Positions 1 to 64,000 of a stretch of DNA of 64,000 nt are shown here, in pieces (within the stretch, counting starts at the first letter, position 1; each line of letters begins with the position of its first letter). The notes under the pieces are model-generated. The model had not been told where the DNA came from. It worked only from the letters and a program-made list of their open reading frames with translations, and searched no databases. The DNA is taken from the NCBI GenBank assembly GCA_002746415.1, contig NVXD01000003.1:124001-188000 (forward strand), given 5' to 3'. A program made the position numbers and the translations under genes. The DNA comes from Flavobacteriaceae bacterium. GTDB lineage: Bacteria > Bacteroidota > Bacteroidia > Flavobacteriales > Flavobacteriaceae.

Positions 1-1
1 G

Positions 2-142
2 GAATACAATATTCCTAAAAAAATTGATTCTTCGGAATTTGAAAAATCTCTTCCAGAAACCGAAGAAAATATTCCAAATAAAGCTAAAAAGAACAAAAGA
101 AAAACAGCTCCTTTGGATACCCTGCGACCTAAAATCGTCTGA
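2..142 (+). CDS. C-terminal end of an unidentified protein (partial)
   Basis: A reading frame open from the left edge runs 46 codons to a TGA at 140-142. The visible tail is hydrophilic, rich in Lys and Glu, with a run of basic residues (KKNKRK) before the ending TLRPKIV. No domain can be recognised in so short a piece. It lies on the same strand as the sugar transporter that follows 68 bases later, so the two could be cotranscribed. The start and most of the gene are outside the window. Confidence 0.45.
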   Translation, partial: EYNIPKKIDSSEFEKSLPETEENIPNKAKKNKRKTAPLDTLRPKIV

Positions 143-210
143 TTTTTATAATGTAAATTTTGCATTTCCTTTTTTTTGTTAGCTTTACAAAAATCAACAA
201 ACTAAGCAAA

Positions 211-1536
211 ATGAATAACAAAATTCTAAGGATCTCACTTATAGCGGCTTTGGCTGGATTTCTATTTGGTTTTGACACTGTAGTCATCTCTGGAGCAGAC
301 AAAAAATTACAATTTTTATGGGATTCATCAGATGCATTTCATGGGGCGGTTGTTATGGGAATGGCCTTATGGGGTACTGTTGTTGGTGCTATATTTGGAG
401 GATTTCCCACTAATAAAATAGGTCGCAAAAACACCTTAATTTGGATTGGAGTCTTATACTCCATATCTGCAATAGGCTCAGCTTTTGCCAATGACCCCAT
501 CACATTTGCAGTTTTTAGGTTTATCGGAGGACTTGGAGTTGGTGCTTCAACAATTGCGGCTCCAGCATATATTTCTGAAATTGCCCCAGCAAAGAATAGG
601 GGCAGATTGGTAGGCTTCTATCAATTTATGTTAGTTTTCGGAATTCTAGTTGCCTTTATGTCTAATTATGCATTAAATGGACTTGGAGAAAACGATTGGC
701 GTTGGATGGTTGGAGTTGAGGCCATTCCTGCAATAATATACACTTTATTTGTATTGTCTGTTCCTAAGAGTCCTAGATGGCTTTTGACCAAAAACAGAGA
801 CAATGAGGCAGAAGAAGTATTGGCTTCTATAAATCCTGAACTTTCTCTTGCAGCGTTGAAAAAAGATATTTTGAATGAGCACAATGACCAAAGTTCATCA
901 GAAAATATATTCATGAAAAAATATAAATTTCCATTAATGTTAGCCTTTTTTATTGCTTTTTTCAATCAATTTTCAGGGATTAACGCATTTCTATATTATG
1001 CTCCACGAATATTTGAAGCAGCTGGGTTAGGGGAAAGCACTGCACTATTGAGTAGTATTGGAATTGGAGTCACAAATTTGGTATTCACTATTTTGGGTAT
1101 TTTTCTTATTGATAAGTTAGGGAGAAAACAACTCATGTATTTTGGATCTGTTGGTTATATTATATCCTTATCCTTAGTTGCAGCAGCTTTTATTTTACAA
1201 TGGGAAGGTATGGCCGTGCCTATATTTTTGTTCTTTTTTATTGCTTCACATGCCATTGGGCAGGGAGCGGTTATTTGGGTTTTTATTTCAGAAATATTTC
1301 CGAATCATTTAAGAGCATCTGGACAGGCCTTTGGAAGCTCTACACATTGGGTTTTAGCTGCAATTATCCCTTCCTTGGTTCCTGTACTTTTTACAAAAAT
1401 AGGACCCGGTCCTGTATTTGCTTTCTTTGCTTTTATGATGGTGCTACAATTATTGTTCGTGCATTATATAATGCCTGAAACCAAAGGTCTTTCTCTAGAA
1501 GAATTGGGTAAAAAACTAAGTGGAGATAAAAAATAA
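211..1536 (+). CDS. MFS sugar transporter (sugar porter / XylE-GLUT type)
   Basis: A 441-residue, twelve-helix transporter of the sugar-porter branch of the major facilitator superfamily, expected to carry a monosaccharide across the inner membrane by proton symport. Family marks seen are GRKNTL between helices 2 and 3, PKSPRWLL after helix 6 (usually PESPRWL), QFSGINAFLYYAP in helix 7 and PETKGLSLEEL after helix 12. The frame is open back to 160, but the ATG at 211 is preferred because the helix-1 motif LAGFLFGFDTVVISG then sits at the normal distance from the N-terminus and the extra 17 residues look like upstream leader. The substrate cannot be read from the sequence; there is no kinase or isomerase beside it. 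Confidence 0.9.
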   Translation: MNNKILRISLIAALAGFLFGFDTVVISGADKKLQFLWDSSDAFHGAVVMGMALWGTVVGAIFGGFPTNKIGRKNTLIWIGVLYSISAIGSAFANDPITFAVFRFIGGLGVGASTIAAPAYISEIAPAKNRGRLVGFYQFMLVFGILVAFMSNYALNGLGENDWRWMVGVEAIPAIIYTLFVLSVPKSPRWLLTKNRDNEAEEVLASINPELSLAALKKDILNEHNDQSSSENIFMKKYKFPLMLAFFIAFFNQFSGINAFLYYAPRIFEAAGLGESTALLSSIGIGVTNLVFTILGIFLIDKLGRKQLMYFGSVGYIISLSLVAAAFILQWEGMAVPIFLFFFIASHAIGQGAVIWVFISEIFPNHLRASGQAFGSSTHWVLAAIIPSLVPVLFTKIGPGPVFAFFAFMMVLQLLFVHYIMPETKGLSLEELGKKLSGDKK

Positions 1537-1676
1537 TGAGTCAAACATTGTGCTTTTCTTCACAGAAGAAAATACCTAGGTATATCTCATTTTCCGTACC
1601 TTTAGTCGAATAAGAGATTACTAATCTGTTATTTTAATAAAGTATTCTATAAATTGGCCTCATAAACTATATAATT

Positions 1677-1805
1677 ATGGAAGAAATACCATCTAGCGTA
1701 AAAATACTCAACGGGTTCCTTAGAGTAATGGTTGGAATATTAATTGTTATTTTATTTGCGGTTATTATAGGTCTTATTTTGGCTGCTTTTGGTTTTTTTA
1801 ACTAG
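1677..1805 (+). CDS. Small single-span membrane protein (42 aa)
   Basis: A short frame of 42 residues, starting MEEIPSSVK, with one long hydrophobic segment over residues 18-40 (VMVGILIVILFAVII...), which would span the membrane once. It stands alone in a 371-base gap after the sugar transporter and is followed 56 bases later by a strong terminator, which supports a transcribed unit. No known family is recognised. Chance is not excluded because the gap is AT-rich, but composition and position fit a small membrane peptide. Confidence 0.45.
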   Translation: MEEIPSSVKILNGFLRVMVGILIVILFAVIIGLILAAFGFFN

Positions 1806-1861
1806 AAAAACACACTATTTTCAAATTTATATCTTCCTGAAAAGCCTATGCTTTTAAATAC

Positions 1862-1889
1862 AAAAGTCCTTCAAAAATGAAGGACTTTT
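1862..1889. terminator. Bidirectional intrinsic terminator
   Basis: A perfect 12-bp stem, AAAAGTCCTTCA (1862-1873) and TGAAGGACTTTT (1878-1889), with a 4-base loop. T-rich sequence follows on the plus strand, and the A-run gives a T-run on the minus strand. It sits between the rightward small membrane ORF and the leftward kbl gene, as expected for a shared two-way terminator. Confidence 0.85.
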
Positions 1890-1907
1890 TGTTTATACTA
1901 ATTGAAA

Positions 1908-3095
1908 CTAAATTACGCGCAACTCCTTCCCAATCTTTACAAATGCTATTATAGCTTTTTCTATATGTGACTTTTCATGTGCAGCAGATAATTGTACGCG
2001 TATTCTTGCCTTGTCTTTAGGCACTACAGGATAGAAAAAACCTACCACATAAATTCCCTCTCCAAGTAATTTCTCAGCAAATTTTTGCGCTAATGAAGCT
2101 TTATACACCATCACTGGTACTATAGGGTGATTGCCTGCTACAATATCAAAACCCGCCGCTGTCATTTCAGACCTAAAATAGGCTGTGTTTTTTTCTAATT
2201 TATCTCTAAGTTCCGTAGTAGCGCTTAACATGTCCAATACTTTAATAGACGCTCCTACAATGCTCGGCGCTAAAGTATTAGAAAACAAATAGGGTCTGGA
2301 ACGCTGTCTAAGTAGTGCTACAATTTCTTTTCTGGCCGCCGTGAAACCACCAGATGCTCCCCCAAGAGCTTTTCCGTAGGTTCCAGTAATAATATCTATT
2401 CTTCCCATGACGTTTCTATACTCATGGGTTCCTCTACCTGTTTGACCAATGAATCCAGTTGAATGACACTCGTCTACCATTACCATAGCACCATAGGCCT
2501 CTGCCAAATCACAAATCTTATCCAACTGAGCAATAGTGCCATCCATTGAAAAAGAACCATCCGTAACGATAAGCTTTCTTCTACTATCCTTAGCATTTTT
2601 TAACTGCTCCTCTAAATCTTGCATATTGTTGTGCAAAAACCTAAAGCGCTTAGCCTTGCACAATCTAATACCGTCGATTATAGAAGCATGGTTTAAAGCA
2701 TCTGATATAATTGCATCCTCAGCGCCCAGAAGGGGTTCAAATACACCTCCATTAGCATCAAAAGCAGCAGCATACAAAATACAATCCTCCATCCCCACAA
2801 ACTCGGCTGTTTTTCTTTCCAAGCTTTTGTGTATATCTTGAGTTCCGCATATAAATCGAACCGATGACAACCCAAATCCATGGGAATCTATGGCCTCTTT
2901 ACCCGCTTTAATCACATCAGGATGAGAAGAAAGGCCCAAATAATTATTTGCGCAAAAATTTAATAAATGAGATGAAGTCTCTGTATCTATTACCGCTCCT
3001 TGTGATGTGGTAATTATTCTCTCCGACTTATATAAGCCCTCTGCTTTTATTTCTTCAATTTCTATTTGAAACTCTTTTTTAATATTTGAAAACAT
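1908..3095 (-). CDS. kbl: 2-amino-3-ketobutyrate CoA ligase (glycine C-acetyltransferase)
   Basis: A 395-residue PLP enzyme of the alpha-oxoamine synthase family. It cleaves 2-amino-3-oxobutyrate with CoA to glycine and acetyl-CoA, the second step of threonine breakdown. Seen: [12 protein letters not shown] with the cofactor-stacking His136, VDECHSTG with Asp208 and His211, and the PLP lysine Lys242 in [13 protein letters not shown]. Length is usual for Kbl. Related KAS enzymes (BioF, serine palmitoyltransferase) share this fold, but the SDR threonine dehydrogenase 44 bases upstream on the same strand, which makes its substrate, settles the call. Probably translated from the tdh transcript. 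Confidence 0.95.
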
Positions 3096-3139
3096 ATAGT
3101 ACTATTTAGAAAATGTATAACATTATAATTTTTTAATAC

Positions 3140-4093
3140 TCAAGGAGTAGCGATTTTATATTTCTCCTTTAATTTTTTTATCATGACAGCTGTGATGCTA
3201 TCAAGATCATACTGGGGTTTCCAACCCCAATCCCGTTTTGCTTCAGCATCTTGAATGGTTTTAGGCCACTTTGATGCAATATCTTGTCTATAATCAAGAA
3301 CATACGTTACCATAAATTTTGGGTATTTATTTCTGATTGAAGCTACTATTTCTACAGGCGAAAAACTAGTCCCCGAAATATTATAAGAGGTTCTAATCTT
3401 AATATTTTCTCTCGGAGCATCCATTAACTCTAAAGTTGCCCTAATTGCATCATCAATAAAAATCATTGGTAAAGTAGTGTTCTCATCTAGAAAACAGCTA
3501 AAGGGTTCTTCCTTGATTGCCTTGTGATAAATATCAACTGCATAATCTGTTGTTCCTCCACCTGCTTTTGATTGATACCCTATAACACCCGGGTATCGTA
3601 AGGATCTTACATCTAATCCGTATTTTGCAAAATAATAATTTCCCCAATTTTCTCCAGCGGCCTTACTTATACCATAGGATGTAAGTGGGTTTAAAAATGC
3701 ATTATTAGGAGTATTCTCTTGTGGGGCAGCATCTCCAAAAACAGCAATTGAGCTTGGGAAAAATACTTTTTCCACATGATTCATTCTAGAAACTTCCAAG
3801 ACGTTTAGCAAGGCTTGCATATTTACATCCCATGTATTGAGAGGAGCTTTTTCTCCACTAGCAGATAATATGGCCGCCAAATGATATATCTCGTTTATTT
3901 TGTATTTACGTACCACCTCTTCTAAACGTTCCGAATTGGTTGCATCTATCACTTCAAAAATTCCGTGATACCGTTCGGATAATTTTAAATCCGACGCAAT
4001 AACATTTCCCCTTCCATATGTATGTTGAAGTGATTGTGTTAACACCGTGCCCAATTGGCCATTAGCTCCAGTCACTAAAATTGTCTTATTCAT
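3140..4093 (-). CDS. tdh: L-threonine 3-dehydrogenase, SDR (epimerase-like) type
   Basis: A 317-residue NAD-dependent short-chain dehydrogenase of the extended, UDP-galactose epimerase-like type. The Rossmann motif TGANGQLG is at residues 8-15, the catalytic tetrad residues are Ser114 or Ser115 (PSSIAVFG) and Tyr140/Lys144 in YGISK. This class is the threonine dehydrogenase used by flavobacteria in place of the zinc MDR enzyme; it oxidises L-threonine to 2-amino-3-ketobutyrate. It is the first gene of a two-gene unit with kbl and is divergent from an Lrp/AsnC regulator. The alternative, a nucleotide-sugar epimerase, is unlikely in this context. Confidence 0.9.
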   Translation of the reverse strand: MNKTILVTGANGQLGTVLTQSLQHTYGRGNVIASDLKLSERYHGIFEVIDATNSERLEEVVRKYKINEIYHLAAILSASGEKAPLNTWDVNMQALLNVLEVSRMNHVEKVFFPSSIAVFGDAAPQENTPNNAFLNPLTSYGISKAAGENWGNYYFAKYGLDVRSLRYPGVIGYQSKAGGGTTDYAVDIYHKAIKEEPFSCFLDENTTLPMIFIDDAIRATLELMDAPRENIKIRTSYNISGTSFSPVEIVASIRNKYPKFMVTYVLDYRQDIASKWPKTIQDAEAKRDWGWKPQYDLDSITAVMIKKLKEKYKIATP

Positions 4094-4115
4094 TTATTAA
4101 AGTATTATTCACTTA

Positions 4116-4123
4116 CAAAATTA
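4116..4123 (-). promoter_or_regulatory. Candidate -7 element of the tdh-kbl promoter
   Basis: Read on the minus strand this is TAATTTTG, a match to the Bacteroidota -7 consensus TAnnTTTG, 22 bases upstream of the tdh start. No clear TTTG -33 element stands at the usual distance; the inverted repeat at 4132-4166 occupies that place, so control by its binding protein is plausible. Assignment is by consensus only. Confidence 0.4.
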
Positions 4124-4131
4124 CACAAAAC

Positions 4132-4166
4132 AGCTATTATATGTAAATAATATAACTATTATAGCT
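4132..4166. promoter_or_regulatory. Inverted repeat between tdh and lrp, probable Lrp/AsnC operator
   Basis: Arms AGCTATTATA (4132-4141) and TATTATAGCT (4157-4166) pair at 9 of 10 positions around a 15-base AT spacer. The site lies between the divergent tdh and Lrp/AsnC genes, just upstream of the tdh -7 element. Lrp/AsnC proteins bind AT-rich imperfect palindromes, commonly in their own promoter, so this is the best candidate for control of both transcripts. Binding itself is inferred. Confidence 0.5.
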
Positions 4167-4255
4167 AATTTTATTGTTTTTGACGATTTAAAGCATTTTT
4201 TTTACTTAATTAGCCATACTTACCTAGTATAAAACGGTAATAATTTTATTTTAAA

Positions 4256-4717
4256 ATGGAACAATTAGATAAAACCGATATCATTATTCTTAGGATATTG
4301 CAGGAAAATGCCAAAAAAACCGCAAAAGAAATTGCACAAAGCCTTAATCTTACCATATCACCAGTTTATGAACGTATCCGAAGGTTAGAAAAACAGGGGT
4401 ACATTAAAAAATATGTGGCTTTGCTAGATAAAAAACGCATAGATCTTTCCGTAACGGCTTTTTGTCATGTCTCCATGAGGTATCATGATGAGGCGTTTAT
4501 AGAAAAGTTTGAAAAACAAATACAAAGCTTACAGGAGGTACAAGAGTGTTACCACATGGCAGGTAAAATAGATTTCATTTTAAAAATAAATAATAAAAGC
4601 TTGGAAGACTACCATGACTTTGTGAAATATAAGCTTTCCAAAATTGAAAATATTGGAGTCTTAAACAGCTCATTTGTACTAAAAGAAATCAAACATAATT
4701 CAGAATTCCATATTTAA
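4256..4717 (+). CDS. Lrp/AsnC family transcriptional regulator
   Basis: A 153-residue regulator with the family layout: an N-terminal winged helix-turn-helix over about residues 1-55 (LDKTDIIILRILQENAKKTAKEIAQ, here cited in part, then SPVYERIRRLEKQGYIKKY) and a C-terminal RAM/AsnC effector domain from about 65, with the glycine pattern around YHMAGKIDFILKI. It is divergent from tdh-kbl with 162 bases between, so it probably senses an amino acid such as threonine or glycine and controls threonine degradation. The ligand is inference; the family is clear. Confidence 0.9.
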   Translation: MEQLDKTDIIILRILQENAKKTAKEIAQSLNLTISPVYERIRRLEKQGYIKKYVALLDKKRIDLSVTAFCHVSMRYHDEAFIEKFEKQIQSLQEVQECYHMAGKIDFILKINNKSLEDYHDFVKYKLSKIENIGVLNSSFVLKEIKHNSEFHI

Positions 4718-4786
4718 ATTCGTATTAAAAAAAAACAAGTTTAATTTGCACATTTAAGAACATCCCGAAAAAGTTAAAACTATCAT

Positions 4787-6652
4787 TTGAAATATTCTTC
4801 CAAAATACTACTTCTTCTTTTTGCATGCTGCTCTTGTTCATTGTTTTATGGACAGCAAACACAACAAGATTCCATACAACTATACTTTAATCAAATTGAA
4901 GAATTAATTGACAACAAAGACCTTTATAAGGATGATTTTGTCACTATAGACTTTCTTTTAGACAAAAAGGGAAAGGCTGAGGGCATTGAAAAGGTAGACA
5001 TACTCCATCAACTCTTCATTTTAAATGCGGTTTACAACTCCATTGACGTCACGAAAAAATATAATGATGAAGCCATGCAATTGGCTAGAACCTTAAACTA
5101 TAAGGAAGGTGAAATGGAAGCAAAATTACGAGATGCTTATTTGCATTTTATAGGAGGTGATTTCAATACCTCAATGCGCTTATATTATGAGGTTGATGGC
5201 AAAATATCCTATGAAAAAAATCCCATGCTATATGCTCGATTAAAAAACCTAAAATCTGACATTCATACGGAAAAGGGGGAATATGACATGGCCCTGGAAA
5301 CTGGATTGAATTTATTAGATATTGGTGAAAAAACCAAGAATGACTTTATAATAATGAAGGGGCATGCGGCTTTATCACATTATTATTTGAGGATCGAAAA
5401 TTACTCTAAAGCCTTAAGTCATTGCCTAACGGAATTACATTACATCATTGAACAAAGAATAGTGCCTCTTTTCTTTCCCAAAGTAAATGAAATTGGCAGA
5501 ATGTCAACTAAATTGAACAATTTAGAAGGAGCAGTAGCCGCGTATTCATTTTTTATAAAATTGGAAAAGGAAATATCTTTACCGGGAAGCTATGTTCAGA
5601 GTATTGTTTATATGAACATGGCAGATTTGTATATGGCCAGGAGAGAATTTAAAAAATCTCAAAACTACTTGTCACGCGCCATAATCTTAAACTATGAGAA
5701 TGACTATAGATTCAGGATTCCAAGGGCATTAATATTACAAGCTGAACTGAGCCTACATACCAAAGATACAACAGCTGCCATCCTTAATTACGAGAAAAGT
5801 ATCACTGCAGCTGAAAATATTAATGCTTTTGATGTTATAAAATCCAACAGTCATATTTTAGTAGGTTTGTACAAAAAGACCCAACAACCTGCGAAGGTCT
5901 ACGAATATAAAACCTTATATGATGCTATTAAGGATTCTTTATTTTCCAATGAAAAAGAACAGAGAATCATTATTCTGGAAGCAAGAAGAAAAATTAAGGA
6001 AGTAACACAGAAACAAAAAATTTTAGAGCTTGAAAATCTTGCTCAAAAAGCCAATTTCAACACCATTAAAATAATACTCCTTTTCAGTTTAATGATAAGT
6101 GGATTTATTGTTTTCTCATATATAAAAGTCAAGAAAAAAAACAAATTGCTCTATCAAAGAACAATTGAACTTGCAGAAATTCACTTGAAAATAGAGGATA
6201 ATTTATCCAAAAATTATATAAGGACTGAAACCGAAGAGGGTAAGGAATATCACAAAACGCATACTGCAATAGATTCAAACATAAAAAACATCATACTTTG
6301 TAGGCTTGAAAAACTGGAAAAAGAAAATTTCTTCATTGACTCTAACTGTAATTTGCATCAATTATCAGAAAAGCTAAAAACAAATTCAAAATACCTGTCC
6401 CAAGTAATAAATCAAGAAAAAGGTTCGAATTTCAATAATTACATCAATGAATTAAGAATAAATTACTTACTGGCTAAATTGCTTAAAGATGTAGAATATA
6501 GAAACAGTAAATTAAGCTATATAGCAGTATCCGTAGGCTACAACAATCTAAATACTTTCAATGCCGCATTTAAAAAAAGACAAGGAATTCTTCCTTCCTA
6601 TTTTATTAGCGAGCTTAATAATGAGTCTGAAATGAGGAAAAGTTATTCCTAG
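4787..6652 (+). CDS. TPR, membrane-anchored AraC-type transcriptional regulator
   Basis: A 621-residue protein starting at TTG (4787); a TAA in frame 12 bases upstream rules out an earlier start, and the TTG opens a good signal peptide (KYSSKILLLLFACCSCSLFYG). Residues about 60-400 are helical tetratricopeptide-like repeats facing the periplasm, followed by a coiled coil (KIKEVTQKQKILELENLAQ), one membrane helix at about 427-446, and a C-terminal AraC helix-turn-helix at about 505-610 (LHQLSEKLKTNSKYLSQVIN ... LSYIAVSVGYNNLNTFNAAF). It therefore links an outside signal to DNA binding in one chain. It precedes the sus region and could regulate it, but nothing in the sequence proves the target. 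Confidence 0.85.
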   Translation: MKYSSKILLLLFACCSCSLFYGQQTQQDSIQLYFNQIEELIDNKDLYKDDFVTIDFLLDKKGKAEGIEKVDILHQLFILNAVYNSIDVTKKYNDEAMQLARTLNYKEGEMEAKLRDAYLHFIGGDFNTSMRLYYEVDGKISYEKNPMLYARLKNLKSDIHTEKGEYDMALETGLNLLDIGEKTKNDFIIMKGHAALSHYYLRIENYSKALSHCLTELHYIIEQRIVPLFFPKVNEIGRMSTKLNNLEGAVAAYSFFIKLEKEISLPGSYVQSIVYMNMADLYMARREFKKSQNYLSRAIILNYENDYRFRIPRALILQAELSLHTKDTTAAILNYEKSITAAENINAFDVIKSNSHILVGLYKKTQQPAKVYEYKTLYDAIKDSLFSNEKEQRIIILEARRKIKEVTQKQKILELENLAQKANFNTIKIILLFSLMISGFIVFSYIKVKKKNKLLYQRTIELAEIHLKIEDNLSKNYIRTETEEGKEYHKTHTAIDSNIKNIILCRLEKLEKENFFIDSNCNLHQLSEKLKTNSKYLSQVINQEKGSNFNNYINELRINYLLAKLLKDVEYRNSKLSYIAVSVGYNNLNTFNAAFKKRQGILPSYFISELNNESEMRKSYS

Positions 6653-6792
6653 TTCAAAAAACCAAACAACTGTTTTTTTTTATTGGTATTAGGGTTCAAT
6701 TTAATCATTGTAAATGGGGCTCAAGGCTACGCAAAAAATACCCTCTTACCAAAATAAGATCTTAAACCCAGCACTGAATATCTTTTATGTAA

Positions 6793-6825
6793 GAAAGGCA
6801 ATACCAAAAATTGATATTGCCTTTC
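6793..6825. terminator. Stem-loop, possible two-way terminator
   Basis: Perfect 11-bp stem GAAAGGCAATA (6793-6803) and TATTGCCTTTC (6815-6825) with an 11-base loop. There is no long T-run on either side, so it is weaker than the other terminators here. It lies between the rightward AraC-type gene and the leftward VCBS gene, 140 bases after the former. Confidence 0.45.
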
Positions 6826-7013
6826 GAGGAAATTAAAACTAAACTAACTCACTACTTTTTGCACAAGCCCTTATTATTCAAAAGCATAACGAATTGTGCA
6901 CATCATTTATCCAATTACTTTCAAAAAAAGTATAAATGATCTTTCTATTTTACGCTGTAACTAATTTACATCAATGATAAATAAATAGAAGATGTTTGGA
7001 ATGAAAAGACCTT

Positions 7014-7029
7014 AAAATTCATGAATTTT
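7014..7029. repeat. Perfect 16-bp palindrome sharing a core with one upstream of susC
   Basis: AAAATTCATGAATTTT reads the same on both strands. Its 14-bp core AAATTCATGAATTT recurs exactly at 15789-15802, so copies stand at both ends of the susC-susD-VCBS operon. It may be a protein-binding site or chance in AT-rich DNA. Confidence 0.35.
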
Positions 7030-7061
7030 GGAAAAAGCTGAAATACAATTCCCAATAATTT

Positions 7062-10000
7062 CTATTTTTTTTTATAGACTAAAATTTCATCTCTATTTTG
7101 TGTCACTACATAAAGCATACCACCCACAGCACTTTTAACCTTAGCTATAGCTTTTGCATCACCAGAAACTACAAAACCACTCTCCTTGGCATCAATTGAA
7201 TTAAATGCACCCTTTCCATTTCCCTTTAACAACAATCCATTAAAAGCATCATAGTTGCCTATAAAAGTCTCATTGCCATAATCATTGCCTACAAGTAATA
7301 CATCTAAGTTATTATCATTGTCTACATCAAGTACTATTGCGCCATTAATTGGAGCTTGTTGGGCATTGACAGGTAAAGCTTTGAGTTTAAATTTACCATT
7401 CCCTAAGTTTTCAATAAAACTTGTCTTATCATAATTACCAATCAGTTTAGTAGCCCCCTCAAGTTCCTCTTTATTCAATAAATCTTTTTGTGTAGTACTT
7501 GCATACTCCTTATACAAATTAAATTTTGCTCTAAACAAAGGACTTTGCCCAAAAAGATCACCCCAAAAATTCACAGGAAAAGATTCAAAATCTCCTTCTT
7601 CATTTTTTAAATAGGTAAACATGACTGGGTCTATACTCCCATTGTCATCATAGTCTTTTGCCAATAAGGTCACTGGTTGCTCCTCTGTGGGTTGGTAAAA
7701 ATTATTAGCTCCCATATTTCCTACAAGAAAATCAAAATCACCATCATTGTCAAAATCTTCTGAAATGACACTTTCCCACCAACCCAAATAGTTCTCTAAT
7801 CCTGATGATTCTAATTTGGAAAAAGAAGTTTTTCTGTTTTCATAAATGGTTATCGCCATAAACTCCCCAACCACAACTAAATCTTGTAAATCATCATTAT
7901 TAACATCGGTCCAAACAGCGTCCGTAACCATTCCTATATTTGCAAGTCCAGGCGCCAAAATTTCTGTCACATCTTCTAATTTTCCACCATTATTTTTTAA
8001 CAGAAAGCTTTTGTCAGGCATAGGAAATTGAGCCACAGGGGTTCTTCCTCCAACAAACAAATCCACAAAACCATCATTATCAAAATCCTGTGCTTTTACT
8101 ACAGAACCACTTGCTTTTACTATTGGCATCTTATCCATCGCAAAAGTAAAATTCCCTTCACCGTCATTTGTCATTAATCTGTCTACATATAAATTGTCTT
8201 CATTTATAAATTCATTACTCCCTGAAACTAAATATAAATCTAAATCCCCATCATTATCCAAATCAAACAAAACCATACTTTCTTCTTCATACTTCTTATC
8301 AATCACGGTTTCAAATAGTAGTTTTTTTGAAAAAGTTCCATCCGCTTTTTGAAAATATATCACAGGCGAAAAAGTGGAAGAACTACCTATAATGAAATCT
8401 TCATATTGGTTTCCATCAATATCTCCTACCGCGATACATGGTCCATTTTGAGAAAGCTTATGAGGTAAAATCCGTTGCATACTATAATCTACTATGTCTT
8501 TCTCTTGGTGTATGAGGTCAACACCAATTTCTTTAGATATCTCAGTAAACATTTGGGTAGTTTCTTTTTGAACAAAAGGAAAAGGCAATGCTGAAATGTC
8601 AATTAATTTTGCATCCTTATGCGCTAATAAAAGCGTCTGATTGGTCTCAATATTTTCAAGTTTTTGAAATTTTCCATCTGGCCATAATATCTCTATGGAT
8701 TCAATATTTACATGAAGACCCAAACCAAAGTGGGCAATTTCATCTACAGAGGACATATAACCTCTTGTTAGGTAATGCTCATAATATTGAACTTCATTTT
8801 CCCCATACTTTAGTGCCAACTTGACCCCTATCCCCATTTCATTATGCTTAGGTCCATTTAGCTTAACATTAATAAACCCATTGGTTAGGTTTTGTTCTCT
8901 TTGGGTATTCCTAAAAATAAAAGCCTCTTCATTAATATTATTCACAACATAATCCAAATCTCCATCTTTATCCAAATCTACAAATGCTGCACCATTCGAA
9001 AACGAAGGGGCATTTAAACCCCATGAGTCGCTCATATCCTCAAACATACCATTACCATTGTTCTTAAATCCATAATTTGGTATTTTCACTGTAGGGATAG
9101 AATCCAAAATCTTGTGTGGACTTAAAAATGGGGCCATTCCAATTCTAAAATCTCCGAAATCCTTATCGGTTATATCTCTAGGGAATCCGTTGGTAATAAG
9201 TAAATCCTTGTACCCGTCATTATCAACATCCATAAACAATGGAGACCAACTCCAATCTGTTTTTGACATGCCCGCCATAAGACCTATTTCACTAAAGGGA
9301 ACCCCTACACCATTACCCTGATGGAGCATATTTCTACTATATTGAGGCTCATAATCATATCTCTTATTTAAGATGTTATTTATATAATTGTTATTACCAA
9401 TAGTTGTTTTCATTCTATAATTGGTCTCTCCCAACATATCCAAGGTAACTAGGTCTAAAAAACCATCGTTATTATAGTCTGAGATGTCACTCCCCATTGA
9501 AAATTTACTTTGATGTCTTATATAATTCTTGATATCATTAGAAAAAGTACCATCTCCATTATTGATATAGAGTAAATCGTTAGTTTGATAATCATTAGAT
9601 ATGTGTATGTCTGGCCATCCATCATAATTAATATCTGATACTGCTATACCTAGCCCAAAACCTTCAATTACAATACCTGCTTCTAAAGTAACATCAGAAA
9701 AAGTTCCGTCACCATTATTATGGTATAATCGATCATTGCTTATTGCAGAACCATCCACAACCTTTGGTCTATAATTTGTTGGCATTGACTGAACTTGTTC
9801 ATTATTGAGCACATATAAATCTAAAAAGCCATCCTTGTCATAATCAAAAAAAGTAGCCCACATACTATTTCCAGATTCTGCAATACCATATTCTGTGGCC
9901 ATTTCTTTAAATGTTGGTACTTTCTTCTCATCTAATCCCTGATTGACAAAAAGCAAATTAGCCCTGTTTTTATCATCATTCGACATTGCTACAGATACAT

Positions 10001-10379
10001 ATATATCCGATAGACCATCAGCATTTATATCTACTACAGTTACTCCTGTACACCATTTGTTTACAGCTTCTATGCCCGATTCAAATGAAACCTCATCAAA
10101 TACAAAATCACCCTTGTTCAAATACAATTTATTAGTGACTTGGTTTCCTGTAAAAAAAAGGTCGGGTAAACCATCATTGTCAAAATCACCAACAGCCACA
10201 CCACCACCATTAAAAATATATTCCTCAGTTAAGATGTTTACACTATCTGTTTCAACTATTAAATTATTAAATTTAATTCCAGATAAATCAGATGGGATTT
10301 GCTTAAAAAGTTTTTCTTGGTCCTTCATACATGAGACGAATACCACAAGCACACACAGTAAGTAATATGTTTTTTTCAT
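7062..10379 (-). CDS. VCBS/FG-GAP repeat lipoprotein with UnbV/ASPIC domain
   Basis: A 1105-residue outer-surface lipoprotein. The signal peptide ends in the lipobox VVFVSC (Cys17). At least eight FG-GAP/VCBS units follow, each with the calcium-loop pattern D-x-D-x-D-G (for example DFDNDGLPDL, DYDKDGFLDL, DFDNDGDFDF), predicted to fold as beta-propellers. A UnbV/ASPIC module lies at about residues 510-585 (HFGLG, IEILWPDGKFQ). It is the third gene after susC and susD on the same strand, a common arrangement in Bacteroidota, and may be a surface glycan-binding or scaffold protein for that system. No catalytic motif is visible. The UnbV name does not imply an enzymatic role here. Confidence 0.88.
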   Translation of the reverse strand: MKKTYYLLCVLVVFVSCMKDQEKLFKQIPSDLSGIKFNNLIVETDSVNILTEEYIFNGGGVAVGDFDNDGLPDLFFTGNQVTNKLYLNKGDFVFDEVSFESGIEAVNKWCTGVTVVDINADGLSDIYVSVAMSNDDKNRANLLFVNQGLDEKKVPTFKEMATEYGIAESGNSMWATFFDYDKDGFLDLYVLNNEQVQSMPTNYRPKVVDGSAISNDRLYHNNGDGTFSDVTLEAGIVIEGFGLGIAVSDINYDGWPDIHISNDYQTNDLLYINNGDGTFSNDIKNYIRHQSKFSMGSDISDYNNDGFLDLVTLDMLGETNYRMKTTIGNNNYINNILNKRYDYEPQYSRNMLHQGNGVGVPFSEIGLMAGMSKTDWSWSPLFMDVDNDGYKDLLITNGFPRDITDKDFGDFRIGMAPFLSPHKILDSIPTVKIPNYGFKNNGNGMFEDMSDSWGLNAPSFSNGAAFVDLDKDGDLDYVVNNINEEAFIFRNTQREQNLTNGFINVKLNGPKHNEMGIGVKLALKYGENEVQYYEHYLTRGYMSSVDEIAHFGLGLHVNIESIEILWPDGKFQKLENIETNQTLLLAHKDAKLIDISALPFPFVQKETTQMFTEISKEIGVDLIHQEKDIVDYSMQRILPHKLSQNGPCIAVGDIDGNQYEDFIIGSSSTFSPVIYFQKADGTFSKKLLFETVIDKKYEEESMVLFDLDNDGDLDLYLVSGSNEFINEDNLYVDRLMTNDGEGNFTFAMDKMPIVKASGSVVKAQDFDNDGFVDLFVGGRTPVAQFPMPDKSFLLKNNGGKLEDVTEILAPGLANIGMVTDAVWTDVNNDDLQDLVVVGEFMAITIYENRKTSFSKLESSGLENYLGWWESVISEDFDNDGDFDFLVGNMGANNFYQPTEEQPVTLLAKDYDDNGSIDPVMFTYLKNEEGDFESFPVNFWGDLFGQSPLFRAKFNLYKEYASTTQKDLLNKEELEGATKLIGNYDKTSFIENLGNGKFKLKALPVNAQQAPINGAIVLDVDNDNNLDVLLVGNDYGNETFIGNYDAFNGLLLKGNGKGAFNSIDAKESGFVVSGDAKAIAKVKSAVGGMLYVVTQNRDEILVYKKK

Positions 10380-10470
10380 AAGGCAATAAAATACAAATAA
10401 AGTTCAAATAACTAAAGATTCTCATAAGATCTTTAATGTGATGACAGACCATAGATGAGAATAGTACTAA

Positions 10471-10507
10471 AAAAGACCATGAGGGGCAATTGCCTTCATG
10501 GTCTTTT
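10471..10507 (-). terminator. Strong stem-loop terminator between susD and the VCBS gene
   Basis: Arms AAAAGACCATGA (10471-10482) and TCATGGTCTTTT (10496-10507) pair perfectly, with an inner palindrome GGCAATTGCC at 10485-10494. On the minus strand the stem is followed by six T residues, as in an intrinsic terminator. Because the VCBS gene continues on the same strand, partial termination would lower its expression relative to susC and susD. Confidence 0.75.
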
Positions 10508-10538
10508 GTCTTCTTAGCACAAAATATGCGACATTAAA

Positions 10539-12290
10539 TTAGTATGCCGAATCTTGTGTCAAAGTAGCCTGGCCATCTTTAAAAGACCTATCTATAGCTT
10601 GTGAAGGAATAGGGAAATACTCATGCTTCCCTTGTGTAAAGGATTTTCCAACCAAGTAGGATCTATGCTGAGACTCACTTGCGATATATGCATTTAGTGT
10701 TTCTGAAGCAATACCCCATCTTACCAAATCCCAATATCTATGCCCTTCCATGGCAAACTCTAATCTGGTTTCAAAACGCACTGCGTCTCTGGCCGTTGCT
10801 GGATCTGCCCATGCTATGTCATAAGTGGCTATGTCATAATTAGCTGCTGAGCCGGGTACAATTGTAAAATCATTACGATCTGTTCCTTGAGTGGTATTTG
10901 GAACAAACCCATCTGGGTTAGCTGCTCTTGTTCTCATCATATTTACCAATTCTCTTGCTCGGTCCAAATCTCCTAACTCTACTTCAGCCTCAGCCAACCA
11001 TAAAATTATCATACCTAATCTCATGTAACGGTAATTATTTGCGGAAAGGTTTCCCCAACCACCAATACCATAACCTTCAGGTTCGGCAACATGTTTCTTG
11101 GAAAAGAAAGGTCCTGCATAGGAAAGATCACGCACAAAATCCGTTTGATAGATCTTAAAACCTTTATAAAGAATCCCTGGTCTTCCTAAGGTATGATCTA
11201 TACGTGAATCCAATGTACCTACATGAACTGAAGTGCCATCTCCATTGGTATCAGCAGAAACATCTGCATCGTCAAAAGTGTCTAACATTGGCAATCCATT
11301 TTCAGTTTGATACGCATTTACCAAATTTTGTGAAACTTGATAAAAACCACAACAACCCCAAGGATCTGTGTAAGGATGTGCAAGACCCATTCCCCTACTG
11401 GATGCCTGATCAGCTGCGCTACTTACTGCATATTGAATTTCAAAAATTGATTCCGAATTATTACGAGTAGCTACCAAAAAGTTATCCTCAAATTTTGGAG
11501 CCAATATAAAAGGACCATTGTCTAAAATATCATCTAAAATTGTTTTGGCTTCTTGTAATTTTGCTGTGTTTGCAGAACCGTCAGTATTCCAACCTTGGTA
11601 CATTTTTGCTTTTGCCAAAAATGCCTTCGCTGCCCAACTTGTAGGACGTCCTACTGCAGACTGAGTAGCTGGTAAAGCTGCTACTGCTGCTTCAAAATCA
11701 GCCTCAATCAAAGGCCATATTTCACGATCGTTGGGAACCAACGTACTATTCACATCATTGATATCAAAAGTCTCATCACCAATATAAGGAGGGTTACGCC
11801 ACATCTTACGAGCTTCCATATGGAATATTCCTCTTAAAAAAGTAGCTTCTGCAATAATTTGCTCTCTTACATCCTCATCTATATCCTCAACCCGATTGGC
11901 AGAAGTTATTGCATCATTTGTTCTTGCTACTCCCTTAAAGAGAGACCTCCAACGGTTTGTAATATGTCCATTAAACGATTGAAAATCGTAAGCTTCAATA
12001 AATGATTGTTCTGGTTGATCCCCAGCATCAGTACCTTTAAGAGCGTCGTCAGAGGCGATATTAAATGCCCAGTTTTCAACTGTAACATTCCAATCCGCCG
12101 TGCCATCCAAGCCAGCACCATCAATCATAGCATACGCCCCAAGAAGAATACCTTCCACACCATCTTGTGTCTCCAAGCTTGGTTGCCCAAATTGTCCTTC
12201 TGGCTCACGCGTTAAAAATTCATCGCTACAGCCCGTAATCAATATCAATAGGCCTGCTAGTATTGTATAAATTATTTTATTTTTTTTCAT
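10539..12290 (-). CDS. SusD/RagB family nutrient-binding outer-membrane lipoprotein
   Basis: A 583-residue SusD-family protein. The signal peptide ends in the lipobox LLILITGC (Cys21) followed by SDEFLTREPEGQ, the usual SusD opening (LxxxP). The central helical region carries the TPR-like scaffold (FLRGIFHMEARKMWRNPPYI) and the C-terminus has the RagB pattern ARDAVRFETRLEFAMEGHRY then YWDLVRWG and FPIPSQAID. It caps the SusC channel and delivers a ligand, probably a glycan. It lies 118 bases after susC on the same strand. The ligand cannot be deduced; nearby GH43, GH5-type and GH10 genes suggest a xylose-containing polysaccharide. Confidence 0.95.
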   Translation of the reverse strand: MKKNKIIYTILAGLLILITGCSDEFLTREPEGQFGQPSLETQDGVEGILLGAYAMIDGAGLDGTADWNVTVENWAFNIASDDALKGTDAGDQPEQSFIEAYDFQSFNGHITNRWRSLFKGVARTNDAITSANRVEDIDEDVREQIIAEATFLRGIFHMEARKMWRNPPYIGDETFDINDVNSTLVPNDREIWPLIEADFEAAVAALPATQSAVGRPTSWAAKAFLAKAKMYQGWNTDGSANTAKLQEAKTILDDILDNGPFILAPKFEDNFLVATRNNSESIFEIQYAVSSAADQASSRGMGLAHPYTDPWGCCGFYQVSQNLVNAYQTENGLPMLDTFDDADVSADTNGDGTSVHVGTLDSRIDHTLGRPGILYKGFKIYQTDFVRDLSYAGPFFSKKHVAEPEGYGIGGWGNLSANNYRYMRLGMIILWLAEAEVELGDLDRARELVNMMRTRAANPDGFVPNTTQGTDRNDFTIVPGSAANYDIATYDIAWADPATARDAVRFETRLEFAMEGHRYWDLVRWGIASETLNAYIASESQHRSYLVGKSFTQGKHEYFPIPSQAIDRSFKDGQATLTQDSAY

Positions 12291-12408
12291 TTTTTAAAAT
12301 TTATTTGTTTTAATGGCTTTACAATGTCTACTTAAAACTGCAACCAATTTAGTTGGTTGAATTAGTTCGAAAATTGTTATCCTATTACTGTACATTATTT
12401 TAATTTTC

Positions 12409-15400
12409 TTAGTTAAAACTAACTCTTAAACCTAAAGTATACGTTCTGGAAACTGGCATAAACCCTCCATCAAAACCTAATGTAGCATCATCCCTATTTG
12501 CTGCTTGAATCTCTGGGTTAAGCCCAGTGTATTTCGTCCAAGTAGCTAAGTTTTGTCCTTGCACATATAATTGTGCATTTGCAATTCCTGTTTTTTCCAA
12601 AAGTTGCTTTGGAAAACTATAGGTTAACTGAACATTCTTTAATCTAAAATAACTACCATCTTCAATGAAATAGGAAGAAGGTCTACTACTAATCTGATCA
12701 TTAGCATCCATAATAGGAACAGTAGCATTTGGATTTGCAGCGGTCCATTGAGAAACTGGAGCAGTTGGGTTAGCAGGTTGCCATGCCTCATGCAATGCTC
12801 TTTTTGAGCGGTTCCCTTGAAACGTGTTGAAATCGGAAAAATAACGCACATAGTTATAAATATCATTACCCTCTGAGCCATTACCAAAAATGTTAAGAGA
12901 CAAGTTTTTATAGCTGAAATCTAAATTGATACCATAAGTGAAATCCGGGTGAGGGCTTCCAATTATAGTACGGTCATCATCATCGATTTCATTATCCCCA
13001 TTGATATCTGCTATTTTTAATTTACCAGGAGCATTGTAACTCCCATAAGTTGGCCATGCATCTGCCTCAGCTTGTGATTGAAAAAGACCCTCTGTCTTAT
13101 ATCCATAAAATGAAGATATAGGACTCCCTGCTTGTGTAATTGTCAAAGAAGGCACACGAGAACCATCACCAAATAATCTTGTATCTGCACTTTCACTTAA
13201 TTTATCCACTTCATTTTTATAAGTAGAAAGGTTAAAACTTACGCCATAACCGAAGTCTCCTTTTTTATCATCCCAGGAAAGCTGTACATCGATACCTTTA
13301 TTAGTCATTTGCCCTACATTAAAATAAGGTGCAGTGGCATCGCCTGCAGTATAGGTAATTGGTGATCTAAATAACATATCTGATGTAATCCTATCCCAAA
13401 GGTCTAAGTTGAAATTCAATTTTCTGTCTAACATGGAAAGATCAAGACCAATATTGTTAGAGGTTGTTGTTTCCCATTTTGCACCTGGGTTTCCAAAACT
13501 TGACGCATCAAAACCAATAGTTGGAGACCCATTAGAACCATCAATAGGATAACCAGCATTGAAAATATTAGATCTGTAAGTTGTGTAGGCATTATAATCT
13601 CCAATTTCTTGGTTACCTGTTTTACCCCATCCATATCTCACCTTCATTTCATCTATCCATTCTACACCTTCCATAAACTTTTCATCAGAAACTCTCCATC
13701 CCAAACTAAAAGCTGGGAAAATAGCGCTTCTTGAAGCCGACTGGAATCTAGAAGAAGAATCATTTCTTAAGATGAACTGTGCTAAATACTTTCCATCATA
13801 ATTATAATTTAGTTTTCCAAACTCAGAAAACAATGAATAATCTCTAAAGGATGCACCACTATTTCCTGCGGTAGTACCATCTCCTAAAGAAAGATATCTT
13901 AGAATATCCGTAGATTCAAATGCATATTGTGAACGGCTTGCTTCGAAACGTTCACCAAAAGCCTGAATTGCTTCAACCCCTACATAAGCATTAAAGTTAT
14001 GCACTTCATTAAATGTTTTGCTATAAGTCATGACCGTATTCCACTGCCATTGGTAGTCATAAGAGTCTCTAGAAGTGGACCCATTGTTAAAGCTTCCTTC
14101 TACATATTCAGGATTAGACCTATTCAAATCTCTTTCCCTACTTGTATTTGCATCGATACCAAAACTAGTTTTTAACTGAAGATTATCTGTTAATTCATAG
14201 GAAGCAAAAACGTTTCCAAAAACACGCAAACGATACCTTCTATTATCTTGGTCTCTGTGTAAAGTCGCAACCGGGTTAAAATTGTTCCCTAAGTTGGCTC
14301 CCCTACTTCCTGCAAAATTCCCAGCAATATCATAAACAGGTAATAATGGATGATGCTTATAAGCACCTGAAACCGTATTCTGTTCTTCATCATTATTAAA
14401 ACCTCCTTTACGGTTGTCAAAATTTATACTAAGGTTTTCTCCAATAGTCAGTTTTTTGTTCAATGCTTTAAACTCAGTATTGGCACGAATCGTAGTCCTG
14501 TTATAACTTACATACTTTGTAATTGCTTGATGATCAAAATAACTTAAGGTAAATGCGTACCTAGCATTTTCAGTAGCTCCCGATGCTGATATTTGATGGT
14601 TTAGTATTGGGGCAGAACGTGTTGACTCTTTCCACCAATTGGTATCCGCTGCCCGTGTAATGGCATAAATATTACCTGGTTGTAGTGAATATAAATCTGG
14701 GTTTACACCAGCCTCACCATCCATCCCAGCACTTGGAAAAACATAATCTGGTATGGAAACCGCTCCATTAGCACCAAAAGTATACTGTCCGTGACCAGGT
14801 GTTTTACCTGCATATAAATCTGCCAAATAGAGATACTGACCCAATTCATTTGCGTTAAGCGCTTCTACTTCTCCCAAAGCAGATTGCATACCATAATAAG
14901 TATCATAGGTAATAACTGGTTTACCCAATTTTCCTTTTTTAGTCGTTATGATAATTACCCCATTTGCTGCTCTAGATCCATAGATGGAAGCCGCGGAAGC
15001 ATCTTTTAATACTTGTAACGACTCAATATCACCAGGGTTAAGATTGGCTTGTGATTGCGAAGGAACCCCATCTATAATATACAGTGGGTCATTGTTCCCA
15101 ATCGTACCAAAACCTCTAATCCTTACAGTTGCCTCTCCACCAGGAGTTGCATCATTTACAATACCAATACCTGCAGCCCTACCTTGTAATTGTTGGGCAA
15201 AAGTTGTTGCTGGCACTGCTGTTAACTGATCAACATCCACAGTGGACACAGAGCCAGTTACATCTCGTTTAGATTGCGAACCATAACCTGTTACTACAAC
15301 CTCATCCAATTTACTGGCATCCTCTTCTAAGGTCGCATCTATATTGGATTGTCCATTTACAGCTATCTCAATAGTTTTAAAGCCAATGTAACTAAACACT

Positions 15401-15609
15401 AAGATTGCATTATTTTCTACATTATTAATGACGTAGTTACCGTCAAAATCTGTTTGTGTGCCATTGGTAGTACCTTTTACCAATACATTTGCCCCTGGCA
15501 ATGGCCCCATTTCATCAGTAACATTCCCTGTTACTGTCTGTGCCTTTGCCAATCCAAAACATAAAAATGCTCCTACAAGCAAAAAGCTCTTTAGTAGTGT
15601 AATCTTCAT
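12409..15609 (-). CDS. SusC/RagA family TonB-linked outer-membrane transporter
   Basis: A 1066-residue TonB-dependent transporter. In order: signal peptide (to about residue 23), carboxypeptidase-D regulatory-like domain at 25-100 (VTGNVTDEMGPLPGANVLVKG), TonB-box-like KLDEVVVTGYGSQ at about 100-115, plug domain to about 225 with the SusC signature LQVLKDASAASIYGSRAANG, then a 22-strand barrel ending TYTLGLRVSFN with terminal aromatic residue. It imports a substrate held by the SusD lipoprotein, driven by TonB. It is first in an operon with susD and the VCBS gene. No anti-sigma/ECF pair lies nearby and there is no N-terminal signalling extension, so control is probably by another regulator; palindromes lie just upstream. 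Confidence 0.95.
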   Translation of the reverse strand: MKITLLKSFLLVGAFLCFGLAKAQTVTGNVTDEMGPLPGANVLVKGTTNGTQTDFDGNYVINNVENNAILVFSYIGFKTIEIAVNGQSNIDATLEEDASKLDEVVVTGYGSQSKRDVTGSVSTVDVDQLTAVPATTFAQQLQGRAAGIGIVNDATPGGEATVRIRGFGTIGNNDPLYIIDGVPSQSQANLNPGDIESLQVLKDASAASIYGSRAANGVIIITTKKGKLGKPVITYDTYYGMQSALGEVEALNANELGQYLYLADLYAGKTPGHGQYTFGANGAVSIPDYVFPSAGMDGEAGVNPDLYSLQPGNIYAITRAADTNWWKESTRSAPILNHQISASGATENARYAFTLSYFDHQAITKYVSYNRTTIRANTEFKALNKKLTIGENLSINFDNRKGGFNNDEEQNTVSGAYKHHPLLPVYDIAGNFAGSRGANLGNNFNPVATLHRDQDNRRYRLRVFGNVFASYELTDNLQLKTSFGIDANTSRERDLNRSNPEYVEGSFNNGSTSRDSYDYQWQWNTVMTYSKTFNEVHNFNAYVGVEAIQAFGERFEASRSQYAFESTDILRYLSLGDGTTAGNSGASFRDYSLFSEFGKLNYNYDGKYLAQFILRNDSSSRFQSASRSAIFPAFSLGWRVSDEKFMEGVEWIDEMKVRYGWGKTGNQEIGDYNAYTTYRSNIFNAGYPIDGSNGSPTIGFDASSFGNPGAKWETTTSNNIGLDLSMLDRKLNFNLDLWDRITSDMLFRSPITYTAGDATAPYFNVGQMTNKGIDVQLSWDDKKGDFGYGVSFNLSTYKNEVDKLSESADTRLFGDGSRVPSLTITQAGSPISSFYGYKTEGLFQSQAEADAWPTYGSYNAPGKLKIADINGDNEIDDDDRTIIGSPHPDFTYGINLDFSYKNLSLNIFGNGSEGNDIYNYVRYFSDFNTFQGNRSKRALHEAWQPANPTAPVSQWTAANPNATVPIMDANDQISSRPSSYFIEDGSYFRLKNVQLTYSFPKQLLEKTGIANAQLYVQGQNLATWTKYTGLNPEIQAANRDDATLGFDGGFMPVSRTYTLGLRVSFN

Positions 15610-15634
15610 AAATAATTAAAGTTTTTAGTTAGTA

Positions 15635-15646
15635 ATGATTAATCAT
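15635..15646. promoter_or_regulatory. 12-bp palindrome upstream of susC
   Basis: ATGATTAATCAT is a perfect palindrome centred 31 bases upstream of the susC start. Its position in the presumed 5' leader or promoter fits an operator, but no family is identified. Confidence 0.35.
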
Positions 15647-15667
15647 GAATTTTGAGGATAAATATCA

Positions 15668-15686
15668 AATTGGAATGATTCCAATT
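15668..15686. promoter_or_regulatory. 19-bp perfect inverted repeat upstream of susC, candidate operator
   Basis: AATTGGAAT-G-ATTCCAATT is fully symmetric, 9+1+9, ending 59 bases before the susC start codon. The half-site AATTGGAAT occurs again at 15761-15769. The pattern of one whole site and one extra half-site in a regulatory gap suggests binding by a dimeric regulator of the sus operon. Which regulator is unknown. Confidence 0.5.
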
Positions 15687-15781
15687 AATTTTTTATTTAT
15701 ACCTCAAAAAAACATTGTTAATATTTTCATAATGACAATTTATCCTAACACAAGTACAATAATTGGAATTCAAAGAAAAAC

Positions 15782-15808
15782 ACCTCTAAAATTCATGAAT
15801 TTAGAGGT
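15782..15808. repeat. Hairpin with AAATTCATGAATTT core
   Basis: ACCTCTAA and TTAGAGGT flank the core AATTCATGAAT, forming a long stem with one unpaired A. No gene ends here on the plus strand, so a terminator role is not obvious. The 14-bp core at 15789-15802 is identical to that at the far end of the operon (7015-7028). Confidence 0.4.
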
Positions 15809-15925
15809 TAATCCGTTTTACGAAGCCTATTCAAGGGAGATATAACCTAATTCTATAAAAAAATAAGTAGGGCATTTCATGCCATAATTCAGTAATTTTT
15901 TATTAGATTTTAATAGGCCCCAAAA

Positions 15926-16445
15926 ATGAAAAACTTATATTTATTTGTAGTAATAGGATTGGTAATTGGGTGTGTTGGCACTAAAAATAAAACGGCAACA
16001 AACCCTATTTTTAAAGGATGGTATGCAGACCCAGGAGGTATTGTATTTGATGATGAATACTGGATATATCCAACCTATTCCAATGCGTATGAAAAACAAA
16101 CATTGTTTAATTCGGTCTGTAGGAGGCTGAGCCAATAGCACTTACAAAGTCGCTTATGTCATTTCTGATACAGGCTCTGTACCTTACAAACGTAATGGTA
16201 CAATTTTAGAGATAGACAAGGATATTGTAGCAGGCGCAGGACATAATTCTGTCGTGAATGTTCCTGCAGCGGATACCTGGCATATGGTCTATCATAGACG
16301 GCCAATTCTCAATAATGGTCGAGACCATCGAGTAACTTGCATTGACAAATTGGAATTTAACGAAGATGAAATCATCAAAGAAGTAAAAATGACATTTGAT
16401 GGTGTTTTAATGAATAAAATTGGTGCTAACCCTTCTACAGATTAG
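15926..16445 (+). pseudogene. Glycoside hydrolase family 43 remnant (internal deletion)
   Basis: The first part (15926-about 16112) encodes a lipoprotein signal (LVIGC) and a GH43 start: NPIFKGWYADPGGIVFDDEY, including the catalytic-base Asp position in WYADP, then EKQTLF. The match then breaks. From about 16117 a different frame encodes the end of the same family: ANSTYKVAY, then AGAGHNSVVNVP, WHMVYHRRP, HRVTCIDKLEF and a C-terminus that stops at 16443-16445. The join skips the middle of the enzyme, including the catalytic acid and pKa-modulator region, changes frame, and carries TGA at 16128-16130 where this family has Trp (GGWA). The remaining coding is about 170 codons against roughly 320-350 expected. 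The enzyme cannot be active. Confidence 0.85.
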
Positions 16446-16455
16446 CACCAATTTT
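16416..16455. terminator. Bidirectional terminator overlapping the GH43 remnant stop
   Basis: A perfect 14-bp stem AAAATTGGTGCTAA (16416-16429) and TTAGCACCAATTTT (16442-16455) with a 12-base loop. It lies between the rightward GH43 remnant, whose TAG is inside the second arm, and the leftward GH5-type gene. T-runs close the stem on both strands. Confidence 0.85.
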
Positions 16456-16478
16456 ATTAACAGGAAATATTTGATAAT

Positions 16479-17540
16479 TTATTCCTTATTCAAATTTTTA
16501 ATTAAGTCAACCTCATCTTGTCGATAAGGCGTACCATCTTTTCTAAAAATATCATGAAACCATTCAATCGGCTCGTCCCCATTTTCTATAGGTGTATTCC
16601 ATTGGTAAATTGTATTGCTTTTCCCTTTTACCAATCCCCAATTTATAGCACCAACGTTCTGTTCATTTAACAAAGGCATAATGTTAGAAAAACGACTATT
16701 GCGAGTTCTAGCCATATATTCAGTGCATATCAAGGGTCGTCCATGGCTTTTTAAAAGTTCAATTATCAATTTATGGTGTTTTGGTCCCTCATAATCATGA
16801 TACGTAATGATGTCAGAATTCAAAGCCTGAAAAATATTTAAATCTGAAAGGTCCCATTTCCATAAGCCGGCTGAGATAGGCTGGGTTGGGTTTACTTCTC
16901 TTGCCCATTGAAACACCTTTTTTAACAAAGGCAATGTTTTGTTACCCTTACCTTCGTTTCCTGGTTCATTATACAAATCCCATAAAAGCACCCGGTCATC
17001 AGCTGCAAAAGTGGTAAGCACATCCTTTACATATTTCTCCAATTCTGAAAAATTGGCTTCATTGGAAGAAGCAGGATCACCAGGGTCTTGAATCCAACCA
17101 GAATTATGAGTCCCTGGCTTTGGCTTAGGTTGTTTTCCTATTTTTGGAGTTTTGCTCCACACATCATCAAAAAATACAAACATTGTTTTAATGCCATGTT
17201 TACTGGAAATATCTAGATATTGATCCATTCTTTTCTTAAAACCTTTTGGGTCTTGTTTATAAGCCAAACTATGCAAATAAACGCGCATTACATTCATATC
17301 AATACCTTCTGCATATCCCAGCTCCCTATCAATAGTTTCTAGATCAAAGGTATCTTCCTGCCACATTTCCAATTGGTTGATGGCACTACTTGGAACAAAA
17401 TTTGCACCATTTAACCAAGCATATTCGTTATACCAACTCTCGGCTTTTTCGACTGACCATTTCCCAGTATCGTCCGACTGTGATACGGCGATATAATTTA
17501 TTAATAATATAAAGGATGTTGTTAACACTTTTAGTTTCAT
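16479..17540 (-). CDS. GH5-type secreted glycoside hydrolase (cellulase-fold)
   Basis: A 353-residue protein with an N-terminal signal peptide (cleaved near AVSQS, residue 20) and a TIM-barrel glycosidase of clan GH-A. LLWDLYNEPGN places the acid/base at Glu192 and PLICTEYMAR the nucleophile at Glu274; MNVMRVYLHS and ITYHDYEG are further barrel-strand motifs. Proteins of this type in Bacteroidota are often labelled 1,4-beta-xylanase or cellulase-family hydrolase; which glycan it cuts cannot be told. It lies head-to-tail convergent with the GH43 remnant and near a GH10 xylanase, so it plausibly belongs to the same polysaccharide programme. Confidence 0.85.
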   Translation of the reverse strand: MKLKVLTTSFILLINYIAVSQSDDTGKWSVEKAESWYNEYAWLNGANFVPSSAINQLEMWQEDTFDLETIDRELGYAEGIDMNVMRVYLHSLAYKQDPKGFKKRMDQYLDISSKHGIKTMFVFFDDVWSKTPKIGKQPKPKPGTHNSGWIQDPGDPASSNEANFSELEKYVKDVLTTFAADDRVLLWDLYNEPGNEGKGNKTLPLLKKVFQWAREVNPTQPISAGLWKWDLSDLNIFQALNSDIITYHDYEGPKHHKLIIELLKSHGRPLICTEYMARTRNSRFSNIMPLLNEQNVGAINWGLVKGKSNTIYQWNTPIENGDEPIEWFHDIFRKDGTPYRQDEVDLIKNLNKE

Positions 17541-17814
17541 TGGTCTGGATTTTTAGGCATTAGCATATAATATTGACACTTAATAACAGGTAACAATACA
17601 TTTTACAAACACTGATTATATTTTTTTTGAAGCCCAAAAAGGTATAATAGAAGGGTTTTCCTATCTAAAATACAATTTGATATCATACAAAATGGAACAA
17701 CACAATAAATTAAGAATCAAATTCAAGAATTCTATTTATCACACCACTTATTACATATAGGATCAATGAAATGAGAAAAAGCATTTCCTTTGATTAGGTA
17801 CTATAGATTACATT

Positions 17815-18690
17815 ATGAAGTTGTTGATAAACCATTCCATTAAAAATGTTTTGGAGAGAAAACTAAATGAATTATCCTGCTATTTGGATGGGGATATATT
17901 TACCTATTATGGTCAAATCCATGATGGTAATGAAAAAGTAATTCTAAAACTAATGGAAGATTTGGTGGCTGCCCCAAATAAAAAAGAAAGAATCTTCATC
18001 GTTTTAACTACCCCAGGTGGAAGCACCATTGCTGTTGAAAGGTATGTGAACATCATTCGATATCATTATAAAGAAGTGAATTTTATTGTACCAGATTATG
18101 CATATTCAGCGGGTACAGTATTTTGTATGAGCGGCGATAATATACACATGGACTATTATTCTGTACTAGGTCCCATAGATCCACAAGTTCAAAATAAAGA
18201 AGGAAATTGGGTGGCTGCATTGGATTACTTGGACAAGGTCAATGAGTTTATAGAAAAAGCACAAGAGGAAACCCTTACCCAGGCCGAATTTATCATCTTA
18301 AAAGATTTTGATTTGGCCGAATTAAAAGGGTACGAACAAGCCAAAGAATTGACGGTTACTTTATTAAAAAAATGGTTGGTCAAGTATAAATTTAAGCATT
18401 GGAATACCCATCAAACCAATAAAAAATTATTGGGAAAAGAAGTTACGGACAACGAAAAAGAAATTAGGGCTTCAGAAATAGCGACTCTATTGAGTGACAA
18501 CAATTTGTGGAAGTCACATGGAAGACCCATAAACATTGAAATATTAGAAAAAGACCTGAGACTAAAAATTAAGGATTACAGCAATAACAAAGAATTAAGA
18601 ATACTTATTAGGGAATATTATGATCTACTTTCTAATTATGTGAGTCAAATGGAGTCTCCCATATTTGTTCAAACAAAATGCTACATATAA
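17815..18690 (+). CDS. ClpP/crotonase-fold serine protease, SDH (serine dehydrogenase proteinase) type
   Basis: A 291-residue cytoplasmic protein. The segment TTPGGSTIAVERYVNIIR (oxyanion-loop GGS at 68-70) followed by DYAYSAGTVFCMSGD (Ser98 as nucleophile) and VLGPIDPQ matches the SDH_sah group related to SppA and ClpP. The C-terminal third is helical. There is no signal peptide or membrane helix. The next gene begins inside its stop codon (TAATG at 18688-18692), so the two products are almost certainly made together. Targets are unknown. The general family is clear; the physiological role is not. Confidence 0.8.
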   Translation: MKLLINHSIKNVLERKLNELSCYLDGDIFTYYGQIHDGNEKVILKLMEDLVAAPNKKERIFIVLTTPGGSTIAVERYVNIIRYHYKEVNFIVPDYAYSAGTVFCMSGDNIHMDYYSVLGPIDPQVQNKEGNWVAALDYLDKVNEFIEKAQEETLTQAEFIILKDFDLAELKGYEQAKELTVTLLKKWLVKYKFKHWNTHQTNKKLLGKEVTDNEKEIRASEIATLLSDNNLWKSHGRPINIEILEKDLRLKIKDYSNNKELRILIREYYDLLSNYVSQMESPIFVQTKCYI

Positions 18691-18899
18691 TGGATTCAAT
18701 TGCAAATCAGGTGAAGAAAATTATAGCCGATAAAGAGCTTACATACAAAAATAACCAGAAGGTCAAAAAATTAATAGAAACAGCAAAATTATATGACTCC
18801 CTTGTGGCTTCAGGTATTACGGTAAAGAGAGGGAATACTTTATTATCCAGGACAAAAGTACACATCTGTTCTGTGAAACAATATTTTACAGCATTCTAA
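18690..18899 (+). CDS. Small partner gene of the SDH-type protease (69 aa, unknown)
   Basis: The ATG at 18690 overlaps the TAA of the protease gene by one base, a typical coupling arrangement; an in-frame ATG at 18678 (adding MLHI) is possible but less likely. The product has 69 residues, is basic, and is predicted helical in its first 40 residues (VKKIIADKELTYKNNQKVKK ... LIETAKLYDSLVASG), followed by GNTLLSRTKVH. No known domain is recognised. Tight coupling suggests a subunit, inhibitor or adaptor of the protease; that is inference. Confidence 0.7.
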   Translation: MDSIANQVKKIIADKELTYKNNQKVKKLIETAKLYDSLVASGITVKRGNTLLSRTKVHICSVKQYFTAF

Positions 18900-19035
18900 A
18901 CATCTATATTTTAATTCCTTTCTACTTAATACATTTCAACATGAAAGACGTTGGCTAGTAGTTTTCTTTGTGTCCAATACTAATGTCATACCCTTGATTT
19001 CAAGCGTTCTTATAAAACATTAAAAAATATTATTT

Positions 19036-19425
19036 ATGATGAAAATATCAAAAACAACAACAGCCATGGTCATTTTATTTTCATTGGCCGTACTAGGACC
19101 AATTTGCTCACAAGAACTATCTGTCTCAAAAAGCGCCAATGTCAAGAACTTTCCGGAATATGTAATCATTACTTCACGGAACACAAAATTATTGGGGGGA
19201 ATTGGAATAACAATTGACTCAAAAAATTCCAAGTACCAGGACCAATTGGAAAATTTGGACGAATTATTATCAAGCAAGCATGGTTTAAGAATTAGGAACC
19301 AGACCGATTTGTTAAACGCAATGTCTGATTTGGGTTTTGATTATATCAATGTATACAATGCCAGTGCAATTATGCCTCCAAGCGACAGTGACGCAGTGGA
19401 TGATCTATTAAATATTGTTGAATAA
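19036..19425 (+). CDS. Secreted protein of unknown function (129 aa)
   Basis: The sequence opens MMKISKTTTAMVILFSLAVL with a cleavable signal peptide ending near ICSQE (residue 26), leaving a mature protein of about 100 residues without cysteine. It contains an IIT-GGIGITIDSKNS strand region and an acidic end (SDSDAVDDLLNIVE). Two start codons are adjacent (19036 and 19039). It lies alone, 136 bases after the protease pair and convergent with the PorP/SprF gene. No family is recognised. Confidence 0.65.
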   Translation: MMKISKTTTAMVILFSLAVLGPICSQELSVSKSANVKNFPEYVIITSRNTKLLGGIGITIDSKNSKYQDQLENLDELLSSKHGLRIRNQTDLLNAMSDLGFDYINVYNASAIMPPSDSDAVDDLLNIVE

Positions 19426-19432
19426 GTAAATC

Positions 19433-19451
19433 ATTTCATTAGAAATGAAAT
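19433..19451. terminator. AT-rich stem-loop between convergent genes
   Basis: ATTTCATT (19433-19440) and AATGAAAT (19444-19451) form a perfect 8-bp stem with loop AGA. Its place between the secreted-protein gene and the convergent PorP/SprF gene fits a weak shared terminator; there is no clear T-run. Confidence 0.4.
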
Positions 19452-19493
19452 AAGAAGTTTAATTAAAACAGAAGGAAAAGGTTTATAATGTCA

Positions 19494-20384
19494 TCACAAT
19501 CTAAAGTTTAGGAAGACCTCATGAGATCCCTTAGATACCTTTCTTAGTTCCCCCATCAATGAAATGCCATATGCATATCCTACCCTAAAGCTGTCCGTAC
19601 TTCTAAAGACAAACAATCCTGAAATACTTTCCTTATATCTATAGGATGCGCCAAAGTCAAGATGCTCTCCAAAACCAAACAAAGCACTAATGTCTGCAAA
19701 AAAAGGAGATACTGTCATATACTGCAGTAGCAACGTTGGCTTAAAGGTGATTCCTCCCCCCAAGTCCATCATTGCACCTCCAGATAGATAAAAGGGAATC
19801 CTATCAGGACTAAGTTTTGCCGTCTTATTTCTTTCAAACAACCTTTCATAACTAAGGATTCTTGGTATAGAAAAGGCAACATAGAAATTACTCGGATCTT
19901 CAAATTGGAACCCTATACCAAAGTTGGGATTTAACCCAGTATTAATATTTTGTAATAAAGGATCTTCTACAATTCCAAACGTAGTCAACCCCTCCGTATT
20001 TGCTGAATAAGAGCTGAAGCCCGTCTTAAGCCCAAAATATAAATTTTGACCATTTCTGTTCAGCACCAATTTATACGAAAAATCGAAAGAAACTGTGGTT
20101 TGCTTTTCTATAAAAGTTTTTCCATTTGAAACCGAAACACCAAAACCAACATTACTAAACAATGGCGTATCAAATACAAAAATTTGTAGCTCAGGTGCTC
20201 CTTTGACATTAGCATTCTGACTCCTGACATTAGCTCCAAAATTAGTGTGACCAGTGCTTCCCGCGAATGCAGGATTCGCTACATTTAAAAAATACCTGTA
20301 AAATACAGGATTGACATCTTCTTGTGCAGACAGTATGGATAGGCTAGCAGTTGTTACTATAAGGGTAATAATTATTCTTTTCAT
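19494..20384 (-). CDS. PorP/SprF family type IX secretion / gliding membrane protein
   Basis: About 296 residues from the ATG at 20384, which gives a normal signal peptide (MKRIIITLIVTTASLSILSAQ); an upstream in-frame ATG at 20399 adds MEFFR and is less likely. The opening QEDVNPVFYRYFLNVANPAFAGSTG is the PorP/SprF hallmark (PAxAG), and the rest alternates short hydrophobic strands as in an outer-membrane beta-barrel. Members work with type IX secreted adhesins such as SprB. Usually an adhesin gene lies immediately upstream; none is here, so this is an isolated paralogue whose partner is elsewhere. Confidence 0.88.
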   Translation of the reverse strand: MKRIIITLIVTTASLSILSAQEDVNPVFYRYFLNVANPAFAGSTGHTNFGANVRSQNANVKGAPELQIFVFDTPLFSNVGFGVSVSNGKTFIEKQTTVSFDFSYKLVLNRNGQNLYFGLKTGFSSYSANTEGLTTFGIVEDPLLQNINTGLNPNFGIGFQFEDPSNFYVAFSIPRILSYERLFERNKTAKLSPDRIPFYLSGGAMMDLGGGITFKPTLLLQYMTVSPFFADISALFGFGEHLDFGASYRYKESISGLFVFRSTDSFRVGYAYGISLMGELRKVSKGSHEVFLNFRL

Positions 20385-20504
20385 TCTAAAAAATTCCAAT
20401 AAATTTATTTTTGACTTAAAGCGTTAGCACATATGGTAACGAGCCGCAAAGATTGGTAACATAACATGATAAGTTTAGGGTAAATTAATATGCGTTACAC
20501 ATTT

Positions 20505-20526
20505 CGTAATATGTTATTATATTACG
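20505..20526. promoter_or_regulatory. CGTAATAT-N6-ATATTACG inverted repeat
   Basis: A perfect 8-bp inverted repeat (20505-20512 and 20519-20526) with a 6-base spacer lies in the divergent gap between the PorP/SprF gene and the ChbG-type gene, 120 and 146 bases from their starts. It has the look of an operator for a dimeric regulator; the protein is unknown. Confidence 0.45.
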
Positions 20527-20672
20527 GTAAAATGGTCATTATTTTTCGCAACGAAAACGCTTTACTATTTAAACATCTCTGGATAATGCACATATGTTGC
20601 AAAGGCTTTTTTAAACTGAATGCCTTATTTTAGTGGGATGATAATTCCTTACATAAAAAACGAATTACAAAA

Positions 20673-21533
20673 ATGAATTTATCAAAAAAATTAGGCTACC
20701 AAGACAGTACCAAACTACTCATAATTCATGCAGATGATGCCGGTTTAGCTCATTCAGAAAACAGCGCAACCATCCAAGCCCTTGAAAAAGGAAGTGTTAA
20801 CTCCTATAGCATCATGGTTCCCTGTCCAGGATTTTATGAAATTGCAAACTTTGCAAAAAACAATCCCCAGTTTGATAATGGCATACACCTAACCTTGACT
20901 TGTGAATGGGAGCACTATAAATTTGGACCCGTACTTCCCATGACCGAAGTTCCAAGCTTGGTTGATGAGCATGGCCATTTCTATAAAAACAGAGAATTAC
21001 TTAAAACCAATGCTGTTGCTGAAGAAGTTAAAAAGGAACTAGAGGCCCAAATAGAAAAAGCATTACACTTTGGGCTTCACCCTACTCATATTGACGCTCA
21101 TATGTACAGTGTAGGATCAAAACCTGAGTTTCTACAAATTTATAAGGATTTAGGAGCGAAATACAGCCTGCCGGTTTTTCTAAACAAACAATTAATAGAA
21201 ATGGTGGGCTTAGATGTTGCATCCAATATTAACGAAAATGATGTGTTGATTGACAACCTTCATATAGGGACATTTACGGATTTTGAAAAAGGGAAATTGA
21301 AAAGTTATTACGATAGCGTTTTAGATAATCTTAGTTCTGGTGTCCATATATTACTTATCCATGTTGCCTTTGATGATAATGAAATGAGAGACATTACCAT
21401 CAACCATCCTAATTTTGGTGCAGAATGGAGGCAAATAGATTTTGACTACTTTACAAGCAACGCATGTGCAACCAAACTAAGGGAGCACGATATTGAATTA
21501 ATTACATGGCGAGACATTGCAAATTGCATATAG
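20673..21533 (+). CDS. ChbG/YdjC (HpnK) family carbohydrate deacetylase
   Basis: A 286-residue cytoplasmic protein. [16 protein letters not shown] (Asp21-Asp22) and [11 protein letters not shown] carry the metal and catalytic residues of the YdjC/ChbG deacetylases, which remove acetyl groups from N-acetylated sugars such as diacetylchitobiose; IHLTLTCEW and LLIHVAF fit the same fold. No signal peptide is present, so it acts inside the cell on imported or recycled sugars. It is convergent with the GH10 xylanase gene, with only 24 bases between, and has no partner in its own direction. The actual substrate is not known. Confidence 0.88.
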
Positions 21534-21557
21534 ACCAACCCATTAGGTAGTGAAAAA

Positions 21558-22724
21558 CTACTTGCTCTTTTGTGGCACTTCCAAAACGGCTTGTACAGCA
21601 AGTTTTGGTTTTTTATCCCTATCGTATAACAAGGGATAGTTTGTTCTGTTCTCAATGGGATATCCATTTTTCCAAGACATACCATCGTGTAACCCCCATA
21701 GTGTAACTCGGTCTATCTTATCCTTTTTCTGATAAAAAATATTGAAAAGTTCCGCATAACGGTCGGCAAGTTCTTGTTGTTGTTCTGCAGGAAGCCCATC
21801 TGCATAAGGATCCAAAAATTCTCTAAATTCTTCTAACTGATATTGCGGATGCAGCATTCCAGTACCAATGATTTGTCCTTCTTTGGTCAAGGGTAAAACA
21901 TCCACATCTAATTCCGTAATCATCACCTTAACACCCAAGGAAGCAAAAGAATCTATAGCAGCCTCAATATATTCGTTTTTAGGATAATTAAGTCCCCAAT
22001 GCCCTTGAATACCAACACCATCTATACGAATCCCTTCTTTTTGCAACAGTCTAACAAGGCGCATGATACCATCCCTTTTTGCTGGCCGCCATGCATTAAA
22101 ATCATTATAATACAATTCGGTATCGGGAGCATACTCACTGGCATATTTAAAGGCCAATTTTACCAATTCATCACCACTTCCAATACCATTTACCCATGTT
22201 GTGGGTCTATAAGAACCATCATTATCAATGACCTCGTTTACCACATCCCAAGCATGTACTTTACCTGCATATCTACCCGCAATTGTTTCTATATGAGCCC
22301 GCAAACGCTCTTTCTGAGCCTCTTGTGTCTTAGGGTTACCATCTTCATCTTGAAAAAACCAAGCAGGAGTTTGGTTGTGCCATACCAATGTATGCCCCAT
22401 AATGAACATATTGTTCTTTGCTCCAAAAGCCACATAATCATCAGCAGGTCCATAGTTGAAAACCCCTGGTTCTGGATTTATGGGCCCCGCTTTCATTGCA
22501 TTTTCTATTGTTATCGTATTAAATTGCTCCAAAATTACATCCTGTGAAGCTTGATCCGCTCCAGATACTATAGCCCCATTAAGTGCACTTCCTATAAGAA
22601 AAGCCCCTTCGTAAGCTTCTTTCAAAGTAGTTGCTGTTGCTACCTCTGTTTCCTGCTTGGTTTCCGTTTGTCCACAACTTCCAAGTAGTACTAGGCAACT
22701 TAAAAAGAGAATGTAATTTTTCAT
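21558..22724 (-). CDS. GH10 endo-1,4-beta-xylanase, lipoprotein
   Basis: A 388-residue lipoprotein (lipobox LVLLGSC, Cys17) carrying a complete GH10 catalytic domain from about residue 35. Seen: TIENAMKAG, IMGHTLVWHNQTPAWFF, HAWDVVNEVIDNDG with the acid/base Glu164, GVGIQGHWG, and VMITELDVDVLP with the nucleophile Glu271. It hydrolyses internal beta-1,4 bonds in xylan, probably anchored at the cell surface. It fits the carbohydrate theme of the GH43 remnant and GH5-type gene, but no xylan SusCD pair touches it directly. Confidence 0.95.
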   Translation of the reverse strand: MKNYILFLSCLVLLGSCGQTETKQETEVATATTLKEAYEGAFLIGSALNGAIVSGADQASQDVILEQFNTITIENAMKAGPINPEPGVFNYGPADDYVAFGAKNNMFIMGHTLVWHNQTPAWFFQDEDGNPKTQEAQKERLRAHIETIAGRYAGKVHAWDVVNEVIDNDGSYRPTTWVNGIGSGDELVKLAFKYASEYAPDTELYYNDFNAWRPAKRDGIMRLVRLLQKEGIRIDGVGIQGHWGLNYPKNEYIEAAIDSFASLGVKVMITELDVDVLPLTKEGQIIGTGMLHPQYQLEEFREFLDPYADGLPAEQQQELADRYAELFNIFYQKKDKIDRVTLWGLHDGMSWKNGYPIENRTNYPLLYDRDKKPKLAVQAVLEVPQKSK

Positions 22725-22893
22725 TGGTTTTATAGCTTATGTTCGACACAAATTAGTCATTTTTTCAGCCATATTGGTTTTGAGTATCAATAAATCACAG
22801 TTTGAGATGTATTAGTTGATTATAAGTCAATTTGAGTAAAACATGAATTTACCTGTTCCGTATTTCTTTTACAACTGATTCGTTTTAAGAACA

Positions 22894-24123
22894 CTACACC
22901 ATTTTCAAAATGTTCCTTTTAAATAGCCGTACAGAAAGAAGAGTCATGCCCAGTCCTATGCCCAATAACACTCCCATTTTTGGTAGGATATCTGTCAAGG
23001 GCAAGTTGCGCCAAAAGATGTCAAAAAATCCTTGAATACCCCAGTAGTTTACTGAAATAACAGCAATTTTTTGCATGATTGCTGGCATAATAAAAAGAGG
23101 TACCATACTACCACCAATTGCCGACATCAGCATAATAATAATAGTGCTATAGCCATTTAATTGTTGTCGAGATTTAGCAATGGACACCAAAAATATCCCA
23201 AAGCTTGATACCGCAAATGCCGTTGCCAATATCATTAAAATCAAAGACGGAATATCATTAAAAATAGGCAGGTCAAAAGCCAACCAGGCAAATACAAACA
23301 TCACCACCAATTGTAAAATGGCCAATACTAAAGAGGCTCCCATTTTGCCGAACAAAATATCGGTTGGTTTTAAGGGCGAATACAACAATCTTTTTAAGGT
23401 TCCTGCATCTTTCTCATCCAAGAGTCCACCACCAATTCCTGCAATACTAAATAGCAGCATCATAATTGCTGTTCCTGCAACGGCCTGTATCAACCCTAAA
23501 TTTCCCTGTTTTTTATCTTCTTTCAATATGGAAGTCATTTTTAGAGCCATGTCATTGCTCATCATAGCATTCATTCCAGTATCTCCAGAGTCCATATCAC
23601 TGAACACTTTTTCTTTTATTCCCGATGGCACTCCTGAAAAATTAGTTTCAAAATAAGTGTTCATTTTTGCTTTTACTGCCTTCTCCCCAATGCTACTCAT
23701 TAAATTTTGCATTAAAACCGATTGTAACATACCCATTTCAATTTCCCTGGCACTATCGTACTTTAATTCTAGTGGAAGTTTACCTCCATTTGCAATGCTG
23801 TCATGAAATCCCTTTTCAAAAATCAGTACCCCTACATAATCCCCTTTTCTTACCAAATCTGTTGCTTCAATGATGTCTTTATGAATTAATTTTATAGTGC
23901 TCAAAGTGTCTAAACTTGCCAATACACTTTTAGAATCCAGAGAATTATCAATATCACTCACCAATAAAGTTATAGGTTTAGCTTCTCTATTATTTCCTCC
24001 CGTTCCCCCAAAGGCAAAGGCAAACAATGCAATCAATAATATGGGCATCAGGAAGGTTAGCAACACCGCTTTTTTATCTGAAAAGAATAATTTAAGATCT
24101 TTTTTAAGAATGGTCTGTATCAT
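22894..24123 (-). CDS. ABC-2 type transporter permease
   Basis: A 409-residue membrane protein with one helix near the N-terminus (KAVLLTFLMPILLIALFAFA), a large extracytoplasmic loop over about 45-210, and five or so helices in the second half, the ABC-2/YhgE-like layout of drug or lipid exporters. LLDEKDAGTLKRLLYSPL just before the second helix pair is the coupling region typical of this family. The ATPase gene lies 67 bases upstream on the same strand, giving a two-gene exporter. The substrate is unknown. Confidence 0.9.
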   Translation of the reverse strand: MIQTILKKDLKLFFSDKKAVLLTFLMPILLIALFAFAFGGTGGNNREAKPITLLVSDIDNSLDSKSVLASLDTLSTIKLIHKDIIEATDLVRKGDYVGVLIFEKGFHDSIANGGKLPLELKYDSAREIEMGMLQSVLMQNLMSSIGEKAVKAKMNTYFETNFSGVPSGIKEKVFSDMDSGDTGMNAMMSNDMALKMTSILKEDKKQGNLGLIQAVAGTAIMMLLFSIAGIGGGLLDEKDAGTLKRLLYSPLKPTDILFGKMGASLVLAILQLVVMFVFAWLAFDLPIFNDIPSLILMILATAFAVSSFGIFLVSIAKSRQQLNGYSTIIIMLMSAIGGSMVPLFIMPAIMQKIAVISVNYWGIQGFFDIFWRNLPLTDILPKMGVLLGIGLGMTLLSVRLFKRNILKMV

Positions 24124-24190
24124 GGGCTCTAGTTGATGGTTCTATTTTTAAACGTTAGTTTTCACCACATTTGTGGAGGTTTATAGGAGC

Positions 24191-25114
24191 TTAGTCCCTC
24201 AATTGTTTTCCCGTTAGGTTGAGAAAAATAGCTTCTAAATTTACTTTCTTAAGCTCCAAATCTTTAATCTTTAAATTGTTGTTATTACAAATTGATATGA
24301 TGTTAGACAAGTCCTTGTTCACATCACAAGCTATGGTGATTTTCTGAGTATCATGGAGCATTTCCAATGACAACTCCTCTTTCAATTTTTTAAGTTGGTT
24401 TTCAGAAACTTCTTCAAAGGTAATTTCAACCTTCTCTTCCACATCACTCTGTTTTTGCAATTGTGCCTGTGTGCCTTGGGCTATTATTTGTCCAGCATCA
24501 ATTATGGCAATCCGGTTACACAAACGCTCCACTTCTTCCATATAATGCGTGGTATACACAATGGTCATTCCTTCTGCGTTTAGGGCCTCTACAATTTCAA
24601 AAATTCTATTCCTACTTTGTGGATCTACACCTACAGTTGGTTCATCCATAAATAAGATTTTAGGGTTATGCAGCAATGCAGAAGCAATATTTATGCGGCG
24701 TTTCATTCCACCAGAATATGTTTTGATTAAGTCATTTTTTCTATCAGCCAACCCAATCAATTCTAAAATACTTGCAATCCTTTCTTTTAATTCTTTGGAT
24801 GGGATTTTATACAAGCTTCCCCAAAAAAGTAAATTCTCATAGGCAGTGAAATCATCGTACAAGGATATCTCTTGCGGTACAACTCCTATAAGTTGTTTAC
24901 ATGCATTTGGATTTTCATTTAAATCATTCCCATCAATAAAAATAGCCCCTTCATCACTTTTAAGAATGGTGCTCATCATATTGATAGTAGTAGATTTTCC
25001 AGCCCCATTTGGGCCCAAAAGACCAAATATCTCCCCTTTTTTTATGGAAAAACTAATGTCCTTTACGGCTTGTATCTTTTCAAAAGATTTGGATAAATGG
25101 CTTACTTGTATCAT
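24191..25114 (-). CDS. ABC transporter ATP-binding protein
   Basis: A 307-residue ABC ATPase. Walker A is LLGPNGAGKST, the signature is TYSGGMKRR, Walker B is ILFMDEPTVGVDP and the switch histidine follows in VYTTHYMEE. The C-terminal 80 residues form the extra domain seen in exporter ATPases of the CcmA/DrrA type. The frame is open to 25159, but the ATG at 25114 (MIQVSHLSKSF) gives the normal N-terminus. It powers the ABC-2 permease encoded immediately downstream. Confidence 0.92.
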   Translation of the reverse strand: MIQVSHLSKSFEKIQAVKDISFSIKKGEIFGLLGPNGAGKSTTINMMSTILKSDEGAIFIDGNDLNENPNACKQLIGVVPQEISLYDDFTAYENLLFWGSLYKIPSKELKERIASILELIGLADRKNDLIKTYSGGMKRRINIASALLHNPKILFMDEPTVGVDPQSRNRIFEIVEALNAEGMTIVYTTHYMEEVERLCNRIAIIDAGQIIAQGTQAQLQKQSDVEEKVEITFEEVSENQLKKLKEELSLEMLHDTQKITIACDVNKDLSNIISICNNNNLKIKDLELKKVNLEAIFLNLTGKQLRD

Positions 25115-25257
25115 GTTGATTGGTTTGTACACCTCAAAAATCCGTAAAAACCATATCATTTAAAATTCTAGCCTACTGAACTGTAAGTTTCTTAGTCTGA
25201 ACTGTAGGAGCATCTCGTTGAAATCTTATCCGTATCTTAGAGTCCAAAATTTTAAAC

Positions 25258-25515
25258 ATGGCAAAAAGAAAAATAAAGGAGTTATCCACGGAAGAATTAA
25301 AAGCCAAAGAGAAAACGCTTAAAATAGTGTTGCTCTGTTTGTTAGCCATTATTTTTGCTTATGCAGCTACCATGGGATACTTAGTGTCCAATGGAGCATT
25401 TGAAACCAATATTGTCACTATCATAATCCCAATGGCCTTTATCATCGTCTCGTTTGCAACGAGTACCTATAGAAATAAAATTTTTAACGAGCTTAGAAGT
25501 AGAAGCAATGGTTAA
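25258..25515 (+). CDS. Small two-helix membrane protein (85 aa)
   Basis: An 85-residue protein: charged N-terminus (MAKRKIKELSTEELKAKEK), two membrane helices at about 23-42 and 51-68, and a basic C-terminus (RNKIFNELRSRSNG). Similar short Bacteroidota proteins begin with the same LSTEEL-x-KxEK-TLK pattern and are sometimes labelled redox-active disulfide protein 2, but no cysteine pair is present here (only Cys27), so that label should not be used. It diverges from the ABC exporter genes. Function unknown. Confidence 0.75.
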   Translation: MAKRKIKELSTEELKAKEKTLKIVLLCLLAIIFAYAATMGYLVSNGAFETNIVTIIIPMAFIIVSFATSTYRNKIFNELRSRSNG

Positions 25516-25573
25516 TTCCTAACGTTACTCTTAGTCGTTTTTTCTCACCAACCTTTAAATTCGAAATCAAAAA

Positions 25574-26860
25574 ATGAAACAATTATCCATTCTGTTTTTC
25601 AGTCTTTTTACGCTAATTACTTTTGCGCAGACAACCTCTACAAGCTTTTCCCCACCACTTTCAGATGCTACTGCAGGTAGCGTTGGAATGTCTCAGGAGC
25701 GATTGGACAAAGTTGACCAAATGTTGGCCGCATCAGTCAAGGATGGAGACGTTCCCGGTATTGTTGCCTTAATTGCCCGAAATGGTAAAATTGTATACCA
25801 CAAGGCTTTCGGTATGGCCGACAATGAATCCGGACGGGTTCTAAAACGCGATGATATCTTTAGAATAGCATCCCAAACAAAAGCCATCACGGCAACAGCT
25901 GTTATGATGTTGTGGGAAGAAGGTAAATTTAGATTGGATGACCCCATATCCAACTATATTCCAGAATTTAAAGATGCTGGGGTTTTAGATACGTATTCCG
26001 AAGCCGATGGCACCTATACCACAAAACCTGCTACAACTCCCATTACCATTCGCCACCTTTTAACACATACCTCAGGAATAGGCTATGGCGTTATTGATGG
26101 TGATCAACGTTTTAAAAAAATATATGCCGAAGCCGGAGTTACAGATCTTTTTACAACGCAAAATATTAGTATTGCCGAAAGTGTAAAAAAACTAGCAAAA
26201 CTACCTTTACATCATAATCCTGGAGATAAATTTACCTATAGTGAGGGATTGGATGTACTTGGTTATTTTATTGAAGTTGTATCCGGAATGCCCTTTGATG
26301 AATTCTTAAGAACTCGGATTTTTGACCCGCTTGGTATGGATGATACCTGGTTTTATTTACCCAAAGAAAAACACTCTCGCTTAGTTTCTATTCAACATCC
26401 TGTAGATGGGAAATGGAAGAAATTCCCCGTTACTTTCTATGATCCAGATTACCCCATTAAAGGTAAAAAACAATTTTTCTCTGGAGGTGCTGGTTTAAGT
26501 AGTACCGTAAAAGACTATGCTACTTTTTTACAAATGTATTTGAACAATGGCGAATTAAATGGCGTTAGAATTTTGAGCAGAAAAACAATAGAAGCTATCA
26601 TGGGACTACAATTTGATGATGTATGGGACAGTGCTGGTTCTCATTATGGTCTAGCCTTTAGAGTCGTAAACCAAACTGGGCAGAATGAAGGCGGTCAAGG
26701 TAGTGTAGGGACTTTTAGTTGGGGAGGTTACTTTAACACGCAATATTTTGCTGATCCAGAGGAAAACATGATTGGTATTATCTTTAAACAAACACAAAGA
26801 TCATCTGATGACACCAGGTGGAAATTTAGTCAACTTGTTTGGCAATCTATTGATGATTAA
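25574..26860 (+). CDS. Secreted serine hydrolase, class C beta-lactamase fold
   Basis: A 428-residue protein with a signal peptide (cleaved near TFAQT) and a beta-lactamase/transpeptidase-like domain. The active-site motif SQTK is at 100-103 (RIASQTKAIT) and the second motif is Y-S-E in FTYSEGLDVLGYF, where most members have Y-x-N; FSGGAGLSSTVKDYATF and the late SWGGYFN stretch also fit. Relatives include esterases and D-aminopeptidases, so true beta-lactamase activity is not implied. It is followed 9 bases later by a pentapeptide-repeat gene on the same strand, likely cotranscribed. Confidence 0.85.
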   Translation: MKQLSILFFSLFTLITFAQTTSTSFSPPLSDATAGSVGMSQERLDKVDQMLAASVKDGDVPGIVALIARNGKIVYHKAFGMADNESGRVLKRDDIFRIASQTKAITATAVMMLWEEGKFRLDDPISNYIPEFKDAGVLDTYSEADGTYTTKPATTPITIRHLLTHTSGIGYGVIDGDQRFKKIYAEAGVTDLFTTQNISIAESVKKLAKLPLHHNPGDKFTYSEGLDVLGYFIEVVSGMPFDEFLRTRIFDPLGMDDTWFYLPKEKHSRLVSIQHPVDGKWKKFPVTFYDPDYPIKGKKQFFSGGAGLSSTVKDYATFLQMYLNNGELNGVRILSRKTIEAIMGLQFDDVWDSAGSHYGLAFRVVNQTGQNEGGQGSVGTFSWGGYFNTQYFADPEENMIGIIFKQTQRSSDDTRWKFSQLVWQSIDD

Positions 26861-26869
26861 GGTATAGTA

Positions 26870-27442
26870 ATGAACAATAAATTTGTAGAAGATATCGATT
26901 ATAAAGGTGAAAATTACAGCACAACCCGACTTAAAAAAGGGGAATATGAGCATTGCACGTTTATCAATTGTAATTTCTCCAATGCTAATTTAACGAACTC
27001 AAGCTTTATGGAGTGTGAGTTTATTGATTGCAACCTTAGTAATGCCAATGTTACGGCAACCTCATTTAAGGAAGTGTTCTTTAAAGATTGTAAGCTTTTG
27101 GGCGTGCATTTTGACCAATGCAATGACTTTTTACTGGCCTTTAATTTTGAAGATTGCACCCTAAGCCTGTCCTCATTTTACCAATTAAAACTTAAAAAGA
27201 CACGCTTTAAAAACTGTAATTTAGAAGAAGTAGATTTTGTTGAAGTAGATGTAACTGAAGCTATTTTTGACAACTGCAACCTCAACAGGGCCATTTTTGA
27301 AAACACAATCTTGGTAAAAGCAGATTTAAGAACTTCTTATAATTTTTCTATAGACCCAGAAAACAATCGCATTAAAAAAGCAAAATTCTCAAAAGAAGGT
27401 ATTTCTGGTTTGTTGGAGAAATATGACATTGTGATTCGTTGA
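26870..27442 (+). CDS. Pentapeptide-repeat protein
   Basis: A 190-residue protein built of pentapeptide units, e.g. CTFINCNFSNANLTNSSFME, DCNLSNANVTATSF, CKLLGVHFDQCN, NCNLEEVDFVEVDVTEA, DNCNLNRAIFENT. These stack into a right-handed beta-helix. The gap near the middle resembles the two-part layout of Qnr/MfpA-like proteins that protect DNA gyrase, but many homologues in flavobacteria have no known role, so resistance is not claimed. Closely follows the serine hydrolase gene. Confidence 0.88.
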   Translation: MNNKFVEDIDYKGENYSTTRLKKGEYEHCTFINCNFSNANLTNSSFMECEFIDCNLSNANVTATSFKEVFFKDCKLLGVHFDQCNDFLLAFNFEDCTLSLSSFYQLKLKKTRFKNCNLEEVDFVEVDVTEAIFDNCNLNRAIFENTILVKADLRTSYNFSIDPENNRIKKAKFSKEGISGLLEKYDIVIR

Positions 27443-27589
27443 AAGCACAATTTCCAAAAACATACAAAACCTATTTGTAATGCAGTTTCGTACTAAAAGT
27501 GAAAATTATAGTATATTTAGAATATTCTTCAAAATTAAATCATCTCAATTCTATATTAAATATAACCAAACCATTCACCATACGAAATC

Positions 27590-28159
27590 ATGAAAACAAA
27601 TAGATTAGAAGCGTTTAGCGATGGTGTCCTTGCCATTATTATTACCATAATGGTATTGGAATTAAAAGTCCCCGAAGAAACAGATTTTCATTCCCTTGTT
27701 CCAAAACTACCCGTTTTTTTAAGTTATCTCATTAGCTTTATTTATATAGGAATCTACTGGAACAACCACCATCATTTATTTCAAATCACTGAAAAAGTAA
27801 ATGGTAAAATCCTTTGGGCAAATCTACATTTACTCTTTTGGCTGTCTCTTATTCCCTTTACAACTTCTTGGATAGGAGAAAACCATCAAGCAGCTGCACC
27901 TGTTACCCTTTATGGTATTGTTTTATTGATGAGTGGCATTGCATATTTTATATTACAAAGAGCAATTCTAAAAAGTCATGGCAAAAATTTTGCCTTACAT
28001 CAGGTCATTGGTAAAGATTTAAAAGGCAAACTTTCTGTTTTAATTTATCTAGTAGGGATAGGGATATCTTTTTATAGTTCTTGGGCAGCAATTGCCTGCT
28101 ATATTTTGGTAGCCATAATTTGGTTTATTCCTGACAGCAGAATTGAAAAAAACGCCTAA
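27590..28159 (+). CDS. TMEM175 family potassium channel protein
   Basis: A 189-residue membrane protein with about six helices. The N-terminal signature NRLEAFSDGVLAIIITIMVL, with the conserved R-x-x-x-FSD motif of helix 1, and WNNHHHLF in helix 3 identify the bacterial TMEM175 (DUF1211) channels, which conduct potassium. Single-repeat length is as usual in bacteria, so it would work as a tetramer. It is 22 bases before the pirin gene on the same strand. Confidence 0.9.
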   Translation: MKTNRLEAFSDGVLAIIITIMVLELKVPEETDFHSLVPKLPVFLSYLISFIYIGIYWNNHHHLFQITEKVNGKILWANLHLLFWLSLIPFTTSWIGENHQAAAPVTLYGIVLLMSGIAYFILQRAILKSHGKNFALHQVIGKDLKGKLSVLIYLVGIGISFYSSWAAIACYILVAIIWFIPDSRIEKNA

Positions 28160-28180
28160 TTCATAAAAACACTGACAAAA

Positions 28181-28888
28181 ATGAAAACAGTTTTTCATAA
28201 AGCTGATAGTAGAGGGCATGCAAATCATGGATGGCTAAATTCATACCATACCTTTAGTTTTGCCAATTACCACAATCCAGAGCGAATGAATTTTGGAGTA
28301 TTACGCGTTTTAAATGATGATACCGTTGCTCCAAAAATGGGCTTTGGCACACATCAACATAAAAACATGGAAATTGTTTCCATTCCTTTAGAAGGAGATT
28401 TGGAGCATAAGGATAGTATGGATAATGTCTCCATAATCAAGGAAGGGGATATTCAGGTAATGAGTGCCGGCACAGGAATATTTCATAGTGAAAAAAACAA
28501 AAATGCTGATACTTCTGTAAAATTCTTGCAAATTTGGATTATCCCCAACAAAGAGAATATTACCCCTAGGTATGACCAAATCAAAATAGGTACTTCTGTT
28601 AATGATTTTAAACAAATCCTATCTCCTAATGCAGATGATGAGGGCATTTGGATACAGCAAAATGCCTGGTTTTCGCTTGGAGATTTCAATAAAGAGGTCC
28701 AAACCACTTACACCTTAAATGATAAAAATAACGGCCTCTATATTTTTATTCTTGAGGGAGAAGCAACTATTAATGATCAAAAATTAGAAAAAAGAGATGG
28801 TTTAGGACTATGGGATATAGAAAATGTTGAAATTAGTACATATCCCAATTCTAAAGTATTAATAATGGAAGTTCCTATGACCATTTAA
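28181..28888 (+). CDS. Pirin family protein (bicupin)
   Basis: A 235-residue cupin protein of the pirin/YhhW group. The N-terminal cupin carries the metal ligands in FGTHQHKNMEIVSIPLEG and the matching His in GTGIFHSEKN; LQIWIIPNKENITPRYDQ follows. The second half has a degenerate second cupin domain. Family members bind iron and some oxidise quercetin; the physiological role in this genus is unknown. Cotranscription with the channel gene upstream is likely given the short gap. Confidence 0.92.
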   Translation: MKTVFHKADSRGHANHGWLNSYHTFSFANYHNPERMNFGVLRVLNDDTVAPKMGFGTHQHKNMEIVSIPLEGDLEHKDSMDNVSIIKEGDIQVMSAGTGIFHSEKNKNADTSVKFLQIWIIPNKENITPRYDQIKIGTSVNDFKQILSPNADDEGIWIQQNAWFSLGDFNKEVQTTYTLNDKNNGLYIFILEGEATINDQKLEKRDGLGLWDIENVEISTYPNSKVLIMEVPMTI

Positions 28889-28932
28889 GCAACCGCCTTT
28901 TTAACTTTTACATACACCATTGGCTCTTACAA

Positions 28933-30135
28933 ATGAAAAAAATAATTACCCTATTAAGTATATCTGTTTTTATTACTTCAGTTTGCGCCCAAACAAATAC
29001 TTTAACATCAAAGAAACTTACCCAAGAACTCGAACAAATTCATGCACAAGGATTTATCAATGGATTTTCAGTTGTCATAGTAAATAAAGACAGTGTCCTA
29101 TATACTAAGGGATTTGGTTTTTCTGATATTAAAGCTCATAAGCAATACACCGAAAACACCATTCAGAACATTGGTTCTATTTCTAAAACATTTATTGGTA
29201 TTGCTTTGCTTAAAGCTCAAGAACTTGGCGCATTACAGCTTGACGACCCTATAAATAAACACTTACCGTTCAAAATCATAAACCCATATTTTCCGAACGA
29301 ACAAATAACCATAAGGCAATTATCAACTCATACTTCTAGCATTAAAGACCCAGTCAGGTATTATAAAAACGGTTATGTTCTTAAGGAAAAGGACAATCCG
29401 GGCGTAAAAGTAAATGCTAACTTTCGTTCTCCAGATGAAAAGCTAACTATGGAAATTTTCTTTAAAAACATCCTCACCACAAATGGCATATGGCATAAGA
29501 AGAAGAATTTTTTAAAAGAAAAACCGGGGACCCGTTTTGAATATTCAAATATTGCAGCGGCACTGGCTGCTTATATTCTTGAACAAGCCACTAAAGAATC
29601 TTTTCCAGAATTTACCAGAAAGCACATTTTTAAACCTTTGGGAATGCAAAATACAGGATGGTCTTTTAAAGATATAGATTTCTCAATGCATTCAAAACTC
29701 TATGACTCCCCAAAAACCGAATTGGCTTTTTACTCCCTTATCACCTACCCAGATGGTGGCTTACTTACTTCTTCTAAAGATATGGGAAACTATCTTTCAG
29801 AATTAGTTAAAGGATATACTGGAAATGGCACCATTTTAAAGCAAAATAGTTTCAAGGAGTTGTTTAAAAAACAGCTATCAGCCAAAAACTATAAAGAAAG
29901 AAGTGAGAATAGGTATGGGGATGAGTATAATTCTGGAGTCTTTATGGGATTTTCAGCCAAAGGCTATATCGGTCATACCGGAAGTGATCCTGGTGTAGTA
30001 ACTTTTATGTTTTTTAATGCTGAAACAAAGATTGGAAGGCTTCTAATATTGAATACTGAACTAAAAAAAGAAGGTATACAAGAATTCATAGCCATTTGGA
30101 ACAAATTAGAGGAATATGAGAATAATCTACATTAG
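28933..30135 (+). CDS. Secreted serine hydrolase, class C beta-lactamase fold
   Basis: A 400-residue protein with a signal peptide (cleaved near VCAQT, residue 20). SISK at 82-85 gives the nucleophile Ser82 and Lys85, FEYSNIAAALAAYILE gives the Y-x-N motif, and YIGHTGSDPG the third HTG motif, so all three motifs of the class C group are intact, unlike the other hydrolase at 25574. The natural substrate may be an ester or D-amino-acid peptide rather than an antibiotic. It is 44 bases downstream of the pirin gene. Confidence 0.88.
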   Translation: MKKIITLLSISVFITSVCAQTNTLTSKKLTQELEQIHAQGFINGFSVVIVNKDSVLYTKGFGFSDIKAHKQYTENTIQNIGSISKTFIGIALLKAQELGALQLDDPINKHLPFKIINPYFPNEQITIRQLSTHTSSIKDPVRYYKNGYVLKEKDNPGVKVNANFRSPDEKLTMEIFFKNILTTNGIWHKKKNFLKEKPGTRFEYSNIAAALAAYILEQATKESFPEFTRKHIFKPLGMQNTGWSFKDIDFSMHSKLYDSPKTELAFYSLITYPDGGLLTSSKDMGNYLSELVKGYTGNGTILKQNSFKELFKKQLSAKNYKERSENRYGDEYNSGVFMGFSAKGYIGHTGSDPGVVTFMFFNAETKIGRLLILNTELKKEGIQEFIAIWNKLEEYENNLH

Positions 30136-30256
30136 TTGTTGCTATAAAACCCAAATAAGAGCAAACGTACCAAGTGGATAATTTACTAACTTGTCTTTTA
30201 AAAGATTTGGACACACCCAAAGAGGTATCTTTAAACAATAAAAAACTTGTTTAACA

Positions 30257-30607
30257 ATGGAAAAAAATTGTTTAGAATGTAATGAGAAAATTATTGGTCG
30301 CGTGGACAAAAAATTCTGCTCCGATCATTGTCGCAATGCTCATAACAATAAACTAAACAAGGACAATACCAACCTTATCCGAAACATCAACAATCGCTTA
30401 AGAAAAAATTATAGAATATTGAATAGTTTCCCTTTAAAGGATGGCAAAACCAAAACCACCAGAATTAAACTATTAGACAAAGGGTTTAGTTTTGATTATT
30501 TTACAAGCATTTACACTACCCAAAAAGGCACTGTGTATTACTTTGTGTATGATTTGGGTTATTTGCCTTTGGACAATGATTATTATATGATTGTTAAGCG
30601 AGAATAA
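30257..30607 (+). CDS. Small zinc-ribbon protein (DUF2116-like)
   Basis: A 116-residue protein whose N-terminus has CLEC at 5-8 and CSDHC at 21-25 (KKFCSDHCRNAHNNK), a compact four-cysteine zinc ribbon like that of DUF2116 proteins. A basic helical part (NINNRLRKNYRIL) and a beta-rich C-terminus (TTQKGTVYYFVYDLGYLPL) follow. The basic charge suggests nucleic acid binding. It is common in Bacteroidota but has no assigned role. Convergent with the CBS gene. Confidence 0.75.
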   Translation: MEKNCLECNEKIIGRVDKKFCSDHCRNAHNNKLNKDNTNLIRNINNRLRKNYRILNSFPLKDGKTKTTRIKLLDKGFSFDYFTSIYTTQKGTVYYFVYDLGYLPLDNDYYMIVKRE

Positions 30608-30638
30608 TATTCCCTCTCTGGAACAAGCGTGTAATGGA

Positions 30639-31109
30639 TTATTTCCAATTTTGCCCACTAAGTTTTAACGCTGCAACAACAATATCTTTTCTGCTTATTT
30701 GACCCACTAAAATATCCTTTTCCAAAACAGGTAATCTACGCCTGCCATTTCTATGAAAAACGTCTGCTGCTTCAAATATACTCATGTCGTGAGGAATGGT
30801 TTCCACATTTTTTGTCATGTAGGTTTCCACATTCTTATCTAAAATAGGCATATTAAAATAACGGCTTTCAGAAATTTGCTTCATACAATCTGCTTCAGAT
30901 ATGATACCCACTAAAAAACCATTGTCATCCATCACAGGTCCACCAGATATATGGTGTTTGGCAAATGCTTCCATTACTAGCAAAATAGACTGTTTGGGGC
31001 TAAATGTTATTAGTTTTTTGGTCATATAATCAGCCACCAATATTGGTGCATCGTATTCTTTTTTTGAAACTTCTTTTGTCCTAGCGCCTTGAAAACTCTT
31101 AATTCCCAT
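30639..31109 (-). CDS. CBS-domain protein
   Basis: A 156-residue protein made of two CBS motifs: residues about 25-85 (ADYMTKKLITFSPKQSILLV ... GGPVMDDNGFLVGIISEAD) and about 95-150 (VETYMTKNVETIPHDMSIFE ... RRRLPVLEKDILVGQISRKD). Such a pair binds adenine nucleotides and normally regulates a partner protein. It stands alone, diverging from the M28 peptidase gene. Confidence 0.9.
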   Translation of the reverse strand: MGIKSFQGARTKEVSKKEYDAPILVADYMTKKLITFSPKQSILLVMEAFAKHHISGGPVMDDNGFLVGIISEADCMKQISESRYFNMPILDKNVETYMTKNVETIPHDMSIFEAADVFHRNGRRRLPVLEKDILVGQISRKDIVVAALKLSGQNWK

Positions 31110-31134
31110 ACCGTTAAAATTTTAGGTTGATTAC

Positions 31135-31152
31135 TAAAAATGACCATTTTTA
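31135..31152. promoter_or_regulatory. Palindrome in the CBS/M28 divergent gap
   Basis: TAAAAATG-AC-CATTTTTA is an 8+2+8 inverted repeat in the 120-base divergent gap, 26 bases before the CBS gene start. It could be an operator or a hairpin in the CBS leader; AT-rich chance is possible. Confidence 0.3.
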
Positions 31153-31229
31153 ATGACTTACACAAATATATTAGTTGAAACCTCCTGCTTTTTTAAAATT
31201 TCATACTTTTATGGAATAACCTTAACCCC

Positions 31230-33512
31230 ATGAAAAAATCCGCATCATTCATTACTTTACTCCTCATTATTTTAGCTATTTATTGGAGTTTTAAATCGGC
31301 CATGCCCAGTTACGATAATGATATAAATGCTGCTAAAACAGCATTCTCAACAGATAGAGCATTGCAACATGTTGCGCACATATCCAAAAAACCCCATGCA
31401 GTAGGTTTTCCTGCTCACAAAGAAGTTAGGGACTATATTGTTTCTGAATTAAAAAAAATGGGTCTGGAAACTTCTTTACAAGAAGGATACACCGGTGGGG
31501 ATTGGGCTAATTTAACCAAGGCCATCAATATTTTGGCAAGAATCAAAGGATCTGAAGAAGGAAAAGCACTGCTCTTGCTTAGTCATTATGATAGTAGCTC
31601 ACATTCTTCCTTGGGAGCCAGTGATGCTGGTAGCGGTATTGCTACAATTTTAGAGGGCGTTAGGGCCTTTCTGGCTGAAAATTCAACTCCAAAAAATGAT
31701 ATTATCATTCTATTTACAGATGCAGAAGAACTGGGATTAAACGGTGCTGATCTTTTTATAAACAAACATCCTTGGGCCAAAGAAGTAGGTTTAGCTCTAA
31801 ATTTCGAAGCCAGAGGTAGCGGTGGGCCAAGTTATATGCTCATAGAAACGAACAAAGGAAACGGCAAGCTTATTGAAGAGTTTACAGCTGCAAACCCAAA
31901 GTACCCCGTTGCAAATTCATTAGTGTACAGCATCTATAAAATGCTCCCAAATGACACAGACCTTACTGTTTTTAGGGAGGATGGAGATATAGAAGGTTTT
32001 AATTTTGCATTTATTGATGACCATTACGATTACCATACCGCACATGACTCCTATGAACGATTGGACAAAAAAACACTGGCGCACCAAGGAAGTTACCTTA
32101 TGCCCTTATTGAATCACTTTAGCAATACTGATTTAACAAATTTAAAAAGCGATTCAGATTACATTTATTTCAATGTTCCCTTTTTTGGATTGGTTTCTTA
32201 TCCTTTTAAGTGGATATGGCCCATGTTTGCTATTGGAGTTATTCTTTTTATTATTCTTTTTGTGTATGGTTTAAAAAAAGGCGTACTGGATGTAAGGGAA
32301 ATGCTCAGAGGGTTCTTGCCATTATTGCTATCCCTTATTATTAATGGATTGATAGGTTTCTACAGTTGGTCGTTCCTAAAATGGTGCTATCCACAATACC
32401 AAGATATGCTGCATGGATTTACATATAATGGGCATTCCTATATCGCTGCATTTGTAGTACTATCAATAAGTATTTCCTTTTGGGTTTACCATAAATTCAA
32501 AAAAATAAGTACCAACAACATCCTTGTAGCACCAATTTTTTTATGGCTAGTAATTTGTGGTCTTGTTGCCACATATTTAAAAGGAGCCAGCTTCTTTATT
32601 GTTCCCACAATGGCATTATTAGCCTCATTTTTGGTGCTAATCAATCAAAAAAAATCTAATCCCTATTTGCTCGTCTTTTTAGGATTACCTGCTTTATGGA
32701 TATGCGCCCCTTTTATTAAAATGTTCCCAGTAGGCCTCGGATTAAAAATGATGGTGGCCACTACAGCTCTTACTACACTTACGTTCTTCTTTCTATTGCC
32801 CATTTTTGGTTATTACAAAAAGAAAAGTAGGCTAGCTATTGTAAGTTTCCTCCTCTTTCTTGGCTTCATGATATCAGCACATTTTAATGCAGGTTTTTCT
32901 GAGGAAAATGCAAAACCAACTAGCTTACTATATGTTTTGGATGCAGATACCAATTCAGCCAAATGGGCCACCTATGAAAGACATCTTTCCGATTGGACTA
33001 AACAGTATTTAGGAAAAGACAAAACAGTATCGAAAAATTTATCCGATAAAACTTTAAGCAGTAAATACAGTACCGGATTTACTTACGTTTCTAAAGCTCC
33101 AATAAAAGAAATACATCCTCCAACCGTAGAAAAAACATGGGATACCATCATAGGGAACAATCGCATATTGGAAATCTGTATCACCTCTAATAGAGCCGTA
33201 AACCGCTTGGAATTGTTTACAAATGATTCCATAGAAAAAGCAAGTATAAACAACATTTCTTTGTCCAATGATTTCTTAGCAAATAGAAGAAGCGGCAAAT
33301 TGGTCACTCACTATATCACGGACAACGCCCCCACAGAATTAAGACTTACCATCCCCAAAAATGTGGTTTTAGAGCTTACCCTTTACGAAGCTTCCAATGA
33401 TTTGTTGAGCAATCCATTATTTACTGTTCCAGAAAGGCCTAAAGACAATATTCCCATGCCGTTTGTTTTGAATGATGCTGTTTTAATGACCAAAACAATA
33501 TCCTTTGAGTAA
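31230..33512 (+). CDS. Membrane-bound M28 family zinc peptidase
   Basis: A 760-residue protein: one N-terminal helix (residues 7-23), an extracytoplasmic M28 aminopeptidase domain at about 35-305, then about eight membrane helices and a C-terminal periplasmic beta domain. Zinc-site motifs seen are LLLSHYDSS (His, Asp), GASDAGSGIAT (bridging Asp), LFTDAEELGLNGA (catalytic Glu-Glu), NFEARGSGG and DYHTAHDSYERLD. This matches the Fxna/ERMP1-like layout. It should trim N-terminal residues from peptides outside the inner membrane. No partner gene is evident. Confidence 0.9.
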   Translation: MKKSASFITLLLIILAIYWSFKSAMPSYDNDINAAKTAFSTDRALQHVAHISKKPHAVGFPAHKEVRDYIVSELKKMGLETSLQEGYTGGDWANLTKAINILARIKGSEEGKALLLLSHYDSSSHSSLGASDAGSGIATILEGVRAFLAENSTPKNDIIILFTDAEELGLNGADLFINKHPWAKEVGLALNFEARGSGGPSYMLIETNKGNGKLIEEFTAANPKYPVANSLVYSIYKMLPNDTDLTVFREDGDIEGFNFAFIDDHYDYHTAHDSYERLDKKTLAHQGSYLMPLLNHFSNTDLTNLKSDSDYIYFNVPFFGLVSYPFKWIWPMFAIGVILFIILFVYGLKKGVLDVREMLRGFLPLLLSLIINGLIGFYSWSFLKWCYPQYQDMLHGFTYNGHSYIAAFVVLSISISFWVYHKFKKISTNNILVAPIFLWLVICGLVATYLKGASFFIVPTMALLASFLVLINQKKSNPYLLVFLGLPALWICAPFIKMFPVGLGLKMMVATTALTTLTFFFLLPIFGYYKKKSRLAIVSFLLFLGFMISAHFNAGFSEENAKPTSLLYVLDADTNSAKWATYERHLSDWTKQYLGKDKTVSKNLSDKTLSSKYSTGFTYVSKAPIKEIHPPTVEKTWDTIIGNNRILEICITSNRAVNRLELFTNDSIEKASINNISLSNDFLANRRSGKLVTHYITDNAPTELRLTIPKNVVLELTLYEASNDLLSNPLFTVPERPKDNIPMPFVLNDAVLMTKTISFE

Positions 33513-33727
33513 GTAATATGCAACAATCCAATACTATTGTTTTCAAAATGAAAGTATTAATAATCGCGACTTAAAAATGCATTTGCCGTACATAACCTCA
33601 TCTGAAAAAATGAGGATGCTACTTAATGAAATATGAAACCCCCTGCAATCAAAAATTGTTAATAAAAATTTCACAACATCCTAGGTAAATTAATCAATTA
33701 CCACACTTTTTGACATATCTTTCCTAC

Positions 33728-34078
33728 ATGATGAATGTAGTTTCTCAAATTAAACCAAATCAAACAGAAAAAAAAGAAGCCCGTAATACTTCTAAATTAT
33801 CAACTTCCGGCGCAACCTGTTCCTTCTCTGGAAAACCTGCAGATTATTACATTGGTCTTTCTAAAAACACGAAAGGGGAATCTATAAATATTGTTGGTTC
33901 AGTTTCTTCAGAAATGGTAGAAATGGCTATAAACAGGCTCATGGGAAAGGGATTTGGCGATATTAAATGGCCCGTTATTCTGAACTTAAAAAAGGAATTA
34001 GTGTACCACACATACGATGCTCATAATAAAGGTCTTTCCGCAATTTTTGGGTGGAAAGAGTGCTTGCCAAAAGATTAA
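33728..34078 (+). CDS. Hypothetical protein (116 aa)
   Basis: The frame is open upstream to a TTG at 33710, but adjacent ATGs at 33728 and 33731 (MMNVVSQIK) are the likely starts. There is no signal peptide or membrane helix. A polar, Lys/Thr-rich N-terminus (NQTEKKEARNTSKL) precedes a compact part containing SGKPADYYIGLSKNTKGE and VEMAINRLMGKGFGDIKWP. No family is recognised. It is an isolated rightward gene. Confidence 0.6.
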   Translation: MMNVVSQIKPNQTEKKEARNTSKLSTSGATCSFSGKPADYYIGLSKNTKGESINIVGSVSSEMVEMAINRLMGKGFGDIKWPVILNLKKELVYHTYDAHNKGLSAIFGWKECLPKD

Positions 34079-34185
34079 AAAGTGACCTAATCAGCTCTTC
34101 ATCAATATTCAGTATCATATTTAAAGCTTTCCTTAACAGATTACTGAAAATAATTTAATAGTTTTGGCGCACTAAAATCATAAAA

Positions 34186-34884
34186 ATGAAAAGGATATTA
34201 TTTGTTGTTCTATTTGCCTCTAGTGTTACATTAAGTGCGCAAACCAAAAGTGAATTGGAAAAACATTATGAAGCTTTTTATAAGGAAATGAGAGCTCAGG
34301 GTGATGTAAATGGTGTGGTAAGTGCCATGACACACTTAAATATCATTGCTCCATCTGTAGAAAGAAAGGATACTCTTGCTTATATATATGCCAATAACAA
34401 CCAGCATATGCAAGCTTTAAATACTATTGGCATTGAAAAAAATGATACTGATTCTGACTTAGCGGTACGGGTTAAAGCCATTTCTTTAAAAGCTATGAAT
34501 CAGCCAAAAAGAGCCATCGAGCAATTTGAAGTTTTGTACAAAAGAAACCCAACACCTTATTTAGCTTATGAACTGGCAGATTTAAAAATTCAGGCTGGAG
34601 ACAATGAAGGGGCTTCTACTTTAATAGAATATGGCATTCTTAATGCCAAAGAGGACATGAAATATGCTTTCTATGAGAGACAACAACCTTATGAAGTACT
34701 TCTTAAAGCTGCATTTGTACATTTAAAAGGATTGGTAATATATAATATAGATAAAAATAACATCGATGGAGCCTTGGCATCTATTGACGAAGCGCTTGTG
34801 TTAGACCCTAGTTTTAATTTGGCAAGTTTAAGCAAACAAGCATTGGAGGCTAGAAAAAATGCTCCTGAAGAAGTAAAAGAATAA
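34186..34884 (+). CDS. Secreted TPR-repeat protein
   Basis: A 232-residue protein with a signal peptide (MKRILFVVLFASSVTLSAQT) and a mature part of helical hairpins typical of tetratricopeptide repeats, e.g. KSELEKHYEAFYKEMRAQGD, LKAMNQPKRAIEQFEVLYKR, YLAYELADLKIQAGDNEGA and GALASIDEALVLDPSFN. It would act as a periplasmic protein-protein interaction module. No partner is obvious. Confidence 0.8.
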   Translation: MKRILFVVLFASSVTLSAQTKSELEKHYEAFYKEMRAQGDVNGVVSAMTHLNIIAPSVERKDTLAYIYANNNQHMQALNTIGIEKNDTDSDLAVRVKAISLKAMNQPKRAIEQFEVLYKRNPTPYLAYELADLKIQAGDNEGASTLIEYGILNAKEDMKYAFYERQQPYEVLLKAAFVHLKGLVIYNIDKNNIDGALASIDEALVLDPSFNLASLSKQALEARKNAPEEVKE

Positions 34885-34934
34885 AGTATTAAGTGCTTTA
34901 TTGTATCTAGATAGAAGTTCTCTTTGGTCGTAAT

Positions 34935-35432
34935 CTATTTTTCTTCTTCCAATAAGGCCTTTATATCCAAAGGATTATTCAAGGTAATGTTAAACTGGTT
35001 TCTCAGTGCATTGTAAGCAAAGACCATTTCATTTACGGACTCTTGAGGTGCAATACCGTATTCCAAATCTCCCTTTGTTTTAAATATAAAGGTTTTAAAT
35101 ACATTTTGCCTGCTCTTGATTTGTGCTATATTAAACTCGTTTGGGTAATCTGAATTTTTAAGCAATTTCTGCTTCTCAATTAAATCTTCTATCACTAAGG
35201 ACAGGGATTCCTCACTATTCACTTTGTAAAGTGCGCTAAAGCTAGTTTCCAAAGCATTGAACTCTGGCCATGTGCTTAAAATATCTTTTGCCTTGGAATT
35301 TGTTGCTTTTGTTATGGCAAGTTCTCCTAAAGTAAAGTCCTCCGCAATAACAGCATCAGTTGCGTCCTTCTTTTTATTGCCACATGAAATAAAAAGAGCC
35401 AATACTAGTACTAAGCAACATATTTTTCTCAT
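34935..35432 (-). CDS. Lipoprotein of unknown function (165 aa)
   Basis: The ATG at 35432 gives a clean lipoprotein signal (MRKICCLVLVLALFISCGNK, lipobox LFISC); the frame runs upstream to 35483 but that would bury the signal. The mature part is helical and rich in charged residues (LETSFSALYKVNSEESLSLV, EDLIEKQKLLKN) and ends near the MoaE gene in the same direction. No family recognised. Convergent with the TPR gene. Confidence 0.75.
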   Translation of the reverse strand: MRKICCLVLVLALFISCGNKKKDATDAVIAEDFTLGELAITKATNSKAKDILSTWPEFNALETSFSALYKVNSEESLSLVIEDLIEKQKLLKNSDYPNEFNIAQIKSRQNVFKTFIFKTKGDLEYGIAPQESVNEMVFAYNALRNQFNITLNNPLDIKALLEEEK

Positions 35433-35515
35433 AAGAACGAATGTACAAATTTTTGAAAAAGCACCTTTATATAGCGGGTTCATTTAACTTCAATTTAAAT
35501 ATAGCCCTCAAGTTT

Positions 35516-35959
35516 TTATGTATTTACTTTCCATTGGTAAGAGTCATCCTTGAAAAGTTCTTTGCCAAAAATGGGGACATGTATTTTTATCTCGTCAACA
35601 ATAAAATGTAAGGCCTCAAAAACTTCTTTTCGGTGCACTGAGGAAACAAACACAAACAGACATATTTCACCAGTTTTTATAATTCCCTTACTATGGTAAA
35701 TGTGCATACAACTCAAATCATACTTTTTAAAGGCTGCTTCTTTTATTTCATGAAATTTAGCATTGGCCATTTCTTCATAGGCAGAGTATTCTATTGCATG
35801 TACTGTTTTTCCATCAATAACATCAGCACGTACCTGCCCTAAGAAAATATCGTGTGCTCCAATCTGGGTTTTAGATTGGTGGTTGGATATTGATTTTGCA
35901 ATATGTTCAGGAGTTATGGCTCCATCTACAAACACATTTTTTATTTCTTTCTTTTTCAT
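35516..35959 (-). CDS. moaE: Molybdopterin synthase catalytic subunit MoaE
   Basis: About 147 residues from the ATG at 35959 (MKKKEIKNVFVDGA). Family motifs: FLGQVRADV (anion-binding Arg), IEYSAYEEMA, IYHSKGIIKTGE, VFVSSVHRKEVFEA and VDEIKIHVPIFGKELF, with the two active-site lysines in the last motif. It transfers sulfur from MoaD to precursor Z, making molybdopterin. No other molybdenum-cofactor gene is in the window and moaD is not adjacent, so this is an orphan copy, next to tRNA-Arg. The following leftward gene is an unrelated lipoprotein. Confidence 0.93.
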   Translation of the reverse strand: MKKKEIKNVFVDGAITPEHIAKSISNHQSKTQIGAHDIFLGQVRADVIDGKTVHAIEYSAYEEMANAKFHEIKEAAFKKYDLSCMHIYHSKGIIKTGEICLFVFVSSVHRKEVFEALHFIVDEIKIHVPIFGKELFKDDSYQWKVNT

Positions 35960-36029
35960 AGGAGAAGCTATTTTGACTTTGGCAACCTTGACTATTTTAA
36001 GGAACAAGCATTTAAATATAGTAAAAAAG

Positions 36030-36101
36030 TGACCCCGGCAAGAATCGAACTTGCATCTAAAGTTTAGGAAACTTCTATTCTATCCATTGAACTACGGGGC
36101 C
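36030..36101 (-). tRNA. tRNA-Arg (anticodon CCU)
   Basis: The minus strand folds as a tRNA: acceptor GGCCCCG (5') with CGGGGTC (3'), D arm around TAGTTCAATGGATAGAAT, anticodon stem GAAGT/ACTTT with loop TTCCTAA (anticodon CCT, reading AGG), and T arm GCAAG-TTCGATT-CTTGC. The discriminator base is A and CCA is not encoded. It lies 70 bases upstream of the moaE start in the same direction. Confidence 0.95.
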
Positions 36102-36240
36102 AGAAATTTAAAGCCCAACAAATTTACTGCATATCAATTTTATGGACAAACCAATTGTTCGTCTTTTTTTTATCATAGCACTTTAATGGGAATCTTTATC
36201 TAATGTGAGTCTTTAGCATTTAGTACTGGGCTTATACGTC

Positions 36241-36265
36241 CTTACACGCGCGCTTGTGCGTGCGC
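36241..36265. other. GC-rich inverted repeat in an AT-rich gap
   Basis: CACGC (36245-36249) and GCGTG (36258-36262) enclose GCGCTTGT, inside a block of alternating C/G and T/G that is far more GC-rich than the surrounding gap. It lies just after the presumed end of the decayed membrane frame, so it could be a terminator-like hairpin on the minus strand, but no T-run follows. Confidence 0.3.
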
Positions 36266-36540
36266 TAAAAAGTTATCTGAAAGAATTCCACAACATTTCC
36301 TAATACAAAACTTACTACAGCCTATTTTAATCCAATCTTGCCCAGTTCAAAAACAGTTGAAAAAGCTATTCAGAAGGCTCCCAAAACACAGGATGCAAAA
36401 ATAATTATTCCAAAAGTGGGTATGCCATATGTGGTTAAACCAATAAGATTATATACAATATCTAAAACCGTTGTACAAGTAAATAAAGCAAAAGCAAAAT
36501 TAGAAATTATAATAACTACGAACCAAATTATTCCATTATC
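36265..36540 (-). pseudogene. Decayed small membrane protein gene (tentative)
   Basis: Read on the minus strand, one frame gives IIWFVVIIISNFAFALFTC, then VLDIVYNLIGLTTYGIPTF and GIIIFASCVLGAF, then TGA (36370-36372), then IAFSTVFELGKIGLK, TAG, and AVVSFVLGNVVEFFQITF ending at 36265. The hydrophobic pattern continues through both in-frame stops, as in a small membrane protein that has decayed; no ATG start is visible. It overlaps the end of the CusB-like gene by a few bases. It could instead be non-coding DNA, so confidence is low. Confidence 0.3.
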
Positions 36541-38303
36541 TGCTTTACTTCCCCACAGCTAAGCATTGCATTCCCAAAATATGGATTTAGTACTTTTTCC
36601 TCTTTACTTAACCAAAAAGCACCATTATTATCATCTGCCATAGGGCAGAATTGACTGTAAACCTTAAAATCTATCCCAAATAATTGAATGGCATTTGTTA
36701 AATGTGTGGAAAGGTGCTTAAAATGATTTCTTTGCTCTTTTATCTCAGAGGTACTTGAAATAGAACTAGTAGACGCTTTAATTTCCTTTTCTATAGCCAT
36801 CCAGTGTTTGTGAGCTTCCATATTCGTTAATAATTTCATATCCACTCCCTCCAAATTTTTGAGTGTTGAATTTGCACTTTCAACCACCGCTTTAGTATTT
36901 TCCTTGACCAAAGCATCTTTTAAATTGATGTAATCATCAAATACTTTTTTTAATTGTTTTTGAAAATTCGCAGCTACTATAATTCTTTGATTCATTTTAT
37001 CATGGCCCGTATTTTCAGTAGTACTTGTTGTTTCCATTCCAAGATGTCCTTCGTGTCCGGTCATTACTTTTCCACCTTCCTTATTCATCATTGATTTTTT
37101 ACCCTGTAATTGAGCCGCTGCATCTATTGTAAAAGTTCCGTTAGTGACAATTTCATCACCATTCTCTAGGCCCATCAACACCTCATAATTTTCACCTATG
37201 ATATTCCCTAATTGCACTTCTCGCATTTCAAAAACGGGCTCATCAGGATTGGCTTTAAGATACACAACGGAACGTTCCCCCGTCCATAAGACTGCTGTTG
37301 CTGGAATATTTAGCAATTGTTCTTTAGTTGAAGAAATACCTTGAATTTTACCTTCAATAAACATTCCAGGTTTAAATACATTATTTAAGTTATTTAATAC
37401 AACTCTTAGTTTTAAAGTTCTTGTTCGTGTGTCTAATACAGGGTCAATAAAAGAAACTTTACCCTTGAATCCCTTATTGGGATAAGCTTTGGTTGTGATG
37501 GACACTTCTTGTCCTTTTTTGAATAAATCAATTTGATTTTCATAGACATCGAAATTTGCCCAGACCGTGTTTAGTTTTGAGATTTTCAATAGTGGTTGTC
37601 CCTGTTTTATATAATCGCCTTGTGCCACTAATTTTTCTGAAACTGTACCTGAAACTGTTGCATATACAGGGAAATTCTCTAAAACTGTACCCGATGTTTC
37701 AATATTATTGATTTGATTTTCTGATAGTTTCCAGAGTTTTAACTTATTTCTCACAGCTTTGTAGAGTGCGGGTTGCGACTCTTTTAAGGAGGCTGCTGTA
37801 ATCAACTCTTGTTGTGCAGCATACAATTCTGGAGAATAAATGGTCGCTAATAATTGACCTTTATGGATTTCTTCTCCTGTAAAACTCACATTCAATCGTT
37901 CAATTCTTCCAGAAAAATAACTTACTTGTACTGAATTGGATTCTTCGTTTTCAACAATTTTTCCTGATAATTTTATAGTGTTATTGTTTACTTTTTCATT
38001 GCCAACTATGGATGTTTGTACATTGGCCAATGCCATTGCATTTTCGGTTAATTTGAATTGGTCAGCCAATAATCCATCTGCATTATTTTCCGCAGGAATT
38101 AATTCCATGCCACAAATAGGGCAACCTCCTGGTTCTGCTTGCATAATCTGTGGGTGCATAGAACACGTCCATTTTTGATTGGTTTCTGCTACTTCATCAT
38201 GATTATGCTCTATTTCCTTATGTGATGAATTACCAAAAAGCAACCAACCCATAATCAAGCCTATTATTAATATTCCCGAATAAATTATATACTTCTTCAT
38301 CAT
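36528..38303 (-). CDS. CusB-like RND efflux periplasmic adaptor with metal-binding and DUF3347 domains
   Basis: A 591-residue membrane-fusion protein: N-terminal helix (residues 5-23), His-rich linker, YHS-like heavy-metal-binding module at 45-71 (WTCSMHPQIM ... CPICGMEL), barrel-sandwich/alpha-hairpin/beta-barrel adaptor core at about 95-405 and a C-terminal DUF3347 domain at about 435-585 (FCPMADDNNGAFWLS, ending MLSCGEVKQI). It links the RND pump to the TolC channel and delivers periplasmic copper or silver. It is last in the leftward metal cluster, 2 bases after the PepSY gene, so both are probably on one transcript. The pump and channel genes are 5-6 kb upstream. Confidence 0.92.
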   Translation of the reverse strand: MMKKYIIYSGILIIGLIMGWLLFGNSSHKEIEHNHDEVAETNQKWTCSMHPQIMQAEPGGCPICGMELIPAENNADGLLADQFKLTENAMALANVQTSIVGNEKVNNNTIKLSGKIVENEESNSVQVSYFSGRIERLNVSFTGEEIHKGQLLATIYSPELYAAQQELITAASLKESQPALYKAVRNKLKLWKLSENQINNIETSGTVLENFPVYATVSGTVSEKLVAQGDYIKQGQPLLKISKLNTVWANFDVYENQIDLFKKGQEVSITTKAYPNKGFKGKVSFIDPVLDTRTRTLKLRVVLNNLNNVFKPGMFIEGKIQGISSTKEQLLNIPATAVLWTGERSVVYLKANPDEPVFEMREVQLGNIIGENYEVLMGLENGDEIVTNGTFTIDAAAQLQGKKSMMNKEGGKVMTGHEGHLGMETTSTTENTGHDKMNQRIIVAANFQKQLKKVFDDYINLKDALVKENTKAVVESANSTLKNLEGVDMKLLTNMEAHKHWMAIEKEIKASTSSISSTSEIKEQRNHFKHLSTHLTNAIQLFGIDFKVYSQFCPMADDNNGAFWLSKEEKVLNPYFGNAMLSCGEVKQIME

Positions 38304-38305
38304 TA

Positions 38306-39013
38306 TTAATTTTTTCTTTTTATTAATTTTTTAATTGATGGCGAACTGGTAAACCATAATAAAAATCCACTTAAAACTGTAATCAATCCTAAAAGTGAAA
38401 AAGTTCTCAAAACAATAGTATTAAAGTTATCTCTACCTTCATAGTCCATTGTATGGGTCATCCATAAAAAATCAAACCATCGCCAACTTCTGTGCCTCGC
38501 GGTTTGAAACTTTCCATCTTTTACAGAGACATAAGCTTTTAAAGCCTCATCATTATCAAATGAAATAACATAGGCAGGCAACAATCTCCCTCTGTATTCA
38601 TGATGTTTTCCTGTTTCATTAACCCGGTCAACGGATGCTACTTTTAGACCCTCCTTCATATAATTTTTTGCAATATAAAGAGCTTCTTTTTCAGTGATGC
38701 CTTTTTTGATTTTTCCATCTAAGGCATTATAAAGTTGTTTTTTATTTATCCAATAATATGGTGAGTTATTAATATCTTTTAACTCAATAGTATGAACTCC
38801 TTCCAAAATGTTTATCTGTGATGGGCTTATAAGATTGTTGAATGCTTTAGGTTGATAATCCATATTCCTAAACTGGTCGCCGTGAATATCATCAATATCC
38901 GTCCAACTAAAGTACAAACCACTTATCGTCCAAAACAAAAACTGAATGCCCAAAAACAAACCCAAATAACGGTGTGTTTTTCTAATCTTTAGTGCCGTTT
39001 TTCTATTTACCAT
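38306..39013 (-). CDS. PepSY-domain inner-membrane protein
   Basis: A 235-residue protein with an N-terminal helix (HRYLGLFLGIQFLFWTISGL), a periplasmic part with PepSY-like segments (ITEKEALYIAKNYMKEGLKV ... YRGRLLPAYVISFD) and a C-terminal helix (TFSLLGLITVLSGFLLWF). This looks like the single-repeat PepSY-TM proteins often found with siderophore or metal uptake and efflux genes. Gaps to the ATPase (3 bases) and CusB-like gene (2 bases) show it belongs to this operon. Its action is unknown, perhaps electron transfer or metal handling in the membrane. Confidence 0.8.
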   Translation of the reverse strand: MVNRKTALKIRKTHRYLGLFLGIQFLFWTISGLYFSWTDIDDIHGDQFRNMDYQPKAFNNLISPSQINILEGVHTIELKDINNSPYYWINKKQLYNALDGKIKKGITEKEALYIAKNYMKEGLKVASVDRVNETGKHHEYRGRLLPAYVISFDNDEALKAYVSVKDGKFQTARHRSWRWFDFLWMTHTMDYEGRDNFNTIVLRTFSLLGLITVLSGFLLWFTSSPSIKKLIKRKN

Positions 39014-39016
39014 TAT

Positions 39017-41509
39017 CTATATTTTAATATGTCGTAATCTTAATGCGTTTACTATTACTGAAACTGAACTAAAACTCATTGCTAAAGCTGCAATCATTGG
39101 CGACAGTAATAATCCAAATATTGGATATAAAACACCTGCTGCAATCGGTACACCCAACACATTATATACAAATGCAAAAAACAGGTTTTGTTTTATATTC
39201 TTCACTACAACATGACTTAACTTTTTAGCTTTTACAATACCTTGTAAATCACCTTTAACCAAAGTTATTGCCGCACTTTCAATAGCGACATCAGTTCCTG
39301 TACCCATTGCTATTCCAACATCGGATTGTGCTAAAGCAGGTGCGTCATTAATACCATCTCCTGCCATTGCAACAACGCGACCTTGTTGTTGAAGAGTTTT
39401 TATTTCATTGAGTTTATCTTCTGGAAGACATTCTGCTTTATAGTGCTTTAGGTTTAACTGATTTGCAACCGATTTTGCAGTATTCTTATTATCTCCCGTT
39501 AACATTATAACTTCAATACCATTGTTTTGTAATGCTGTTATGGCATTTTGACTGGTTTTTTTAATAGCATCAAAAATAGTTACATAACCTACTGCTGCTT
39601 TATCTACTGATATAAATGATACCGTTTTACCTTGTTCTTGTTCAGCTATAACTTTATTTGCCAAACTTTCAGAAATACCAATAGAGAATTGTTCTAATAG
39701 TTTAGCATTTCCCAATGCAACTTTTTTATTTTCAACTGTTCCAATAACTCCTTTTCCAGCTATTGCTTCAAAATCATTTGCCTTAGTAATAGGTGCATTT
39801 TTTAATTTGCCATAGTTTACGATTGCTTCTGCTAAAGGATGTTCGCTATATTGATTCAAAGATGCTATGTATTGTACTAAAGTAGTTTCTTCCAATGAAT
39901 CAGTTGCTATGACTTTTTCAACGGAGGGTTTCCCTTCTGTAATCGTTCCTGTTTTATCTATAATAAGAGTGTCAACCTTATTCATTTTTTCTAATGCTTC
40001 TGCATTTTTAATTAGAACACCAGATTGAGCACCTCTACCAACACCTACCATAACCGACATTGGCGTAGCTAAACCTAAGGCACAAGGGCAAGCAATAATT
40101 AATACAGCGATTGCATTTACAAAGGCGAATACATAAGCTGGTTCGGGACCAAATACAACCCAAACTATAAATGTTATTACAGAAACAATCAATACAATTG
40201 GAACAAAAAATTTGGATATTCTATCCGCTAATTTTTGAATGGGTGCTTTAGAGCGACTTGCATTATTTACCATATGAATAATTTGAGAAAGTAAGGTTTC
40301 AGAACCAACTTTTTCAGCTTTCATAATGAATGACTTTGTGCCGTTGATTGTTCCCGAACTCACTTTATCATTTACACTCTTGTCCACTGGAATAGGTTCG
40401 CCCGTAATCATTGATTCGTCTATACTACTATTCCCTTCAATAATACTACCATCTACTGGTATTTTTTCTCCTGGTTTAACACGTAATAAATTGCCTTGTT
40501 CAATTTTATCAATGGCAATCACTTGATCTACTCCATTAACTACCAAAGTTGCAACGGATGGGACTAATTTTAGTAACTCCTTTATTGCTCCGCTTGTTTG
40601 ACTATGTGCTCTGGCTTCTAATAATTGCCCTAATAAAACCAAAGTCAAAATCACAGTTGTTGCTTCAAAATATACAAATACGTTTCCATCAGCAGTTTTA
40701 AAATCCTGTGGAAACACATCTGGGAACAACATGGCAAATACACTAAATACCCAAGCAATTCCAGAACCAATCCCAATAAGCGTAAACATATTTAGATGCA
40801 CTGTTTTAATAGAAGTCCAAGCACGTATAAAGAACATCCAAGTTGCATAGAAAACTACAGGAATGGACAATATAAATTGAATCCAATTCCAATTTTTTTG
40901 TTCCAAAATGACATACAAAGGATTGTTGTTTAGCATTTCAGACATCGCTATTAGAAAAATTGGTGCTGTAAAAGCTACAGCAATCCAAAACTTTTTTAGT
41001 AGCCTTTTATAGGTTTTTTCTTCTTCTGAAACATCTGCTTCCAATGGTATTAAATCCATTCCACAAATTGGGCAACTACCTGGTTCATCTTTGATAATCT
41101 CAGGATGCATAGGGCAAGTGAATTGTATACTTTTAGAAGTTATGCTTCTTTCCTCTACCAAATCCATTCCACATACAGGGCAATCGCCTGCTTTGTTATA
41201 GGTTTTGTCTCCCTCGCAATGCATTGGACAATAAAACGTTCCTGTTCCTTCACCTTTAGATTTTTCCTCTTTTTTATCTTCGGAATGATGGTGTTCTCCT
41301 AAATTGTGGATGCTGTATCGACCACCATCATTTATTAAAGCTTCTTTAAAGGTTTCTATTGGAATATGCGATTTCATTTCAATAATTACTTTTGCCATTT
41401 CTAAATTGACATCTACCCTTGAAACGTTTTTTACTTTTGAAAGCGTTGCTTCAACGTGACTCCGACAACCATTGCAAGTCATTCCGTGTATGTGATATGT
41501 ATGCTGCAT
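39017..41509 (-). CDS. copA: Copper/silver-translocating P1B-type ATPase
   Basis: An 830-residue P1B ATPase. N-terminal HMA domain with GMTCNGC (Cys12, Cys15), two YHS-like metal modules at about 92-118 and 130-156 (each CPMH ... CP-C-GMDL), then eight membrane helices, [10 protein letters not shown], the transport motif Cys474-Pro-Cys476 in [13 protein letters not shown], phosphorylation site Asp518 in [13 protein letters not shown] and [14 protein letters not shown] with the C-terminal motif set of subgroup 1B-1 fits Cu(I)/Ag(I) export to the periplasm. It follows the AraC regulator gene and is the first of three tightly packed genes with PepSY and CusB. Confidence 0.95.
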
Positions 41510-41585
41510 TATTTATAAATTTTAGTATTAATCCGCTAATTTACACCCACTTAATGTGTGTGGTTTTTCTAATTATGGTTAAAAC

Positions 41586-42143
41586 TTATATAATTCTGTC
41601 TAATGTCTTCCTGTCCCAATCTTTCAGTCTTTTGAACTCCGTCATTGACATGCCTGTACTATTCTTGAACTGACTTGCCAAGTGACTACTATTGTTATAA
41701 TCTAGACTATATGCTATTTGCGAAAAATTCAATTGTGCTAACTGTATCAACTCCTTTACCTTTTCAATCTTTAGATTAATTTCATATTTTTCAATAGTCA
41801 TTCCTTCAGTTTTGCTGAAAAGTTTGCTTATAGTTGAATAGGACTTGTTGAACCTTTTAGTCAAAAATGAAGAAAGATTTGCATTATCCTGATTTCCGAT
41901 TTTTTTGATTAGGCTAATCTTAATTTCTTCTATCAAAACTTCCGTTTCATCCTTAATGATTTCAAAGCCATGTTTCTTTAGGACTTCTTCCAATTTAATA
42001 TGATTAATAGTTGCGTTTTTGTTTAGAATTATTTGTCCCAATTCAACTGATTTAATGTCATAACCTAAAAGGTCCAACTCACGCAATACAGTTGATTTAC
42101 ATCTATCACAAACCATATTTTTTATGTAAAGGATTTGTTTCAT
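41586..42143 (-). CDS. AraC-family regulator with N-terminal metal-binding-like domain
   Basis: About 185 residues from the ATG at 42143 (MKQILYIKN). Residues 1-70 resemble a small HMA/ferredoxin-like domain with CDRC at 12-15 (NMVCDRCKSTVLREL), and residues about 85-185 form an AraC helix-turn-helix pair (LSSFLTKRFNKSYSTISKLF ... FSQIAYSLDYNNSSHLASQF). A metal ion such as Cu(I) could bind the cysteines and tell the DNA-binding part to act, so this is probably the local switch for the cluster. The metal-sensing role is inference from layout and neighbours. Confidence 0.82.
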   Translation of the reverse strand: MKQILYIKNMVCDRCKSTVLRELDLLGYDIKSVELGQIILNKNATINHIKLEEVLKKHGFEIIKDETEVLIEEIKISLIKKIGNQDNANLSSFLTKRFNKSYSTISKLFSKTEGMTIEKYEINLKIEKVKELIQLAQLNFSQIAYSLDYNNSSHLASQFKNSTGMSMTEFKRLKDWDRKTLDRII

Positions 42144-42258
42144 ACTCACTTTTTTATAATGTCTGACTTGGAAAGAGCTATACACCAATAATCCTATATC
42201 TCTTTCACTTATCAGGGATTTAATATAAATAGTTTTTTAGATTTTTCACGATTTTCAT

Positions 42259-42852
42259 TTAGTTGATCTCTTTTTGCACTTTTCCACAGGTCAACATTTT
42301 ACTACCATAATATGGGTTTTTAATCTCCTTGTTCATACTTAACCAAGCAGTTCCACCGTCATACATTGGGCAAAATTGTTGATATAAAGTATCCTCCGTA
42401 CCAGTAATTGCAACCATATCCGTGATGTTTTTACTCAACACTTTAAAATGTTCACGTTGGCTACCTATTTCACTTTTACCTATAAGCCCTGCCTGTTCTT
42501 TGGCATCCGAGATGATATCTTTTAAATCTTCTTGCTGTTCTGAAGTATAGCTGCTCACATCAAAACTATTCAATGTGCTTTCAAGATTCTTTCCAGCTTT
42601 TGCAGCTATATCTTGATTGGTTGCGACTAAAGCCTCCTTAAGTACCATATAATTTGCCAATATTGGTTGCGCACCAGTATTCTGTGAATTAGAATCCATT
42701 GTATCATTTGAGGCACTCATTTCATCGTGGTTCATTTCAGAATGCATCGTATTATTGTGTGCATTTTCTTTTTTTAAATCTTTACAAGACATCGCTGTTA
42801 AGCTTAAAAATGCCATTACCATAATTGTTGTTGTTAGTCTTATTTTTTTCAT
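42259..42852 (-). CDS. DUF3347 lipoprotein, periplasmic metal-binding candidate
   Basis: A 197-residue lipoprotein (lipobox LTAMSC, Cys23) with a Met/His-rich segment at about 32-55 (NNTMHSEMNHDEMSASNDTM) and a DUF3347 domain to the end (FCPMYDGGTAWLSMNKEI, KMLTCGKVQ). Met-rich stretches bind Cu(I) and Ag(I). The same domain closes the CusB-like adaptor in this cluster, so both ends of the system share it. It lies between the TolC-like and AraC genes on the common strand. Confidence 0.82.
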   Translation of the reverse strand: MKKIRLTTTIMVMAFLSLTAMSCKDLKKENAHNNTMHSEMNHDEMSASNDTMDSNSQNTGAQPILANYMVLKEALVATNQDIAAKAGKNLESTLNSFDVSSYTSEQQEDLKDIISDAKEQAGLIGKSEIGSQREHFKVLSKNITDMVAITGTEDTLYQQFCPMYDGGTAWLSMNKEIKNPYYGSKMLTCGKVQKEIN

Positions 42853-42880
42853 TGTTGTTAATTTTAATTTATACTTATTT

Positions 42881-44098
42881 TTAGTTACTTAAATAATTGA
42901 TGATTGTAGTTTGCACATAGTAGGTTTTAACAGATTCTATTTGGTTCATTTCAAACTTCAACTGCAACTCCTGAATATCTAAAACATCATTAAAATCAAT
43001 TGTTCCTGTTTCATAGCTTTTGATTAATATTTCTTCGGCATCATTGGCTTGTTTCAAGTTCTTCGTTTGTGTTTTGTAGCTGATTCTTGCAGAAATTCTA
43101 TCGTTCACCGCTTTATCCAAAACAGTTTCCAATTTGTTCAATCGCACTTGTTTCTGTGCATATAATTCCTGCTTTTTCAACTCATTTTGTCTAGTTTGTG
43201 ATTTGTACTTTTTATTGAATATTGGAATTGACAGTGACACCATTGGCATTACAATATCTTTTCCATTATCACTAAAATCCATATTTGGTCTATTCTCAAC
43301 ATTAACGTAATCCAGCCCAAAACCAATCATAGGAAGGCTTTCTTTTTGATTTAATAGTTCTGACTGCTCAACAGAATGGTAGAGTTTGTCATACTTAATC
43401 AATTCTGGATGCAGCGATAAATTTTCTGCATTAACCAAAGTAGTTTCAAAAGGAATGGTTAATTCATTCACAACATCGACTTCTACGGATTTATCTCTAT
43501 TCAAGAGCTTATTAAGTGCTGTTTGTTCAGCCAAATATTGTTGAGTCAATACTTCTTTCAGTTGTTCCAACTCATTTTGACGCATTTGTAATCGCAATAC
43601 ATCTACTGCTGAGGCTTTGCCAACCTCAACAGAAGTCAATGCCAAAGTTTCATAAATTTCTAGTAATTCAATATTTTGTGCCAACACCTTTTGCCTTGCT
43701 TTATTCGCATACAAATTGTAAAAGGATTGTGATACAGAGACCACTAATTTTCTTTTAGCAATAACAATATCCTCATATTTTGCATCAGCCAACGAGCTTA
43801 CATAATTCTCTCTTGCTGTGATAGAACCAAACCAGGGTAACATTTGTTTGGCTGATACTTTAAACCGTTGTGCTCCTGTTCTTGTCTCTGGTTCACTAAC
43901 AAAGTACCCAACTCCTAATTCAGTATTTGGAATCGTGTGTACTTCGTTTATCTTTTCAGAAACAATGCTATATTGCAGCTCATATTTTTGAATTTCCGGA
44001 CTATTTTTCAATGCTTCTTCTATAAGTGTTTCCAATTGTTGTGCACTTGAAAAACCAAAAGTTAAAAGTCCAATCCCTATTAAAATTATTCTTTTCAT
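42881..44098 (-). CDS. TolC-family outer-membrane channel (CusC-like)
   Basis: A 405-residue protein with a signal peptide (MKRIILIGIGLLTFGFSSAQ) and two long helical repeats typical of TolC channels (KARQKVLAQNIELLEIYETL ... LRLQMRQNELEQLKEVLTQQ, and the second copy RLNKLETVLDKAVNDRISAR). It forms the exit duct of the tripartite pump. Its start overlaps the stop of the RND gene by four bases (44095-44098), indicating translational coupling. Confidence 0.9.
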   Translation of the reverse strand: MKRIILIGIGLLTFGFSSAQQLETLIEEALKNSPEIQKYELQYSIVSEKINEVHTIPNTELGVGYFVSEPETRTGAQRFKVSAKQMLPWFGSITARENYVSSLADAKYEDIVIAKRKLVVSVSQSFYNLYANKARQKVLAQNIELLEIYETLALTSVEVGKASAVDVLRLQMRQNELEQLKEVLTQQYLAEQTALNKLLNRDKSVEVDVVNELTIPFETTLVNAENLSLHPELIKYDKLYHSVEQSELLNQKESLPMIGFGLDYVNVENRPNMDFSDNGKDIVMPMVSLSIPIFNKKYKSQTRQNELKKQELYAQKQVRLNKLETVLDKAVNDRISARISYKTQTKNLKQANDAEEILIKSYETGTIDFNDVLDIQELQLKFEMNQIESVKTYYVQTTIINYLSN

Positions 44099-47000
44099 TT
44101 CATTACTTTTTTAAGTTGTACTTCTTGTTTCCAACTATATAAAACAGGAACAATAAATAATGTGATTAAGGCTATAACCATTCCTCCAAAACTTGGAATT
44201 GCCATAGGAATCATAATATCACTTCCACGTCCTGTTGATGTTAAAACCGGCAATAATGCCAATATGGTGGTTGCCGTGGTCATCAAGCAAGGGCGAATAC
44301 GCTTTTCTCCAGCTTCAACTACAGATGCTCTTATTTCCTGTTTTGTTACAGGGGTATTTCTTTCAAAAGTTTGGTTTAGGTAGGTTGCCATAACCACACC
44401 ATCATCTGTTGCAATTCCGAATAAAGCAATAAAACCAACCCAAACGGCAACACTCAAATTAATGGTGTGCATTTGAAATAGGTCTCGTAAATTTTCTCCA
44501 AAAAAACTGAAGTTTAAAAACCAGCCTTGTCCATACAACCAAATCATGATAAAACCACCTGCAAATGCTACGGCAATTCCTGTAAAAACCATTAATGATG
44601 TGGCTACAGAACGAAATTGGAAGTACAAAATCAAAAAGATAATAAGTAAGGCCAAAGGCACAACTACTGATAAGGTTTCTTCCGCTCGCAATTGATTTTC
44701 ATAAGTTCCTGTAAATTTATAGTTGATGCCCTTTGGTACTATTAATTCTCCCGAATCTATTTTTTGCTGAATTAAAGTTTGAGCATTTTCAACCACACTT
44801 ACTTCTGCAAAACCATCTAATTTATCGAAGAGTACATAACCCACTAAAAAAGTATCTTCACTTTTAATGGCTTGTGGTCCTTGTTCATAACGAATACTTG
44901 CCAATTCGCTTAATGGAACTGGGCTACCCTTCTCAACAGGCACATAAATCTGCTTTAAATCGTCAGGATTAGTTCGAAGTTCTCTTGGGTATCGCACACG
45001 AACACCATAGCGTTCACGACCTTCAACGGTTTGGGTCAACACCATTCCACCAACAGCAACTTTCAATACATCTTGTACATCCTGTATTGAGATGCCATAT
45101 CGTGCTATTTTCTCTCTGTCAATATCAATTAACAAATACGGTTTACCCACAATACGGTCTGCAAAAACCGCTTCGGATTTAACACCTTCGGCTTGTTTCA
45201 AAATTCCTTCTAATTGGATTCCAAAAGCCTCAATTTGTTTTAAATCTTGCCCTTTTACTTTAATCCCCATTGGTGCACGCATTCCTGTCTGGAGCATTAC
45301 CAATCGTGTTTCAATGGGTTGTAATTTAGGTGCAGAAGTAACTCCTGGTAACTTGGTTACTTTTACAATCTCTTTCCATATATCGTCTGGAGAGTTTATT
45401 TGAGGTCTCCAGTTGCGATAAAACTCCCCGCTATCATCTTCAATTAGTTGTGCTCTAACAATAGCAGAATATAAAACAGCATCTTGATTAGAATTATTTG
45501 GGTTTGCAATAAAACGCCCATCTTTTAATTTAAATAAACCGTCATCATTTACTTGATAACGTTGGCGTTCTCCATCAGCGTTTAGCATATATTCAGATTT
45601 ATACTGAATTACATTTTCATACATAGATAAAGGTGCAGGATCCAAAGCAGATTCTGTTCGACCTGCTTTTCCAACAACTGTTTTGATTTCTGGAATACTA
45701 GCTACGGCCATATCTAACTGCTGTAATACACGTTTGTTTTCTTCTACTCCAGAATGTGGCATTGATGTAGGCATCAAGAGAAAAGAACCTTCATTTAATG
45801 ACGGCATAAACTCTTTTCCTGTATTCTTCATTATAAAAAACCCTCCAATAACTATAAGCGTAGGAATTGAAAGGAACGCTAATTTATTGGCTAAAGCCCA
45901 CTGTAAAATACGTGTATAATATCTTCTAAATAATGTAAACACACCTAATAAGCCAAAACAGATTATCCCAACAAAAATGAGGTTCCAGAATATGCTTTTA
46001 TCAACACCCAAAGGTCTCCAATATGTTGCTAAAAGAAAAATAATTGCCAAAGCCGAGATGACAATATTTACAAGGTTTGCTCTTAATTCCGAAAGTTTTT
46101 TATTTAACTTTAAAATTGAAGTAACTCCAAAAGCTACAAGTATTAGCCCTAACCAATATCCATAAATAATTGCAATAATCCCCAATAAGATTACGATGCT
46201 ATTAATCACATAGTTTTTGATTTTAGTAATCGATTTCTTTTTGAATAAGTAGGCTGCAAATGGTGGGATTAAAAACAAAGCAACTATTAAAGAGGCAGTC
46301 AACGCAAAGGTCTTTGTATAAGCTAATGGTCTAAATAATTTCCCTTCAGCACCTATCATTGTAAACACCGGAATAAAACTTATTATTGTTGTAAGTACAG
46401 CAGTTAAAATTGCCCCTGAAACTTCTGTTGTAGCATTATAAACAACCGTATTTATTGGTAACTTTTTCTTGTTTTCATCCAAATGCCTTATGATGTTTTC
46501 TGATAGAATAACACCCACATCTACCATCGTCCCAATAGCAATAGCAATACCAGATAATGCCACAATATTGGCATCTACATTAAAGATTTTCATAGCTATA
46601 AAAACCATTAAAACTGCAATTGGTAATAAGCCAGATATGAGTACAGAAGCACGAAGATTAAACACCATAATAAGAATAACTAAAATGGTAATTAGTATTT
46701 CTAATGTTAGTGCTTCATTAAGTGTCCCTAATGTTTCTTGAATGAGTTCTGTTCGGTCATAAAATGGTACAATAGTTACTTGCGAAGTACTACCATCACT
46801 CAATACTTTTAATGGTAACCCCGTGCTTAATTCCTTTATTTTTTCTTTAACATTGTTAATGACTTCCATCGGGTTTGCACCATACCTCGCAACTACGACA
46901 GCGCCAACTACTTCAGCACCTTCTTTATCTAAAATCCCTCTTCTTGTTGCAGGACCTAAAGACACCTTAGCAATATCCTTTATTTTTATTGATGTATAAT

Positions 47001-47808
47001 CTTCAGACGTAACTACGGCATTTTCGATATCAGCAATAGACTTAACATAGCCCAAGCCACGCACCAAATATTCGACTTTATTTATTTCTAAAGTCTGAGC
47101 ACCTATGTCTTTATTGCTTTCCTTTACAGCTTTTACAACCTGCTGCAAACCTATATTGTATTGACGCATTAATTCTGGGTTGACATCTACTTGATATTCC
47201 TGAACATAACCACCAATGGAGGCTACTTCCGAAACTCCGCTTGCAGAAGACAGCGCATATTTTACATAATAATCTTGAATACTTCGCAGCTCGTGTAAAT
47301 CCCATCCGCCTGTAACATTACCGTTTTCATCGCGACCTTCAAGCGTGTACCAAAATATTTGTCCTAAACCTGTTGCATCTGGACCCAAAGCTGGATTTAC
47401 GTCATTTGGTAACAAACCACTAGGGAGAGAATTTAGTTTCTCAAGAATTCGACTACGACTCCAATAAAATTCTATACCCTCTTCAAAAATGATATAGATA
47501 CTAGAAAAGCCAAACATTGAAGAACTTCTGATTGTTTTTACTCCTGGAATACCTAACAACGATGTTGTTAATGGATATGTAATTTGGTCTTCAATATCTT
47601 GTGGAGAACGACCATCCCATTTCGTAAATACAATTTGTTGATTTTCTCCTATATCTGGAATAGCGTCCACCTTTACGGGGTTACTTGGTAAAAAACCTAT
47701 ATCCCAATTAAAAGGTGCGTGAATTGTTCCCCATCCTATAAAAAGGACGAGCATTAAAACTGCAACGAGTTTGTTTTCTATAAGAAATTTTATGCTTTTA
47801 TTTAGCAT
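44095..47808 (-). CDS. cusA: CusA/CzcA-type heavy-metal RND efflux pump
   Basis: A 1237-residue heavy-metal-efflux RND protein. Helix 1 precedes DIGENQQIVFTKWDGRSPQD, which is typical of the CzcA/CusA group; the helix-4 segment GIAIAIGTMVDVGVILSENI holds the proton-relay Asp; the C-terminal half repeats this layout (LFGIATDDGVVMATYLNQ). It is about 190 residues longer than E. coli CusA because of extra hydrophobic segments between helices 6 and 7 (from about INSIVILLGIIAIIYGYWLG), a feature of Bacteroidota pumps. It takes metal, probably Cu(I)/Ag(I), from the periplasm and passes it to the TolC channel. First large gene of the cluster. Confidence 0.93.
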   Translation of the reverse strand: MLNKSIKFLIENKLVAVLMLVLFIGWGTIHAPFNWDIGFLPSNPVKVDAIPDIGENQQIVFTKWDGRSPQDIEDQITYPLTTSLLGIPGVKTIRSSSMFGFSSIYIIFEEGIEFYWSRSRILEKLNSLPSGLLPNDVNPALGPDATGLGQIFWYTLEGRDENGNVTGGWDLHELRSIQDYYVKYALSSASGVSEVASIGGYVQEYQVDVNPELMRQYNIGLQQVVKAVKESNKDIGAQTLEINKVEYLVRGLGYVKSIADIENAVVTSEDYTSIKIKDIAKVSLGPATRRGILDKEGAEVVGAVVVARYGANPMEVINNVKEKIKELSTGLPLKVLSDGSTSQVTIVPFYDRTELIQETLGTLNEALTLEILITILVILIMVFNLRASVLISGLLPIAVLMVFIAMKIFNVDANIVALSGIAIAIGTMVDVGVILSENIIRHLDENKKKLPINTVVYNATTEVSGAILTAVLTTIISFIPVFTMIGAEGKLFRPLAYTKTFALTASLIVALFLIPPFAAYLFKKKSITKIKNYVINSIVILLGIIAIIYGYWLGLILVAFGVTSILKLNKKLSELRANLVNIVISALAIIFLLATYWRPLGVDKSIFWNLIFVGIICFGLLGVFTLFRRYYTRILQWALANKLAFLSIPTLIVIGGFFIMKNTGKEFMPSLNEGSFLLMPTSMPHSGVEENKRVLQQLDMAVASIPEIKTVVGKAGRTESALDPAPLSMYENVIQYKSEYMLNADGERQRYQVNDDGLFKLKDGRFIANPNNSNQDAVLYSAIVRAQLIEDDSGEFYRNWRPQINSPDDIWKEIVKVTKLPGVTSAPKLQPIETRLVMLQTGMRAPMGIKVKGQDLKQIEAFGIQLEGILKQAEGVKSEAVFADRIVGKPYLLIDIDREKIARYGISIQDVQDVLKVAVGGMVLTQTVEGRERYGVRVRYPRELRTNPDDLKQIYVPVEKGSPVPLSELASIRYEQGPQAIKSEDTFLVGYVLFDKLDGFAEVSVVENAQTLIQQKIDSGELIVPKGINYKFTGTYENQLRAEETLSVVVPLALLIIFLILYFQFRSVATSLMVFTGIAVAFAGGFIMIWLYGQGWFLNFSFFGENLRDLFQMHTINLSVAVWVGFIALFGIATDDGVVMATYLNQTFERNTPVTKQEIRASVVEAGEKRIRPCLMTTATTILALLPVLTSTGRGSDIMIPMAIPSFGGMVIALITLFIVPVLYSWKQEVQLKKVMK

Positions 47809-47917
47809 TGGCTTTGATAATTAAACAATTAGACATTAGTGTTAAGAAAACACCGAATACAAGAAATTATCCTAATGGAAAAACATCCATTGGATAAAAA
47901 AGTCTACTGTTTACTAA

Positions 47918-48331
47918 TCAAATTAAATAAGTCTCGTCAAACTTATAGATTTGTTTGACGACAAGGGGAGGGACGTATTCTCTATATAAAGCTACATTTT
48001 CTTCTAAGCCTTCAAAAAGGTTGATGTAAGTATAAACAAATGATGCAACAAATAATTGTTGGTCAAAAGTTAGTGTGTCAAAAGACAGTTGTAACTCGCT
48101 TTGACCGTCAATAACAAAATGTTCATCGGAACAACAATCTTTCACCTTTATAGAGCAATCTACAATTGAAGGCTTTTGCATTTCCATTCCACAAGATTTC
48201 ACTTTGTGAAAGATTGCAGTATCAACTAACGTATCTCCACAATAATGCATATCAACAGTAAATGACATTGTAGAAAAAAGGACTACAATTGCCATTAAAA
48301 AGGATGATATTTTAGAAAATATTTGCTTCAT
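47918..48331 (-). CDS. HYC_CC_PP family protein
   Basis: A 137-residue protein with a signal peptide or N-terminal anchor (SSFLMAIVVLFSTMSFTV). It shows all three motifs behind the family name: MHYCG, VKDCCSDEH and EYVPPL. Family members are short cysteine-rich proteins of Bacteroidota and usually sit next to CusA/CzcA-type pumps, as here, where it is the first gene of the leftward cluster, 109 bases before the RND gene. A role as a periplasmic metal-binding chaperone fits but is unproven. Confidence 0.88.
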   Translation of the reverse strand: MKQIFSKISSFLMAIVVLFSTMSFTVDMHYCGDTLVDTAIFHKVKSCGMEMQKPSIVDCSIKVKDCCSDEHFVIDGQSELQLSFDTLTFDQQLFVASFVYTYINLFEGLEENVALYREYVPPLVVKQIYKFDETYLI

Positions 48332-48491
48332 TGGTACCGCAAAGTTATAATAATTAACGAATTTTTATTAAAAGAATTGTTAAATGAGATTTATTGATGC
48401 TGAAATTAAGGGGTTCTTTTTCTTGTTAATTTACTAATTTTTCATGTTGTCCTAAATGGTTTGATTAGAATTGTCCTAATATATTACTCCA

Positions 48492-48573
48492 TCAAAATAG
48501 CATAAAGAATGATTCTATTTTTTCTTATAAATATTGTTAAGACCAAAAAATGTTGTGCTTAAACAAAAAAAGC
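48492..48573. repeat. 82-bp direct repeat, left copy
   Basis: This stretch matches 52335-52416 at 76 of 82 positions with no gap, from TCAAAATAGCA to CAAAAAAAGC. The two copies bracket a 3.76-kb interval holding the sulfatase/GH78 gene. The copy also contains the last codons and stop (48559-48561) of the leftward small secreted ORF. See the right copy for its relation to tRNA-Leu. Confidence 0.9.
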
Positions 48574-48708
48574 AACTTGTACATCCTTTTCTTCAAAGAC
48601 ATTTTTTTTATCGATAATGGATGCCGTCGGTTTAGGGGTATGGGCTTTTGCAGCTAACCCAGATGTTATCAGTAGAACAATTAGTGATAGTATTAATTTA
48701 ATTTTCAT
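48559..48708 (-). CDS. Short secreted ORF (49 aa), possibly a truncated gene
   Basis: Starts 43 bases after the stop of the sulfatase/GH78 gene in the same direction. The 49-residue product begins with a good signal peptide (MKIKLILSLIVLLITSGLAA) and goes on KAHTPKPTASIIDKKNVFEE, then KDVQVAFFV before a TAA that lies inside the left 82-bp repeat. Large secreted glycan enzymes of Bacteroidota often start with such a signal followed by NVFEEKDG-x-V, so this may be the first 40 codons of such a gene cut off at the repeat boundary. A genuine short peptide is the alternative. Confidence 0.55.
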   Translation of the reverse strand: MKIKLILSLIVLLITSGLAAKAHTPKPTASIIDKKNVFEEKDVQVAFFV

Positions 48709-48751
48709 TTGCTACTATTGATTATGATGTGGACGGGAATTCAATTCTTTT

Positions 48752-51700
48752 CTAAAAGGAATTAATCTTTAATTGAATTGTATGTTTCCCCGGTGAAAGT
48801 CGAATGGATTCAAAAGCAGATGGAACTTTTGTCCCATTATGAATTAAATCTTTTCCTTCTAAACCATTCAATGAAAATTCGGCTACCATATTTCCTGGTA
48901 TTTCAATTTCATAGGTTTGTAACCTTTCACCATTGTAGGTGTACTTCCCTTTGATTGTTCCTCGCACCGTAGGCACTGCAATAGTACTAGACTTTAAACT
49001 ACTCATTTGAGGCTTTATCGTTGCAATTCCAAAACCAGGTGTTCTAGGTTTAATACCCCATAACCCTCTAGGTATTGCATTTGCAGGTACCGCTCCCCAA
49101 GCATGGTTCCAATCTAAATTCGTTTTATGCTTTATATCCCAAGCTTCTAAAGTTATCGTAGAACCAATACGAATCATATTATACCAACTTCTTTCGGCTT
49201 TACTTGTCAACAATTCTAAGGCATAGTCTTGTTCTCCAGCATTGTACAGACCATCCATTAAGAATTGCGACCCATAAACACTACAAGCCATTCCTCGTGA
49301 TTTCACAAAATCAACCACAGACTCAAAATGCTCTTCGGGTACCAACCCAAAAGCCAATGGCATCATATTAGCATGTAAGGATGCATGGTCTGTGCCAATT
49401 CCATCAACATAAATGCCTTTTTCTCTATCGAACATTAGCTCATTAACCGCCTTTTTTGCTTTAGCAGCTCTTAATTGAAAATCTAATACCTCTTGTGTCT
49501 TGCCAAGGATTTGAGCAAATTCTGCCATGATTCTCATGTTCTCATAGAAGAAGGCATTAATAACCGTACTATAAGGCTTAAACACAAAACCATCGCGTTC
49601 TCCCTTATTTCCGCTTCCCTGAAAATTAGCCGATGGCCAATCTACTATATCGGTTAATGCTTGTTTATAACCAGGTTTAAAACCGAGCTTATACATAAAT
49701 TCTTCATCTACTTTTGTTGATGTGATTAAGCCATCTTCATTCGCTAATTCATAAAGTGTTTTATGCCTTAATTGCTCATAATATCTTTCGATAAGCTCTG
49801 TATTTCCGGTATACATATAATCTGCATAAATTAATAACGCTACATGTTGTTGCCACTCGGTTGGCCATGTTGGATGCTCCATAAAATACTCTATGGTTCG
49901 TCTTGCCATAGCAAACTCCCTATCGGTTGTATAATGGCTTAACTGATTTAAGTAAGCATCAGCCTCATATGGGATACGCTCTCTATCTCCATCAACATAT
50001 AGACCGTTGAAGGTCGTTGCTTTAATAGAGTACTTACATAAATCCCAAACTTGGTTTAAAATATCATTATCACTCTCAAAACTACTCGCTTCTTCATCCC
50101 AATAGCTAAAATGTGCCAATTGTTCAAAATCATCTGCTTTTAAAGGTTCTTGTGCACCTTCTACCTCGGCATATCTAAAGGGTAATAATACAGGGAACCC
50201 ATGCGGTAATGCAATAGCCTTATTTGCCAGCGTATTTCTTTTATCTGGTTTTATTTGAATTTGATATGCTGTTTTTCCCGGTGTTACATCCACTTTAACC
50301 TCTTGGTATCGAATATGGCTTTTTTTGAAAGGTTCTCTATTGATGTTTTCTCCTTCTAACTGCTCTCCTACTCTTATAGTTAAAGTGTGAGGTTCTTTTG
50401 CTTCATATTTGAAATCTAGCGTTGCAAATGCATCTTTACCAAAATCCATAAAATAAAAATCGCCTCTATTTCTAAATGCAACAGGTTTAATTTTTTCAAT
50501 ATTGAATTTATTTTCTGTTGAAATGATATAACTATTGCTTTTACCTGTAGTGAATTTTTGTGCTTCGGAATAATCAACCAGTCTGTTTTCTTCTTCCCAA
50601 ATTCTTACTTTCCAGTAGTATGTTTTTCCTGCTTCTAGCGATTTCCCTTCGTACTCCACGTCTGTTGATGCCGAAGAACGAACTTGACCACTATCCCATA
50701 TATCACCCTTATTAGCATCAATACTTACTTTGTTAGAAGCTATCAGTATTTGGTATGCCGATTGGAATTTTGATGCTACCGGAACGGTCCACCCAAATTC
50801 TGGTTGTAAATCAAACACTTCAACTTCGGTTTCAGGTTCTCTTATAAGCTCCACAGTTAAATCGGTTGGAGCGGACCTATACACGTTACTGTTTTCTTTA
50901 ATTAATGCATCAAGCTTGGCTCTTAACTTATCTGCAACCACTGTATACTTTTTCTTTCCTATTAAGTTTTTAATCTCTTGTGGGTCTTTCTTTAAATTAT
51001 AAAGCTCCTCAATGGTTTTATCATTAACGTATCTAAAATATTTCCATTCTTTGGTACGTACGCCTTCACTTGGTGGAATTTCACTAAAATCCCAAATGTG
51101 CTCTATTAAAATGGTATCTCTATTAATCGTATTAGTTTCTTGCTTCACTATGGGCAACAAACTTTTTCCTTGCCAAGTATCCGGAGCTTTTACTCCTGCT
51201 ATATCAGCTATTGTTTGCGGCACATCAATATTTAGTACCATATCATCAACATCTTGATGTTTATTCACTCTAGGATCGAAAACTATTAAGGGAACTCGAA
51301 TTGAATTATCATACATTAACCATTTTCCAGCGAATTGACGTTCTCCTAAAAAATAACCATTATCACCCATTACAATGATAACAGTGTTTTTATCTAGCCC
51401 TTTTGTTTTTAATTTTTCTCGAATTTTTTTTATCTCTAAGTCGATTCCCGAAATCATTCTATAATAGCCCTTTAGGCTGTGTTGGTATTTTTCAGGGGTA
51501 TCGTAACGCCATGTCCAACGCAATCTATTAAAACCATCCCTGACGATTTTAGGTTGTGCTTCAAAATACTTATCGTCTCCGAGCACAGGTCCGGGAATAG
51601 TACTATTTGCAAGTAAGGTATCGGTCGTGTTTTGCCAAAAGTATTGCTTAACCGCACCATCATGCGCATGAGGTGCACTAAAGCTAAGGGATAAACAAAA

Positions 51701-52285
51701 TGGTTCTTCATTTGAAGCATTCTTATCAATAAAGTCGAGTGCCTTTTGACCTGTATATCGAGTCAGGTGTACCGTATCTTTACCTAAGGTTTTGTAATAG
51801 TAACCTCTTCTATCCTTAAAACGGTTGTTTCTGTCGTAGGATTCGTATTCATCGAATTGCTTGTCCAAATCATCATAACGCACCCCATATTTCCCGTAAA
51901 ACCCAGTGTAATAGCCATTATTTTTTAACAACATGGGATACGAATTTGCCATATATTCCTCACGAATATTTCCTGTTTGAAAATTAAAATTATGGGCTCG
52001 CTCATACAAACCTGTCAAAATACTCGCTCTACTTGCCGCACAAATCGGAGTGGTAACTATCGCTGTTTTAAAATAGGTGCCTTCCTTGGCCAATTTGTCC
52101 ATTTCGGGGGTAGAAATAAGTTCATTTCCGGCATAGCCCAAAGCATCAAAACGTTGGTCATCAGTAAGGATGAAAATGATATTGGGTTTTTGGGTTTGTT
52201 GTTCTTGGGCTTTTAGCGGAAGTATGCAAACATATAAAAGGATTACAACTAAAATTCTCATTTTTGTAAATTTGTTATTTGCCAA
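48752..52285 (-). CDS. Sulfatase (S1) / alpha-L-rhamnosidase (GH78) fusion, ulvan type
   Basis: A 1177-residue secreted protein (signal peptide to about residue 27; ATG at 52285, with MRILVV at 52261 as alternative). Residues about 33-465 form a type I sulfatase: [17 protein letters not shown] (metal Asp42/43) and the maturation motif [11 protein letters not shown], where Cys82 becomes formylglycine. Residues about 480-600 look like a fibronectin-like/rhamnosidase N-domain, and about 600-1177 a GH78 alpha-L-rhamnosidase with [19 protein letters not shown] (about 767-785) and [20 protein letters not shown]. The same S1-GH78 pairing is known from the ulvan locus of Formosa agariphila, where it frees sulfated rhamnose units. 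It lies between two 82-bp direct repeats. Confidence 0.93.
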
Positions 52286-52334
52286 GTTAGGTTTTCATTT
52301 AAAAACCTAAATATAAGGCAGAATGAAAAAGATT

Positions 52335-52416
52335 TCAAAATAGCACAAAGTATAATTCTATTTTTGCTTATAAATATTGTTAAGAACAAAAAATGTTGTG
52401 CTTGAACAAAAAAAGC
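52335..52416. repeat. 82-bp direct repeat, right copy, downstream of tRNA-Leu
   Basis: Matches 48492-48573 at 76 of 82 positions, ungapped. Its right end is the T-tract and first stem bases of the tRNA-Leu terminator (52408-52435), so this copy belongs to the tRNA-Leu downstream region. The left copy has the T-tract but lacks the hairpin. It begins 50 bases before the sulfatase/GH78 start, so it may also hold that gene's promoter region. Confidence 0.9.
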
Positions 52417-52435
52417 CCCTCATTTCTGAAGAGCT
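52408..52435 (-). terminator. Intrinsic terminator of tRNA-Leu
   Basis: On the minus strand AGCTCTTCA and TGAGGGGCT pair over nine positions (two G-T pairs) with loop GAAA, followed by seven T residues. It starts 36 bases after the tRNA-Leu 3' end and is the natural stop for it. Confidence 0.8.
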
Positions 52436-52470
52436 TTCTAATAAGGCTTGCATTGAGCAAAGCCTAAATG

Positions 52471-52552
52471 TACAGGCGGAGAGACTCGAACTCTCACACC
52501 GCAAGGCACTAGATCCTAAGTCTAGCGTGTCTACCAATTCCACCACGCCTGC
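52471..52552 (-). tRNA. tRNA-Leu (anticodon UAG)
   Basis: Minus-strand fold: acceptor GCAGGCG with CGCCTGT, D arm TGGTGGAATTGGTAGACAC, anticodon stem CTAGA/TCTAG with loop CTTAGGA (anticodon TAG, reading CTA), a long class II variable arm (TGCCTTGCGGTGTG) and T arm GAGAG-TTCGAGT-CTCTC. Discriminator A; CCA is not encoded. The 82-bp repeat begins 55 bases beyond its 3' end. Confidence 0.96.
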
Positions 52553-52662
52553 ATCTGTCCTCCTGATAGCTATCAGGATTTCGGGATGCAAATATAAAGC
52601 AAAATTTCAATTTAAAAATGCTTTTTTTGACACTAATTATTCTGAAACGTCGTATTTCAATT

Positions 52663-53634
52663 TCATTCTCTTTTATATTGCAACATCCAATCATAAATAG
52701 AGACATCAAATTTATCATACTCATTAGCATCTGCCGGCAAGTTCTTATAGGTATTCGTCCAGGCATTGTGAGCCGTTCCCTTATACACGGTTAGTTTGGC
52801 TTTCACCTCTGGATTTAATTGATTAATTGCATTTACCATGGGTACAGAACCAAAATTATCAAATGCATTTACCAAAGGATCATCTGCTCCATGAAAGGCC
52901 CATATAGGCACCTTGGCTAAATTTTCAATCAAATGTGCACCACCAGATGCGCTGATAGGAACTATCGCCGCTGCATAACTCTCTTCTCCCATTTCTCCTG
53001 CATAAAACCAAGAACCGCCACCACCCAGACTTAAACCGGTAACATAAATTCTATTTGTATTGATTTGATAATTGTCAATAACATATGTAATGAATTCATG
53101 GATTTTATTCGTAGGCCAGTAGGTGAAATTTAATTGAGGAGAAACCACAACAAAAGGGTAGGAAGGATCCCAATTATTGCTTCTTATCAAGCGGGGAGGT
53201 CCCCAAGACAAAACCTTATCCAACTCGGAAGGGTCATTGCTACTGTCGCCTCTTTCTCCCCATCCATGCATGAAAATTATAAGTGGGTACTCGGGCCCAT
53301 CATTGGTATAGCCACTAGGGGTGTATACATAATGACCAAAATAAGCTTCCGTAGTGCCTAAAGGAAAAGCTGTATGCGTTCCTCCTGTATCTTTCGGCAG
53401 ATGATCCAAATCACTAGCATCTATTATGATCTCTGTCTCTACCAAAATGGGGTCGGGTTCATCTATGATTTGGCTAGAATTATCTCCCTTTGTTTCGGGA
53501 TTATTTGGTTTTGAACAGGCGATTATCATGGAAAAAAAACCTATCCCCACCAAAAAAACCATTCTTCTAAGGCTGTTAACTATAAGGGTCACAAAATCAT
53601 TAGGGTACGACCAAAAAAACGTAAAATAATTCAT
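52663..53634 (-). CDS. Secreted esterase/lipoprotein of the alpha/beta-hydrolase fold
   Basis: A 323-residue protein with an alpha/beta-hydrolase domain: oxyanion region IIFMHGWGERGD, nucleophile in YVTGLSLGGGGSW (G-x-S-x-G), acid in WAFHGADDPLV and histidine in KGTAHNAWTN. Such proteins are annotated as phospholipase/carboxylesterase or prolyl oligopeptidase-like; some are acetyl-xylan or feruloyl esterases in glycan loci. The N-terminus contains a lipobox-like stretch FFSMIIAC, which would fit a start near 53562 or a GTG upstream of it; the ATG at 53634 gives a longer signal. It is transcribed towards tRNA-Leu and stands alone. Confidence 0.82.
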   Translation of the reverse strand: MNYFTFFWSYPNDFVTLIVNSLRRMVFLVGIGFFSMIIACSKPNNPETKGDNSSQIIDEPDPILVETEIIIDASDLDHLPKDTGGTHTAFPLGTTEAYFGHYVYTPSGYTNDGPEYPLIIFMHGWGERGDSSNDPSELDKVLSWGPPRLIRSNNWDPSYPFVVVSPQLNFTYWPTNKIHEFITYVIDNYQINTNRIYVTGLSLGGGGSWFYAGEMGEESYAAAIVPISASGGAHLIENLAKVPIWAFHGADDPLVNAFDNFGSVPMVNAINQLNPEVKAKLTVYKGTAHNAWTNTYKNLPADANEYDKFDVSIYDWMLQYKRE

Positions 53635-53801
53635 ATTTTAAATAACTTATATTGCAATAGTAACGCATTTAAACAATGATTCGGTTCGAATGTACCCATT
53701 CGTACGAAATCCGATATCCAAAGTATTCTTTATAACCAATGGCTTTCTAATTTGGTCTTGGTGTTTTCCAGTTTTAATTGATAAGAAAGCCAAACTACAG
53801 T

Positions 53802-54899
53802 ATGACTTTTATCCCCATTGAAATATTTATACTCATAGGCATCGCCCAAGGATTATTTCTAATCATTGGTTTATCAGGAATCCGTAAAAAGAATAAAACG
53901 GCCAATGATTATCTCATTGCATTTTTAATTGTCACAACACTTCTTTTACTGGCCCGATTGAGATTCACAAGAGGTCTAGACGCAGACTACATGAGATTAG
54001 GACGATTAATTGATGTTGTATTCTTTATGTATTGTCCACTTTTATACGGGTACCTAAAACAGGTAACGTACAAGGGTAAATATAGCATGCACAAGATTCA
54101 TTTCATTCCTTTGATAATCAGTTTATTAATAGGAATATATTTCGTTATTCTCCCAATAGATGTATATCTGCAAATGCTATCTAAAGGACAGCTAGAGTTG
54201 TATTTTATTCTAACCGAACTGGCAATGACCCTATTAAACTTCACTTATTTAATACTGTCTTTTAGACACTTAAAAAAATATGAACAAAACGAGAAACATT
54301 TGCTATCCTTCCGGCAAAGTAATGTCACCTACTTAAAGGTGTATCTATGGTCTATAACCTTATGCATATTATGCTGGTTATGTGTTTTAGCAAATAACCT
54401 ATTCTTCAAAACCAATATGGGGATAATCAATTATGGAACCATTTGGATAGGTATGAGTTTTAGCACCTATATTATTGCCTATTATAGTCTTATACATTCC
54501 AAAATCTTTCAGTTTGAAAATGAAAAAGACAATACCATTACTAATAGGCTTTTGCCACAAGATATTGAACATCTCCAAGCCAAACTTGATGCGCTTATGT
54601 CCAAGGAGGACATTTACCTTGATCCAAAACTTACCCTACAAGACTTCTCAAAAAAAATCAAAGCCTCAAGCAATGACGTTTCTTGGTTTTTGAATACCAT
54701 TTTAGATAAAAGTTTTTATAACTATATCAATCAATTTCGCATCAAAGCGTTTGTAAGAAAGCTTGAACGAAATGAGCATAAAACTCAAACCATTCTTGCG
54801 CTTTCCATGGAAGTGGGCTTTAACTCAAAATCAACCTTTAACAAAGCCTTCAAACTTGAAATGAATGAGACACCGAGCCACTATATCAAAAAGCTATAA
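53802..54899 (+). CDS. Membrane-anchored AraC-type regulator
   Basis: From the ATG at 53802, 365 residues. The first about 230 residues form seven or so membrane helices (IEIFILIGIAQGLFLIIGLS, LIAFLIVTTLLLLARL, LIISLLIGIYFVILPIDVYL ...), then a short linker and a C-terminal AraC domain from about 265 (LTLQDFSKKIKASSNDVSWF ... TQTILALSMEVGFNSKSTFN). This is the 7TM-HTH_18 layout found in Bacteroidota. It may respond to a membrane-soluble or periplasmic signal. It is divergent from the esterase gene and could regulate it. Confidence 0.88.
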   Translation: MTFIPIEIFILIGIAQGLFLIIGLSGIRKKNKTANDYLIAFLIVTTLLLLARLRFTRGLDADYMRLGRLIDVVFFMYCPLLYGYLKQVTYKGKYSMHKIHFIPLIISLLIGIYFVILPIDVYLQMLSKGQLELYFILTELAMTLLNFTYLILSFRHLKKYEQNEKHLLSFRQSNVTYLKVYLWSITLCILCWLCVLANNLFFKTNMGIINYGTIWIGMSFSTYIIAYYSLIHSKIFQFENEKDNTITNRLLPQDIEHLQAKLDALMSKEDIYLDPKLTLQDFSKKIKASSNDVSWFLNTILDKSFYNYINQFRIKAFVRKLERNEHKTQTILALSMEVGFNSKSTFNKAFKLEMNETPSHYIKKL

Positions 54900-55060
54900 A
54901 ATTTAATTTCTTAAAGTTGTTTGAATGTGCCCAAAAGGTCTATTTCTTCCTCTATTTAGTATGAGACATATAAATAACTTGACCTAGGCCAAAAAGATTC
55001 AAAAAAGTACAATTTATTTAACAATCCTTTTTAGTAATTTTAGCGCTCATATATATATTC

Positions 55061-56449
55061 ATGAACGACATTATATCTTTTATTGCTGAAAACAAATCTC
55101 GTTTTATTGATGAGCTTGTTGAATTACTAAAAATCCCATCCATCAGTGCCAATCCAAAATATGCAAATGACATGGATATAATGGCCAAAGCAGTTCAAAA
55201 ATCACTTTTAGACGCAGGTTGTGACCTTGTCGAAATCTGCCCAACTAAAGGGTATCCTGTTATTTACGGAGAAAAAATCATTGACCCCAAACTGCCTACC
55301 GTTTTGGTCTATGGCCACTATGATGTACAACCAGCAGACCCAATAGATTTGTGGGATTCCGCCCCTTTTGAACCAACCATTAAAAAAACCGACATCCATC
55401 CTGATGGTGCCATCTTTGCTCGAGGTGCTTGTGATGACAAAGGGCAGTTTTTTATGCATGTAAAAGCAGTGGAATACATGATAAAAGAGGACCAATTGCC
55501 TTGCAATGTAAAATTCATGATTGAAGGTGAAGAAGAAGTAGGCAGTGAAAGCTTAGCTGATTTTTTAGTTGCAAATAAGGAAAAGCTTAGAAATGATATC
55601 ATTTTAATTTCCGATACAGGGATGATTAGCAACACACAACCATCTATCACAACAGGTTTACGGGGGCTGAGTTATGTGGAAGTTGAAGTAACAGGTCCTA
55701 ATCGTGATTTGCACTCTGGCCTATATGGAGGTGCAGTAGGGAATCCTATCAATATTTTAACAAAAATGATTGCCTCATTGCATGATGAAAACAATCATAT
55801 TACTATTCCAGGTTTTTATGACAAGGTGGAAGAGCTCCCCAAGGAAGAACGTGCTGAGATGGCCAAAGCTCCTTTTACTTTAGAAGCATACAAAAAAGCA
55901 TTAGATATTGATGCCGTTTATGGTGAAAAAGGATATAGCACCAACGAACGTAATTCCATTCGCCCAACACTAGATGTGAATGGGATATGGGGTGGCTATA
56001 CAGGTGAAGGTGCCAAAACAGTAATTGCTAGTAAGGCATATGCCAAGATTTCTATGCGATTAGTTCCAAACCAGGACTGGAATGAAATTACCAATTTATT
56101 CACCAAACACTTTAACAACATTGCCCCAAAAGGTGTAACGATAAAAGTGACCCCTCATCACGGTGGTCAAGGGTATGTGACACCTATTGATACTATTGGT
56201 TACCAAGCAGCAAGTAAGGCTTATGAAATCACCTTTGGCAAAAAACCTATTCCTCAACGAAGTGGTGGTAGCATTCCAATAGTTTCTCTTTTTGAAAAAG
56301 AATTGGGAAGCAAAACCATTCTAATGGGTTTTGGCTTAGATAGTGATGCTATTCACTCACCCAACGAACATTTTGGAATTTGGAACTACCTAAAGGGAAT
56401 TGAAACGATCCCTTATTTTTATAAATATTACACCGAAATGAAGGAATAA
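55061..56449 (+). CDS. M20 family dipeptidase
   Basis: A 462-residue zinc peptidase of the M20/carnosinase group. Metal-binding segments are LVYGHYDVQPADP (His, Asp), RGACDDKGQF (bridging Asp), EGEEEVGSESL (catalytic Glu and ligand) and, near the end, DSDAIHSPNEHFG; the dimerisation domain is inserted at about 205-360 (GLRGLSYVEVEVTGPNRDLH). It should hydrolyse dipeptides in the cytoplasm; no signal peptide is present. It is an isolated rightward gene. Confidence 0.93.
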   Translation: MNDIISFIAENKSRFIDELVELLKIPSISANPKYANDMDIMAKAVQKSLLDAGCDLVEICPTKGYPVIYGEKIIDPKLPTVLVYGHYDVQPADPIDLWDSAPFEPTIKKTDIHPDGAIFARGACDDKGQFFMHVKAVEYMIKEDQLPCNVKFMIEGEEEVGSESLADFLVANKEKLRNDIILISDTGMISNTQPSITTGLRGLSYVEVEVTGPNRDLHSGLYGGAVGNPINILTKMIASLHDENNHITIPGFYDKVEELPKEERAEMAKAPFTLEAYKKALDIDAVYGEKGYSTNERNSIRPTLDVNGIWGGYTGEGAKTVIASKAYAKISMRLVPNQDWNEITNLFTKHFNNIAPKGVTIKVTPHHGGQGYVTPIDTIGYQAASKAYEITFGKKPIPQRSGGSIPIVSLFEKELGSKTILMGFGLDSDAIHSPNEHFGIWNYLKGIETIPYFYKYYTEMKE

Positions 56450-56663
56450 ACTTTTTTTTGACTTTAACTTAACAACTTTCATGCTAATTCAAAAGTGATT
56501 TCTTATTAGATTTGAAGATTGTACGGTCCTGAAATAAGTTTAGCTAACTGAATTAAAAAATATTAAGGATTCTTATCAAAATAAGACACACTAAAAACCC
56601 CCAATTTTTGCAACAAAAATCTCTAACGATAGTTAGTTTAAAAACTGCGTAGCTTACAATAAA

Positions 56664-57704
56664 ATGAACGAAAGAAAAACAACAAATATCCTCTTATTGA
56701 TACTTGTAATTCCACTTGTATTCTATTTGCTAAAAATATTATCATTCATATTTATCCCGTTCATATTTTCAATGTTTATTGCACTGCTATTTTTGCCATT
56801 CATGCGGTTTTTAAACAAAAAAAAGGTGCCCAAACCTATTAGCATTTTAATTATAGTTTCCATAATCGCGGGAATTTCATTCTTAGGACTACAGCTATTA
56901 AAACTATCTAGCAATGAGATACTTGCAACAAAAGATGTTTTTATTGAAAAGGCAGAAGTCAAAATTTTAGATTTGATTGTTACTGCCGAAGATACTTTTA
57001 AAATTGACCGTCCCGAAGGTGTCAGTGTCTTTAAACATTATTCAGAGGAAACTAATTTATTAACGAAATTTGGCTCCACTATTGACTATGCAAGCAGTTT
57101 TGTTACCACGATATTAATGACCTTATTTTTTGCCATCTTATTACTCATGGGATCCATAAACTTTGAGAAATATTTAAATAAGATTTTCATTAAAGAAAAA
57201 CACTCCTCAATCAAAACATTCATGAAAATTGAAAATGACATGATTAGGTTTGTGAAGGTTAAATTTATCATCAGTTTAGGTACTGGAATTGGATTTACCC
57301 TTGCCTGCTTATTTTTTGATGTTAGCTTTCCTATTTTTTGGGGATTGTTTGCTTTTGCTATCAATTTTATTCAAATGATAGGCTCTGTAATTTCAGTAAT
57401 CTTACTGTCAATTTTCGGGTTCGTAGAACTTGATCCAACTGGAACTTTATTAGCTTTTATTCTGATTATTACGGGTGTTCAGGTGTTATTTGGCGCTATT
57501 TTAGAACCTATATTTATGGGTAAAACCTTTTCAGTAAATATAATCACCATCTTAATTATGCTAATGCTTTGGGGTTTTATCTGGGGAATTCCCGGTTTAA
57601 TATTTGCAATACCAATCACTATAATTGTAAAAATTATATTACTAGAATCACCTAAAACTAAGAAAATAGCCCAATTTATATTGGGGACTCAATCAAGATA
57701 TTAA
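56664..57704 (+). CDS. AI-2E family (PerM/YdgG) transporter
   Basis: A 346-residue protein with about eight membrane helices grouped two, three and three. FIFIPFIFSMFIALLFLPFM and the later GIPGLIFAIPITIIVKIILL with PIFMGK and PIFWGLFAFAINFIQMIGSV fit the AI-2 exporter family. Members have been linked to autoinducer, ion or glycerol movement; the substrate is unknown. Convergent with phnA. Confidence 0.88.
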   Translation: MNERKTTNILLLILVIPLVFYLLKILSFIFIPFIFSMFIALLFLPFMRFLNKKKVPKPISILIIVSIIAGISFLGLQLLKLSSNEILATKDVFIEKAEVKILDLIVTAEDTFKIDRPEGVSVFKHYSEETNLLTKFGSTIDYASSFVTTILMTLFFAILLLMGSINFEKYLNKIFIKEKHSSIKTFMKIENDMIRFVKVKFIISLGTGIGFTLACLFFDVSFPIFWGLFAFAINFIQMIGSVISVILLSIFGFVELDPTGTLLAFILIITGVQVLFGAILEPIFMGKTFSVNIITILIMLMLWGFIWGIPGLIFAIPITIIVKIILLESPKTKKIAQFILGTQSRY

Positions 57705-57768
57705 AGACTATAAACCTATTGGTCTAACTTATTTTAAGACCTCTAAAATTTCAGTAACCAATAAAGAT

Positions 57769-58347
57769 TTACAACTTCTTTACATACTTGGTAATGAGCA
57801 CTACTTGGGTTGGCCCCACCTTACCTTCAATAAACTCGGCATTCTCACGATCCAAAGAAATCCTCCTAACAGCAGTACCTTGTTTTGCAACCAAACTAGA
57901 GCCCTTAACCTTAAGGTCTTTTACAAGCACAACACTATCACCATTTTCCAAAATAACACCATTAACATCTCTGTGGATTATTTTTTCACTTTCATCAATT
58001 CCCTCTCCTGTTTCCTGGGCCCATTTTAGTGTATCATCATCCAAATAAAGCATGTCCAATAAATCTTGTGGCCAGCCCTCAGATTTTAAACGGGAAAGCA
58101 TTCTCCAAGCAACTGCTTGTACAGCTCTATGCTCGCTCCACATGCTATCATTCAAACAACGCCAGTGGTTGGCATCTGTTGTATCGGGGTTATCTATCTG
58201 ACCAATGCAAGTTTCACAAGCCAATATGCTACTATCTACTCCTGTTACAGAAGTTGGCGGCACTTCATGCACTTTTAAATTATCCGTTGCTGCACACAAC
58301 TCACATGTTGCACCACTTCTTGCCTGTAAATCTTCTAATAAACCCAT
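57769..58347 (-). CDS. phnA: PhnA-domain protein
   Basis: A 192-residue protein with N-terminal zinc-ribbon cysteines CELC (16-19) and CETC (44-47), a middle helical part and the C-terminal PhnA domain from about 120 (RDVNGVILENGDSVVLVKDL ... VGPTQVVLITKYVKKL). It is named after the phosphonate cluster of E. coli, but family members occur without phosphonate genes, as here. Zinc-binding protein of unresolved function. It is divergent from the BlaI/M56 unit. Confidence 0.88.
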   Translation of the reverse strand: MGLLEDLQARSGATCELCAATDNLKVHEVPPTSVTGVDSSILACETCIGQIDNPDTTDANHWRCLNDSMWSEHRAVQAVAWRMLSRLKSEGWPQDLLDMLYLDDDTLKWAQETGEGIDESEKIIHRDVNGVILENGDSVVLVKDLKVKGSSLVAKQGTAVRRISLDRENAEFIEGKVGPTQVVLITKYVKKL

Positions 58348-58447
58348 TCTTTATTCATTTTATAAGTGCTACAAACTTAGCACATTCCTATTTAAAAAAC
58401 AGGCTGTCGCTCATCATGTTTCAAAAATGAATTTTAAAATTATCTTC

Positions 58448-58461
58448 TCTACATTTGTAGA
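58448..58461. promoter_or_regulatory. BlaI-type operator box 1
   Basis: TCTACATTTGTAGA: arms TCTACA and TGTAGA are perfectly symmetric around TT and contain the BlaI/MecI core TACA-N2-TGTA. It covers the probable -33 element TTTG (58454-58457) of the following gene. Confidence 0.75.
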
Positions 58462-58485
58462 ATTAAAATATTTGCTCTATGTTTG
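58454..58485 (+). promoter_or_regulatory. Promoter of the blaI-type/M56 operon
   Basis: TTTG at 58454-58457 and TATGTTTG at 58478-58485 are separated by 20 bases, matching the Bacteroidota consensus TTTG-N19-21-TAnnTTTG. The -33 element lies in operator box 1 and the -7 element in box 2, so binding by the BlaI protein would block polymerase directly. The BlaI ATG is 25 bases after the -7 element. Confidence 0.72.
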
Positions 58486-58490
58486 TAGAG
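58475..58490. promoter_or_regulatory. BlaI-type operator box 2
   Basis: CTCTATGTTTGTAGAG has symmetric ends CTCTA and TAGAG with a right half-site identical to box 1 (TTTGTAGA). Its centre is 28 bases from the centre of box 1. A weaker third copy, TCTAATCTTGTAGA, ends at 58509 just before the start codon. Confidence 0.6.
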
Positions 58491-58495
58491 TTAAT

Positions 58496-58509
58496 TCTAA
58501 TCTTGTAGA
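58496..58509. promoter_or_regulatory. Degenerate BlaI-type box 3
   Basis: TCTAATCTTGTAGA shares TCTA...TTGTAGA with box 1, with two changes in the left arm (AT for CA) and one in the centre. It ends two bases before the ATG at 58511. Confidence 0.4.
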
Positions 58510-58510
58510 A

Positions 58511-58876
58511 ATGCAATTGTCAAAAACCGAAGAAGAACTTATGAATATTATCTGGAAGCAAAAGAAAGCTTTTATGAAAGATCTTTTAGAAGTCTACCCA
58601 GAGCCAAAACCTGCCACAACTACTGTAGCAACACTTTTAAAACGCATGACGGACAAGGGTTTTGTTAGTTATAAAAGTTACGGTCGTTCTAGAGAATACT
58701 ATCCTTTGGTGAAAAAGAAGGCCTATTTCTCGAAACATGTAAATGGACTTATTAAAAATTTCTTTAATGATAGTCCAGGGCAATTTGCATCATTCTTTAC
58801 ACAAGAAACCAATCTTTCCAAAGAAGAATTGGAAGACTTAAAAGCTTTAATAGACAACCAATTAAAAAAGAAATAA
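58511..58876 (+). CDS. BlaI/MecI/CopY family repressor
   Basis: A 121-residue winged-helix repressor starting at the ATG at 58511; the frame is open far upstream to 58205 but that part covers the operator boxes and promoter. LSKTEEELMNIIWKQKKAFM, TTTVATLLKRMTDKGFVSYK and YGRSREYYPLV are standard for the family, and the C-terminal helix serves dimerisation. It is transcribed with the M56 sensor (1-base gap, TAACATG) and probably represses both genes until the sensor has it cleaved. Confidence 0.93.
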   Translation: MQLSKTEEELMNIIWKQKKAFMKDLLEVYPEPKPATTTVATLLKRMTDKGFVSYKSYGRSREYYPLVKKKAYFSKHVNGLIKNFFNDSPGQFASFFTQETNLSKEELEDLKALIDNQLKKK

Positions 58877-58877
58877 C

Positions 58878-60884
58878 ATGCTTATTTACCTCTTAAAATT
58901 CAGCGCATGCCTACTCATATTATTGGTGTTTTATAAATTATTTCTAGAAAAACTGAATGCACATGGCTTGAAACGATTTTACCTATTGGTTACTTTAGTA
59001 CTTTCAGCCATTATTCCTTTCATCACTTTTACAGAATATGTCTTTGTGGAATCAACACCAATAGTTGCAAATACCCAACTTAACTTTACTCCAGAAACCA
59101 ATCTTCTTTCATTAGCAAAAAAAATTGATTATACAGCCTCTATTTTATGGGTTATTTATGGCATTGGTGTTCTTATTTTCGCAATAAAGTTTACAAATAA
59201 CCTTGTAGGAATCTATAAACGTGTTAGGCAAAACCCAAAGAAAAAAGCTGGGATGTTGAAGCACGTATTACTTCAAGAAACCATAGTTCCACATACCTTC
59301 TTTAGCTTTTTGTTCTTTAACAAAGAAAGGTATGACGCCAGACAAATTCCTGAAGAAGTTTTTTGGCATGAGGAAACCCATGCCAAGCAAAAACATAGTT
59401 TAGACATTCTGTTTATCGAATTGCTACAAATACTGTTCTGGTTCAATCCGCTTATTTATTTTGCCAAACGTGCTATCAAACTAAACCATGAGTTTTTAGC
59501 GGATCAAGGCGTATTGAACAGGGGTGTTCACTCCTCAAACTATCAAAAAATATTACTGTCATTCTCATCAAATGACCTAGAACCTCAATTGGCAAATGCC
59601 ATCAATTATTCATCAATCAAAAAACGATTTACTATCATGAAAACACACACATCAATAAAAGCAACATTACTAAGAAGCTTATTTTTTTTACCCTTACTAG
59701 CACTTCTCGTGTATAGTTTTAGCTCCACTGAAATCTTGGAAATTGATTCTGCTAACCCAACAGAATTAAATCCCATAGAACAGGAATTGGAACCTATAAA
59801 TGTTTTAGAATTGAATTTTTATGACGCCGAACAATTAACGGAAAACATTCATGTCAAAATTAACAAAAGGAGCCAGCTTCTTGTTGGCCAAAGCCTTGTC
59901 ACTGTTAAAGAATTACCTACCCTCTTACTCAGATTCAATGGTCATCTTTCTAAAGAAGAAAGAGCGAAAACAGTAAAAGCCAGCATACAAACCGTTAGAG
60001 AAACTCCTAAAAAAGTTCTTTTTGAAGTTGAAAAAATACTTAACGCCTACGGAGTAGCTCAAATAGATATTATAGGGGTAGGAAAAAGGCAAATATCAGA
60101 GACAATTAAAAATAAGAAGAGAAAAAGTCTTGAAGTAGTCATTGATACAAAAATAATTATACTTAATAATAAAGAAGTAAGCCTTTCTTCATTTGCCAAA
60201 GCAGTGGATGCCCATACTAAAAATTGGAAAAAAACAGATTATACAAGTATCAAACCTCGTGTACATATCATAAACAGTTCAAAAGAATTTTTAAACAAGG
60301 TTGATACAGAATTTAAGAAAACTCATTTCTCTAAGTCAAATGAAGGAATGAACATCATTCCACCAGCTCCTCCAGTTTCTCAAAGTGCTACAAGAAAACA
60401 AATGGCAACCTACAACAAACTGGCCAAGTATTACAATGATATGGCTAATTCTCATATGAGAATTAATAAAAAGGATGTCGAACTCCTCGCTTATATTTAC
60501 AGTTTGATGTCTGACAAGCAAAAAGAAGATGCAGAACCATATCCAAACTTCCCAAAACCACCTGCTCCACCAAAAGCTCCAAGGGTCGCAAAAGGAGAAA
60601 TAAGCAAAATTCCACCACCACCTCTGGTAGATGCAATTGCAATTGATAAAATCATGGAGATATCAGGACCACCAAGTCCACCAGAACCGATAGCGCCACT
60701 AGATTATGCAATCGCTATGGCCAAAAAAGGAGCTATTTTTTATCTTGAAGATAAAAAAGTTACCTCTGATAAAGCTATCTCAGCATTAAAGAAGAATAAA
60801 AATCTTAATATTTCGGTAAAAGAATCAACTTCAAAACAGCCAATTATGCACATCACTACCAAGCCAATTATAATCAAAAACTAA
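58878..60884 (+). CDS. BlaR1-like M56 family metallopeptidase sensor
   Basis: A 668-residue membrane protein: about four helices in the first 280 residues around a zinc peptidase motif, HEETH (VFWHEETHAKQKHSLDI) with the third ligand in LNHEFLAD, as in M56/BlaR1. Unlike BlaR1 there is no penicillin-binding SxxK domain after the fourth helix; the long extracytoplasmic part is unusual, with runs such as IPPAPPV, KPPAPPKAP and PPSPPEPIAP. On sensing an outside signal the peptidase is expected to trigger loss of the BlaI repressor. What it senses is unknown. Confidence 0.9.
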   Translation: MLIYLLKFSACLLILLVFYKLFLEKLNAHGLKRFYLLVTLVLSAIIPFITFTEYVFVESTPIVANTQLNFTPETNLLSLAKKIDYTASILWVIYGIGVLIFAIKFTNNLVGIYKRVRQNPKKKAGMLKHVLLQETIVPHTFFSFLFFNKERYDARQIPEEVFWHEETHAKQKHSLDILFIELLQILFWFNPLIYFAKRAIKLNHEFLADQGVLNRGVHSSNYQKILLSFSSNDLEPQLANAINYSSIKKRFTIMKTHTSIKATLLRSLFFLPLLALLVYSFSSTEILEIDSANPTELNPIEQELEPINVLELNFYDAEQLTENIHVKINKRSQLLVGQSLVTVKELPTLLLRFNGHLSKEERAKTVKASIQTVRETPKKVLFEVEKILNAYGVAQIDIIGVGKRQISETIKNKKRKSLEVVIDTKIIILNNKEVSLSSFAKAVDAHTKNWKKTDYTSIKPRVHIINSSKEFLNKVDTEFKKTHFSKSNEGMNIIPPAPPVSQSATRKQMATYNKLAKYYNDMANSHMRINKKDVELLAYIYSLMSDKQKEDAEPYPNFPKPPAPPKAPRVAKGEISKIPPPPLVDAIAIDKIMEISGPPSPPEPIAPLDYAIAMAKKGAIFYLEDKKVTSDKAISALKKNKNLNISVKESTSKQPIMHITTKPIIIKN

Positions 60885-60902
60885 AATAAATCATAAAATA
60901 AG

Positions 60903-60933
60903 CACTAAAACCTCGATTTTCGAGGTTTTAGTG
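60903..60933. terminator. Intrinsic terminator after the M56 gene
   Basis: A perfect 13-bp stem, CACTAAAACCTCG (60903-60915) and CGAGGTTTTAGTG (60921-60933), with a 5-base loop. T residues within the right arm help release. It lies 18 bases after the M56 stop codon. Confidence 0.85.
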
Positions 60934-60990
60934 TAACAAATCACCACACATGGCGTTCTAACATACTATCAATCAATTTAGGACACTGTT

Positions 60991-62091
60991 ATGATACAAC
61001 GTTTTTTTATTCTCTGCTCTGGAGCCGATACTGCAATTCTTGAAAACTGCTCCAAAGGGGAACAGAACAAATACGCCGGTATTGGTGCCACGGTTTTCTT
61101 CACCGCTGTAATGGCATTTATTGCCAGTAGTTACGCTTTATTTACCGTTTTTGATAACGTCTACACCTCGATTTTTTTCGGATTGATTTGGGGGCTACTA
61201 ATTTTTAACCTGGACAGATTCATTGTCTCAACCATAAAAAAAAGAGACAGTATTAAGAGTGAATTACTACAGGCTGCTCCAAGAATTGTTTTGGCAGTCA
61301 TCATAGCTGTAGTCATTTCCAAACCGTTGGAAATGAAAATATTTGAGAAAGAAATCAATCAAGTTTTGTTGGAGCAAAAAAATGAGCTCACACTAGCAAA
61401 CAAAGACCAAATTGCCCTGCAATATGATCCAGAGATTGCTGGTTTAAATCAGGATATTACAACTTTAAAGAATGAAATAACAATCCAAGAAGCAGAAACC
61501 AACGCCCTTTATGACACCTACATCTCAGAGGCTGAAGGTAGGGCTGGAACAATGTTATTGGGGAAAGGTCCTGTCTATGATGAAAAACGAGAAAAACATG
61601 ATGCTGCCTTATTAGAACTTCAACAATTAAAAACAACCAATAATGAAAAAATTGCTGGGATTGAGACCCAAATTGCTGGATTAGATATTGCATATAATGG
61701 AGCCGTAACAGATTCCCAACCTATTATTGATGGTTTTGATGGGCTTATGGCGCGTATAAATGCTTTGGGAGAATTGGCATGGTTTCCATCCTTTTTTATT
61801 TTCCTGTTATTTCTAGCCATTGAAACCTCTCCTATCATTGCAAAATTATTATCTCCCAAAGGGGAATATGATTACAAGCTAGAAGAAGAAGAAAGTATTG
61901 TTAGAACATGGATTACCCAAAAAGTAGCTCAAAGAGAACTTGTGCTTGCGACTGACATGGAGATGAACAACAAAATCTATTCCGATATAAAATCTGAAGA
62001 AGAACTCTACCGATACAAAAAACAAAAAGCGGAAGAATTGTTACGGCTACAAGCCAATGCATTTCATGACATACAAATAGAAAATTTATAA
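60991..62091 (+). CDS. DUF4407 membrane protein
   Basis: A 366-residue protein with three helices in the first 125 residues (GATVFFTAVMAFIASSYALF, IFFGLIWGLLIFNLDRFIVS, PRIVLAVIIAVVISKPLEMK), an extracytoplasmic coiled coil at about 130-240 and a fourth helix near 265 (FPSFFIFLLFLAIETSPIIA), then a charged cytoplasmic tail with Glu and Lys-rich helix. This is the DUF4407 layout. Function is unknown; it is monocistronic and convergent with the MutS-like gene. Confidence 0.85.
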   Translation: MIQRFFILCSGADTAILENCSKGEQNKYAGIGATVFFTAVMAFIASSYALFTVFDNVYTSIFFGLIWGLLIFNLDRFIVSTIKKRDSIKSELLQAAPRIVLAVIIAVVISKPLEMKIFEKEINQVLLEQKNELTLANKDQIALQYDPEIAGLNQDITTLKNEITIQEAETNALYDTYISEAEGRAGTMLLGKGPVYDEKREKHDAALLELQQLKTTNNEKIAGIETQIAGLDIAYNGAVTDSQPIIDGFDGLMARINALGELAWFPSFFIFLLFLAIETSPIIAKLLSPKGEYDYKLEEEESIVRTWITQKVAQRELVLATDMEMNNKIYSDIKSEEELYRYKKQKAEELLRLQANAFHDIQIENL

Positions 62092-62119
62092 CTTTCTATA
62101 CCCAACAAGTAGCATAATA

Positions 62120-63892
62120 CTAAACAATTTCCATTTTCTTCAATAGGAAAGAGGCATTCATATTTTGGCATATCCCTTTCTTAAAGGTATAGTCAAAATG
62201 CAATTCGTTGTTTACAATCTCTGCGTCAAAATAATAGTTTTCCACTTCTGGCAATTCTTTAGAGATTTCACAGAGACTTAAATCATGGGTTGCAATAATT
62301 CCTGTAGCATTAGAGCGTACAAGTCGTTCTACAAATTTCCTAGAGCCTATTGCTTTATCCGTACTATTGGTTCCTTTTAATATTTCATCTAAAACAATAA
62401 AATAACGGTCGTTCTGAATCTCATCCACAATAAATTTTAATCGTTTCAATTCAGAAAAGAAATAGGACTCGTCATCGGTAAGCGAATCCGTTGTGCGCAT
62501 GCTGGTGATTAGTTTTATGGGGGAATACACTACTTCTGTCGCGCAAACTGGCAGCCCCATATTGGCCATTACAATTTGGAGGGAAACGGTACGTAAAAAG
62601 GTGCTTTTCCCTGCCATATTGGCCCCCGTAATGATAAAAAACTGCTCCTTATCTATTTCTATTTTATTTGGAACACTTTTCTCTTGATCTAACAATGGAT
62701 GAGAAGCATCTATAGCTTTAAGTATGGTTTGATTATTGCTTATACTAGGAAAATTATATTCGGGGTGATTAAAGGCAAATCCCCCCAAACTGTTATAGGC
62801 ATCAAAAAAAGCAATAACGTTGAACCATTTTTCAACTTGTTGTCCATAAGAACTAATCCATTCCTCTATATTATAACATTGTCGCAGGTCCCACAACAGA
62901 AATGCATTGGCAAAAATCCCTACCAACATGTTGTTTCGTTGGTCTAAATTATTTAAAATATTAGCAAATTTCTTGAGTATCCCGGAGGTTTTTTCTTTTT
63001 CTGAAATTATTTCTTGTCGCATTTCTTTCAGCAGGGGGGTAGAAAATTCCACATTTTCAATCTCTAAAATCAGTTTTTGATATTGATGAAACGTACTTTG
63101 TATCTTGGAGGTGTCCAGTGAAAGTTTATTTACCTTTTTAAGATACCTCCCACTAATTCCTAATCCCAAAAAGAACCAACCTGCAAGAATCCACCCAGAA
63201 ATCCAACCCAATATATAAATAGCTATTATACCTAAAGAAAGGATAGAAAACACATTGGTCAAATTCAGCATCACTTTAGGAACAAAAGGGATGTAGTTTT
63301 TTAACCATTTAAGAATAACCGTATAAGCCGTTTCAGTTTTTACTAAACTTGCTACAGCCGAATATTCTTGCCTCCACTCAGGCATTTTTGCCAATTCTTC
63401 TATAGCTTCTTGCTTCTTTTCTATCTGTGCAATGGAATTTTCAGTAAATATCCCTGCCAAAACTTCACTGCCTTGTTTTAGTGCTGTTCTATTACAATAT
63501 TGGTAAAAAGACCCTTTGCCAAACAAATCTATATCCTGACTAAAATGATGCAATGGATTCTTAAATTCGGTTCCCTCTGCTAAGTGATGGAACTCCCTGT
63601 TCAAAACGTCTAGTTCCGTTTTATTTATTTTTAGGAGTGCTTTTAAGGTATCTCTTTTGTATTGTAAATCCGAATGCCTGGAGACTAAAAAAAGGAAGAG
63701 CACAATTGTCACCAAAACAATGCCCATGATTACTTTGGCATTACCCAAACCCAAATAAATACTAAAAGCTGCCACACAAAAAACCAGCAACCGTATCATA
63801 CTTGACCCAAATAATTGCTCTTTTACTTTGGACAACTGTACATCAAATTCCTTAATTTGATTATTATAGAACGCAATAGGAGTGTTCATCAT
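62120..63892 (-). CDS. Membrane-anchored MutS-like ATPase
   Basis: A 590-residue protein with helices at about 33-70 and 210-245, then a MutS-type lever/clamp region and an ATPase domain from about 410: Walker A ITGANMAGKSTFLRTVSLQI, Walker B FIVLDEILKGTNSTDK and the MutS motif ATHDLSLCEISKELP. The mismatch-recognition and connector domains of MutS1 are missing and it has membrane segments, so it is not a normal mismatch-repair enzyme. Such MutS-related membrane proteins are common in Bacteroidota; their role is not established. Confidence 0.88.
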   Translation of the reverse strand: MMNTPIAFYNNQIKEFDVQLSKVKEQLFGSSMIRLLVFCVAAFSIYLGLGNAKVIMGIVLVTIVLFLFLVSRHSDLQYKRDTLKALLKINKTELDVLNREFHHLAEGTEFKNPLHHFSQDIDLFGKGSFYQYCNRTALKQGSEVLAGIFTENSIAQIEKKQEAIEELAKMPEWRQEYSAVASLVKTETAYTVILKWLKNYIPFVPKVMLNLTNVFSILSLGIIAIYILGWISGWILAGWFFLGLGISGRYLKKVNKLSLDTSKIQSTFHQYQKLILEIENVEFSTPLLKEMRQEIISEKEKTSGILKKFANILNNLDQRNNMLVGIFANAFLLWDLRQCYNIEEWISSYGQQVEKWFNVIAFFDAYNSLGGFAFNHPEYNFPSISNNQTILKAIDASHPLLDQEKSVPNKIEIDKEQFFIITGANMAGKSTFLRTVSLQIVMANMGLPVCATEVVYSPIKLITSMRTTDSLTDDESYFFSELKRLKFIVDEIQNDRYFIVLDEILKGTNSTDKAIGSRKFVERLVRSNATGIIATHDLSLCEISKELPEVENYYFDAEIVNNELHFDYTFKKGICQNMNASFLLKKMEIV

Positions 63893-63951
63893 ATACTTAA
63901 ATTAAACCTTCAAAATCTCAATGTTATGCTTCCCGGGAGAATTTTATATCC

Positions 63952-64000
63952 TTAAAGCGTATCCCATTCTGCTTTTAGTTTTTTGGTGAATTTGGCAATA
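63952..64000 (-). CDS. C-terminal end of an unidentified leftward gene (partial)
   Basis: The minus strand is open from the right edge for 15 codons, IAKFTKKLKAEWDTL, to a TAA at 63952-63954. It is 59 bases upstream of the MutS-like gene in the same direction. Too short to assign. Confidence 0.35.
   Translation of the reverse strand, partial: IAKFTKKLKAEWDTL

Follow-up and report, generated by a model that had tools for sequence, protein, structure and literature searches.

A sulfatase/GH78 gene between two 82-bp direct repeats beside tRNA-Leu(UAG) in a Flavobacteriaceae genome: a possible relic of an ulvan island

The window, a stretch of 64,000 nucleotides from contig NVXD01000003.1 of a Flavobacteriaceae bacterium, contains a pair of direct repeats of 82 bp each next to a tRNA-Leu gene. 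A summary of the locus is given in Table 1. The two copies align without gaps and share 92.7% identity (76/82), which confirms the coordinates and the identity reported in an earlier sequence-only reading of this DNA. Read in the direction of the tRNA, the right copy opens with the last two hairpin bases and the T-tract of the tRNA-Leu terminator. The left copy starts with the same GC and T-tract and lacks the hairpin, again as described before. Between the repeats lie 3761 bp (48574-52334), which hold a sulfatase/GH78 gene and the start of another gene that breaks off at the left repeat after 46 codons. The repeats had been thought to flank exactly one large gene. The sulfatase/GH78 gene is indeed present, but with the stub beside it the segment is a fragment of a gene cluster. 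The GC content of the insert is like that of its surroundings, and a scan for sigma-70-type promoters gave fewer matches than were obtained in shuffled sequences. The terminator scan missed the tRNA's own terminator and is hence uninformative on the left copy.

Table 1. Features at the tRNA-Leu(UAG) locus, in positions of the window.
Feature	Position	Strand	Remarks
Metal-efflux operon, left neighbour of tRNA-Leu	36528..48331	-	Pfam; same order beside tRNA-Leu in G001
Left 82-bp copy	48492..48573	-	putative older-element arm that presumably lost its hairpin and tRNA 3' fragment
5' stub of a second gene (46 codons), cut off by the left repeat with GCT overlap	48571..48708	-	relatives of ~670 aa with GH115_C match
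S1 sulfatase/GH78 rhamnosidase fusion gene, intact frame, CAASR motif	48752..52261	-	Pfam; 6hr5_A; ATG at 52261, end at 48752
Leader between right copy and sulfatase/GH78 ATG	52262..52334	-	no alignment to other loci among the matches listed
Right 82-bp copy	52335..52416	-	putative tRNA-proximal arm of a younger, ulvan-carrying element; geometry as in G025
tRNA-Leu terminator hairpin, not at left copy	52414..52438 (approximate)	-	read from sequence
tRNA-Leu(UAG) (anticodon TAG)	52470..52552	-	ARAGORN; integration hotspot in relatives
Alpha/beta hydrolase and AraC regulator genes 5' of tRNA-Leu, a second insertion relative to G001	52624..55016 (about)	.	G001 alignment

According to Pfam, the fusion gene encodes S1 sulfatase and GH78 domains in one chain, which is 1169 aa long when counted from the ATG. 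Its best match among solved structures is 6hr5_A, in the sulfatase part (E 3.7e-256). We take 6hr5 to be a P36-type S1 sulfatase-GH78 fusion, presumably the enzyme named S1_25 and P36 with Formosa as its source, and we assume a role of this enzyme in the degradation of ulvan, a seaweed sugar. By similarity to the 6hr5 sulfatase domain, the protein encoded in the window probably acts in the breakdown of ulvan oligosaccharides, and selection may have retained the gene for that single ulvan step. No other ulvan-specific gene was found beside it among the window genes scanned, which were a part of all window genes. Three GH88/105 genes of the same genome are located on other contigs. Transcription of the fusion gene runs towards the metal-efflux operon, which is on the same strand, and as there is no hairpin at the left copy it may read through. 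In a set of 80 named sulfatase/GH78 loci with flanks of up to 10 kb (less in some), tRNA genes lie near the gene in two. An uncultured Polaribacter (L121:10001-13758) has 56 bp between the end of its sulfatase/GH78 gene and a tRNA-Leu(TAA)-Gly-Asn array.

In L097 and L010, two of the matches listed, the gene directly downstream of sulfatase/GH78 has an N-terminus that matches the stub. In its best relatives, L214 and L215, the match continues through NGQVA, so that the similarity to the donor reaches the GCT at the repeat edge. In 32 stub-gene loci, of which 30 came with flanks of only 1.5 kb, a full sulfatase/GH78 gene adjoining a stub-type gene was seen in two genomes. The window's own genome (3.8 Mb in 36 contigs, 96.75% complete) has no match to the stub gene; the same query matches 57 of 397 genomes of the family. 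Its next-best sulfatase reaches 35% among the matches listed and a second fusion gene is not present. A duplication from within the own genome was rejected on these grounds.

The genus is represented by two genomes, the own genome and G001. In G001 the metal-efflux operon, tRNA-Leu and an M20 peptidase gene are contiguous and the insert is absent. Its best match to the fusion protein is at 33% and covers the sulfatase part only (among the matches listed), and it has no ortholog. This uninterrupted gene order supports the earlier proposal of an insertion beside the tRNA gene. The sequence-only reading had further named, as a finding that would support insertion, a relative with the flanking sequences side by side and a single copy of the repeat. 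The flanking genes are contiguous in G001, but a recognisable 82-bp copy is not found there (0 matches at E 0.001). The intergenic site of G001 gave a modest local alignment with the two copies, which was equalled by 11 of 500 shuffles for the left and 16 of 500 for the right one. For the 160-bp left flank of the window, 441 of 500 shuffles aligned as well with G001. As the left flank fails to align, so does the site at base level, and the empty site rests on gene order.

Since the unoccupied site is known from one relative, loss in G001 is an alternative to gain in the window. We favour gain in the lineage of the window, which is supported by the absence of a sulfatase/GH78 ortholog from the tRNA-Leu regions of ten relatives (26-40 kb each, E 1e-15). 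The distance from tRNA-Leu to the M20 peptidase gene is at most ~0.25 kb in 9 of 10 relatives and 1.5 kb in G008. The second insertion, 5' of the tRNA gene (Table 1), has edges without a common repeat of more than 7 bp in the 100-120 bp compared. Two further observations concern distant parts of the window. Positions 19499-19514 are a 16-bp exact match to part of the tRNA-Arg(CCT) gene at 36029-36101, ~16.5 kb away. A SusC/SusD pair with a large FG-GAP/ASPIC protein is located at 7062-15609, and weaker homologs are found less than 20 kb from tRNA-Leu in G018.

None of the 15 integrase matches of the own genome is located on contig C1, which carries both copies, and tblastn with the own-genome integrases found none on C1:60001-213672. 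A 3' fragment of tRNA-Leu longer than 12 nt was likewise not found on C1:60001-213672. That neither an integrase nor a tRNA fragment is present would suit a capture in one step, by which a foreign 3.8-kb fragment was joined to the 3' side of tRNA-Leu through illegitimate recombination or template switching, with local duplication of 82 bp and no integrase. Such an event would also fit the flanking genes of G001, which are uninterrupted, the exact abutment of foreign sequence and left copy with a 3-nt overlap (GCT), and the end of the fragment inside a gene, as from random breakage. However, 82 bp is long for a duplication by illegitimate recombination.

A search of the own genome with the 82-bp sequence returned the two copies only (the second at E 1.2e-28), both flanking the segment; this is the search for further genomic copies that had been suggested before. 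The full-length sequence is absent from all other genomes among 397 of the family. In total 15 weak matches were obtained in 14 other genomes, covering 23-57 bases of the query. Pfam was run on ten proteins, one each at 8 of these 15 places and at 2 of 4 weak places of another search, and none is an integrase; the places outside this check are L201, L204, L208 and four without locus, as well as two of the other search. The flanking of a gene by direct repeats might suggest a mobile single-gene cassette with the 82-bp repeats as its own ends. We rejected it as very improbable: there are two genomic copies only and no full-length copy in other genomes, a search of the 80 named sulfatase/GH78 loci with the left copy gave no match above 31 nt, and the segment contains a truncated second gene. 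A donor molecule, circular or linear, with an 82-bp-like arm could also have entered by a single homologous crossover with a resident arm, leaving an arm on both sides. This would explain the direct repeat with its 7% divergence as well as the lone piece of cargo, but it requires the junction of stub and repeat to exist on the donor beforehand, and the restriction of the full-length sequence to the own genome among the 397 argues against it as well. We consider this crossover improbable.

In relatives, the tRNA-Leu(UAG) gene is an integration hotspot. G008 has a 3' copy of tRNA-Leu (53 bp, 94%) 18 kb downstream; an integrase match precedes this copy by 0.9 kb. G018 has a 3' copy (47 bp, 87%) 14 kb away and no integrase match. 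In G025 an element of 29 kb is found with a 62-bp tRNA copy (95%) beside an integrase, followed by further element ends; ARAGORN also scores this copy as tRNA-Leu. The motif GGTACAACATAGGTACAACA is present at both ends of the G025 element. Moreover, the segment following the terminator in G025 recurs twice beyond the tRNA copy in direct orientation, with 86% over 183 bp and 75% over 88 bp. As in the window, these repeats have their start at the T-tract rather than within the hairpin. A long post-tRNA repeat of this kind occurs in one of 15 relatives, namely G025 (5-30 kb downstream searched), and short ones occur in G008 and G018. Tandem repeats after the tRNA were counted in 5/48 cases versus 1/48 upstream, 6/288 further downstream and 19/960 shuffles, which is suggestive only. 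By eye, tandem units after tRNA-Leu in L280, L270, L261 and L271 resemble a repeated tRNA 3' end with terminator.

The elements at the same tRNA gene lend support to the earlier suggestion that the segment entered on an element whose integrase was lost. A duplication of downstream sequence, as also suggested then, is not the best reading, as the repeats behave like tRNA-proximal ends of accreted elements in the manner of G025. An origin of both repeats from one and the same element, one at each end, was rejected: the ends in G025 share blocks of 24-25 nt, and no distal end was seen in the window.

A further relative, G069, belongs to another genus of the same family. It was chosen, like G025, via a second partial tRNA match among the matches listed, had already been noticed for an arm-like motif and is also among the stub-gene matches. 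Here the complete tRNA-Leu is separated by 122 kb from a downstream 59-bp sequence that copies its 3' end exactly. The island contains an ortholog of the sulfatase/GH78 gene (81% aa over 1173 residues) as well as one of the stub gene (68%). Both have the order and orientation relative to the tRNA that is found in the window, but they are ~41 kb apart. Other genes of the island encode a protein with ulvan-lyase beta-trefoil domain, two GH106 rhamnosidases, SusD, a sulfatase-modifying enzyme and UxuA; of 78 frames listed 69 are inside the island, and Pfam was run on 19 of these and one outside. Next to the arm, the island has an aldose epimerase gene. With the integrases of the own genome as queries no integrase was found in the island, and a short frame near its far end appears to resemble the helix-turn-helix protein often accompanying such elements. 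A tRNA 3' copy and tRNA-Leu share a contig in four relatives (G008, G018, G025 and G069), and G069 alone was seen to have an ulvan cluster; in the other three, the cargo was searched mostly with genes of the window.

These integrase elements at the same tRNA gene, one with the repeat geometry of the window and one with an ulvan island, speak against the one-step capture, which we regard as unlikely although it deserves more weight than the crossover. Taken together, we propose that the segment is a decayed relic of an ulvan island at tRNA-Leu(UAG) that had accreted between the tRNA gene and an older related element, and assign this a probability of roughly 0.55. The younger element, with its ulvan cluster, would have entered at tRNA-Leu(UAG) and come to lie nearer to the tRNA gene than the older one. 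The 82-bp copies would then be the tRNA-proximal ends, i.e. the integrase arm regions, of two elements and not a target duplication, and they would be alike because both elements belong to one family. Through later deletions the island would have lost its integrase, almost all of its cargo and the distal end together with the tRNA 3' fragment. Among these deletions, one may have joined codon 46 of the second cluster gene to the T-tract at which the older arm starts, across the GCT overlap, and the sulfatase/GH78 frame would have survived. The left copy might even stem from an element that brought the metal operon, which is a guess.

With two accreted elements, followed by loss of nearly everything but one enzyme gene, one can explain where the segment lies, why there is a repeat that opens at the T-tract and why its copies diverge, as well as the truncation of the second gene and the lack of an integrase. 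If the repeats are the ends of two elements, their 7% divergence need not date the event, which had previously been taken as old. The main points against this origin are the missing tRNA fragment and the weak similarity of the arms. The latter would be in favour of the capture. In the right copy the motif AGCACAACATTTT is located 67 nt from the tRNA end. Its generalised form [AG]G[CT]ACAACAT, a post hoc motif, is found no farther than 110 nt from the tRNA end in 6 of the 49 loci that were usable (55 tried), the window included, with 0.029 expected. The start of the repeat thus has a motif at a similar distance in relatives, which is evidence against the capture.

Beyond ~22 nt the similarity of the repeats to the arms is weak. 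A profile of the relatives' arms on C1:60001-213672 (153.7 kb) placed the left copy at rank 2 (E 2.5) and the right copy at rank 8 (E 8.4). When the T-tract was omitted, the left copy was found at rank 3 (E 4.8), and the right copy was not among the best 12 rows. Eight pairwise arm comparisons including the T-tract were reached in score by 0-8 of 500 shuffles. For the same pairs without the T-tract, 2, 32, 40, 47, 94, 107, 121 and 318 per 500 shuffles did so; hence one of eight pairs is clear of the shuffles (2/500) and seven are not. A search for arm motifs beside the integrases of the own genome gave nothing useful.

Ulvan clusters appear patchy in marine Bacteroidota. A common site that holds a largely whole island in one genus and a relic in another would offer a route for their spread and loss, and paired arm repeats beside tRNA-Leu would be a recognisable scar to search for. 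More tentatively, elements specific for tRNA-Leu(UAG) might be a standing vehicle of ulvan clusters in Flavobacteriaceae, the window representing a late stage with one selected enzyme gene between two accreted arm scars; we see this generalisation as possible rather than probable.

Among known systems, the fusion enzyme 6hr5 resembles the window's gene in domain order and in the strong similarity to its solved sulfatase domain. The gene in the window differs as an orphan, with no other ulvan-specific gene among the neighbours scanned. For Alteromonas sp. 76-1 a CAZyme plasmid for ulvan is described (PMC6431674), so that ulvan genes on a mobile replicon are the common feature; it differs in being a plasmid, and the word "tRNA" is absent from the main text (PMC6431674). 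In the titles and abstract openings among the literature matches listed, no ulvan island at a tRNA gene is described. Islands of tyrosine integrases at tRNA genes that accrete in tandem share with the window the tRNA-adjacent site, the absence from a same-genus genome and the catabolic cargo, as well as a direct repeat that we read as the tRNA-proximal end, in the geometry of G025. Unlike them, the window yielded neither an integrase nor a distal end, and a duplicated tRNA 3' end was not found. The island of G069 differs from the window by being largely whole, ~32 times larger, bounded by an exact 59-bp tRNA copy and with a different gene beside the arm. It is located at the same tRNA gene and carries both orthologs in the same order and orientation.
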